DNA of 39,437 nucleotides from a bacterium (GCA_016781525.1 JADDQE010000017.1:1-39437); one strand, 5' to 3'; counted from the first letter of the stretch, positions 1-39,437 are shown. Program-made: numbers and translations. The notes: generated by a model from the sequence alone, not told the origin.

Positions 1-84
1 ATCTCTTCGTTAATTTCAGGTTAAGCAGCGGGGCATATCCTTCGGCCTTTTCTATGCGTATTAATAGATGTGGTGGCTTTAACC

Positions 85-120
85 GACGAGCGGACGACCA
101 CTACTGGTCGCCCGCTCGTC
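85..120. repeat. 16-bp inverted repeat (hairpin) upstream of pstS
   Basis: Arms 85-100 and 105-120 are complementary at 15 of 16 positions around the 4-nt loop CTAC, so the RNA would fold into a long hairpin. No T-run follows on either strand. The likeliest role is a terminator or processing hairpin for a gene to the left of the window. It could also separate the pst promoter from upstream transcription. Confidence 0.6.
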
Positions 121-248
121 ATGCCCCCGTGTGCCCGTGGTGCAAGTATGGTCGGGCACCGTCAAGACAACATTATCGTTTTGGTAAGCTTGTATGAAGC
201 TATTCCAAACGTATGTACAACGCTTGCTAGTCCGCAAAATAAGGACGC

Positions 249-267
249 GTTAAGGCTATGTTATACT
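249..267 (+). promoter_or_regulatory. pstS promoter: extended -10 with 11-bp-spaced GTTAA/GTTAT repeat
   Basis: TATACT at 262-267 is preceded by TG one base upstream (259-260), an extended -10 that predicts a start near 274 and a leader of about 26 nt. No good -35 is visible, as often in activator-dependent promoters. GTTAA (249) and GTTAT (260) are spaced exactly 11 bp across this element. A second GTTAA pair at 9 and 20 has the same spacing. Direct repeats with an 11-bp period are the hallmark of PhoB/PhoP boxes, so phosphate control is plausible but inferred. Confidence 0.45.
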
Positions 268-299
268 GCGGAGCGCAAAGAGACAGGGACAAGTGTTTC

Positions 300-1115
300 A
301 TGCGATATCATTGGATCGGGCTGGCGCTGCTGATCCTGACACTCGCCGGGTGTGGCCGGGCGACGTCAGCGGAGGAGCAGCAACTAACGCTCACTGGCTC
401 TACCTCAGTGACACCCTTCGCCGAGCAGCTCGCAGAGTTGTTCGAGCACGAACACCCCGGCAACAAGATTAACATTCAAGGGCTTGGCTCAAGTGCCGGC
501 ATACAGGCAGCGACGAACGGAACGGTAGAAATCGGCATGTCATCGCGGCATCTTGAAGAAGAGGAAACCGCGGAGCTCAAGCCGATCGAAATTGCGCGTG
601 ACGCGCTGGCAATCATTGTGCATCCCTCAAATCCGATTACGAATCTCTCAACCGAGCAAATCCGGCAAATTTTTACGGCACAGGTAACCAATTGGAGCGA
701 GGTTGGCGGGCCCGATGTCCCGATCGTGGTCGTTACGCGCGAGGCTGGCTCGGGCACCTATGGAGCGTTTGAAGAGTTGGTGATGAACAAGGAGCTACCG
801 GCGCCGAGCGCCTTGCGGCAGGGCTCGAACGGGGCGGTGCGGCAAATTGTCGCCAAAGATCCTGACGCGATCGGATATATCTCGCTCGGGATTGTGGATG
901 AGACGGTCAAGGCTGTGAGCGTCGATGGAGTCCAAGCATCGGCCGAGGCAGTACGCAGCGGTGAGTACAAGTTGGTTCGTCCGTTTCTGTTTGTGCAGCG
1001 CAAGGACGCCTCGCTCTCGCCGCTCGCGAGCACCTTCCTGGAGTTTGTGTTATCGCCGGAGGGGCAGGAGCAACTTGTCCAAGCCGGATTGGTCCAAGGA
1101 GCGGACGCACAATGA
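300..1115 (+). CDS. pstS: Phosphate ABC transporter substrate-binding lipoprotein PstS
   Basis: Extracytoplasmic phosphate receptor that hands phosphate to the PstCA channel. The start at 300 is chosen over an upstream ATG at 258 because only it places a lipoprotein signal at the N-terminus: Arg/His, a hydrophobic stretch, then the lipobox LAGC near residue 18. The mature part has the PstS pattern: TGSTSVTP, a GSSAG loop and TREAGSGTYGAFEE, the loops that wrap phosphate in this family. At 271 residues it belongs to the short PstS class. It is the first gene of pstSCAB, and its TGA overlaps the pstC ATG (ATGA at 1112-1115), indicating translational coupling. No phoU or phoR/phoB lies in the window. 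Confidence 0.93.
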   Translation: MRYHWIGLALLILTLAGCGRATSAEEQQLTLTGSTSVTPFAEQLAELFEHEHPGNKINIQGLGSSAGIQAATNGTVEIGMSSRHLEEEETAELKPIEIARDALAIIVHPSNPITNLSTEQIRQIFTAQVTNWSEVGGPDVPIVVVTREAGSGTYGAFEELVMNKELPAPSALRQGSNGAVRQIVAKDPDAIGYISLGIVDETVKAVSVDGVQASAEAVRSGEYKLVRPFLFVQRKDASLSPLASTFLEFVLSPEGQEQLVQAGLVQGADAQ

Positions 1116-2041
1116 AAGAGCGACTGATTGGTTTTCTGCTGTTTCTGTCGGCGCTCGTGTCGCTTGCGTCGCTCGCCGTCATCACATTTTTCATTTTTGA
1201 GGCCGGCCTCCCGCTTATTTTTAAGGTCGGGCTAGGCACCTTTTTGGAAAGCAGCGCCTGGAGTCCGAGCGGCAAAAACCCGCAGTTCGGCATCGCATCG
1301 ATGATTCTTGGCTCGGTTTGGGTAACGCTGGGCGCTATCGTCGTGGGTGTGCCGCTTGGCTTGGCTGTAGCAATCTTCTCGGCGGAGCTTGCGCCGCCGC
1401 GCCTCGCGGCGATCATTCGTCCCGTAATCCAGCTACTGGCCGGTATTCCATCCGTGATCTACGGCTTTATCGGGCTCACCATCCTTGCACCACTCGTGCG
1501 CACCACCCTTGGCGGGCCTGGACTCAGCGTGCTGACGGCAGCCCTGATCCTTGGGATCATGATCCTGCCGAGCATCGTCAGTATTTCGGAGGACGCTCTA
1601 CGAGCCGTTCCACGCGCCTACCGTGAAGGTGCATTGGCCGTGGGTGCAACGCCCTGGCAGACAATCTGGCGCGTACTGGTGCCAGCCGCGCGGTCGGGGA
1701 TCGTCGCCAGCATTATCCTCGGCATGGGTCGTGCGCTAGGCGAGACAATGGCAGTGATTATGATGCTCGGCAACGCGCTGCAGGTGCCGCGCTCACCGCT
1801 CGACTCCGCCACAACCTTGACAAGCAACATTGGCTTGGAGCTGGCCTATGCCAGCGGCGCGCATCGTGAGGCGCTCTTTGCGACGGGTGTCGTCCTATTT
1901 GTGCTAATCATGGTGCTGAACATGCTTGCGAATGTGTTAACCGGTCGCGTCGTGCTCTGGCGCACACGACTGCCAGTTTCGCGCTCGATCTTCGCGCGCC
2001 TCCGCGGGCGACAGCCGGCGGGTGATAGGAGCGGATCATGA
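1112..2041 (+). CDS. pstC: Phosphate ABC transporter permease PstC
   Basis: One of the two membrane permeases that form the phosphate channel. The 309-residue protein is very hydrophobic, with about six membrane segments, the first near residues 10-32. It carries the binding-protein-dependent permease signature around EGALAVGATPWQT (roughly residues 170-182) and the Pst-type GMGRALGETMAV segment. PstC usually has the longer loop after the first helix, and this one has it (residues 45-60). It overlaps pstS by 4 bp and pstA by 4 bp (ATGA at 2038-2041), so the three are almost certainly co-transcribed and translationally coupled. Confidence 0.93.
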   Translation: MKERLIGFLLFLSALVSLASLAVITFFIFEAGLPLIFKVGLGTFLESSAWSPSGKNPQFGIASMILGSVWVTLGAIVVGVPLGLAVAIFSAELAPPRLAAIIRPVIQLLAGIPSVIYGFIGLTILAPLVRTTLGGPGLSVLTAALILGIMILPSIVSISEDALRAVPRAYREGALAVGATPWQTIWRVLVPAARSGIVASIILGMGRALGETMAVIMMLGNALQVPRSPLDSATTLTSNIGLELAYASGAHREALFATGVVLFVLIMVLNMLANVLTGRVVLWRTRLPVSRSIFARLRGRQPAGDRSGS

Positions 2042-2874
2042 ACCGCCACCAATCACAGCGCGCTGCCTATGGCTGCTTATGGGCCGCGGCGAGCATAACG
2101 ATCGTTATTCTGGCCATCATTATTATGTACGTTCTGTTACAGGGTTTGCCCTATCTGAGTCTCAACTTTCTCTTCGGGCGGCCCGAAGCCCAGGGACGGG
2201 AAGGCGGTATAATGCCGGCTATTCTCGGCACCTTGGCGCTGGGAGCGCTGTCGCTGATTATTGCGGTACCCCTAGGTGTGGGTGCTGCGGTCTTCCTCAC
2301 GGAGTACACGCGGCCGAGCGCCCTGACCACGATGATGCGCTTCGGCACAGACTCGCTGGCAGGGGTCCCGTCGATTATCTTTGGCCTCTTCGGGTTTATC
2401 TTTTTCGTGACGCGCCTGAACCTGAGCTGGTCGCTGCTCGCCGGCAGCCTCACTCTGGCTCTGATGGTCTTGCCCACCCTGATCCGCACTGCCGAGGAGG
2501 CCATCCGCGCCGTGCCGGTCTCGTACCGCGAGGTGAGCTACGGGCTGGGAGCATCCCGCTGGCAAATGGTGCGCACGGTCGTTCTGCCGAATGCGCTGCC
2601 GGGTATCGTCACAGGCATTATTCTGAGCTTTGGTCGGGCCGTTGGCGAGACTGCCGCCGTCATCTTTACCGCTGGAACTGCACTCAATATTCCAACGTCG
2701 GTCTTTTCGCCGACCCGAACGATGGCGGTGCACTTCTATATTTTAGCGGTTGAGGGTATCTCGCTGCCGATGGCCTATGCGACCGGAGCCGTGCTGATCG
2801 TAACGATTCTGATTATTAACGTCGCTGCCAACCTGTTTATCAGCCGGGGCATCGCCCGAACTGTCCGGCGGTAG
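2038..2874 (+). CDS. pstA: Phosphate ABC transporter permease PstA
   Basis: Second permease of the Pst channel, 278 residues, about six membrane helices. The EAA-loop region EVSYGLGASRWQM (about residues 165-177) would contact PstB, and SFGRAVGETAAVIFTAG is the PstA counterpart of the PstC GRALGET segment. It starts on the ATG that overlaps the pstC stop. After its stop, 32 nt separate it from pstB, the only real gap in the operon. Confidence 0.92.
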   Translation: MNRHQSQRAAYGCLWAAASITIVILAIIIMYVLLQGLPYLSLNFLFGRPEAQGREGGIMPAILGTLALGALSLIIAVPLGVGAAVFLTEYTRPSALTTMMRFGTDSLAGVPSIIFGLFGFIFFVTRLNLSWSLLAGSLTLALMVLPTLIRTAEEAIRAVPVSYREVSYGLGASRWQMVRTVVLPNALPGIVTGIILSFGRAVGETAAVIFTAGTALNIPTSVFSPTRTMAVHFYILAVEGISLPMAYATGAVLIVTILIINVAANLFISRGIARTVRR

Positions 2875-2906
2875 CATATCGTAAGCTAGGACCCGCGTAG
2901 AGCGCT

Positions 2907-3668
2907 ATGAGCGATATCAAGATTCAGATTGATCACTTCTCGTACACATACGGCGACGAGCCGCCGGTCCTACGCAACATCACCCTTAATGTCCGGCGTA
3001 ACTCGATCCTGACAATCTTCGGCCCCGCACGCGGTGGCAAAACAACCCTGCTGCGCTCACTGAACCGCCTCACCGATATCGACGAGCCAGGGAAGCGTCA
3101 GGGCCGTATATTGCTCGACGGCCAGGATATTTATGCTCCCAGCGTCGACGTTCCATCGCTGCGGCGGCGCATCGGGATGGTCTTCGCATTGCCGGTTGCC
3201 CTGCCGATGAGTATTTTCGACAACATCGCGTACGGGCCGCGGCTACAGGGAGTTCGATCGCCCTCGCGGTTAAGCGATCTTGTCCAGTTCGCGCTCGAAG
3301 CCGCCGCACTATGGGATGAGGTTCGTGATCGCCTGGACTCGTCGGCGCTGGCCCTGTCAGGTGGTCAGCAGCAGCGTTTATCGATCGCCCGTGTGCTGGC
3401 GCTCGAGCCCGAGGTAATACTTTTGGACGAGCCGACTGCGGCGCTCGATCCGATCTCCACGGCGAAAATCGAGGAGGCGTTGATTACCCTCAAGAGCGAG
3501 TACACAATTGTGATCGCACCGCACAACGTCCAGCAGGCCGGCCGAGTTGCCGACGACGCGGCCTTCTTTCTGATGGGGGAATGTGTCGAGGCCGGGCCTG
3601 CGTCTCAGCTCTTTACAGTGCCGCGCGACCGCCGCACCGAGGACTATATCACGGGCCGCTTCGGGTAG
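2907..3668 (+). CDS. pstB: Phosphate ABC transporter ATPase PstB (Q-loop variant)
   Basis: ATP-hydrolysing subunit that powers phosphate import. In the 253 residues I see Walker A as GPARGGKTT (39-47), the ABC signature LSGGQQQR (150-157), Walker B ILLDEP (171-176), the D-loop ALDP (179-182) and the switch histidine H206 in PHNVQQA. Oddities: Walker A reads PARG where most PstB have PSGC, and the Q-loop reads MVFALPVALPM (91-101) where the family norm is MVFQ, so the Gln that coordinates Mg and couples to the permease is Ala. The MSIFDNIAYGPR stretch after it is otherwise typical PstB. It follows pstA by 32 nt. Confidence 0.9.
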   Translation: MSDIKIQIDHFSYTYGDEPPVLRNITLNVRRNSILTIFGPARGGKTTLLRSLNRLTDIDEPGKRQGRILLDGQDIYAPSVDVPSLRRRIGMVFALPVALPMSIFDNIAYGPRLQGVRSPSRLSDLVQFALEAAALWDEVRDRLDSSALALSGGQQQRLSIARVLALEPEVILLDEPTAALDPISTAKIEEALITLKSEYTIVIAPHNVQQAGRVADDAAFFLMGECVEAGPASQLFTVPRDRRTEDYITGRFG

Positions 3669-3769
3669 CCTCCTTGGAGTGATCCAACCTCCGAAGGGGT
3701 GGCACGCCGTATGCAACGACCCTTGCAAGAGATGAGTATTCGCTCGTGGCTACATGAGGAGGACGAGGA

Positions 3770-4351
3770 ATGGATTTGTTGCAAAACTTACTCGGTGGTG
3801 GACAGCAACGTCAGGAATTTCAGGAGTTTGCCAATCGCTACGACCAGGGACCGCCCTACCAGGGCTTCCCGGGTGAAGAGGCTTACCAGCGCTATCAGCA
3901 AATTGCGCCGCAGCTGCCACCTGATGTGTATGAAGACGCGGCTCGCGAGTCATTCAGCCGTATGTCTCCACAGGAGCGACAGCAGTTCGGCCAAATGCTG
4001 CGCCAACGCTCGCAGCAGCAGGGCGTCAACTTTCCCGACGTTAACCACGACGGCATCGACGATCGCATGCAGGATCCAAATTACCTTGCGCAAATAACAG
4101 GCCGGATGCACCAGCAGCAGCCGAATCTACTGGGACAACTGCTCGGTGGTGGACAGCAGCAAGCACTCGGCGGCGGGGGTATCGGCGACCTGCTTAACAA
4201 TCCGCTGGCCAAGGCGGCTCTCGGCGGCATCGCGGCGATGGCCGTCAAGCGCATGATGAGCGGCGGATCCGGCGGCAACCAGGGTGGTCGCGGCGGCAAC
4301 CAGGGTGGTTTTGGCGGTAACCAGGGCGGCTTCGGCGGCATTCCGATGTAG
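3770..4351 (+). CDS. Hypothetical Gln/Gly-rich protein with a Ca-loop-like motif
   Basis: I do not recognise a family. The 193-residue protein starts after a strong Shine-Dalgarno (GAGGAGG, 3756-3762). Residues 14-85 are Gln- and Tyr-rich and probably helical. Residues 90-98 read DVNHDGIDD, like the acidic loop of dockerin, EF-hand or thrombospondin type-3 calcium sites. LLGGGQQ occurs twice (7-13 and 124-130). A small hydrophobic patch (about 143-160) precedes a Gly/Asn/Gln tail built from three near-identical 7-residue units. No signal peptide or clear membrane span is visible. It lies 101 nt downstream of pstB on the same strand and might be read through from it, but a link to phosphate uptake is not shown. 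Confidence 0.75.
   Translation: MDLLQNLLGGGQQRQEFQEFANRYDQGPPYQGFPGEEAYQRYQQIAPQLPPDVYEDAARESFSRMSPQERQQFGQMLRQRSQQQGVNFPDVNHDGIDDRMQDPNYLAQITGRMHQQQPNLLGQLLGGGQQQALGGGGIGDLLNNPLAKAALGGIAAMAVKRMMSGGSGGNQGGRGGNQGGFGGNQGGFGGIPM
4271..4333 (+). repeat. Three tandem 21-bp in-frame repeats (Gly-Asn-Gln tail)
   Basis: Units 4271-4291, 4292-4312 and 4313-4333 each encode GGNQGG plus R or F. The first two are nearly identical in DNA; the third differs mostly at third positions, as expected for an older duplication under protein-level selection. Copy number could vary between strains. Confidence 0.85.
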
Positions 4352-4365
4352 GCTCATCCAGGGCA

Positions 4366-4386
4366 GGCGCGCTGAGCAAGCGCGCC
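4366..4386. terminator. Hairpin between convergent genes
   Basis: GGCGCGCT (4366-4373) and AGCGCGCC (4379-4386) form a perfect 8-bp GC stem with a 5-nt loop, placed between the stop codons of two convergent genes (4351 and 4389). No T-run is present, so it is a possible bidirectional terminator rather than a canonical one. Confidence 0.5.
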
Positions 4387-4388
4387 GG

Positions 4389-4631
4389 CTACCCAAGCTC
4401 CAGCACAGTTAATCCCCGCTCCAGCATAAAATTCTGTACTTCGGGCACGTCCCGCAGCGCGACGACCCGCCGTTCACCCCCACGCTCGACAACGACCTCA
4501 AACCCAGTGACACGCCCATGTATTCCGTGGTATATGCTGCGCTGGAGTACTGGTTCCTCGATTACCCAGCCCGCCATTAGCCAGGACCGCAACTGATCGA
4601 GCCGTGGCTCACCGCTTCCTGCCCGCTCCAC
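4389..4631 (-). CDS. Small hypothetical protein (80 aa)
   Basis: Unrecognised. An 80-residue start at the GTG at 4631 is preferred because AGGAGGAG (4641-4648) lies 9 nt upstream; a longer GTG start at 4688 has no such site. The sequence looks like a real folded domain: a helix (RLDQLRSWLMAGWVIEEPVL) followed by beta-rich GRVTGFEVVVERGGERRVVALRDVPEV and a short C-terminal helix. There is no signal or membrane segment. It lies downstream of the tRNA-Arg/tRNA-Ser unit and its terminator, on the same strand. Confidence 0.65.
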   Translation of the reverse strand: MERAGSGEPRLDQLRSWLMAGWVIEEPVLQRSIYHGIHGRVTGFEVVVERGGERRVVALRDVPEVQNFMLERGLTVLELG

Positions 4632-4720
4632 AATGCTCCCCTCCTCCTGTGCGCTTCGAGGAGATCCTACACTGCGGATGTTAAGCACAAAGGTCAGTGC
4701 GCTTAAGCTGCTTTAACGAT

Positions 4721-4757
4721 AAAAAGAGCAGCTCCAGGTATAACCTAGAGCTGCTCT
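4721..4757 (-). terminator. Rho-independent terminator of the tRNA unit
   Basis: Arms 4725-4734 and 4748-4757 are a perfect 10-bp stem, extended by an inner AGG/CCT pairing. On the minus strand the stem is followed by a run of T residues (4721-4724), as a canonical intrinsic terminator requires. It sits just beyond the 3' end of tRNA-Ser. Confidence 0.87.
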
Positions 4758-4760
4758 GAT

Positions 4761-4846
4761 TGGAGGAGGGGGCGGGATTCGAACCCGCGAGGCTCTCGCC
4801 TACCGCATTTCGAGGGCGGCACTTTCGACCACTCAGACACCCCTCC
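4761..4846 (-). tRNA. tRNA-Ser (anticodon CGA)
   Basis: Reading the minus strand, GGAGGGG starts the acceptor stem at 4846 and its partner ends just before an encoded CCA (4761-4763). The anticodon loop is CTCGAAA, giving anticodon CGA for UCG serine codons. A long variable arm (GGCGAGAGCC region) confirms the class II tRNA-Ser type, and the T arm contains GGTTCGAATCC. The innermost anticodon-stem pair (31-39) reads C-T, a mismatch. The base before CCA is T. It is transcribed with tRNA-Arg. Confidence 0.93.
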
Positions 4847-4919
4847 GGATGAATTGTGAGGCCAGCGGACAAACGTTCGACGGGGGCTAGATACCACCTC
4901 ACGCTCATCCTTGGTTTCG

Positions 4920-4996
4920 TGGCGACCCCGGCGCGACTCGAACGCGCGACCTCTTCCTCCGCAGGGAAGCGCTCTAATCCACTGAGCTACGGGGTC
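4920..4996 (-). tRNA. tRNA-Arg (anticodon GCG)
   Basis: A 77-nt cloverleaf on the minus strand: acceptor stem GACCCCG paired with CGGGGTC, discriminator G, encoded CCA (4920-4922). The D arm contains AGCTCAGTGGATTAGAGC. The anticodon stem CTTCC/GGAAG encloses CTGCGGA, so the anticodon is GCG, reading CGC and CGU. Most bacteria use ACG, edited to ICG, for these codons. It precedes tRNA-Ser in the same transcript. Confidence 0.94.
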
Positions 4997-5009
4997 CTAG
5001 CACGGGCGT

Positions 5010-5038
5010 ACTGTACCACAGCGAGGTGGCCTATGCAA
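5010..5038 (-). promoter_or_regulatory. Promoter of the tRNA-Arg/tRNA-Ser unit
   Basis: On the minus strand, TTGCAT (5033-5038) and TACAGT (5010-5015) are separated by 17 bp, with TG one base before the -10 (extended -10). The predicted start near 5003 is only a few bases before the mature tRNA-Arg 5' end. Confidence 0.75.
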
Positions 5039-5132
5039 GTTTCTGTAGCGCCCGGTTGCAGGAACGGGTTGTGCTACCCAGCGTGGAGACACCGTCATCC
5101 GCGCTGTCGAGGAGGCCGGAGGGAGCCGCACC

Positions 5133-6317
5133 ATGGAAATATCGGCCGCTGCATCACGTCGCGAGGACTACGATATCGTCGTGATCGGTGGTGGTCCCGC
5201 TGGCAGCGCGGCCGCGCTCCGTCTCGCTCGGGCCGGGCTCGAGGTAATCCAGCTGGAGCGTAGAATTTTTCATGCCCGGACAAGCGATGCCTTACGCTCA
5301 GGGGAGGGGCTCCCCCCTGCGGCGATGCGCGAAATCCGAGCGCTCGACCTGCCCACTCACGACAGCTGGACGTTGAGCAAGGTCCATCAGCTGTTGATTC
5401 GTTGGCACAATGGCCGTGCCACATATGACGCGCTGCCGAAACATCAACCGCTGACCCTGATCGACCGCGAGAGCTTCGACCACGCGCTGTTTCAGGCTGC
5501 GGCGGCAGCTGGCGCCAATACCCGCCAGGGCTGGCGGGTGCGCGAGCTCACGTTTGGCCAGCAGGGGGTCTGCAACGGCGTGCTCGCTGTCGACCCGGAT
5601 GGCGTGCCCGTGCAGCTTCGAGCCAAGCTGGTTATCGACGCAGGTGGACGAAACGCCCCGAGTATCACGCAGCTTGGCCTGCGGCAAACTGGCCGCGGCC
5701 CGCAATTTATCGTGGTTGCCCTGTATTTCGATGCGCTCGCGGAACTGGAGGCGGAATGCTGGGAGATGCATCTTTGGGCCACACCCCAGCTCGCAGTCAT
5801 GCAGGCAACGCAGATGGCCGATGGTCTAGTACGCTGTGGCCTCGCCGTCAACCTGGACGCAAAGCAGCGCCAACCTGCACATCGTCCGGCCCACCTCTTT
5901 TGGCACCACGTTCAGTCGAATCCTCACCTCCAGCAACGCCTGCGCGCAGCCCACCAGGTCCGTCCCCCCTATGCCCGAGCGGAGCTAGCTTACTCGGTAC
6001 GCCATATGGCGCTCCCAGGCTTGCTGCTTGTCGGTGACGCGACCGGCTATCTCAATCCCATCCTGGGCGACGGCATCTGGTCGGCACTCCGCTCGGCCGC
6101 GCTAGCAAGCGAGGTAGCCCTACGGGCCTATCATGCGAGTGACGTCTCACAGAGGCGACTCGCAGAGTACGAGCGGCGCTGGAGAAAGCAGCGCCGGCTG
6201 CGCTGGCTCATCGCGCGAACACTGCTGCATGGCTATGCGCATCCAGCGTTGCTGGCAGCGCCCGCCTACCTCGCGCCGATGCGGCGTGTATTGCTGAGCG
6301 CGCTCATGCGGCCTTGA
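5133..6317 (+). CDS. FAD-dependent oxidoreductase, geranylgeranyl-reductase-like
   Basis: A 394-residue flavoprotein of the geranylgeranyl reductase / aromatic hydroxylase superfamily. The N-terminal Rossmann motif VVIGGGPAGSAAALRLARAG (16-35) ends with the acidic residue of LER near 43 that binds the FAD ribose. DAGGRN (about 171-176) and LLLVGDATGYLNPILGDG (about 296-313) are the second and third FAD contacts of the group. RTSDALRSGEGLPP (about 49-62) matches the isoalloxazine-proximal loop. The substrate cannot be inferred; lipid isoprenoid reduction or tailoring oxidation are both possible. A purine-rich Shine-Dalgarno (GGAGGGAG) precedes the ATG. It stands alone, divergent from the tRNA unit. 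Confidence 0.82.
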   Translation: MEISAAASRREDYDIVVIGGGPAGSAAALRLARAGLEVIQLERRIFHARTSDALRSGEGLPPAAMREIRALDLPTHDSWTLSKVHQLLIRWHNGRATYDALPKHQPLTLIDRESFDHALFQAAAAAGANTRQGWRVRELTFGQQGVCNGVLAVDPDGVPVQLRAKLVIDAGGRNAPSITQLGLRQTGRGPQFIVVALYFDALAELEAECWEMHLWATPQLAVMQATQMADGLVRCGLAVNLDAKQRQPAHRPAHLFWHHVQSNPHLQQRLRAAHQVRPPYARAELAYSVRHMALPGLLLVGDATGYLNPILGDGIWSALRSAALASEVALRAYHASDVSQRRLAEYERRWRKQRRLRWLIARTLLHGYAHPALLAAPAYLAPMRRVLLSALMRP

Positions 6318-6434
6318 CGGCAAGCCCACTGAGCACGGCGTCGGTTTTGCCCTCGTAGCGATTTGTGAACCCAAACGATCGTTAGTCGATCATCACGGCT
6401 GTTCGATTATGTCACGAAGAAGGCCTCGAGATGC

Positions 6435-6486
6435 TGTGAATGTCCAGATAGAGGGGCGAGGTCCCCGTACTGTGCCGACATTCACA
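6435..6486. repeat. Two-level inverted repeat downstream of the membrane-protein gene
   Basis: TGTGAATGTC (6435-6444) and GACATTCACA (6477-6486) are perfect 10-bp arms. The 32-nt loop contains a second stem (GGGG/CCCC around 6452-6465). It lies between the stops of two convergent genes (6317 and 6499), so a terminator role is likely although no T-run follows. Confidence 0.6.
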
Positions 6487-6498
6487 AAAGCGGACCAG

Positions 6499-6834
6499 TT
6501 ATCGAATGGGGATGAACTCCCGCGGGGTGACCGGCCAGATGGCGCACCAGAGCACGAACATGAGCAGAGGTAGGCACAGCGCGACCAAGGTCGGGAGGCG
6601 CCACGAGCCGAACCAGACGAGCAAGCTCGTGCCGACCGCCACGATCCAGGTGAATGTCAGCGTAACCAGCGAGAAAAACGAGCCGAGACCGCCATTCATC
6701 CATTTTACGGTGAGGTAGAGGCCAAAGCTCGTGTAGGCAACACAGCCGAGGGCGAAGAGACCTAGCGCGCCGCGGCCCCACTGTGCCAAACGATCGGACG
6801 ACTGCCGAGCCGAGGTGGAAAGTTGCTCCGGCAT
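6499..6834 (-). CDS. Small integral membrane protein (111 aa)
   Basis: Unrecognised. The 111 residues have a polar N-terminus (1-20), then three predicted membrane helices at about 22-43, 52-72 and 79-100, with a short charged C-terminus. GAAAGG lies about 5 nt before the ATG at 6834. An overlapping frame at 6482-6781 gives no membrane pattern and is discarded. It is isolated between convergent and intergenic sequence, so its context says nothing about its role. Confidence 0.6.
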   Translation of the reverse strand: MPEQLSTSARQSSDRLAQWGRGALGLFALGCVAYTSFGLYLTVKWMNGGLGSFFSLVTLTFTWIVAVGTSLLVWFGSWRLPTLVALCLPLLMFVLWCAIWPVTPREFIPIR

Positions 6835-7234
6835 AAATACCTTTCGGGTAGTGATGAAGCGGTTGGCCGCTAGCGTAGCAGGTGAACCCGAGAGAACGCG
6901 AGCGGGCTACAAGGTACTCGAGTCAGGGATGAGCACCGACGAGAGGGGCCATGGTTGCCAACCTACTGGTGCCGGAGGGAGAGAAACCGCTGGTGGTATT
7001 TATCAATGAGGATTAGTACGCTGATAGAATTCAGCGACATCACAGAACCAATCCCAGGTAACGCATAGGGCCTCCTCCGGTCGAGCCGCGCTGAGGGATT
7101 ACTCCAAGTCCCCTCGATACGGGCGTTCCTTATCACCCGCTCGCGTTTGTGTACACCGAGCAGAGCAGAGCAGGCCGGCCATCTTGAGAAGGGTCTGTGA
7201 GCCCACGCATTTCGGCACGCGCTCTACGAAGATA
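6835..7234. other. Gene-free stretch between the membrane protein and lon
   Basis: About 400 bp with no reading frame showing a recognisable domain or ribosome-binding site. It contains a small perfect hairpin (CGCTGA 7019-7024 with TCAGCG 7031-7036) and a short GAGCA triplication near 7158-7176. I see no tRNA, known riboswitch motif or promoter strong enough to call. Confidence 0.5.
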
Positions 7235-7275
7235 GTTGAACCCCTCGGAGGTTAAAATCCTCCGAGGGGTTCAAC
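7235..7275 (-). terminator. lon terminator (17-bp perfect hairpin)
   Basis: Arms 7235-7251 and 7259-7275 are perfectly complementary over 17 bp with a 7-nt A/T loop, placed 33 nt after the lon stop codon. A T-run is lacking, but stem length and position argue for termination or 3'-end protection. Confidence 0.78.
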
Positions 7276-7308
7276 ATAACGTGATCGTTCGATCGTAACG
7301 ACTCAGGT

Positions 7309-9756
7309 TTACGCCGACGGCGTTGCGCGCTTGTTCGCCTTCGCGCCCTTGGGGGGCATTGGCGTTGGGCGCTCGTCCTTGACCGGTCGTGCCAGAGCGA
7401 TCTTGAGCACCTCGTCCATATGCTCAACCGGAACCATATGCAGCTCGTCGCGCACTTTCTGCGGCAGCTCGACGATATCCTTGACGTTCTCCTTCGGCAG
7501 AATAAACGTCTTGATGCCGGCGCGGTGTGCCGCGAGCGTCTTCTCTTTGAGCCCACCGATCGGCAGTACCCGCCCACGCAGCGTGATCTCGCCAGTCATG
7601 GCAACATCGCGCCGCACCGGAATGCCGGTCATAGCCGAGACAAGAGCCGTGGTCAGCGTAATGCCGGCTGACGGTCCATCCTTCGGCACCGCGCCCTCGG
7701 GCACGTGAATATGGATCGCGTGCTCGTCGAAGTAGCTCTGCGCAATGCCGAGCTCATCTGCCCTGAAGCGGACGTACGACAGCGCCGCCTGTGCCGATTC
7801 CTTCATGACGTCGCCCAGGTGCCCGGTCAGCTTCAGCTCGCCCTTGCCTCGAAGAGGCAGCACCTCGAAGGACATCGTGTCGCCGCCGGTGGTCGACCAT
7901 GAAACGCCCGTTGCAACGCCTACCTCGTCACGCTGTTCTGCGAGGCCGAAGCTAAACTTCTCCGGGCCAAGGAACTGCTGCACGTCGCCGACGTCGATTG
8001 TTACCTCAACCGGCGTGTCGTTGGCGTCGGCGACCTTGCGCGCAACCTTGCGGCAAACTGCCGCCACCTCACGCTCGAGGTTACGAACGCCGGCCTCGCG
8101 TGTGTACTCGCGGATCACCTTGAGCAGCGCCGCATCGGTAATCTGCATCTGCTCCGGCTTCAAGCCATGGAACTCACGCTGCTTCGGCACCAGGAAGCCG
8201 CGGGCAATCTCCAGCTTCTCGTCCTCGGTGTAGCCGCCCAGCTCGATGATCTCCATACGGTCGCGTAGCGGCCCAGGAATTGGCTCAAGCTGGTTCGCCG
8301 TGGCGATAAAAATCACCTGCGACAGATCGAACGGAATTTCAAGGTAGTGATCGCTAAACGTGGCATTCTGCTCGGGATCAAGCACCTCAAGCAGCGCCGA
8401 CGTTGGATCGCCACGATAGTCTGCGCCGAGCTTATCGATCTCGTCCAGAATAAAGACCGGCTGGTTGCTCTTTGCCGTCTTGATACTCTGAACGATCCGG
8501 CCAGGCATCGCACCGATGTACGTGCGGCGGTGACCACGGATCTCGGCTTCGTCGCGCACGCCGCCGAGCGAGGCCCGTACAAACGCGCGGCCGAGCGAGC
8601 GAGCGACGGACTTACCGAGGCTTGTCTTGCCGACGCCTGGAGGGCCGACCAGACACAAGATCGGCGAGCGCATTTTGGAGCCGGCTAGCTTGCGCACTGC
8701 CAGGTACTCCAGCAGACGCTCCTTAACCTTCTCCAAGCCGTAATGATCTTCGTCCAGCACCTTCTGCGCTTCGTTCAACGAGATTGGCTGCTGCTCTTCT
8801 TTGGTCCACGGCAGTGACAAGATCCAGTCGATATAGGTCCGGATCACGCCGGCCTCGGGCGAGTTCACGCCCTGCTGAATCAAGCGCTTAAGCTCGTGGG
8901 TCGCGGCCTCTTTGACGTAGTCTGGTGCTTGCAGCTCGGCAATCTTGCGCTTGAGCTCGTCGATCGGGTCTTCGTCGAGATCATCCTCGCCCAGCTCACG
9001 CCGGATCGCCTTCATCTGCTCGCGCAGGAAGTACTCTTTCTGTGATTGGTCCAGCGCGTCCTTGGTATCGCTCTGAATCTTGGCCCGGAGGCGTAGCAGC
9101 TCCAACTGATGCGACAGCTCGACCTGGACCTTGCGCAGGCGTTCGATCGGGTCAAGCTCATTCAGCAGCGCTAGCCGATCCTCGAACTCGAAGGCCGGCC
9201 CGTACGCCACAACATCCGCGAGGTGACCCGGCTGGTCGATGCGCTGCACAAACGCAACGGCCTCCTGAGAAACCTCCGGCATGAAGCTGATAATCTCCTC
9301 GACCTGCGCCTTCACCTCGGTCACCAGCGCCTCGACCGTCGGACCCTCAAGCTGCGGGTCCGGCCGTGGCGTGCAGCGCACCATATAGAAGGGCTCGCTC
9401 TGAACAAGCTCGCCGATCTCTGCGCGCTCAATACCTTCCAGGATGATACGCACGGTGTCGTCGGGCAGCTTAAGAAACTCTTCTAGCTTGGCGATAACGC
9501 CTACTTTAGGCAACTGCTTTGGCTGGCCGCCTTTGTACCCATCAATCTCGGCCTCTGGCACAAAGATAAGCAGCACCTCGCGGTTACCTTCCATGGCCTG
9601 CTCCATGGCGCGGTAGGACTTGCCCTTGCCGACCTGGAGCGGAGCTGGGATTCGCGGCATGATTACCATCTCGCCGAGGATCACCAGGGGCAGCGTCCGC
9701 TCTTCCGTGGTCCGCTCGTCAAGCGTCTGCTCGTCTTGCATTTGCTCTTCGCTCAT
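7309..9756 (-). CDS. lon: ATP-dependent protease Lon
   Basis: Cytosolic AAA+ serine protease that degrades misfolded and regulatory proteins. The 815 residues, usual for the family, comprise the N-terminal Lon substrate-binding domain (about 20-210), a coiled coil (about 210-300), the AAA+ module with Walker A GPPGVGKT (371-378) and Walker B ILDEID (436-441), and the proteolytic domain with catalytic Ser696 (PKDGPSAG) and Lys737 (GGLKEK). A TTG start at 9780 would add 8 residues; the ATG at 9756 is preferred as the ordinary initiator. The Lys/Arg-rich C-terminal tail is ordinary. It is a single-gene unit with its own leader and terminator. Confidence 0.97.
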
Positions 9757-9965
9757 GAACCTGTATCGCCTTTCGGGCAAATCTACCCGTCTATCTACTT
9801 GCTCAGCCTACGCGCGCAGCGTCGTTCTGTCCATCTCCCAAACGTCCCATCGGCGCTTGGCTTATCGTCGGCTTCGCGCGACCAAATTTTCTATCTCATC
9901 TATGTAAGACAGCCGCGACAAACGGTGCCGCGGCTGGACCACCATATCTTAGGAGCTGTATTATA
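9757..9965 (-). promoter_or_regulatory. lon promoter and long leader with hairpin
   Basis: A perfect TATAAT lies at 9960-9965 on the minus strand; the -35 is weak. The predicted start near 9953 gives a leader of almost 200 nt. Close to its 5' end an 8-bp stem (9910-9917 with 9929-9936, 11-nt loop) can form. It does not match the CIRCE operator (TTAGCACTC inverted repeat). A role in heat or growth control of lon is speculation. Confidence 0.5.
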
Positions 9966-10528
9966 CCGCGTTTACCCCGACTTCGCAGCCAATCGAGAGA
10001 GCAGGTCGCGCTCGCCGAAGGGCTAGGGTCGCGCAGGCACATCGTTGATCGCACCCACATTCCGCCTAGACGCGCAGGTACCTCAGCCGCCTAATGGCTC
10101 GGTCTTTCGACCCGTTACCCATCAACTCAGATACCTCCATCACTATCCTGCCCTCCATTCATTGTCGGGCTTCATCGGAGGGAGGCTGATCGCGCTTTGA
10201 CAGGCGACCCCAGCCAAGCTACCACAAGAACGGCTGGCTGTGTCAAACGCGTTACGGAAGAGCCAGCAGACAAGGTGGTCGACCAACGTCCCTCGAAGCC
10301 CATCCGAGGTGATGACATGCTATCTCAACTCCCGCGCTCGGATACGAGCAGATGGTTTTACAATGATCGTGGCCAGCCTTGAGACCAGAATCACAGCTTG
10401 CCGCTTCCGGCAGCTCGGCGCAACTGTTGCTGCCGCCGACAGGCAGCTATCTGCCTGCTACCCGCCTGGGAGCGTGACAGCGGCATCGTTATCCCGGAAT
10501 AACCTTTCAACTTCGTATCAAGAGCGGA
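9966..10528. other. Gene-free divergent spacer between lon and rplS
   Basis: Roughly 560 bp in which no reading frame has a recognisable domain or ribosome-binding site. A 7-bp hairpin, CAGGCAG (10440-10446) with CTGCCTG (10451-10457), is present. A long open frame on the plus strand running into rplS is low-complexity and not a gene. I cannot exclude an unrecognised small RNA. Confidence 0.45.
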
Positions 10529-10557
10529 TTGCATGCGCGGCAGCCGTATGCTATAAT
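10529..10557 (+). promoter_or_regulatory. Strong rplS promoter
   Basis: TTGCAT (10529-10534) and a perfect TATAAT (10552-10557) are separated by 17 bp, and TG at 10549-10550 makes an extended -10. The predicted start is near 10564. Such a near-consensus promoter suits a ribosomal protein gene. Confidence 0.85.
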
Positions 10558-10563
10558 CTGCGG

Positions 10564-10717
10564 CAGTTCACCGGACAGCGTGTGGAGGCGCTCGCCTCTG
10601 CACTCTTTTTGTGCTTTGGGGGCCACGCACCCCGCGCCGGTGCCGGCAGCTGTAGGCGCTGCCCTGTACAGTCACATTCTGTTCCGATGCGTGGCGGAAC
10701 CAAAAGGACCAGTTTCA
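10564..10717 (+). promoter_or_regulatory. Structured rplS 5' leader, candidate L19 autoregulatory element
   Basis: About 154 nt between the predicted transcription start and the rplS ATG can fold into successive hairpins: GAGGC/GCCTC near 10582-10596, GGCAGC/GCTGCC around 10647-10665, and GTTCCG (10681-10686) with CGGAAC (10695-10700). The last ends just before the Shine-Dalgarno AAAGGA (10703-10708). Ribosomal protein L19 leaders are known regulatory RNAs in several phyla. I cannot match this one to a described family by eye. Confidence 0.45.
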
Positions 10718-11068
10718 ATGGCCGATCTATTACAAGAAATTGTTCAGAATCAACTGCGCACCGATCTCCCCGAGTTCGGGCCAGGCGATACGGTGCGCGT
10801 CAGCGTTCGGGTTGTGGAAGGCGAGCGCGAGCGTTTGCAAGACTTCGAAGGCATCGTCATCCGACGCCGCTCCGGTGGCATCAACGAGAACTTTACGGTC
10901 CGGCGTATCGGGGCGCACGGTATCGGGGTCGAGCGTACCTTCCTGCTGCACTCCCCGCGTATCGAGACGATCAAGGTCGTGCGCCGCGGCAAGGTTCGTC
11001 GCGCCAAGCTGTACTACCTGCGCAATCTTTCCGGCAAGGCTGCGCGCATTAAAGAGCGCCGCTACTAA
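10718..11068 (+). CDS. rplS: 50S ribosomal protein L19
   Basis: Structural protein of the large ribosomal subunit at the interface with the small subunit. The 116 residues match L19 along their length: [53 protein letters not shown], then the basic [25 protein letters not shown] end. The ATG at 10718 has a Shine-Dalgarno 9 nt upstream. It is transcribed from its own strong promoter, apart from the rpsP-trmD genes it accompanies in many bacteria, and ends at an intrinsic terminator. Confidence 0.97.
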
Positions 11069-11096
11069 GTAGCTGAGCAATGGACGCCGACAACCG

Positions 11097-11148
11097 AGAA
11101 CCAAGAACTGCGAGGAAAAGCATCGCGAGTTCTTGGTTCTTTGTTCTT
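11097..11148 (+). terminator. rplS intrinsic terminator
   Basis: Arms 11097-11113 and 11123-11140 pair over 17 bp with one bulged base, a 9-nt loop and a T-rich tail (11141-11148). It overlaps a possible TTG start of the next gene, which favours that gene's later ATG. Confidence 0.85.
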
Positions 11149-11161
11149 GGCCACTGCGGTC

Positions 11162-11815
11162 ATGATACGCTTGCTGTACTCACGTTTTCTGCGCTGGGCA
11201 TTTACCCGGTTTTACCGCGAGTTCGCCTGGACCTATGATGCTGTAGCCGCGATTGTATCGCGCGGGTTGTGGCAACACTGGATTGTCGCTGTACTGCCCT
11301 ATCTTAGGGGGCGCTACGTTCTCGAGATTGGCAGCGGCACGGGGTATTTACAGCGGGCGCTGCACCGCTCCAAGATCCAAGCAGTTGGTTTGGACGTGTC
11401 GCGTCAGATGTTACGGCTTGCACGCCGCAAAGTGGCCCGTGACGGCGCCCAGGCAGTACTGCTCCAAGCTGTAGGCCAGCGCCTGCCGTTGGCAGATGGT
11501 CAGTTTAGCGATGTAGTGGCGACCTTTCCGGCCGAATATATTCTTGAGCAGGCCACGCTTGGTGAGGTCTGGAGAGTGCTCGAGCCGGGAGGGCAGCTGC
11601 TCTTAATCGACGCCGCGCAATTCAACCGCCGTGATGCCTACACCGCCGCCGTCGACGTCGCCTATCGCGCGACTCAACAGATACGCAGCGAGGACGCGCG
11701 TCCGCGGCTCCTCGCTGCGCAGGGCTTTGCAGTCGAAACACGCTGGCTACCAGTTCGCGACAGTCATGTGCAGCTGCTGGTTGCCACAAAGCGCTCCGAA
11801 CTGAGCCAAGGCTGA
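11162..11815 (+). CDS. Class I SAM-dependent methyltransferase
   Basis: A 217-residue methyltransferase with the SAM-binding motif I VLEIGSGTGYL (53-63), an acidic end of strand 2 in GLDVS (about 79-83), and a motif near FPAEYILEQATLGEVWRVLEPGGQL (motifs IV-VI) typical of the Methyltransf_11/UbiE-like group. The basic, aromatic N-terminus (RFLRWAFTRFYREFAW) could associate with a membrane. The substrate is unknown. The ATG at 11162 is preferred over a TTG at 11141 that lies in the rplS terminator tail. The rnhB gene follows 6 nt after its stop, so the two are likely co-transcribed. Confidence 0.8.
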   Translation: MIRLLYSRFLRWAFTRFYREFAWTYDAVAAIVSRGLWQHWIVAVLPYLRGRYVLEIGSGTGYLQRALHRSKIQAVGLDVSRQMLRLARRKVARDGAQAVLLQAVGQRLPLADGQFSDVVATFPAEYILEQATLGEVWRVLEPGGQLLLIDAAQFNRRDAYTAAVDVAYRATQQIRSEDARPRLLAAQGFAVETRWLPVRDSHVQLLVATKRSELSQG

Positions 11816-11821
11816 TCATTG

Positions 11822-12463
11822 ATGCCGACCGTCGAAGAAGAGTGCGGTTTGCTTGCCAGCGGGCACCAGGTGATCGCCGGTCTTGACGAGGCTGGACGTG
11901 GCTGCTGGGCGGGTCCAGTGGTCGCGGCTGCGGTCGTTCTGGGCCAAGCGGTCCTTGCAACGCCACTGCTGCTTGCCGGCGTAAATGACTCGAAGCAGCT
12001 TACCGCGGCGCAGCGCGAGCGGTGTGCTACACTGATCACGAGCATCGTGGACGGTGTCGGAGTTGGAGTGGTTCCGGCCTACTTGATCGACAGCTTCGGC
12101 ATCATCGCCGCGACGCGTCTCGCAATGGAGCTCGCACTGCTTGAGCTACCGCAGCAACCCGATGCCCTGCTCGTCGATGCACTCGCACTCCCCGGCTACC
12201 CCGTGCCACAGCGTGCGCTTGTCCGCGGCGATAGCACCAGCCTGAGCATTGCTGCCGCATCGATTATCGCAAAGACGACCCGCGACAGGCTGATGACGCA
12301 GCTAGACTCACACTATCCTGGATTCGGGTTTGGACGGCACAAGGGCTACGGAACGGCCGCGCACGCACGCGCAATTGCCCAGCAAGGCGTAACTTCGCTG
12401 CATCGCAGAAGCTTTCGACCACTGTGGAACGTTCACAAAACGGAGATATTGCATGAATCCTGA
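11822..12463 (+). CDS. rnhB: Ribonuclease HII
   Basis: Endonuclease that cuts the RNA strand of RNA-DNA hybrids and removes single ribonucleotides misincorporated in DNA. The 213 residues carry the four catalytic acids: D22 and E23 in GLDEAGRG, D119 in LLVDA and D137 in RGDS. They also have the family motifs NDSKQL (55-60), [12 protein letters not shown] (144-155) and GRHKGYGT (171-178). The ATG at 11822 is preferred over the TTG three bases before it. Its 3' end overlaps the next gene by 11 bp. Confidence 0.95.
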
Positions 12464-13223
12464 TCTTTCAGCTCCCGAGCTTGTCCGACAGCTGCGCCGC
12501 GTCGGCCTGCGACCAAGCAGACGCCTGATTGAGGGCATCGTGGACCGTGGCGCGGAAGCCGTCGGCCCACTGTTGGAGCTGGCGCTGGACGTCGAGGCCC
12601 TTATGGACGCGGAGCCGGGGAGCCTTGGCCCCCTCCACGCGCTGCGCATTCTGGGCGAGCTGCGCCCGGTCGAAGCCGCGGAGCCGATATTGCGTCAGCT
12701 CCCGCTGCCGGTCGTCGAGCAGCCACCTCAGGCCGGCTTCCTCTGGGCGCAGGAAGCACCGCAAATTGTCGCGACCTTTGGAGCTGAGGTCTTGCCGGTT
12801 GTGCTACGCATTGTCGACGACATGGATGCCGCGCCGCTTCAGCGGGGCGCTGCCGTCGCCACACTTGGCTTTCTCGCCACCACCACACCGGAGCTGCGCG
12901 AGCAAATAATTGCGGAGCTGCGCGAGCGCCTGCGGCAGGAGCCTGACGCCACCGCGAAAGGCTACGTCGTGGCGACACTTGCGCAGCTCAAGGCGCGTGA
13001 TGCCTATAGCGAGATCATGGAGCTGTACCGCAGCAAAATGGTTGACAAAAGCGTAATGCCTGCGGCAAACGCCCGGCAGCTCCTGCTCGGCACCCAAGAA
13101 CAAAGTCAGCTGGACTGCGCCCTGCACACCCTGGATGAGCGCTATGAGCAGCATGGGCCGTACTCGGAGGAGCAGCAGCGCGCCATGGCGGAGCTGGCCC
13201 GTAGCCAAATGAATGGGGGCTAG
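12453..13223 (+). CDS. HEAT-repeat-like helical protein
   Basis: A 256-residue all-helical protein whose paired helices ([58 protein letters not shown]) look like HEAT or PBS-lyase-type repeats, which usually serve as protein-binding scaffolds. No catalytic motif is visible. It starts inside the end of rnhB (11-bp overlap), so the two are translationally coupled, but a functional link is not established. Its TAG stop is part of the low-complexity repeat that follows. Confidence 0.72.
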
Positions 13224-13311
13224 GGGCTAGAAGCTAGGGGCTAGGGGCTGGAAGCTAGGGGCTACAGCCTCATCCCTCGCCTCTCATCCCTCGCCTCTCA
13301 CCCCTCGTCCC
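13214..13311. repeat. Low-complexity intergenic word repeats
   Basis: The purine-rich half (13214-13264) repeats CTAGGGG and GAAGCTAGGGGCTA (copies at 13230-13243 and 13251-13264). The pyrimidine-rich half has a 14-bp tandem unit beginning TCATCCCTCG (13270-13283, 13284-13297, and an imperfect third copy 13298-13311). It fills the gap between two convergent genes and supplies the stop codon of the left one. A 12-mer from it recurs, inverted, at 32879-32890. Confidence 0.85.
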
Positions 13312-13325
13312 ACGTCCGTCGTCGC

Positions 13326-14414
13326 TCACTTCCATGACCACGTACGCAGCAGACTGTACACTGGGAGGACGACGGTATATGGAATTTGCCCCAAGCTCCA
13401 GAGTGGCAGATAGCGCAGCAGGCCCACTTGGCGGAAGCGAACGGCGGCAACACCCAGATGGAGCGCGTCTGCGAGCGTCCGGCCAAGCACGGCATAGAGC
13501 AGGGTACGGCGCAGGTCTTGGCGCAGCATAAGGATTGGAAACGACAGCAGGATGCCGTTGAACATACCAATCATGCTGCTCGTCGTCAGCAGAGCGGGAT
13601 TATCGCGCAGCACCTCGTTGCCCCCGGCCATCCAGCGGACGCGCTGATTGAGCAGCTGCCGCAGCGTCGGCTCGGCGTCGGTCATCACAAAAGAGCGCGG
13701 GTCGTCGCAGAAGACGACCCGCCAGCTCGTGCGGTCGATCACACGCTGCAGCAGCAACATATCGTCGGCTACGGCGCCCAGCGGCATATCCTCAAACCCG
13801 CCGGCTTCGTCATACGCTTCACGGCGATAGGCAATATTGGCCCCCGCCGCGCCGATGGGCGAGCCGAGCTTCGTCGCGCCCGCGGCCGTCGCCATCATCG
13901 CAAAATAGTCGAGCGCTTGGACCTTCTCCAGCAGGGTCCCGTGCGGTGCGCGCAGGCCAACATAGCCTGTCACTGCGCCGACGTCGGCATTGAAGGACGC
14001 GACCAGCCCGGCGATCCAGGTTCGCGGGACCGAGCAGTCGGCGTCGGTGAACAGCAGCAGCGTACCGCTGGCATGCGCCACGCCGTGTCCAAGCGCGTTA
14101 ATCTTGGGCGTGCGTCCTTCCGGAACGTCGTCGACGCGCAGCGTCTTCAGCCGTGGATCACGCGCCGCATACTCTGCGAGTAGCTGCGGCGTCTCGTCAT
14201 CCGAGCGGTCGTCGACCACAATCACCTCGTAGCGCTCGTACGTTTGCCGCAGCAGAGTTTCCAGCAGCCCTGGAAGTACGGCCGCCTCGTTCCGCGCCGC
14301 CACAATAACCGATACGCTGGGGCGCTCCTTGGAGCGGGGTTCGCGCAGCAACAGTCCAAGCGTCAGGACGGTGCGCAGCGCCACATAGCAGGCCATCACA
14401 ATTTTGAGGAGCAT
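13326..14414 (-). CDS. Family 2 glycosyltransferase, membrane-anchored
   Basis: Processive-type GT-A glycosyltransferase at the inner membrane. From the ATG at 14414 (362 residues) it has an N-terminal membrane helix (3-23), the fold entry VSVIVAARNEA (34-44), VVDDRSDDETP (66-76), the metal-binding TDAD (123-126) and the QRVRW motif (257-261) shared with cellulose- and hyaluronan-type synthases. Two or three C-terminal membrane segments follow (about 275-360). A longer GTG start at 14459 adds 15 basic residues and cannot be excluded; neither has a clear Shine-Dalgarno. Donor and acceptor sugars are unknown; ceramide- or carotenoid-type glycosylation are possibilities. Confidence 0.85.
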   Translation of the reverse strand: MLLKIVMACYVALRTVLTLGLLLREPRSKERPSVSVIVAARNEAAVLPGLLETLLRQTYERYEVIVVDDRSDDETPQLLAEYAARDPRLKTLRVDDVPEGRTPKINALGHGVAHASGTLLLFTDADCSVPRTWIAGLVASFNADVGAVTGYVGLRAPHGTLLEKVQALDYFAMMATAAGATKLGSPIGAAGANIAYRREAYDEAGGFEDMPLGAVADDMLLLQRVIDRTSWRVVFCDDPRSFVMTDAEPTLRQLLNQRVRWMAGGNEVLRDNPALLTTSSMIGMFNGILLSFPILMLRQDLRRTLLYAVLGRTLADALHLGVAAVRFRQVGLLRYLPLWSLGQIPYTVVLPVYSLLRTWSWK

Positions 14415-14540
14415 CTGGCTGTTTCTACGCCCCAACCGCCGGAACCACCCGGCTGCCACGGCACATCAAAAAAGGGCTAATCCGTAGAGGCATCAAGCAA
14501 CTCAGGTGCCACTACGGGCATGCTGGGAAGGTAGGTGTCG

Positions 14541-14876
14541 TCAGCAGGGGGCAGGCTCGTCCGGCCAATCGATCTCAACGAAAACATCCGTCCCAACAAC
14601 ATCAACCGTGTAGATCGGAATACGCAGCCCGACCGGCGGGATGACCGACTTCCCGGTTCGGACATTATAGGCCCAGCCGTGCCAAGGGCAGGTTACCACC
14701 TCATCGCGCAGAACGCCCGACGAGAGCGGTCCACCCGCGTGGCGGCAAGAGTCGCTGAAGGCATAGATTGTTCCCGCAACATTGGCAAGTGCAACCGGCA
14801 GCCCGTCCACCTCGGCGTAGAACATCTGCCCTGGGCGCAGTTGATCGACTGTTGCAACTTTGATAAGCTCTGCCAT
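14541..14876 (-). CDS. Rieske [2Fe-2S] ferredoxin-like protein
   Basis: Small soluble Rieske electron carrier of the dioxygenase-ferredoxin or NirD type. In 111 residues the cluster ligands are plain: C44 and H46 in SCRHAGGPL, C63 and H66 in CPWHGW. The N-terminal KVATVDQLRPGQMF is standard for the family. No oxygenase or reductase partner lies nearby, so its electron-transfer partner is unknown. It is divergent from the zincin gene to its right. Confidence 0.9.
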   Translation of the reverse strand: MAELIKVATVDQLRPGQMFYAEVDGLPVALANVAGTIYAFSDSCRHAGGPLSSGVLRDEVVTCPWHGWAYNVRTGKSVIPPVGLRIPIYTVDVVGTDVFVEIDWPDEPAPC

Positions 14877-14991
14877 AGTATGCAGCGAATGGCGCGACTG
14901 GCCTGGCTGCCCTTCCGCTGCCGCTGCAGTGTACCGGCGTTGGACGGCCTGCGCAACATCGACGAGGCGCGTTGAGCATGGAGCAGAGCCA

Positions 14992-15360
14992 ATGGATGAA
15001 GAGACTTTTAATCAGCTTGTGGTCGAGGCATTGGATGCCCTACCCGAGGAGTTTGCGGCCGTCTTCGAGAATGTCGAGGTTATCGTCGAAGATCGCCCGC
15101 TGCCGCACCATCGGCGGGCGGTTGGGCTCAAGCCCTGGCAATCCTTGTACGGCCTGTACCAGGGCATTCCACGGACCGAGCGGACCCATAACTACGGCTT
15201 GGTTGCGCCGGACACCATTACGCTCTTTCGCGAGCCGCTGGTCCGCGACTTCCCCAGCCCTGAGCGGCTGCGTGCTCAAGTCCAGCGCACGGTAATGCAC
15301 GAGATAGCGCACCACTTCGGCATTGACGACGACCGACTTGAAGAGCTGGGGGCCTACTAG
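14992..15360 (+). CDS. Small zincin-like metallopeptidase (Zincin_1 / DUF1025 type)
   Basis: A 122-residue protein ending in HEIAHHFGIDDDRLEELG, the HExxH zinc-protease motif (H103, E104, H107) with the downstream acidic end typical of the PF06262 family, whose cellular role is unsettled. Before it lie the family features PEEF near 19-22 and GLYQGIP near 57-63. A start at 14992 has GGAG about 9 nt upstream; longer in-frame extensions are low-complexity. The gene is divergent from the Rieske gene. Confidence 0.85.
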   Translation: MDEETFNQLVVEALDALPEEFAAVFENVEVIVEDRPLPHHRRAVGLKPWQSLYGLYQGIPRTERTHNYGLVAPDTITLFREPLVRDFPSPERLRAQVQRTVMHEIAHHFGIDDDRLEELGAY

Positions 15361-15398
15361 GAGCCGCGATCCTGGGCGCAGATCAAAGCCGCGGTGGC

Positions 15399-16235
15399 TT
15401 AGTCTTCTTCCAGTGCTAGCTCGCCGATACGATCCAAGTAAAAGGTCCGCTGCGCGTTGCGCAGATAGCAGTAGGCAATTAAACGCGGCAGCGTGCCTGT
15501 ATGCTGGAGCTCGATGGGAAGAATGATGCGTGGGACTGCGTCGCCACCACCCGTGTGATACGTAATTCGGAGGCGACGTCCTTCGCGCAGGGCAGTCAGC
15601 AACTCAGCTGGGGCTTGCGGCTCTGGGTCGCCGGGTAGAAGACCGCGTTGAGCGCGTAGCAGGTCGTCAAGCGAGGAAACACCCAGCATCCGCAAGCGCT
15701 CGAGCAGATGCACAAACAACGCCTTGAGCGCAATCACATCACTCATCGCTCGATGGGCAGGCCGCTCCACGCCGAGGGCTCGAGAAAGTGCGGCCAAGCT
15801 ATATCGGTCATGCACCAGGAATGTCCGCGCCAGCTGCAGGGTATCCACAATTGGATTATTGAGCGCCGGCTTGCCGAGACGGATAAGCTCGGTATTCAGA
15901 AATGAAAAATCAAAAGGCGCGTTATGCGCGACAAGCACTGCTCCGTCAAGCTCCTTGAGCAGATGCCCGCTTATCGTCTCAAAGGTTGGAGCCCCTGTAA
16001 GCAAATGAGCGGGAATCTTATTCACCGCAAATGCAGCCGGGCTAATCGGTCGACCCGGGTTGACCAACGTCTGGTACATTCCACGTTGGACCCCGCCGCG
16101 CCAGTGGACAAGAGCGATCTCACAGATACGATCGCCCTGCTGAGGCTCGAGGCCCGTGCTTTCTACATCAAACAAGACAAACGGGACTTCGCTCAGCGGT
16201 AGTTGTAGCAATCGACTGCGTTCCGAGGGGTTCAT
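15399..16235 (-). CDS. DEDDh exonuclease fused to a WYL domain
   Basis: The N-terminal part of this 278-residue protein is a DnaQ/epsilon-like 3'-5' exonuclease: D23 and E25 in FDVESTGLE, D109 in HNAPFDFSFL, H161 and D166 in HRAMSDV. The C-terminal part (about 210-272) reads as a WYL ligand-sensing domain: LREGRRLRITYHTGGG, IAYCYLRNAQRTFYLDRI. WYL domains usually regulate transcription factors or CRISPR/defence effectors by binding nucleic acid or a ligand, so the fusion suggests a regulated nuclease for repair or defence. The ATG at 16235 is chosen because an extended -10 ends 8 nt upstream, pointing to a leaderless transcript. Confidence 0.85.
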   Translation of the reverse strand: MNPSERSRLLQLPLSEVPFVLFDVESTGLEPQQGDRICEIALVHWRGGVQRGMYQTLVNPGRPISPAAFAVNKIPAHLLTGAPTFETISGHLLKELDGAVLVAHNAPFDFSFLNTELIRLGKPALNNPIVDTLQLARTFLVHDRYSLAALSRALGVERPAHRAMSDVIALKALFVHLLERLRMLGVSSLDDLLRAQRGLLPGDPEPQAPAELLTALREGRRLRITYHTGGGDAVPRIILPIELQHTGTLPRLIAYCYLRNAQRTFYLDRIGELALEED

Positions 16236-16243
16236 ATGGGGCA

Positions 16244-16252
16244 AGTATAGCA
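16244..16252 (-). promoter_or_regulatory. Extended -10 placed for a leaderless mRNA
   Basis: TGCTATACT on the minus strand ends 8 nt before the exonuclease ATG (16235), and there is no Shine-Dalgarno. Transcription starting about 7 nt after the -10 would begin at or within 2 nt of the ATG. Confidence 0.6.
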
Positions 16253-16287
16253 CCAAAACACGGGCTTGCCGCGCACCAAATTCTGGT

Positions 16288-16316
16288 TTGACAAATCGGA
16301 AGAGCCTGTGTATAAT
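16288..16316 (+). promoter_or_regulatory. Consensus promoter of tRNA-Asn
   Basis: A perfect TTGACA (16288-16293) and a perfect TATAAT (16311-16316) lie 17 bp apart, the exact sigma-70 consensus. The predicted start, near 16323, is about 10 nt before the mature tRNA. Confidence 0.93.
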
Positions 16317-16332
16317 CCCAACCGCTATTCGG

Positions 16333-16408
16333 TCCCGCTTAGCTCAGTTGGTAGAGCATCGGACTGTTAATCCGAGTGTCGCTGGTTCGAGCCCAGCAGC
16401 GGGAGCCA
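16333..16408 (+). tRNA. tRNA-Asn (anticodon GTT)
   Basis: A 76-nt cloverleaf: acceptor TCCCGCT/AGCGGGA, discriminator G, encoded CCA (16406-16408), D arm TAGCTCAGTTGGTAGAGC, anticodon loop CTGTTAA giving GTT, and T arm GGTTCGAGCCC. It is a single-gene unit with promoter and terminator. Confidence 0.97.
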
Positions 16409-16411
16409 CAG

Positions 16412-16441
16412 AACGCCTGGTCAGCTGACCAGGCGTTTCTT
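16412..16441 (+). terminator. tRNA-Asn intrinsic terminator
   Basis: AACGCCTGGTC (16412-16422) and GACCAGGCGTT (16427-16437) are a perfect 11-bp stem around AGCT, followed by a T-rich tail to 16441. Confidence 0.93.
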
Positions 16442-16673
16442 CGTCTGTCGCTCCCCCACGGCGCTAAGTATGTTCTTGGTCCGCGCGTCCGGCCACAGGC
16501 TCAGCTGCTGCTTGTACCCAGGTTGCTGCAGACCACGCTGCCGCTTTCGGATGGGCTGAGCCAGCGGCTCTTGCAACCCCTCGCGACGCTGAGCTTACGT
16601 CACGCGCAGCATTCCACCTTACCCATCTCGAGCTCGCCTTCGAACGTATATGTACTGTGACTGGAGGGGTCGA

Positions 16674-16928
16674 ATGCAGCTTAGCGCGCCAACCGTGAAA
16701 TCCAAAACGTTGGATATCAAGACAATCTATTACGAGCCAGCCGTGCTTGACTTTGCTCGTGGGCGGCAGATCCTGGCAGAATACCCAGCCGCTGAGCGAA
16801 TTGAAGTACCGTCGCATTGGAACATTCCCAACCTCCATGGCAACGCCGGCTCGGCCAATGCATGGCTCCAGATCAAGTACGGCTATGGAGCGAAGGCTGG
16901 CCTTGACGGCCCACCTTGGCCGAGGTGA
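16674..16928 (+). pseudogene. N-terminal remnant of an SPL-like radical SAM protein
   Basis: The frame opens with a good Shine-Dalgarno (GGAGGGG) and ATG and encodes 84 residues. Residues 14-62 (KTIYYEPAVLDFARGRQI, AERIEVPSHWNIPNLHGN) resemble my memory of the N-terminus of spore-photoproduct-lyase-like radical SAM proteins in Chloroflexota and Actinobacteria, which run to roughly 300-350 residues. After GNAGSANAW the similarity stops and a TGA follows. The CxxxCxxC radical SAM cluster motif is not found downstream in any frame, so the catalytic part seems deleted rather than frameshifted. A hairpin (16933-16940 with 16946-16953) follows. It may still be expressed as a stub. Confidence 0.55.
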
Positions 16929-16993
16929 CCTACACACCATCTTGCATGGTGTGCACAACATACCTATCAATCCTCGCCCTTAGGGACCTTACG

Positions 16994-17218
16994 TTAACAC
17001 GCAAGCTCCCCGCTAGTGTTGCTATCCGCAACGCTGTTTCGTTGCACTGTTCCGTCAGGCGTGACGATCACCCGCTGCTTGAGGTAAGCCCCAATCCAAA
17101 CGGTAACCATCCACCCGCTTGATAACCTCGCGTCCACCTGTGCTGCGCTGATGGCCTCTTCGAGACCGTAGTAGGAATTGACGAACGCGATCGCTTGCTG
17201 CACGACCGCACGATCCAT
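16994..17218 (-). CDS. Small hypothetical protein (74 aa)
   Basis: Unrecognised. An ATG at 17218 with GAGG 8 nt upstream gives 74 residues: a helical start (DRAVVQQAIAFVNSYYGLEEAIS) followed by beta-strand-like SGWMVTVWIGAYLKQRVIVTPDG and a polar tail. The alternating hydrophobic pattern suggests a folded domain rather than noise. A longer frame from 17275 has no ribosome-binding site. It is convergent with the SPL-like remnant and has no informative neighbours. Confidence 0.5.
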   Translation of the reverse strand: MDRAVVQQAIAFVNSYYGLEEAISAAQVDARLSSGWMVTVWIGAYLKQRVIVTPDGTVQRNSVADSNTSGELAC

Positions 17219-17498
17219 AATATTCGCCTCATGTGCAGGATAGCTGGTGCTTTTAGAAACGTGGACGCGGACCAAAGGATACGACTGTGATTCGAACCAG
17301 CTGAGTCAGCCGCAGCCACCGAGGTTGTGCAGCCCCTTGAAGCCGGCCTATCGTCGGGCATTGGACGGCACGATTAGTGCTGGCAATCTCTGGTGGCGAT
17401 GCAAGGCGCTGGTCAGATTGCTGCGGCCAGGCGCCGAGCACCACAGGGTTGGAGGGGAAAGACAACCCTCAGATCGGACTGTGCTCGAAGGAGTTCAC

Positions 17499-18302
17499 AT
17501 GAAAGCAATTATTTTGGCGGCAGGCTATGCAACCCGGCTCCGGCCCTTGACGCTCACGCAGGCGAAGCCGCTCCTGCCGGTTGGTGGACGACCGATGATC
17601 GACTATATCTGCGACAAGATTGTCGAGGTTCCTGAGGTCGACGCGGTATATATCGTGACGAACCACAAATTTGCAGAGAATTTTCAGCAGTGGGCCGCCC
17701 AGCAGGGACAGCAGCTTTCCGGTGCAGAAGGCCGCAGCGTGCCCATTGAGGTCTTTGACGATGGCACCCTCAGCAACGAAGATCGCCTCGGCGCTATTGG
17801 TGACATCCGCTTTACCGTGGAGCGGGCCGGCATCGCGGACAACGATCTGCTGATCATCGCCGGCGATAACCTGTTCGATTTTAGCCTAGCCGAGTACGTC
17901 GCATTTTGGCGGGGCAAGGGTGATGGCAGCTGCATCGCGCTGTATCAGTGCCCGGATATGGAGTTGGTCAAGGAGTACAGCATCGTCGAGCTGGACGAGA
18001 ACGATCGCGTCACCTCGTTTATCGAGAAGCCTCAAAACCCGACCACCAACACCGTCGGCATTGCCACCTATATTTATCATCGCACGCATGTACCCTTGAT
18101 CGAGCAGTACCTCGGCGAGGGCAACTCGCCCGATCAGCCCGGCAAATACATCGCTTGGCTGCATAAGCACGTTCCCGTCTACGGCTACCGCTTCACCGGC
18201 GAGTGGCTCGACATCGGCAACCACCAGCAGCTGCTCTTCGCCGACAACCAGATGCGCGCCCGCCGCGGCTTACCGCAGCGCGAGGAATACAGCGTCGATT
18301 AG
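17499..18302 (+). CDS. Sugar-1-phosphate nucleotidyltransferase
   Basis: Enzyme that activates a sugar phosphate with an NTP to make an NDP-sugar for envelope glycans. The 267 residues begin with MKAIILAAGYATRLRPLT, the nucleotide-binding signature, then KPLLPVGGRPMIDY with the catalytic-site Lys (23). GDNLFDFSL (about 117-125) carries the metal-binding Asp, and a FIEKPQNPTTNTVGIATYIY segment and GEWLDIGNH close the active site, as in RmlA/GalU-type enzymes. Which sugar and NTP are used cannot be read. A Shine-Dalgarno GAAGGAG lies 6 nt before the ATG. The leader contains a 7-bp hairpin (17445-17451 with 17463-17469). Confidence 0.9.
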   Translation: MKAIILAAGYATRLRPLTLTQAKPLLPVGGRPMIDYICDKIVEVPEVDAVYIVTNHKFAENFQQWAAQQGQQLSGAEGRSVPIEVFDDGTLSNEDRLGAIGDIRFTVERAGIADNDLLIIAGDNLFDFSLAEYVAFWRGKGDGSCIALYQCPDMELVKEYSIVELDENDRVTSFIEKPQNPTTNTVGIATYIYHRTHVPLIEQYLGEGNSPDQPGKYIAWLHKHVPVYGYRFTGEWLDIGNHQQLLFADNQMRARRGLPQREEYSVD

Positions 18303-18362
18303 CTGTCCCCAAAGTCAGCCAACATCGGCGTTTGATGCGCGGCGCTATCGTTTTTCAGGTAT

Positions 18363-18393
18363 GGCAGCTGGTCTGAGAGGACGGCCAGCTGTC
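18363..18393. terminator. Possible bidirectional terminator hairpin
   Basis: GGCAGCTGG (18363-18371) can pair with CCAGCTGTC (18385-18393), allowing one G-U, between the convergent nucleotidyltransferase and DUF2103-like genes. A short T-run (18352-18356) lies to the left on the plus strand, not in the usual place, so this is tentative. Confidence 0.4.
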
Positions 18394-18423
18394 ATGTCAA
18401 GACCACAACTGGGTCGAAGTGCG

Positions 18424-18714
18424 TTACTCGTCAGCCTCGATGAGCGACCGGACACCCTGCGGATCGGACGTGTAAGCGTACAGCTCTTGCACGTTGCGTG
18501 GGGCTGCGACAGTAATCCGCAGCCCGGCGTCGATCGGCTGAGCCTTGACGTTGGTCGTCTTGCCACGCCGCGACGTAATCACGCCGATCACAATTTTTGT
18601 CACACGGGGATCATCTCGTAGCCGCTCGACAATTGGAATTGCCGCCGCAATCAGTGTTGTATGGCGGCCGTTGAACTTAGGACCCTTGAGCAGACCACGG
18701 TTTTTTTCACCCAT
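18424..18714 (-). CDS. DUF2103-like small protein
   Basis: A 96-residue protein from the ATG at 18714; an ATG at 18765 adds 17 residues with no homology-like character. KFNGRHTTLIAAAIPIVERL followed by RVTKIVIGVITSRRGK and a late NVQELYAYT resemble the DUF2103 family of predicted metal-binding proteins as I remember it (an H-S/T-T motif, a GVI strand and a QE(V/L) segment). The function of that family is unknown. I considered SpoVG and rejected it. It is divergent from the thioredoxin-TPR gene. Confidence 0.55.
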   Translation of the reverse strand: MGEKNRGLLKGPKFNGRHTTLIAAAIPIVERLRDDPRVTKIVIGVITSRRGKTTNVKAQPIDAGLRITVAAPRNVQELYAYTSDPQGVRSLIEADE

Positions 18715-18992
18715 CACTTGCGCTCGCTTTCTCGGGAAGATATCTTCAATCCGCGTGCCAACCATCGTATTGCGTATCCCACACGGCAGCTGCCTACGGG
18801 CCCATTCATTATGCGCTGCCCCTCCAACCTGATGGCTTGCCCTTGGGCCGTTTCAACTGCTTCTAGGAAGCGCAATTCGCACACGTCGTCCAACACGGGT
18901 GCAACTACCAGCTTGGACGACGGCCTCGTGACGGTTGCACCGATCGGGAGGTTTCCGCTGGCAGGCGATAAAGGTCGAGCTATAACAGCCAA

Positions 18993-19001
18993 TGGTATAA
19001 T
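18993..19001 (+). promoter_or_regulatory. Extended -10 promoter of the thioredoxin-TPR gene
   Basis: TGGTATAAT carries a perfect TATAAT (18996-19001) with the TG extension. No convincing -35 is seen. The predicted start near 19008 leaves a leader of about 25 nt to the ATG at 19033. Confidence 0.65.
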
Positions 19002-19032
19002 GGCACTAGGGATAGTACCAAAGAGGCTGATC

Positions 19033-19887
19033 ATGGCAGCGACACCTTCAGCAGTGATCGACGTCAACGAGCGCGAGTTTGCCACGGCCGTGCTGCAACG
19101 GTCGGCCGACGTGCCGGTGGTCGTTGACTTTTGGGCGCCTTGGTGCGGGCCGTGCCGGGTGCTGGGGCCGGTGCTTGAGCGCCTTACGAACGAGATGGAC
19201 GGCGCTTTCGTGCTCGCCAAAGTCAACGTCGATCAAAATCAACGTTTGGCGGCGCAGTTTGGAGTGCAAGGCATTCCTGCTGTCAAGGCGTTTCGCGGCG
19301 GCAAGGTCGTCGAACAATTTACCGGTGCGCTGCCCGAAAGTCAGGTACGAGCGTGGCTCAAAAAGCTGGTTCCATCGGAGCTCGACGGCCTGGTTGAGAT
19401 GGCGGCCAATCTTGAGACGAGTGACCCGCAGGGGGCGGCTGATCTCTACCGCCGCGCCCTAAGCATCGATGGAGCACATGGACCCAGCCTGCTGGGGCTA
19501 GGGCGCGCGCTGACCCTCCTCGGCGATCCTGAAGCGTCGAAGGTGCTACAACGTATCAAGCTGGGTGCACCTGAATATCCTGCTGCGCAGTCGTTGCTTG
19601 AGCTCACGCCTTTTCTTGCCGCAGCTGGAGGAGATCTCGCGAGCTTGCATCAGCAGGTCGTGGTCGATCCCAAGGACAGCACGGCCCGTTGGCAGCTCGC
19701 GGCACAACTGGCACGCCGACAACAGTGGGAGGATGCGCTGCGTCACTTGTTGGCAATCGTGCAGCGCGACCGCAACTTCCAGGATGATGCCGCGCGACGC
19801 GCCATGCTGGCAATCTTCACGCTGCTCGGCGATCCAAATCCCGTTGTCAGTCATTACCGGCGACAGCTCGCCAGCGCCCTGTTTTAG
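19033..19887 (+). CDS. Thioredoxin-TPR protein, CnoX/YbbN-like
   Basis: A 284-residue protein with an N-terminal thioredoxin domain (about 8-112) whose active site is WAPWCGPC (C38, C41). A tetratricopeptide-type helical region follows (about 120-284; for example DPQGAADLYRRALSIDGAHGP). This is the architecture of CnoX (YbbN), a redox-linked holdase that passes clients to GroEL. In E. coli the first Cys is lost, but here CxxC is intact, so reductase activity is likely. AGAGG lies about 6 nt before the ATG. A long in-frame upstream extension from 18661 is only open sequence over the promoter. Confidence 0.88.
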   Translation: MAATPSAVIDVNEREFATAVLQRSADVPVVVDFWAPWCGPCRVLGPVLERLTNEMDGAFVLAKVNVDQNQRLAAQFGVQGIPAVKAFRGGKVVEQFTGALPESQVRAWLKKLVPSELDGLVEMAANLETSDPQGAADLYRRALSIDGAHGPSLLGLGRALTLLGDPEASKVLQRIKLGAPEYPAAQSLLELTPFLAAAGGDLASLHQQVVVDPKDSTARWQLAAQLARRQQWEDALRHLLAIVQRDRNFQDDAARRAMLAIFTLLGDPNPVVSHYRRQLASALF

Positions 19888-20045
19888 TTCTGGAGCCCGG
19901 GCTCGGTGACGGCTCGATGAGCCCTGCAACGCTGTGCTGTCGTGCCGCGGCTCTTTAGTTTGTTTTGGAGGGATGCGCTCCAAGCGCGGCATTCATCTTG
20001 CAGGCTCGCGACAGGTTTACGTCTGCCTACTACAGGTGTTTCCAC

Positions 20046-20423
20046 ATGGCCGTTGTGATGGTCGTCGAAGACGAAGATGTATTGCTTGAAATGGTCGCCG
20101 CGTTGATCGAGGATAACGGCTATCGCGCGGTGCTCGCGACCAACGGACGAGAGGCACTCGACGCCCTGCAGTCAGAGCCGGAGCCTCCGTTCCTGATTAT
20201 TTCAGACGTGATGATGCCTCAGATGAATGGCATTGCCTTTGCCAAGGCCGTTAGGAGTAATCCTCGTTACCACAACGTTCCGATCGTGTTGATGAGCGCC
20301 GCCGGAGCCCCTTCCACGGATGGAATAGTTGATCATTTCGTCCCCAAGCCCTTTGAGCTCGAGCATATCGAGCTGTTGCTCGAGCGATACGCCCGAAACA
20401 ACCTGTCGTCGAACGCGATCTGA
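20046..20423 (+). CDS. Stand-alone receiver-domain response regulator
   Basis: A CheY-like single-domain receiver of 125 residues. The acidic pocket (E8, D9), the phospho-acceptor D54 in IISDVMMP, S84 and the conserved Lys101 in PKPFE are all present, so it should be phosphorylated. There is no output domain. The ATG at 20046 is chosen because the fold begins immediately after it. It is the first gene of a same-strand block with a second, broken receiver, a B12-binding protein and a histidine kinase, and is a likely phosphate acceptor for that kinase. Confidence 0.85.
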   Translation: MAVVMVVEDEDVLLEMVAALIEDNGYRAVLATNGREALDALQSEPEPPFLIISDVMMPQMNGIAFAKAVRSNPRYHNVPIVLMSAAGAPSTDGIVDHFVPKPFELEHIELLLERYARNNLSSNAI

Positions 20424-20438
20424 GATTCACAACAAGGA

Positions 20439-20726
20439 GTGGCGCATGTCGCGTATAATGGCGGTGAAGGACTCGAGCGGGCGCAAAAGCTGAAGGCCGA
20501 CCTTCTGATTATCGACATTATGATGCCGGATATGAGCGGCGTTGACCTGATTCAGCGGCTGCGCAGTTTCCCGCAGCATGGGGCAACGCCAGTAATATTG
20601 ATCAGTGCCGGTGCCCGTCCGCAGCGGCCACTGCCCGAGGTAACGTTCGTGGCAAAGCCCTTCGACATGAATGAGATGCTTGAGATGGTGGCCCACTCGT
20701 TACATCTCGACGGCGGCAGCCAATGA
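20439..20726 (+). pseudogene. Receiver domain missing its first strand and helix
   Basis: The open frame (95 codons from a GTG) starts at what should be strand 2 of a receiver (VAYNGGEGLERA). It keeps the acceptor Asp26 (IIDIMMP) and Lys73 (AKPFD) but lacks strand 1 with the acidic pair and helix 1. A good Shine-Dalgarno (AAGGAG, 20434-20439) and an ATG at 20446 do exist, but in another frame: they encode MSRI, a common receiver start, and terminate after 15 codons at 20493. The receiver GTG itself overlaps the Shine-Dalgarno. This fits an internal deletion of about 120 bp that fused start and body out of frame. It could still be translated weakly. Confidence 0.65.
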
Positions 20727-21397
20727 CAGACGCCCTGAGACCCATACGGGATGTATTCACGGACGCGCTTAAGCAGGGCGACGAGCCGGCGGCGCGCTCG
20801 GTGGTGGAGCAGCTACGTGCGCGCGGCATTGCTCCACACACGATCTACTATGAGGTCTTCGCGCCCAGCATGGTAACGATCGGTGAGCTCTGGGAACAAA
20901 ATCAGCTTACGGTCGCCGAGGAGCATCTGGCGACATCGATTACTGAGCGGTTGATCGGCCAGCTGTCGCCATCCTTTAATCAGCCGCTGGCTCCCGTGCA
21001 GCGCGGCAGCGTGCTGCTAGGATGCGTTGCAGGTGAACGTCACGTCTTGGGCCTGCGGATGTTGTCAGATCTCTTTCGCCAGCAAGGCTGGCGGGTGCTC
21101 TACCTCGGCGGTGACGTACCCAATAGTGACTGCGTGCGCTTAGCAGTTCGAGTCAACGCCGACCTCATCGCGATCTCGGCTGGAAGTGAGCGGCTTATTC
21201 CTAACGTGCGGAGCTTGATCGAGGAGCTGCGCTCGGTGTTGCCTAATGTGGGGATTGTCGTCGGCGGTGCCGTCTTTATCCGCAATCCCGACCTGTGGCT
21301 TGAGGTAGGCGCTTCCCTGTATGATCCCGACCCGCACCGTGTAGTGGCGCTTGCAACGACAGGCTATGGAGCCGTCGTGCCCGAGCCAATGGAATAG
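20723..21397 (+). CDS. B12-binding CarH-like sensor domain protein, no DNA-binding domain
   Basis: A 224-residue protein with a B12-binding helical cap (about 10-85) and a Rossmann-type cobalamin domain (about 95-215). The cap has W57, V64, E67 and H68 (ELWEQNQLTVAEEHLATS), at exactly the spacing of the adenosyl-pocket residues W131, V138, E141 and H142 of Thermus CarH. The lower-ligand motif is GERHVLGL (H107), the CarH-type ExHxxG rather than DxHxxG, and GGDVP follows. The MerR DNA-binding domain of CarH is absent, and Glu58 replaces CarH His132, the light-state ligand. Its ATG overlaps the previous stop (ATGA) and a histidine kinase follows 30 nt later. A corrinoid shuttle is the main alternative. 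Confidence 0.82.
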   Translation: MTDALRPIRDVFTDALKQGDEPAARSVVEQLRARGIAPHTIYYEVFAPSMVTIGELWEQNQLTVAEEHLATSITERLIGQLSPSFNQPLAPVQRGSVLLGCVAGERHVLGLRMLSDLFRQQGWRVLYLGGDVPNSDCVRLAVRVNADLIAISAGSERLIPNVRSLIEELRSVLPNVGIVVGGAVFIRNPDLWLEVGASLYDPDPHRVVALATTGYGAVVPEPME

Positions 21398-21427
21398 GAC
21401 TCGCAGTTTGCTAAAGATAGGCGGCAT

Positions 21428-23479
21428 ATGACCGAAGGACTTTCCAACCCGTCTCCGCCAGGTCCGTGGCCAGCCGATCTTGCCGAGGCAGTGCTGCAAA
21501 CAACCCCCGACCTGCTCATCGCCTTGAGTCCAGGGGGCCGGATTCAGCATCTCAACGCCGCCGCGCGTCACACGCTCCAACTGAGGGCAGAAGCGCTGGC
21601 AGATGCCCGCTTTGTGGATCTCCTGGAAGCTGGCAGCCGCGCCAAGGGGCAGCGGCTGCTGGAGGAGGCAGCCACTAGCGAGGCTCAGCAGGTTTATGAG
21701 CTCAACCATGTAACGGGCGACGGCCAGATCGTGATGGTTGGATACCGTGTCGTGCCGCTCCAACGGCCCGATACCCCGATTGTGCTGATCGGCCAGCCCT
21801 CAGCATCGACAGTTACCATAACCGAGCGTCTGATTGCACTGAATCGACGGCTCGAGGCACTCTTTACCTTAGCTGCATCGGCCTCGCGCTCGCTGGTATT
21901 GCACGAGCTGCTCGACGGTGCGCTCTCTGTTATTCGATCTGAGCTACAGCTTCAGGCCGCGGCTATCGTACTGACCGGCATGCCCGTCGATGCGCATGGC
22001 GGGGAGCGCATGCCGTTGAACCCTCAGCAGCTGCGACTAGCGGTCCAGCAAGGCTTCGCTGCCTCCTTCGTCGATAAGCTAGCCAATCTCAGCGACCTCC
22101 CCGCGTTTTGGAACCCCAGCATTCGACATGAGCGTCTTTCGCTGGTGCAGGGAACAGCCGACGAGGTTGGAATCTACCCCTCGGATCTCCAGTACCTTAC
22201 AGGTCCACTGCTTACTGTCGCCGGGGTGCCGCTGGTCAGTGAGACACGACAGCTGGGCTGGCTCTACGTCGTCACCGATCGTTACAACGCATTGCCGCCC
22301 GACGAGCTCGACCTGCTTGAGACTGTCGGCAATCTGCTTGGTCCTACGGTGGAGAACGCCCGGCTGTATGACGCCCTTCGTGAAACCAGCAGCCGCTTAG
22401 CCGCCGTGCTCGACAGCATCGACAGCGGTGTGCTCTTGAGTGACCAGAGCGGTGTTGTACGCTACGCCAATGCGCGCCTCGGTACGCTGCTAGAAGTCGA
22501 TGTGCGCCAATGGCCCGGTCATCCACGCGCTGAGGTGATGCCGGCAACACTCCAACCATTGAAGGCATCCGATCACCTCTTCGACGGCGAGCTCTGGGAA
22601 GTCGCAGGAGCCACAGCACGAGTGTTGCGGCGCTTTGCCCAGCCCGTCAAGGATCAGCAGGGCGCGGCCCTAGGCTCGATCGAGGTTTATAGCGACATCA
22701 CACAGCTCCACCGCACCAATCAGCTGCGTGACGAATTTGTCGCGGCGGCGGCGCATGACTTGAAAACTCCGGTCACGGCGGTAAAGGGCTATGCACAGAT
22801 CGCGCTGCGCCTGGCGCGCAAGCTAGAAGAACCGCGTCTCGTCCAACAGCTTTCGATGATTAACGCGCGCAGCGACGATCTAGCACTGCTCATGGATTCG
22901 CTGTTGGATATGTCACGGATCCAAGCGGGTCGCCTGCGTCTAGACCCGGTGCCCGGCGTCGTGCAAGATTTGGTCGGCCACGTCATCAAACACTTCGACT
23001 TTGACCTTCAGCGCCGGCAGCGTTCCATCCAGTGTGAGCTACCGAACGAGCCGCTCGAAGTCGAGTGGGATCGCCACCGCATGGAGGGCGTGCTGATCAA
23101 TCTGATCGGTAACGCGTTCAAGTACTCGCCCGATGGTGGAGATGTATTGATCCGCGTGCAGCATGTTCTCGACGCGCCCGGTTTCGGCAACGATGCGGTG
23201 GAGTTAGCAGTTACCGATTACGGGATCGGCATTCCCGCCGCCGAGCGCGAGAATATTTTCGGCCGCTTCTACCGAGTGCGTGAGGCAGTTGAGCAAGGCT
23301 TTCGCGGAAACGGCATCGGCTTGTACACTAGTCACTCAATCGTCGACGCGCATGGGGGGCGCATCTGGGCCGACGACGCGCTCCACGGCGGCCCCGGCAC
23401 GACGATGTACATTCTTATGCCACGTGTCGCCCAGCCAAACCGCGAAAACGAGAGCGTTATGGCCGGAAGCAGCGCTTAA
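21428..23479 (+). CDS. Soluble PAS-GAF-PAS sensor histidine kinase
   Basis: A 683-residue kinase with no membrane segment, so it senses something in the cytoplasm or through a partner. Order: PAS (about 18-130), GAF (about 140-310), second PAS (about 320-430), the dimerisation/phosphoacceptor domain with H443 in AAAHDLKTPVTAVKG, and the ATPase domain with the N-box asparagine near 562 (LIGNAFKYSPDGG), DYGIGIP and GNGIGLYTSHSIV. The phosphoacceptor motif HDLKTP is intact. It lies 30 nt after the B12-binding gene in one direction with two receivers upstream, so it is probably the kinase of that module. Confidence 0.92.
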   Translation: MTEGLSNPSPPGPWPADLAEAVLQTTPDLLIALSPGGRIQHLNAAARHTLQLRAEALADARFVDLLEAGSRAKGQRLLEEAATSEAQQVYELNHVTGDGQIVMVGYRVVPLQRPDTPIVLIGQPSASTVTITERLIALNRRLEALFTLAASASRSLVLHELLDGALSVIRSELQLQAAAIVLTGMPVDAHGGERMPLNPQQLRLAVQQGFAASFVDKLANLSDLPAFWNPSIRHERLSLVQGTADEVGIYPSDLQYLTGPLLTVAGVPLVSETRQLGWLYVVTDRYNALPPDELDLLETVGNLLGPTVENARLYDALRETSSRLAAVLDSIDSGVLLSDQSGVVRYANARLGTLLEVDVRQWPGHPRAEVMPATLQPLKASDHLFDGELWEVAGATARVLRRFAQPVKDQQGAALGSIEVYSDITQLHRTNQLRDEFVAAAAHDLKTPVTAVKGYAQIALRLARKLEEPRLVQQLSMINARSDDLALLMDSLLDMSRIQAGRLRLDPVPGVVQDLVGHVIKHFDFDLQRRQRSIQCELPNEPLEVEWDRHRMEGVLINLIGNAFKYSPDGGDVLIRVQHVLDAPGFGNDAVELAVTDYGIGIPAAERENIFGRFYRVREAVEQGFRGNGIGLYTSHSIVDAHGGRIWADDALHGGPGTTMYILMPRVAQPNRENESVMAGSSA

Positions 23480-23590
23480 GCCCAGCGACCAAGGCCCAGC
23501 CCGGACACGCCCGATGACTAGTCGGCTCATTGCAACACCAGCCGAACAAAACCGCTACGCAGGACTGCCTCGCACTCATGCGTTTCGCGG

Positions 23591-23618
23591 TTGCACTCCA
23601 CGAGGTTTTTGCTATGAT
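23591..23618 (+). promoter_or_regulatory. htpG promoter
   Basis: TTGCAC (23591-23596) and TATGAT (23613-23618) lie 16 bp apart, with TG one base before the -10. The predicted start near 23625 leaves about 34 nt before the htpG ATG. No CIRCE element is visible. Confidence 0.6.
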
Positions 23619-23658
23619 TCTCGGTTGCAAATAACGATGTTCGCCGAGGAGCACAACC

Positions 23659-25509
23659 ATGACTGATCAGGCCCAAGCATACACCTTTAAGGCCGAGGTA
23701 CAGCAGCTATTGCACATTCTATCGCAGGCGCTGTACACCGATCGCGAAATCTTTCTCCGCGAGCTTATCTCGAATAGCTCGGATGCGCTCCACCGGATGC
23801 GTGTTGAGCAGCTCACCAACAGTGATGTCGTCGATCGTGACGCCGAGCTTGCTATTCGCGTATCCAGCGACGAGAACGCCAAGCGTGTTACCATCAGCGA
23901 CACTGGCATCGGCATGACCGAGGAAGAGCTTATCCAGAACTTGGGGACCATCGCGCACTCGGGCGCACGTGCCGTGATCGAGCGCCTTGCAAAGGAGCAG
24001 CGCTCTGACGTTATCGGCCAGTTTGGCGTAGGCTTCTACTCCGTCTTCGCCGTCGCCGACCGCGTTGTCGTTACCTCACGCTCGTTCCAGCCGGATGCCG
24101 CGGCAGTGCGCTGGGAGTCGACCGGCGGCGATAGCTACACGGTCTCGGCGAGCGAGCGAACAGAGCGCGGCACAACGATTGAGGTGTATCTCAAAGACGA
24201 TGCCAAAGAGTTTGCACAGCCCTGGCAGGTCAAGCAAATCATCAAAAAGCACTCCGACTTTGTTGCCTTCCCGATCTACTATGCGGATGAAGATAAGCCG
24301 GTCAATCAGACCAAGCCGCTCTGGCGGCGCGCGCCACGTGAGGTCGAGGCCGAGGCTTACAAGGAGTTTTACCGGCAGCTGACGATGGATTGGGAGCCGC
24401 CCCTCCATCAGTTGCACCTGTCGACCGACGCGCCGATCGACCTTCATGCCATTTTGTTCATCCCCTCTAAGCGCGAGCGCGGCCTGATCGAGCGCCGGAC
24501 CGAGGGTAAGATCAAGCTCTACTCGCGCAGCGTACTGATCCAGGAAGAGGCGAAAGACCTCCTCCCGAACCACTTCCGGTTTGTGGAGGGCGTTGTCGAC
24601 AGCGAAGATTTACCGCTGAACGTATCACGCGAGTCGGTTCAGCGCACGCCCGAGATTCAGCGCATCCGCAAAACACTGACAAGCCGCCTCACCCGCGAGC
24701 TCGCGCAGATGGCGGAGAACCAGGCTGAAACCTACCGCACCTTCTGGGCTGAGTTTGGGCCTTTTCTCAAGGAGGGCATCGTCGTTGAGCCCAGCAGCAA
24801 GGACGACCTGCTAAAGCTCCTGCGCTTTCACAGCACGAAAGGCGATGAGCTTGTCTCACTAGCGCAGTACAAGGAGCGCATGGTCGAAGGGCAGAAGGCG
24901 ATCTACTACGTGCTGGCCAATGACCTCGAGAGCGCCCGCCGCAGCCCACATCTGGATGCGCTCGAAGCGCGAGGGATCGAAGCCCTGCTGCTCGTCGATT
25001 TGGTCGACGGCTATGTGATGAACACCTTGCGCGAGTACGACGGCACGCCGCTCGAGAACGCCGACAACCCCAACCTCGACCTGCCCGAGCTCGCCGATGA
25101 GGAGTCGGCTGAGACGATCGACCAGGCCGTCTTCGACCAGTTGGCGGTACGGATTAAGGACGTGCTCGGCGACCGCGTTACCCAGGTACGGCCGTCGAAG
25201 ACCCTCAAGCATAATCCGGCTCGCCTGGTTGCCGCCGACGGCGCGGGTCAGCGTGATATGCATCGGGTTCAGCGGCTGATCAACCGTGATTACGAGGTCC
25301 CAGCTTCCATTTTGGAGCTCAACCGCAGCCATCCGCTCATCCGCAGCCTGGCACAGCTGCACACGACGCACCCGGACAATCTGCTGGGCAATGTCGTCAT
25401 CGAGCAGCTATACGACAGCGCCCTGCTGCTGGATGGGCTCCATCCCAATCCGGCGCAGATGGTCCCGCGAATTCAGCAGCTCATGGAGGCTGCGGTCAGG
25501 GCCGACTAG
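23659..25509 (+). CDS. htpG: Molecular chaperone HtpG (bacterial Hsp90)
   Basis: ATP-dependent dimeric chaperone of the cytosol. The 616 residues match the family length. The GHKL ATPase pocket shows ELISNSSDALHRMR, DTGIGMTEEELIQNLGTIAHSG and GQFGVGFYSVF, with the middle-domain ISRESVQ-type Arg loop as NVSRESVQRTPEI. The C-terminal dimerisation region is present (HPNPAQMVPRIQQLMEAA). Shine-Dalgarno GAGGAG lies 8 nt before the ATG. The gene has its own promoter and terminator and so is a single-gene unit after the sensor-kinase block. Confidence 0.97.
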   Translation: MTDQAQAYTFKAEVQQLLHILSQALYTDREIFLRELISNSSDALHRMRVEQLTNSDVVDRDAELAIRVSSDENAKRVTISDTGIGMTEEELIQNLGTIAHSGARAVIERLAKEQRSDVIGQFGVGFYSVFAVADRVVVTSRSFQPDAAAVRWESTGGDSYTVSASERTERGTTIEVYLKDDAKEFAQPWQVKQIIKKHSDFVAFPIYYADEDKPVNQTKPLWRRAPREVEAEAYKEFYRQLTMDWEPPLHQLHLSTDAPIDLHAILFIPSKRERGLIERRTEGKIKLYSRSVLIQEEAKDLLPNHFRFVEGVVDSEDLPLNVSRESVQRTPEIQRIRKTLTSRLTRELAQMAENQAETYRTFWAEFGPFLKEGIVVEPSSKDDLLKLLRFHSTKGDELVSLAQYKERMVEGQKAIYYVLANDLESARRSPHLDALEARGIEALLLVDLVDGYVMNTLREYDGTPLENADNPNLDLPELADEESAETIDQAVFDQLAVRIKDVLGDRVTQVRPSKTLKHNPARLVAADGAGQRDMHRVQRLINRDYEVPASILELNRSHPLIRSLAQLHTTHPDNLLGNVVIEQLYDSALLLDGLHPNPAQMVPRIQQLMEAAVRAD

Positions 25510-25535
25510 CTTAAGCAGAAGCGAGCGATGCAGCA

Positions 25536-25576
25536 GCGGGCAGGCGCCTCAAGGGTTGCTCTGCCCGCTCGCTTTT
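25536..25576 (+). terminator. htpG intrinsic terminator
   Basis: GCGGGCAG (25536-25543) pairs with CTGCCCGC (25561-25568), 17-nt loop, followed by TCGCTTTT to 25576. Confidence 0.75.
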
Positions 25577-25790
25577 GGTCGCGTCCGGTACTTTCTGCCG
25601 CGGGCGTCCGGCGCAAACAGCGTCGTCTGGCCACGCAAGCGTCACCACGACGCGAGGTCCTAAGCAGCTCTCCGTGGGCAGGGAGCAGCGGTTAGCATCA
25701 GCTACGTTTGACGAAGGGGCTATGCGACCAGTACAATCCCCGCGCGGCTTACCGCCGCATGTACCGTTGGCGCGGCTTACCATAGACACC

Positions 25791-26315
25791 ATGCGAACTG
25801 ATTGTGCAGCATATTTAGATATTGAAACGGCGTTCGACGGCTCGATCACGGTCATCGGCATCTACCGGCCCGATGGTGGTACGTTTCAGCTAGTGGGCGG
25901 GGGTGTTACCGATGTCAATGTATATCGAGCGCTCGAAGGCGTCCAAACGCTCTACACCTACAACGGTGGAAGCTTCGACCTCCCCGTCATTCGTCGGCGC
26001 ATCCACGCAGATCTGAAGCGCGATTTCCGGCATCACGACCTTATGCGCGATTGCTGGCGCCATGGGCTCAAAGGGGGCTTGAAAAAGGTAGAGCAGCAGC
26101 TTGGCATCGTGCGGAGTACAGCCGGAATGACCGGATGGGATGCGCCGCGGCTCTGGCACCGATACGAAACACGTGGTGATACGGCTGCACTTGAGCTCCT
26201 GCTGCGTTACAATCGAGATGATATCGTGCATCTGCCACGCCTGCGGGCGCTGCTGCACGCCCTGCCGGAAGAGCCGATCCATGAAGCCTTAACCATCTGG
26301 TCGTCCGAAACGTGA
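25791..26315 (+). CDS. RNase H-fold (YprB-type) nuclease-like protein
   Basis: A 174-residue DEDD-type exonuclease-like domain: DIE near the N-terminus (YLDIETAFDG), NGGSFDLPVIRRR with the second Asp, and RYNRDDIVHLPRLRAL with the terminal DD. This matches the RNase_H_2/YprB group, whose members are mostly uncharacterised nucleases. An ATG at 25722 would add 23 Pro-rich residues; I prefer 25791 because the fold starts there and promoter-like elements lie inside the extension (TTGACG 25708, TACAAT 25732, and TACCAT ending 7 nt before this ATG). The last would make the mRNA leaderless, agreeing with the lack of a Shine-Dalgarno. Confidence 0.75.
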   Translation: MRTDCAAYLDIETAFDGSITVIGIYRPDGGTFQLVGGGVTDVNVYRALEGVQTLYTYNGGSFDLPVIRRRIHADLKRDFRHHDLMRDCWRHGLKGGLKKVEQQLGIVRSTAGMTGWDAPRLWHRYETRGDTAALELLLRYNRDDIVHLPRLRALLHALPEEPIHEALTIWSSET

Positions 26316-26423
26316 AGCGCGACGGAGCACAAATACGACCCATGGCCCTGCGGCTAGCGCCGTACAATGACCCAGCCAGAAGCCAGCGGCAGCTTCGAGC
26401 TTGGCGAGGAGACTGAGCAGAAC

Positions 26424-28274
26424 ATGCAATCACGAGTGCTCAACGGGCGCTATGAGCTGTTGAACCCACTGGGACAAGGTGGTATGGCGACGGTGTACCG
26501 TGGGCGCGACTTACGACTGGGCCGTTCTGTAGCGATTAAGGTACTGCATAACTATTACGCTGCCGACGACGAGTTCTTGCAGCGGTTTGCACACGAGGCA
26601 ATGTCTGCGGCGAACCTTTCATCTCATCCCAACATCGTCGACGTGTATGATGTTGGCCAGGATGGTGACCTGAACTTTATTGTCATGGAGCTGATCGATG
26701 GCCAGGATCTAAAAGCCCTGATCGACGCGTCGGCACCGTTACCGCCCGAGCAAGCGCTCAACATTGCTATCCAAGCCGCGGAAGGGCTCGACTACGCCCA
26801 TCGCCGCGGCCTGGTCCATCGCGATGTCAAGCCCCAGAACATGCTGCTGACCCCGGATGGGCATGTCCGCATCGCCGACTTCGGGATTGCGAAGTCACAC
26901 TTGTCGACCGCTATTACGCAGGCCGGCATGACCTTTGGCACCGCCGACTATATTTCTCCTGAGCAGGCGCAGGGCCTCGATGCTACTCCGCAGTCCGACA
27001 TTTATAGCTTAGGCGTTGTGCTCTACGAGATGTTGACTCGGCACCTGCCGTTCACGGCGGATACGCCTATGGCGGTTGCGATCCAGCATATCCAGAAGCC
27101 GCCGCCGCCACTGCGCCAGTGGAACCCCACGGTTCCACCTGCCCTTGACGCCCTCGTGCTCCGATCGCTTGCGAAGGCTCCACAGCAACGACCAGCCAGC
27201 GCTAAAGCCTTTGCTCAGGAGCTGCGGGACTACTTGGCTGGCCGGCTGCAACCGACGGTTGCCGTCCCGATGCCTCCGCCGGCACCGCCTAGGCCCAAAG
27301 CAGCGAGCCCAGTTGTACGCGCACCCGTCACGCCTACGTACGAGCCGCGACGCCAAGCGCCGCGGCCGCAACATGCACCCCCACCTCCACCCCCTTTCTC
27401 CGCACCACCACGCCAGCGAGGTGGCCTCGGATTTGGAACATTGCTCATCGGCTTACTGCTGCTCGGCGGCCTGGTAGCGCTCGCCTACGTCGCACTCAGT
27501 CCGGGCACCGCCAGCTTGTTTGATTTCAATACGGGCATAGTCGCCCGGCCCAGTCCTTCGGCTGGTCCCACGGCCGAGCCGACGACCACGCCAACCACGG
27601 AGCCGACAGCTACGCCTGTGCCGCTGGTAACCTTGCCCAATTTCATCGGTCAAAGCGAACGGGATGTCGTCGAGGGACAGCTACCACAGCTCAAGCTGGT
27701 ACGGCGCTTCGACCCCGACGATCCCTCGCTCCTGCCGCGCTTCGATCCCGCCCCGCGTGGAACGGTGATCGAGCAGTCGCCCGCTTCGGGGCAGCAGGTA
27801 CCGGAAGGCGAACCGGTGGCGATCGTGGTAAGTTTGGGACCGGTGCCGGACGTAACCGGCCTTCCGGCGGATGTCGCGGAAGAGGCACTCCGGGAGGGCG
27901 GACTGGTGATGCAGCGCCAAGAGGCGCCTAGCCGAACGGTACGACAAGGCTTGGTGACGGCCCAAGAGCCCGCTCCTGGGGGTGGCGCTGCCCCGGGCTC
28001 ACCGTCCACCCTCACAATCAGCCTCGGTGATGTCGTCGCGTTCCCCGACGTGATCAACAACGACACGCCCATCGACGTCGCGCGTCAAGCGGTCACTGAT
28101 GCTGGTTTCAACGTCATCGCGGAGGATGCGCAAGGACCGGACCGGCTGCCGAACTTCGACGCATTCCTGCCCAACGAGGTCGTCAGCGCAACGGCGAATG
28201 ACGAGCCGATCGACGTCAGGGGTGAGCTCGTACCTCGCGGCGCCAACGTGATTCTAGCGTATCGCGCGCCCTAA
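26424..28274 (+). CDS. Ser/Thr protein kinase with PASTA repeats (PknB-like)
   Basis: Transmembrane Hanks-type kinase. The cytosolic kinase domain (about 8-275) has the Gly loop GQGGMATVY (17-25), K39 in VAIKVL, HRDVKPQN with D134, and DFGIAK with D152. A Pro-rich linker (about 285-330) leads to one membrane helix (about 335-358), a Pro/Thr stalk, and three PASTA-like repeats to the C-terminus, domains that bind muropeptides or lipid II in Firmicutes and Actinobacteria. The start at 26424 (MQSRVLNGRYELL) has GAGGAG 11 nt upstream and is the usual beginning; an ATG at 26367 adds 19 residues without a ribosome site. It is convergent with rel. Confidence 0.94.
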   Translation: MQSRVLNGRYELLNPLGQGGMATVYRGRDLRLGRSVAIKVLHNYYAADDEFLQRFAHEAMSAANLSSHPNIVDVYDVGQDGDLNFIVMELIDGQDLKALIDASAPLPPEQALNIAIQAAEGLDYAHRRGLVHRDVKPQNMLLTPDGHVRIADFGIAKSHLSTAITQAGMTFGTADYISPEQAQGLDATPQSDIYSLGVVLYEMLTRHLPFTADTPMAVAIQHIQKPPPPLRQWNPTVPPALDALVLRSLAKAPQQRPASAKAFAQELRDYLAGRLQPTVAVPMPPPAPPRPKAASPVVRAPVTPTYEPRRQAPRPQHAPPPPPPFSAPPRQRGGLGFGTLLIGLLLLGGLVALAYVALSPGTASLFDFNTGIVARPSPSAGPTAEPTTTPTTEPTATPVPLVTLPNFIGQSERDVVEGQLPQLKLVRRFDPDDPSLLPRFDPAPRGTVIEQSPASGQQVPEGEPVAIVVSLGPVPDVTGLPADVAEEALREGGLVMQRQEAPSRTVRQGLVTAQEPAPGGGAAPGSPSTLTISLGDVVAFPDVINNDTPIDVARQAVTDAGFNVIAEDAQGPDRLPNFDAFLPNEVVSATANDEPIDVRGELVPRGANVILAYRAP

Positions 28275-28295
28275 CATCCGACAAAAATATAAAAT

Positions 28296-28331
28296 AACGC
28301 CCCAAGTGCCGCTGTCTGCACTTGGGGCGTT
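28296..28331. terminator. Bidirectional terminator between the PASTA kinase and rel
   Basis: AACGCCCCAAGTGC (28296-28309) and GCACTTGGGGCGTT (28318-28331) are a perfect 14-bp stem with an 8-nt loop. On the minus strand a T-rich stretch (28281-28295) follows, so it suits rel especially. Confidence 0.9.
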
Positions 28332-28352
28332 GCTCTCTGTGCTTGCCGCGCG

Positions 28353-30605
<2,253 letters not shown>

Positions 30606-30677
30606 CAAGGCGCTCCATCCCGATTGAGACCCCGTGTGGGAGCCGTTAGCAGTGGGCGCTGCGCACGGGTATCCGCT

Positions 30678-30707
30678 AGGATAGCACGAGGATCGAAGTG
30701 CTGTCAA
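30678..30707 (-). promoter_or_regulatory. rel promoter
   Basis: On the minus strand, a perfect TTGACA (30702-30707) and TATCCT (30678-30683) are 18 bp apart with TG before the -10. The predicted leader is about 65 nt. Confidence 0.78.
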
Positions 30708-30777
30708 GGAAACTTATGTCAACATATATGAGTATACGTAGAGGTTACGACGCCAGATGCATGGCTTAGCCGTGGGC

Positions 30778-30817
30778 AAAAAAAGCCGCCACAGCGCGCG
30801 TTAAACACTGTGGCGGC
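30778..30817 (-). terminator. Intrinsic terminator of the LuxR / small membrane protein unit
   Basis: GCCGCCACAG (30785-30794) and CTGTGGCGGC (30808-30817) are a perfect 10-bp stem; on the minus strand seven T residues follow (30778-30784). It lies 45 nt past the stop of the small membrane protein gene. Confidence 0.93.
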
Positions 30818-30861
30818 GATCTAAGTCAATATATTTTAGCCGAGGGAAACGGCATGGCCGA

Positions 30862-31101
30862 CTAGTCCGATTGGACGTCGTTGAGCGCCCAGAGTGTCTT
30901 CATCGCCCGCGCAATCAGCAGGCCAAGCAGGACGCCCACAACTATCCATAGACTCAAAATCAGCCAGCGGACCCAGCCATCGGCAAGCACCGCAAGGACG
31001 CCAAAGACACAGAACGCCGGCGCGAGGAGCGAGCCGACGATCAACAGCGCGCGTAGGCGCTGGCGTAAAAGCTGGGGTGGCGGTACGTCAGAATTGCCCA
31101 T
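30862..31101 (-). CDS. Small membrane protein (79 aa)
   Basis: Unrecognised. Residues 17-41 and 44-66 form two membrane helices with a short positively charged N-terminal segment (RQRLR) and a cytosolic-looking C-terminus. No Shine-Dalgarno is clear before the ATG at 31101. A promoter-like pair, TTGTGC (31175-31180) and TACAAT (31151-31156), lies upstream inside the end of the LuxR gene. It is the last gene of a same-strand series with two HtrA-like proteases and a LuxR regulator, so a membrane-stress role is conceivable but unsupported. Confidence 0.6.
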   Translation of the reverse strand: MGNSDVPPPQLLRQRLRALLIVGSLLAPAFCVFGVLAVLADGWVRWLILSLWIVVGVLLGLLIARAMKTLWALNDVQSD

Positions 31102-31169
31102 CTATTTAAGGCGCGACACAGAGGAAACTAGGCTGGAGCGCGCCCGTCGTATTGTACTCCAAGCTGGGT

Positions 31170-31787
31170 TTAGAGCACAATCAGCCCGCGCCGTGCCCCC
31201 GCCCGTACAGCCTCGGTGCGGCTGGCGACGCCGAGCTTGGCATAGATCGCGGATACATGGAACTTAACAGTGTGCTCGCTGATATGGAGACGCTCGGCAA
31301 TCATTTTGTTCGCCAGCCCCTGCCCGATCAGCTGCAGCACTTCTAGCTCGCGACTCGTCAGTGGCTCGACCAGCGGCTCGGCTCGGCTGGTCCGGCTAGG
31401 CGCTGGTGCTTGGAGCAGCTGTGTCGCAATATCGGGATGAATCGTGATCAAACCATGGAACAGGGCGTTCACCGCGGCGGTCAGCTCATCCGAGCCAGCA
31501 TCGCTTGGCAGCACAGCCCATGCGTGAGACACCGGCAGTGGCAGCGACAGGTTGGTCCAGTCGTCGACAAGGAACAGGACGCCGCGGAGCGGGTCGGGTA
31601 GGACCAAGGGCGCTGGTCCAAGCGCACCGTGGATCACCGCCACACTGGCTGCGCTGAGCGGGGGATGCCGGAGATCGCCTGGTCCCGCCGCATCGCCTAC
31701 GATGCTCAGAGCCGGATCAGACGCCAGCAGTACGCGCAAGCCTGCACGTACTGCTGGTGCTTGAGCAATCACCGCGACCGGAATCAC
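31170..31787 (-). CDS. LuxR/NarL-type regulator with degenerate receiver
   Basis: A 205-residue transcription regulator. The C-terminal LuxR helix-turn-helix (about 140-200) is textbook: LTSRELEVLQLIGQGLANKMIAERL and ISEHTVKFHVSAIYAKLG. The N-terminal half keeps receiver outlines (PAVRAGLRVLLASDP) but not its chemistry: the acidic pair is AQ (8-9) and the strand 3 acceptor site reads VIHGAL with no Asp. It therefore cannot be phosphorylated in the usual way and may respond to a ligand or partner protein. It starts with GTG overlapping the TGA of the upstream protease (GTGA), showing translational coupling to it. Confidence 0.88.
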   Translation of the reverse strand: MIPVAVIAQAPAVRAGLRVLLASDPALSIVGDAAGPGDLRHPPLSAASVAVIHGALGPAPLVLPDPLRGVLFLVDDWTNLSLPLPVSHAWAVLPSDAGSDELTAAVNALFHGLITIHPDIATQLLQAPAPSRTSRAEPLVEPLTSRELEVLQLIGQGLANKMIAERLHISEHTVKFHVSAIYAKLGVASRTEAVRAGARRGLIVL

Positions 31788-32716
31788 GCAGCTGCCTGCA
31801 CACTTGCGGGGGCATCGAGCGCAACATCGACAGTGCGCAGCTCGCCGCCACGCAGCACGCGCACCGCAATCCGGTCGCCGACCGAGTGCTGCGCGAGCGC
31901 ATACTTCAGGATATGGGCATCGTCGACAGCTGTATGGGCAATGTCGAGCAGTACATCTCCGATATACAGACCAGATCGCGCCGCCGCACTATCATCCTGC
32001 ACGGCGACTACCAGCAGGCCCAGCTCGCGACGAACGGCGGTTCCAATGGCCTCCGGCAGCTCAACTGGCTGTACAGCAACACCGAGGACTGGCTGTTGCC
32101 CCTCCGCGACCGCCAGAAACTGGGTTGCAATATGGCTTGGAATCGCTACGCTGAGGTCGCCACCAAAGATCATCGCGTTGATTCCAATAACACAACCACG
32201 TGCATCGAGCAGCGGCCCCCCGGAGTTACCTGGAGCGAGCTGAACATCCGAGCGCAAATACTCTGCCTTACTGTGGCGCCAACCGGTCTCGATTGCGCCG
32301 ACCCCACTGATGATGCCGGCAGTTACGACGCCACGGCGGCCCCACGGATTACCGATGGCCAGCGCAAGCTGACCCACTCGCACAGCCTCCGAAGCGCCAA
32401 CCGGAGCTGCCGCGAGTCCGATCGCGTCGACCTTTAGCGCGGCCAAGTCAAGCATCGGATCGCGCGCAATCACTGTCGCCCGTAGCTCACGATCATCGCT
32501 GAATAACACGGTCGCGTGCTCGCGGTTGGCGACGACGTGATGATTCGTCATAATGATCCCGTCCGCGCGCCAGACAATTCCCGAGCCTGAGCCGCGAGCG
32601 CCGCTCCGCACCTGGACGACACTGTCCTTGACCTCGGCTACAAGCTCGGCAAGCTCGTCCGCGATGTTGGCGGGCAGGCGCGCCTCTACCGCCGTATCCT
32701 CAACTTCCGCAAACAT
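31784..32716 (-). CDS. HtrA/DegP-like serine protease with PDZ domain, no signal peptide
   Basis: A 310-residue trypsin-fold protease: catalytic H60 (TNHH), D90 (MLDLAAL) and S165 (GNSGGPL), followed by a PDZ domain (about 210-300; GLYIGDVLLDI). Unlike DegP, DegQ or HtrA, its N-terminus is a charged helix with no signal peptide or membrane anchor, so the protein should stay in the cytoplasm unless exported some other way. A Shine-Dalgarno GGAG lies 5 nt before the ATG. It is coupled to a LuxR regulator downstream and preceded by a second protease of the same type. Confidence 0.9.
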   Translation of the reverse strand: MFAEVEDTAVEARLPANIADELAELVAEVKDSVVQVRSGARGSGSGIVWRADGIIMTNHHVVANREHATVLFSDDRELRATVIARDPMLDLAALKVDAIGLAAAPVGASEAVRVGQLALAIGNPWGRRGVVTAGIISGVGAIETGWRHSKAEYLRSDVQLAPGNSGGPLLDARGCVIGINAMIFGGDLSVAIPSHIATQFLAVAEGQQPVLGVAVQPVELPEAIGTAVRRELGLLVVAVQDDSAAARSGLYIGDVLLDIAHTAVDDAHILKYALAQHSVGDRIAVRVLRGGELRTVDVALDAPASVQAAA

Positions 32717-32736
32717 ATCTACTCCGTTAGTTCTTC

Positions 32737-32890
32737 GGTATCAGGCAACCGGCATCAGGTATCAGGCAACAGCAGTCAGCTATCAACGGTCAGGTGACGT
32801 GTATCAAGCATCACGTATCATGGGCAGGCACCTACTCTCAGCTCCCTGCCCTCTGTTCTCTGCTCCCGTCGCCCCTTGCCCCTAGCTTCT
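32737..32890. repeat. Low-complexity intergenic word repeats between the two proteases
   Basis: The 13-mer GGTATCAGGCAAC occurs twice (32737-32749, 32758-32770), with related TATCA words continuing to about 32820. A pyrimidine-rich stretch then ends in CCCCTAGCTTCT (32879-32890). The latter is the inverse complement of a word in the repeat at 13229-13240, and it contains the stop codon of the second protease gene. Confidence 0.8.
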
Positions 32891-33787
32891 CGCCCCAACC
32901 GTGACATTTAGCTCGCGGAGCTCACCACCACGGATAATGTGAACCGGCTGTGCCTGACCCACTTTGTCGGCGGTCAAGAAACCCTGCAGATCGTCGGCAT
33001 CCTCGACGAGCTGGCCGCTCATTGCTACGAGGATATCCCCGAGCAAGAGACCACCGTTTGCAGCGGGGCTATTTGGCTCGACGTGCACCAGCAGCAGCCC
33101 CACATTGGGTCGTGTACCGTTGACTGTCGGGATGGCGTCGGGCAGCTTCACAGGTTGCGAGCTAATGCCCAGATAACCGCGCTTGAGCGATCCGTGCTGC
33201 GCTAACGTTTCGGCCACGCGCCAGGCGATCGCGCTCGGAATACCGAGGGCTGGGCCATTGGAGAGACCGGTGGTAATCATGCCCACGATTGCCCCATCCG
33301 CAGTAACCAGCGCACCACCGGAAAAGCCCGGATAAGGAGTTGCATCCGTCCGAATGACCCGTTCGAGCATCGCGCCACGCCCGCCGCGCCACGGCCCACC
33401 GACGGCGCTCACAATTCCGAGGCTTGCCATTGGCCCACCTAGTGAGGGTCGTCCAACAGCCAGAATCAGTTGCCCTACACGTGCCTCGGCGCTAGCCTGG
33501 GTCGCCGGCTCGAGCGTCACGCCCGAGACACGCAGAACCGCGATATCCGAGGCAGGATCGCGTCCGAGCAGCTTTGCCTTGCCCTCTGTGCCGTCGTGCG
33601 TGACAATCCCAATGTCTTCGTCGCGCTCGACGACATGATCCGCGGTTAAAACGAGGTCAGGCGCGGTCGCTATACCGCTCGCCGGGTAACGCTGCCGCCC
33701 ATTAACCAACACGGTCGACCGGCCCGCCCGCTCGACTGCGTCCGCCATCTGCGTTGAAAGATCGGCAAGTACCGTTGATCCGCTCAT
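32882..33787 (-). CDS. HtrA-like serine protease with PDZ domain, second copy
   Basis: A 301-residue paralogue: catalytic H51 (TADHVV), D81 (SDIAVL) and S156 in PGFSGGAL (usual PGNSGG; Asn is Phe), with a PDZ domain near 205-295 (GGLLLGDILVAM). Like its neighbour it has no signal peptide or membrane segment. GGAGG lies 8 nt before the ATG. It lies 165 bp upstream of the other protease on the same strand, separated by low-complexity repeats, and the two differ enough to be an old duplication. Confidence 0.88.
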   Translation of the reverse strand: MSGSTVLADLSTQMADAVERAGRSTVLVNGRQRYPASGIATAPDLVLTADHVVERDEDIGIVTHDGTEGKAKLLGRDPASDIAVLRVSGVTLEPATQASAEARVGQLILAVGRPSLGGPMASLGIVSAVGGPWRGGRGAMLERVIRTDATPYPGFSGGALVTADGAIVGMITTGLSNGPALGIPSAIAWRVAETLAQHGSLKRGYLGISSQPVKLPDAIPTVNGTRPNVGLLLVHVEPNSPAANGGLLLGDILVAMSGQLVEDADDLQGFLTADKVGQAQPVHIIRGGELRELNVTVGARS

Positions 33788-33959
33788 ATCAGGTCCTCCA
33801 TCCGGGTCTACAGCCTGCAGTTAGTGTAAGCTGACAGTTCACTCGCAGCACCCGCAGGTTGGATGGGACGGCACCTGGAAGTTCGGCTAGGCGGCTCGCT
33901 CGTCGTGGGACCGAAAATTCTAGCGCGTGCCCTTACGGATTGGCCTTGCCAATGCAGCC

Positions 33960-34364
33960 TCAGGCTTGGTCGAAAGCCTCAAGGATGACAGCGTCCGCCT
34001 CAATTTCCACCACGATCTGCGGATCGATCAAGCGCCGTACCTCGACCAGCGTCGAAGCTGGCCGGATAGTACCAAAGACCTCGCCATGTGCCCGGCCAAT
34101 CAGCTCCCAGTCGTCGACGTTGGTCACATAAATCCGTGTCCGGACGACGTGCTCCAAACGAGCACCTGTATGTTCCAGGGCGCGCTTGATGTTGCGCAAA
34201 ATCTGCACCGCCTGCACATACGGATCGCCAACCCCAACAATCGCCCCGCTCTCATCGGTTGCGGTTGTTCCCGCCACATAGACGAAGGGCCCGACCCGCA
34301 CAGCGCGGGAGTATCCAACAATCGACTCCCAAGGCGTTCCCGTGCTAATCTGTGTTCTCAGCAT
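33960..34364 (-). CDS. RidA/YjgF-family protein without the catalytic arginine
   Basis: A 134-residue member of the YjgF/YER057c/UK114 family, which forms trimers in the cytosol. The fold is clear (VGPFVYVAGTTATDESG, VVRTRIYVTNVDDWELIG, IVVEIEADAV). In RidA proper the motif PARSxVEV carries the Arg that hydrolyses reactive imines; here it reads PASTLVEV, so that Arg is Ser and imine deaminase activity is doubtful. This places it in one of the other Rid subfamilies. Its ATG lies inside the 3' end of the upstream sugar kinase gene (20-bp overlap), so the two are translated together. Confidence 0.88.
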   Translation of the reverse strand: MLRTQISTGTPWESIVGYSRAVRVGPFVYVAGTTATDESGAIVGVGDPYVQAVQILRNIKRALEHTGARLEHVVRTRIYVTNVDDWELIGRAHGEVFGTIRPASTLVEVRRLIDPQIVVEIEADAVILEAFDQA

Positions 34365-35868
34365 AGCCCTCCAGCTGCCGGTATAAGGCCGATTGACGCT
34401 GACGTGCCGCCCAGTGCAGCCGCTGCCGCTCCGGATCTGGCAGGCGGAGCGGCCCCGCTTCGGGGGCGAGCACTGTTAAATCCGGGATGGCGCCGACCGA
34501 CCGCAGTGCGAGCAGGGCAAGGCCGCGACTGGTCGGCTCAGGCTCGAGGCTTACCGCAACCGGCAGCCCAAGCACATCGGCAATCAGCTGGACCCAGCTT
34601 GGCACATGCTTGAGGCCACCGCCGCTCGCAACAATGATAGGCTCGCCTCCCACTGCCCCATGCAGCAGGTCAACGATATGTGCCCAGCGGTACGTGACCC
34701 CTTCGAGCGCCGCACGCGCAAGGTCCAGCGGCGTCGTCGCCACCGAGATACCACTGATGGTCGCACGCACATCGCCCCGCCAGCCGGGGCTGCGCTCGCC
34801 GGCGACAAACGGCAGCACAACAAGCCCATGTGCGGCCGTGGGCGGATCAAGCAGATGGGCCTCAAGCCGCGCAGCGTCGATCTGCAGTGTTTGGAGCGCC
34901 CAGCTAAGAACGTTACCACCCTCGCTGGTTGCGCCACCGAGTAGCGCATGGTCACGGTCGACGCGATAACACCAAAGCCCCGCAGGCACCTCCGGACTCG
35001 GCAGCAAGACCACCCGCAGCGCGCCAGATGTACCGACATTAAGTGCAATTCGCGCGGGCCCGACACAGCCGCTGCCAATATTGGCCGCAGCACCATCGCC
35101 CACGGCACCTAGCCATGGAACGTGAGCAAGCGCGGGCCAGCGCTCTTTCCAGGGCGATTTGAGCCCGCTGATTCCACGATCGACATCGATAAGAAAGCCA
35201 AGCTGCTCAACCTGTACAGGCAGCGCAGCCAGAAGCTCAGCGTCCCACATGAGCGAGTGGCGATTCAGCAGCCCGGTCCAGGCTGCGAAGGAATAGGTTA
35301 CTCCTGCGTGTCCAACAAACGTTTCCTGCAGCCACTCGCCAGCACTGCTCCACCAGCGAACGCTCGAGAACAGCTCCGGTTGGCTCTGGTGCAGCCAGGT
35401 GAAGAGCGCTGGCCAGTAGCTCGTACGCAAAGCACAACCGGTACGGTGAAGAACAGTGGCCTCGTCAAGCCGCGCGCGGAGTGCGGCCGCAGCTAGGGCA
35501 CTGCGGGTATCAGCATATGTAAAGATGGGCGTACATGGTTGTCGCGCCGCGTCGAGGCCGAGCAGATTGGAGGCAAAGGTTGCGACGCTAACCGTCGCGA
35601 TATGCCCAGCCTGTGGTCCCGCAATCGCAAGCACATCGTCGACGCAGCGAACGACACGCTCGAGGAGTGCGGCGGCAGTATCGGTCACGGCGCCATCTGG
35701 GGAGAACTCAAAAGTGCTTTTGCGCCGAACAAGTGTACCCGGAACCAGCCGAGCACGAGCATCGTACAGAGCTGCCCGCGTGGACGAGCTCCCAATGTCG
35801 AGCGTCAACACCAGAGGGTGCTGCGGGATAGTTGAATGGGCAGGTAGCGGATCGACCATGTATCTCAT
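34345..35868 (-). CDS. FGGY-family carbohydrate kinase (gluconokinase/xylulokinase type)
   Basis: A kinase of about 507 residues that phosphorylates a sugar or sugar acid. It has the ASKHA phosphate-1 motif LTLDIGSSSTRAALYD near the N-terminus, WLGAVGDGAAANIGSG and NVGTSGALR (phosphate-2 region), and the C-terminal adenosine motif IIVASGGGLKHVPSWVQLIADVLGLPV. The exact substrate is not readable. ATGs at 35868 and 35859 are both possible; a TTG at 35922 is not needed. TATCCT ends 6 nt before 35868, another possible leaderless start, though weak. It overlaps the RidA-like gene. Confidence 0.87.
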   Translation of the reverse strand: MRYMVDPLPAHSTIPQHPLVLTLDIGSSSTRAALYDARARLVPGTLVRRKSTFEFSPDGAVTDTAAALLERVVRCVDDVLAIAGPQAGHIATVSVATFASNLLGLDAARQPCTPIFTYADTRSALAAAALRARLDEATVLHRTGCALRTSYWPALFTWLHQSQPELFSSVRWWSSAGEWLQETFVGHAGVTYSFAAWTGLLNRHSLMWDAELLAALPVQVEQLGFLIDVDRGISGLKSPWKERWPALAHVPWLGAVGDGAAANIGSGCVGPARIALNVGTSGALRVVLLPSPEVPAGLWCYRVDRDHALLGGATSEGGNVLSWALQTLQIDAARLEAHLLDPPTAAHGLVVLPFVAGERSPGWRGDVRATISGISVATTPLDLARAALEGVTYRWAHIVDLLHGAVGGEPIIVASGGGLKHVPSWVQLIADVLGLPVAVSLEPEPTSRGLALLALRSVGAIPDLTVLAPEAGPLRLPDPERQRLHWAARQRQSALYRQLEGYAENTD

Positions 35869-35957
35869 GTCGTGAGGATACCGCACCCGCGCAACTTGCA
35901 AGCGGAATGGGATCCGCGGCAAGCATCATGTAGGCCGCGCGAGGATCTGGCGATCGA

Positions 35958-36650
35958 CTACTCGCGGCCGAAGCGGTAGCCGATACCGCGCTGCGTATGG
36001 ATGTAGCGCGGGCTATCTCCGTTAGGCTCGAGCTTGTTCCGTAGCTTACGGATCCGCACCCAGAGCGAGTCCGGATCACCCTCTTCGCCAACGCCCCAGG
36101 CTTTGCGCAGGAGGGTAGCCGTGGGTACGATTGTGTTGCTCCGCTGCATCAGCAGAAACAAGATCCGCGCTTCGATTGGTGTGAGGGTTACCTGCTCGCC
36201 GGCCACCCACATGAGGCGGTGGCCGAAGTCGACGGTCAAGTTTTCGTCGACGACCACGCGCTCACCCGGATGGAGACCACCCTCGTAAAAGCGGGACAGC
36301 AACCGATTGAGCCGTGCCCGCAGCACACCGTAGCTAAACGGCTTGCTCATGTAGTCGTCGGCGTACTCTTCAAGCCCTTTGATCGTGGTCTGCTCGTCGG
36401 TAATCGACGTCAAGATCATGATCGGAATTTCAACCGCCCGCCGAAGCCGCTCGGCCAGCTCGAAGCCGGTCATATCCGGCATCATCAGGTCAAGGATCGC
36501 CGCGTCGGGCCAGTGCTGGTTGACCTTCTCGAGGGCAGTCTCGCCATCAGGCGCGGTGATTACCTCGAAACCATCCGCGAGCAGACCAGCTTCCAACGAA
36601 CGCCGCACCACTAGATCATCATCAGCGACTAGCAATCGCCACTTGCTCAT
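35958..36650 (-). CDS. OmpR/PhoB-family response regulator
   Basis: A 230-residue two-component regulator. Its receiver has the acidic pair D10/D11, acceptor D54 (ILDLMMP) and K103 (SKPFSYG). It is followed by a winged-helix DNA-binding domain (about 130-228; LTPIEARILFLLMQRSNTIVPTATLLRKAW and the GIGYRF wing). The ATG at 36650 has GAGGA about 9 nt upstream and sits inside the 3' end of the histidine kinase gene (29-bp overlap), which marks the two as a cognate pair. Target genes are unknown; its phosphate relevance is not shown. Confidence 0.93.
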   Translation of the reverse strand: MSKWRLLVADDDLVVRRSLEAGLLADGFEVITAPDGETALEKVNQHWPDAAILDLMMPDMTGFELAERLRRAVEIPIMILTSITDEQTTIKGLEEYADDYMSKPFSYGVLRARLNRLLSRFYEGGLHPGERVVVDENLTVDFGHRLMWVAGEQVTLTPIEARILFLLMQRSNTIVPTATLLRKAWGVGEEGDPDSLWVRIRKLRNKLEPNGDSPRYIHTQRGIGYRFGRE

Positions 36651-38256
36651 GGTATTTGTCCTCGAGAGGGATGGTAAAGTGGATAGTCGTCCCAACATCA
36701 AGGTCGCTCTCGGCCCAAATCGACCCACCGTGTGCCTGCACGACCTCCCGGCAGAAGTTCAAGCCCAACCCGGTGCCGCGTCGCAGCCCGCTCTGCTGTG
36801 TACGGAAGAAGCGCTCAAAGATACGTCCGACATCAGCGGGCGCAATCCCAACACCAGTGTCGCGCACGGTAAACTGCGCTGCGGCTCCATCGGCGGTATA
36901 GCCAGCGGTTACATAGACGCCGCCTTTACGCGTGAACTTGAGCGCGTTGTTGACCAGGTTGATGACCACACGCGTAAGCTTCTCCACATCGCCCACCACA
37001 ACCGACTCAGGCGGTAAGTCGATGGTGAGTTCCAGGTTTCGCTCTGCGGCGGCCCCGGCAAGCTGATCCAGCACCCGCTCGCGCAACACTTCGAGGAGAA
37101 TTGGCTCCTTGGTCAACTCGAGCAGGCCAGACTCGGCGCGGTACACGTCCAGGATATCGTTGATCAGCTCTTCTTGGGCCGCACATGCCCGCTGAGCCAT
37201 GTCGATAAATTGCTGATCCGACTCGCCCTTGACGCTCATGCTGAGTACATGCAAACACCCCAGCACGCCCGCCAATGGCCCACGTAAGTCGTGGGTCAAC
37301 ATATGAACAAAGTATTCACGCGAGGCCTCGGCCTCTTTGAGCTGCGTGTACAAGCTCGCATTGTGGAGCGCCGAAATTACCTGAGTGGCAATGGCCAGTA
37401 CAAGGGGTAGCTGCTCGGGCCCGAATTTATAGGGCTCGGTATGCGTCAAGGTCAGGACGCCAAGTTGGACGTCATCGCGAATCAAGGGAATTGCGAGCGC
37501 CGTCCGAGTGCGCACCATGTTATCGTGCAGTGGTAGCCACCGCTCATCATTTTGTGTATCCTCTACCAGCTGGGGTTCACCCGTTCGTAGCGCGAGACCC
37601 GCCAGGCCATTCGCGATAACCTGCACGCTCGCATCACGAATATACGGGAGACCTGCGGGAACGCGTGCTACGATTGTGCGCCAAGTATTGCGCTTCGGAT
37701 CCCTCACGATGACGCTGCCCTGGGTGGCGTCGATCATGTTCACCATCAAATTAAGGGTTTCCGCGATCAGTTGATCGACGTCAAGGGTACTGTTGAGCTG
37801 CTGGCCGATCCGGTACAGCAGCTCGTTCTTGTTGCGCTCGTTGATCAGAGCATCCTGCACCTGCTTGAGTCGTAGCAGCGCACGCACCTTCGCGATCAGC
37901 TCAGCACTTTGCACCGGCTTCGGCAAGAAATCATCGGCCCCGACGTTCAGACCCTTGACCTTATCCGACAGGTCTTGCTTCGCCGTAATCAGCATAATCG
38001 GAATGTAGCCGATATTCGCCTCAGCTCGGATTGCTTCAACCACCTCGTAGCCGCTCATACGCGGCATCATGACATCAAGCAAAATCAGATCGGGCGGCTG
38101 CTGCCGTACCATGGCTAGCGCCTGTAGCCCGTCATTGGCGGTCTCGATCGCGTAGCCCTGCGAGCCGAGCATCATTCGCAGCAAATCCAAGTTATCTTCG
38201 TGATCATCGACGATCAGGATTCGCGGACGAGCCGTGACACTCATGCCTTGTCGCAT
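36622..38256 (-). CDS. Hybrid REC-GAF histidine kinase
   Basis: A 544-residue soluble kinase with an N-terminal receiver (D17/D18, acceptor D61 in LLDVMMP, K113), a GAF domain (about 150-305), a phosphoacceptor helix with H322 (MLTHDLRGPLAGVLG), and an ATPase domain with N437 (NLVNNALKF), DTGVGIAP and GTGLGLNF. A receiver at the N-terminus means an upstream kinase probably controls it, so it can act as a relay. AGGAG lies 6 nt before the ATG at 38256. It overlaps and is presumably the partner of the OmpR-type regulator. Confidence 0.94.
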   Translation of the reverse strand: MRQGMSVTARPRILIVDDHEDNLDLLRMMLGSQGYAIETANDGLQALAMVRQQPPDLILLDVMMPRMSGYEVVEAIRAEANIGYIPIMLITAKQDLSDKVKGLNVGADDFLPKPVQSAELIAKVRALLRLKQVQDALINERNKNELLYRIGQQLNSTLDVDQLIAETLNLMVNMIDATQGSVIVRDPKRNTWRTIVARVPAGLPYIRDASVQVIANGLAGLALRTGEPQLVEDTQNDERWLPLHDNMVRTRTALAIPLIRDDVQLGVLTLTHTEPYKFGPEQLPLVLAIATQVISALHNASLYTQLKEAEASREYFVHMLTHDLRGPLAGVLGCLHVLSMSVKGESDQQFIDMAQRACAAQEELINDILDVYRAESGLLELTKEPILLEVLRERVLDQLAGAAAERNLELTIDLPPESVVVGDVEKLTRVVINLVNNALKFTRKGGVYVTAGYTADGAAAQFTVRDTGVGIAPADVGRIFERFFRTQQSGLRRGTGLGLNFCREVVQAHGGSIWAESDLDVGTTIHFTIPLEDKYHEQVAIASR

Positions 38257-38495
38257 CCTTATCTCCTACCTCAAACGCTCTGCCACCGCACCGGGCATCT
38301 TTTGATAGTTCGTAACACGGCACCGCGACACGTCGCCGACGGGCTTTCGCCGCTTCCTCGGCCTAGCCGGAAGCATCGTACCGATAGCTGCTGTACCAGA
38401 CAGACACGTAGCGCCGGTGCAATCTATAGAAGCATAACCAGCTCGAAGAGCGATCGAAAGGCGGCGATGGTCCAGCTTACGGCCACACATTTGGC

Positions 38496-39314
38496 CTAGC
38501 AGATATGAAACAGATCGCTTTGCTGCAACGCTTGGTCGCTGTGCCAGGTCGCGCTGGGTCGATCACGCTGGGCGACCGAGAGAGAGAGGGGGGCAAGAGC
38601 CAGCATGTCGAGGTAATTCTGAATAAACTGGATAACGCCGCGCGGCTGATCGTTGGCTTTCTCGGATAGATGTGCGAGCCAAACATCTCGACGCCGGCCA
38701 TCCTGGAAAATCCCCTCAAGCAGCTGCGCGGCCTGAAGGTTTGAAAGATGGCCCCGGTCGCCTAAGATGCGGTGTTTCGTGCTCCACGGGTACGCGGTTG
38801 CGAGCAAGCGTTCGCGATCATGGTTTGCCTCAACAATCACCAGATCGGCTTCCTGCAAGGCCTCGATCATGTGCAGCTGCACATGCCCGCAGTCCAGCGC
38901 AAAACCGATGGTCCAGCCGTCGTGCCGCAGGAGAACACCTGCTGGCTCCACCGCATCATGGGGCACGGGGAAGCTCCACACGTCAGCATCGCCAACGCTG
39001 ATGCCTTCAGAGTGCATCAGGCGCACGTCGATACCTTGGGTGGTCGTGCTCAGCGCGCGAGCCGTTCCAGCAGTGCAGACGATCGGCACGCTGCAGCGGC
39101 GAGCCAGCGGACCAGCTCCCTGCGCGTGATCGTGGTGCTCGTGAGACACAATGATCGCCGTCAACTCGCACGGATCAACGCCATGCTCGCGCAGCCGGCG
39201 CTCGAGCGTTCGTGCAGACAAGCCAGCGTCGACAAGCAGCGTACTTTGCGCTGTGCGGACCAAAAACGCATTGCCGCTACTGCCACTTGCTAATGATCGG
39301 ACTTGGAGACTCAT
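38496..39314 (-). CDS. Metallo-beta-lactamase-fold hydrolase, WalJ/YycJ-like
   Basis: A 272-residue protein of the YycJ/WalJ group of metallo-beta-lactamase-fold nucleases, linked in Firmicutes to DNA repair and cell-wall control. It begins with the family's SLASGSSGNAFLV, then has the zinc motif SHEHHDHAQG (about 57-66), CGH (about 142-144), EANHDRERL (about 161-169) and the late GDRGHLSN. A low-complexity C-terminus of about 30 residues lies beyond the fold. The ATG at 39314 has no Shine-Dalgarno but an extended -10 just 7 nt upstream. No walRK genes adjoin it. Confidence 0.9.
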   Translation of the reverse strand: MSLQVRSLASGSSGNAFLVRTAQSTLLVDAGLSARTLERRLREHGVDPCELTAIIVSHEHHDHAQGAGPLARRCSVPIVCTAGTARALSTTTQGIDVRLMHSEGISVGDADVWSFPVPHDAVEPAGVLLRHDGWTIGFALDCGHVQLHMIEALQEADLVIVEANHDRERLLATAYPWSTKHRILGDRGHLSNLQAAQLLEGIFQDGRRRDVWLAHLSEKANDQPRGVIQFIQNYLDMLALAPLSLSVAQRDRPSATWHSDQALQQSDLFHIC

Positions 39315-39321
39315 CGTCCGG

Positions 39322-39330
39322 ATTATAGCA
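39322..39330 (-). promoter_or_regulatory. Extended -10 for a leaderless WalJ-like mRNA
   Basis: TGCTATAAT on the minus strand (perfect TATAAT, 39322-39327) ends 7 nt before the ATG at 39314, so transcription would begin at the start codon itself. A candidate -35, TTGCCA (39347-39352), is 19 bp upstream. Confidence 0.65.
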
Positions 39331-39437
39331 CGTGCCCCCTACGCTTTGGCAAGTCAAGCTAACGCAATTTAAGCAGTCTCGCTTCAACTACACCCCTCCG
39401 CGCCCTAGTAACCAATGGTGCTAACGCTATCACAAGC

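Follow-up and report, generated by a model that had tools for sequence, protein, structure and literature searches.

The protein encoded at positions 20723–21397 of the window is, judged by its domains, its signature residues and its placement in a tree, a photoreceptor-type cobalamin-binding (B12) domain without a DNA-binding domain of its own, and it would be expected to bind adenosylcobalamin (AdoCbl) and to respond to light. The window, a stretch of 39,437 nucleotides, is contig G000:C24 of a bacterial genome of 4.9 Mb that is 86% complete and consists of 263 contigs. We consider it rather probable that the B12 protein is an AdoCbl-dependent sensor subunit that acts via the adjacent histidine kinase, with a KaiC-like ATPase among the outputs in related bacteria. 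The original prediction had described the locus as a two-component module. Kinase and receivers are indeed there, but the label of a plain two-component system does not fit: the operon of the relatives is built around the KaiC-like ATPase, which was lost in the window's genome.

Organization of the locus

The features of the locus are listed in Table 1. For the region 20046–23479 the coordinates and reading frames of the original prediction were correct, and the Pfam matches bear out its description of two receivers, one of them broken, next to a soluble PAS-GAF-PAS histidine kinase.

Table 1. Features of the B12-kinase locus and its neighbours (positions in the window).
Feature	Position	Strand	Basis or remark
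Thioredoxin-TPR protein, upstream neighbour, context only	18985..19887	+	Synteny in G002, G003 and G005
Receiver 1, intact, 125 aa, stand-alone CheY-like response regulator	20046..20423	+	PF00072, 65 bits, positions 1-106
Apparent deletion junction: ribosome-binding region and GCATG left from the KaiC-like gene, fused to the receiver-2 frame	20424..20449	+	Alignment with G002
Receiver 2 remnant, 95 aa	20439..20726	+	PF00072 match only from position 24 of 111
Putative stand-alone photoreceptor-type cobalamin-binding protein, 224 aa	20723..21397	+	Pfam, signature, tree, AlphaFold2 model
Light-response signature G54xxW57, E67H68, G104xxH107, G129xxxP133	20882..21121	+	Codon positions; signature according to PMC11796333
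Soluble histidine kinase, PAS-GAF-PAS-HisKA-HATPase, 683 aa	21428..23479	+	Pfam; H/N/G boxes
HtpG chaperone gene, downstream neighbour, putative operon member	23659..25509	+	Synteny in G001, G002 and G005

Orthologues of receiver 1 are present in the relatives G002, G003 and G005. The remnant of receiver 2 lacks β1-α1 and the acidic pair and has no well-spaced start; since its GTG overlaps the ribosome-binding sequence, it is probably poorly translated. A complete receiver 2 of ~130 aa is found in G001, G002, G003 and G005. The kinase matches PAS_4, GAF (weakly), PAS, HisKA and HATPase_c in Pfam. With HisKA and HATPase_c domains and intact H, N and G boxes it is a two-component histidine kinase, and no membrane-type hydrophobic stretch was found along the protein. 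It is the most likely partner of the B12 protein, which it would contact directly.

The cobalamin-binding protein

Residues 10–195 of the B12 protein match the Pfam families B12-binding_2 (60.9 bits) and B12-binding (72.4 bits). The B12 domain begins at the N-terminus, and the Pfam search gave no MerR or HTH match, in agreement with the original prediction. Our alignment likewise agrees with its placement of W57, V64, E67 and H68 at the spacing of W131, V138, E141 and H142 of CarH. The lower-ligand motif, also named there, reads E105-x-H107-x-x-G110.

The signature of light-responsive cobalamin domains in the SignatureFinder definition consists of GxxW, EH, GxxH and GxxxP (PMC11796333). In that study all four signature-bearing proteins tested were photoactive, and one tested protein without the signature was not. 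A regular expression for the signature matched the orthologues (5/5) and the solved B12 photoreceptors (4/4) and no solved corrinoid enzyme (0/5). The residues G54, W57, E67, H68, G104, H107, G129 and P133 are invariant across the five orthologues, and the same eight are also invariant in an alignment with the four solved photoreceptors and two other sequences added.

A sequence search of the PDB ranked SasPcob first (1.6e-24), followed by CtMerR, AbDPcob and CarH. The AlphaFold2 model of the protein, built from a shallow alignment of 5 sequences, has a pLDDT of 82 and a pTM of 0.59; its top match in a fold search was the dark state of the photocobilin SasPcob (8j2w) with a TM-score of 0.79. 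In a tree of B12 domains (58 rows, 200 bootstrap trees) the protein is split from the corrinoid methyltransferase proteins and MetH with a support of 100/99. It lies outside the CarH branch, and its sister group among the photoreceptor domains is not firmly resolved. Signature, grouping and fold are all those of a light-responsive cobalamin-binding domain. The label of a CarH-like sensor used in the original prediction therefore needs a shift of emphasis: the domain is of the CarH/photocobilin type, but the photocobilin B12 domain is closer than that of CarH by sequence and by fold.

A role as a corrinoid methyltransferase shuttle or as a subunit of another B12 enzyme is very unlikely. Weak NCBIfam matches to the pyl_corrinoid and MtgC models would point that way, but all of them are far below cut-off, the EH cap and GxxW are missing from such proteins, and no methyltransferase gene lies nearby. 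For the methyltransferase role, the tree and the signature rule it out; the protein does not cluster with the methyltransferase corrinoid proteins, a grouping that would have spoken against the original prediction.

The His132 position and cobalamin supply

In 5/5 orthologues the position of CarH His132 is occupied by a glutamate (Glu58). The original prediction had noted this replacement and had considered a reversible, altered or absent photochemistry. The replacement stands, but absence is answered by SasPcob, AbDPcob and CtMerR, which carry Gln, Tyr and Arg, respectively, at this position and are all photoactive (PMC11796333). Since these proteins already do without His132, Glu58 is no objection to photoactivity. 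The H132A variant of CarH retains photolysis of the Co-C bond, with formation of a hydroxylated Co(III) species, but break-up of the tetramer is impaired (PMC10442372). Taken together with the photoactive proteins lacking His132, this variant leads us to expect photolysis to aquo- or hydroxocobalamin in the B12 protein. Since the adenosyl group is expelled on photolysis (PMC10979010, PMC10442372), the photocycle is unlikely to be reversible; the reaction is expected to be one-way, and fresh AdoCbl would then be needed. Glu58 also removes the His132 switch behind the break-up of the CarH tetramer (PMC10442372), so that the signal would have to pass in some other way.

The window's genome encodes an adenosyltransferase. 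It also encodes a separate CarH-like MerR-B12 protein with an equivalent of His132, which at 179.5 bits is below the cut-off of 400 of the NCBIfam CarH equivalog. A search of the genomes of the genus found no photosynthetic reaction centre, and for this reason a role in light sensing is argued by analogy with non-phototrophic carriers of CarH.

The B12 protein might instead report the cobalamin status of the cell to the kinase (AdoCbl as opposed to none or hydroxocobalamin) and not light. We regard this as the less probable function. Any AdoCbl-capped domain can report AdoCbl occupancy, and both the missing reaction centres and the CarH-like protein already present in the genome would fit such a role. 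The completeness of the signature, together with the photoactivity record of the signature-bearing proteins described above, argues against it and for a light sensor. Sensing of cobalamin status and of light can coexist.

Gene order in relatives and the KaiC-like ATPase

Orthologues of the B12 gene with 52–64% identity were found in three genomes of the same genus (G001, G002 and G003) and in one of a sister genus (G005). A scan of genome contigs yielded two close relatives, whose records are identical to G001 and G002, plus two distant ones, and a phylum sample of 400 genomes contained no further close relative beyond this family (f1). As far as the contigs reach, the gene order is nucleotidyltransferase – thioredoxin/TPR – receiver 1 – KaiC-like – receiver 2 – B12 – kinase – HtpG. 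The contig of G001 starts inside the KaiC-like gene, with receiver 1 off the contig, and that of G003 ends inside the kinase gene; in G002 the reading frame of the KaiC-like gene is broken at about mid-gene. The B12 gene overlaps or abuts that of receiver 2, near the KaiC-like gene. Its adjacency to the kinase gene, which the original prediction had expected in related genomes, is kept in 4/4 relatives of the family that have the gene, and also in the more distant G073 and G027.

The KaiC-like protein (519 aa in G003) comprises two RecA/KaiC domains, both with Walker A motifs. Its scores are below the NCBIfam cut-offs for clock KaiC (198 vs 546 and 265 vs 408). The alignment places a Ser-Tyr pair at the position of the Ser-Thr pair of KaiC, which we take to be the KaiC autophosphorylation site. 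No KaiB was found in the genomes of the family that were searched. A Kai clock operon, with kaiB and a clock-type kaiC beside the B12 gene, was thus not found in the searched genomes of the family and occurs only in G073.

Loss of the KaiC-like gene

In an alignment with G002, the window follows the region upstream of the KaiC-like gene up to its GCATG and resumes at a GCATG within receiver 2, close to codon 37 (about codon 35–40). Approximately 1.65 kb are absent relative to G002, comprising the KaiC-like gene together with strand and helix 1, the first third of receiver 2. They were apparently lost by a deletion at a 5-bp microhomology. An assembly artefact is possible, but the microhomology of ~5 bp is far shorter than the usual assembly word lengths, which much exceed this value. 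We also considered that the KaiC-like gene was retained elsewhere in the genome; a search found no orthologue, the best paralogues having 36% and 33% identity in a genome that is 86% complete.

The B12 and kinase genes showed no sign of relaxed selection following this loss. A relative-rate comparison with G002 gave p = 1, and dN/dS was about 0.11 and 0.15 with dS saturated. The unaccelerated rates fit a recent deletion and equally a B12-kinase pair that is still in use without KaiC. It is improbable that the module in the window is a decaying remnant without present function. The loss of the KaiC-like gene and of the receiver-2 start, with no KaiC orthologue found elsewhere in the 86% complete genome, would be consistent with decay, but the frames of receiver 1, the B12 protein and the kinase are open, all signature residues are retained and the rates show no acceleration, which a recent deletion would not yet have caused.

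A second linkage to KaiC

G073 belongs to another family of the same order. On a short contig of 5.5 kb from this genome (88% complete), genes for a B12 protein, a kinase, a 268 aa receiver protein, KaiB and KaiC follow each other on one strand. At both the B12/kinase and the kinase/receiver border the stop codon of one gene overlaps the start of the next; a few bases separate the receiver gene from KaiB, and KaiC comes close behind. KaiB matches PF07689 with 96 bits, and KaiC, although cut by the contig end, exceeds the NCBIfam cut-offs for clock KaiC (595 vs 408 and 570 vs 546). KaiA3 occurs in Roseiflexus (PMC11372060). Roseiflexus-type genomes have the order kinase – KaiA3 – KaiB – KaiC, and the receiver protein of G073 is found at the place of KaiA3. 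Its similarity to KaiA3 of the Roseiflexus type is weak (25–30%), and hence we call it KaiA3-like mainly for its position and its receiver domain. The B12 domain of G073 bears the light signature. It stands apart from the clade of the window in the tree, the two being joined in 0/200 bootstrap trees, which suggests an independent recruitment.

G012, from another family, contains a closely similar receiver 1 – KaiC-like – receiver 2 cluster followed by a peptidase gene, without B12 and kinase genes. Since the window conversely has the B12-kinase pair without KaiC, B12 and kinase appear to behave as a unit. In G027 a kinase – KaiC – receiver cluster and a B12 – kinase pair lie on separate contigs; the B12 partner in this pair has a possible, weakly matching photoglobin-like part at its N-terminus. 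The two kinases of G027 are the nearest to the window kinase among those compared (37% and 34%). Chloroflexaceae-type genomes instead have PAS – B12 – PAS clusters, and they also have full-length photocobilins; relatives of the Chloroflexus type, about 365 aa long, can be aligned to the globin part of SasPcob.

Proximity of B12 and KaiC genes was not accepted as proof by itself, since by a rough estimate about 0.7 such pairs within 2.5 kb are expected by chance over the 82 genomes of the order. We therefore place the weight on the repeated gene order with overlapping genes on the same strand. Wherever else in the order B12 and KaiC genes share a contig, tens of kilobases or more lie between them, as judged by eye from the compared tables.

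It is also conceivable, at a low probability, that the KaiC-like ATPase or the receivers are the direct target of the B12 protein and that the kinase is an independent sensor within the operon. The position of the B12 gene against receiver 2 in the relatives and its linkage to kaiBC in G073 would fit such a direct action. In the window, however, B12 and kinase genes are intact and constrained with KaiC gone and receiver 2 broken, and G027 likewise has a B12-kinase pair without KaiC; both observations favor signaling via the kinase.

Proposed mechanism and implications

Based on these results we propose the following mechanism for signaling via the kinase. In the dark, AdoCbl would be bound under a cap formed by W57, E67 and H68, with H107 as the lower ligand. 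Light, probably green and otherwise blue, would break the Co-C bond and yield aquo- or hydroxocobalamin, not a bis-His adduct. Photolysis would alter the helical bundle of the B12 protein and its contacts, and this change would be handed on to the soluble kinase by protein-protein contact. The kinase would then phosphorylate the stand-alone receivers, of which receiver 1 alone is intact in the window. In the relatives the output may include action on or through the KaiC-like double ATPase encoded between the two receivers, which was apparently deleted in the lineage of the window along with the receiver-2 start. The signal would run from the B12 protein to the receivers, and a role in timing may be envisaged.

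A broader reading, which we put forward tentatively and hold to be rather doubtful, is that cobalamin photoreceptors were recruited at least twice in the Chloroflexota as the light input of systems of the KaiC type, leading from B12 protein to kinase, receiver (KaiA3-like in G073) and KaiC. If true, a Kai timer outside the cyanobacteria would receive its light input through B12, and the species of the window would be a natural KaiC-deletion variant. The locus bears on the route of light signals to non-cyanobacterial Kai systems and on the role of KaiC relatives without KaiB. With a B12 protein of the photoreceptor type encoded in one operon with a kinase, stand-alone receivers and KaiC, a route from light to KaiC can be tested directly on the purified proteins. 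Likely control of a kinase would join the repression of DNA and the control of a cyclase as a role of B12 photoreceptors, which could be of use for green-light optogenetic kinases. In the searchable literature, the coverage of which is incomplete, we found no B12 photoreceptor described as linked to KaiC, so that the novelty is provisional.

Comparison with known systems

AerR is a stand-alone B12 antirepressor that signals through a protein partner, a repressor. The protein of the window is also a stand-alone B12 protein and would likewise signal via a partner, but AerR (7te2) is much less similar to it than SasPcob (2.4e-6 vs 1.6e-24), and its partner is not a kinase.

CarH (TtCarH, 5c8a; PMC10442372) has the same B12 domain of a four-helix and a Rossmann part, and equivalents of its residues W131, V138, E141, H142 and H177 are present in the window protein. 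In contrast to CarH, the latter has no MerR domain, a glutamate in place of His132 and a separate branch in the tree, and its score against the NCBIfam CarH equivalog is 63.3 bits with a cut-off of 400.

The set B12 – kinase – KaiA3-like – KaiB – KaiC of G073 resembles the KaiA3-KaiB3-KaiC3 system (PMC11372060), modules of KaiC, kinase and receiver, and the kinase – KaiA3 – KaiB – KaiC order of Roseiflexus-type genomes, with a B12 gene added. The KaiC-like protein of the window's relatives differs in being without KaiB in their genomes and in missing the cut-offs for clock KaiC.

The photocobilins (SasPcob, 8j2w/8j2x; AbDPcob, 8j2y; PMC10979010) provide the closest solved B12 domain. They share with the window protein the signature and a residue other than His at position 132. 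The window protein, which ends with the B12 domain, differs from them in having no biliverdin-binding globin (photoglobin) domain and in adjoining a kinase, and KaiC in the relatives. In its light-adapted state SasPcob activates AbDGC and is thus a stand-alone B12 photoreceptor acting by protein contact (PMC10979010).

KaiC linkage and other arrangements of B12 genes

The operon of G073, a genome from another family of the order, serves as the second KaiC linkage of a B12 gene. The KaiC-like gene of the same-genus genome G002 may be breaking down as well, since it carries an apparent frameshift near its middle; alternatively, a sequencing error may lie behind the frameshift.

Within family f1, to which the window belongs, reaction-centre genes are present in G004 (G004:C94, L125), which lacks an orthologue of the window B12 protein, whereas the genomes carrying the B12-kinase operon yielded no reaction centre.

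Feature coordinates
Feature	Locus	Positions	Strand	Remark
B12 - kinase - receiver (KaiA3-like) - KaiB - KaiC operon	L100 (G073:C509)	3-4435		another family of the order
KaiC-like gene	L037 (G002)	2889-4381		apparent frameshift
PAS(-STAS) - B12 - PAS clusters	L042	4182-6144		Chloroflexaceae-type genomes
	L043	1211-3264
	L106	6780-8776
	L093	6318-8322
~720-750 aa proteins, C-terminal B12 domain	L103	6384-8636		family f5
	L091	1-2157		family f5
368 aa B12-domain protein gene overlapping histidine kinase gene	L046 (G027)	802-3199
Receiver-GAF-HisKA-HATPase protein	window	36622-38256	(-)	second soluble kinase in window
Two adjoining trypsin-PDZ (HtrA-like) protease genes	window	31784-33787	(-)

The B12 proteins of the four PAS(-STAS) - B12 - PAS clusters, all from Chloroflexaceae-type genomes, are stand-alone and of the photoreceptor type, and a kinase is absent from these clusters. 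Both family f5 proteins contain a long middle region without an assigned domain; the L103 protein additionally carries DUF4388. Besides its B12 domain, the G027 protein has a possible photoglobin-like part at its N-terminus, and this locus is possibly a photocobilin-kinase pair.
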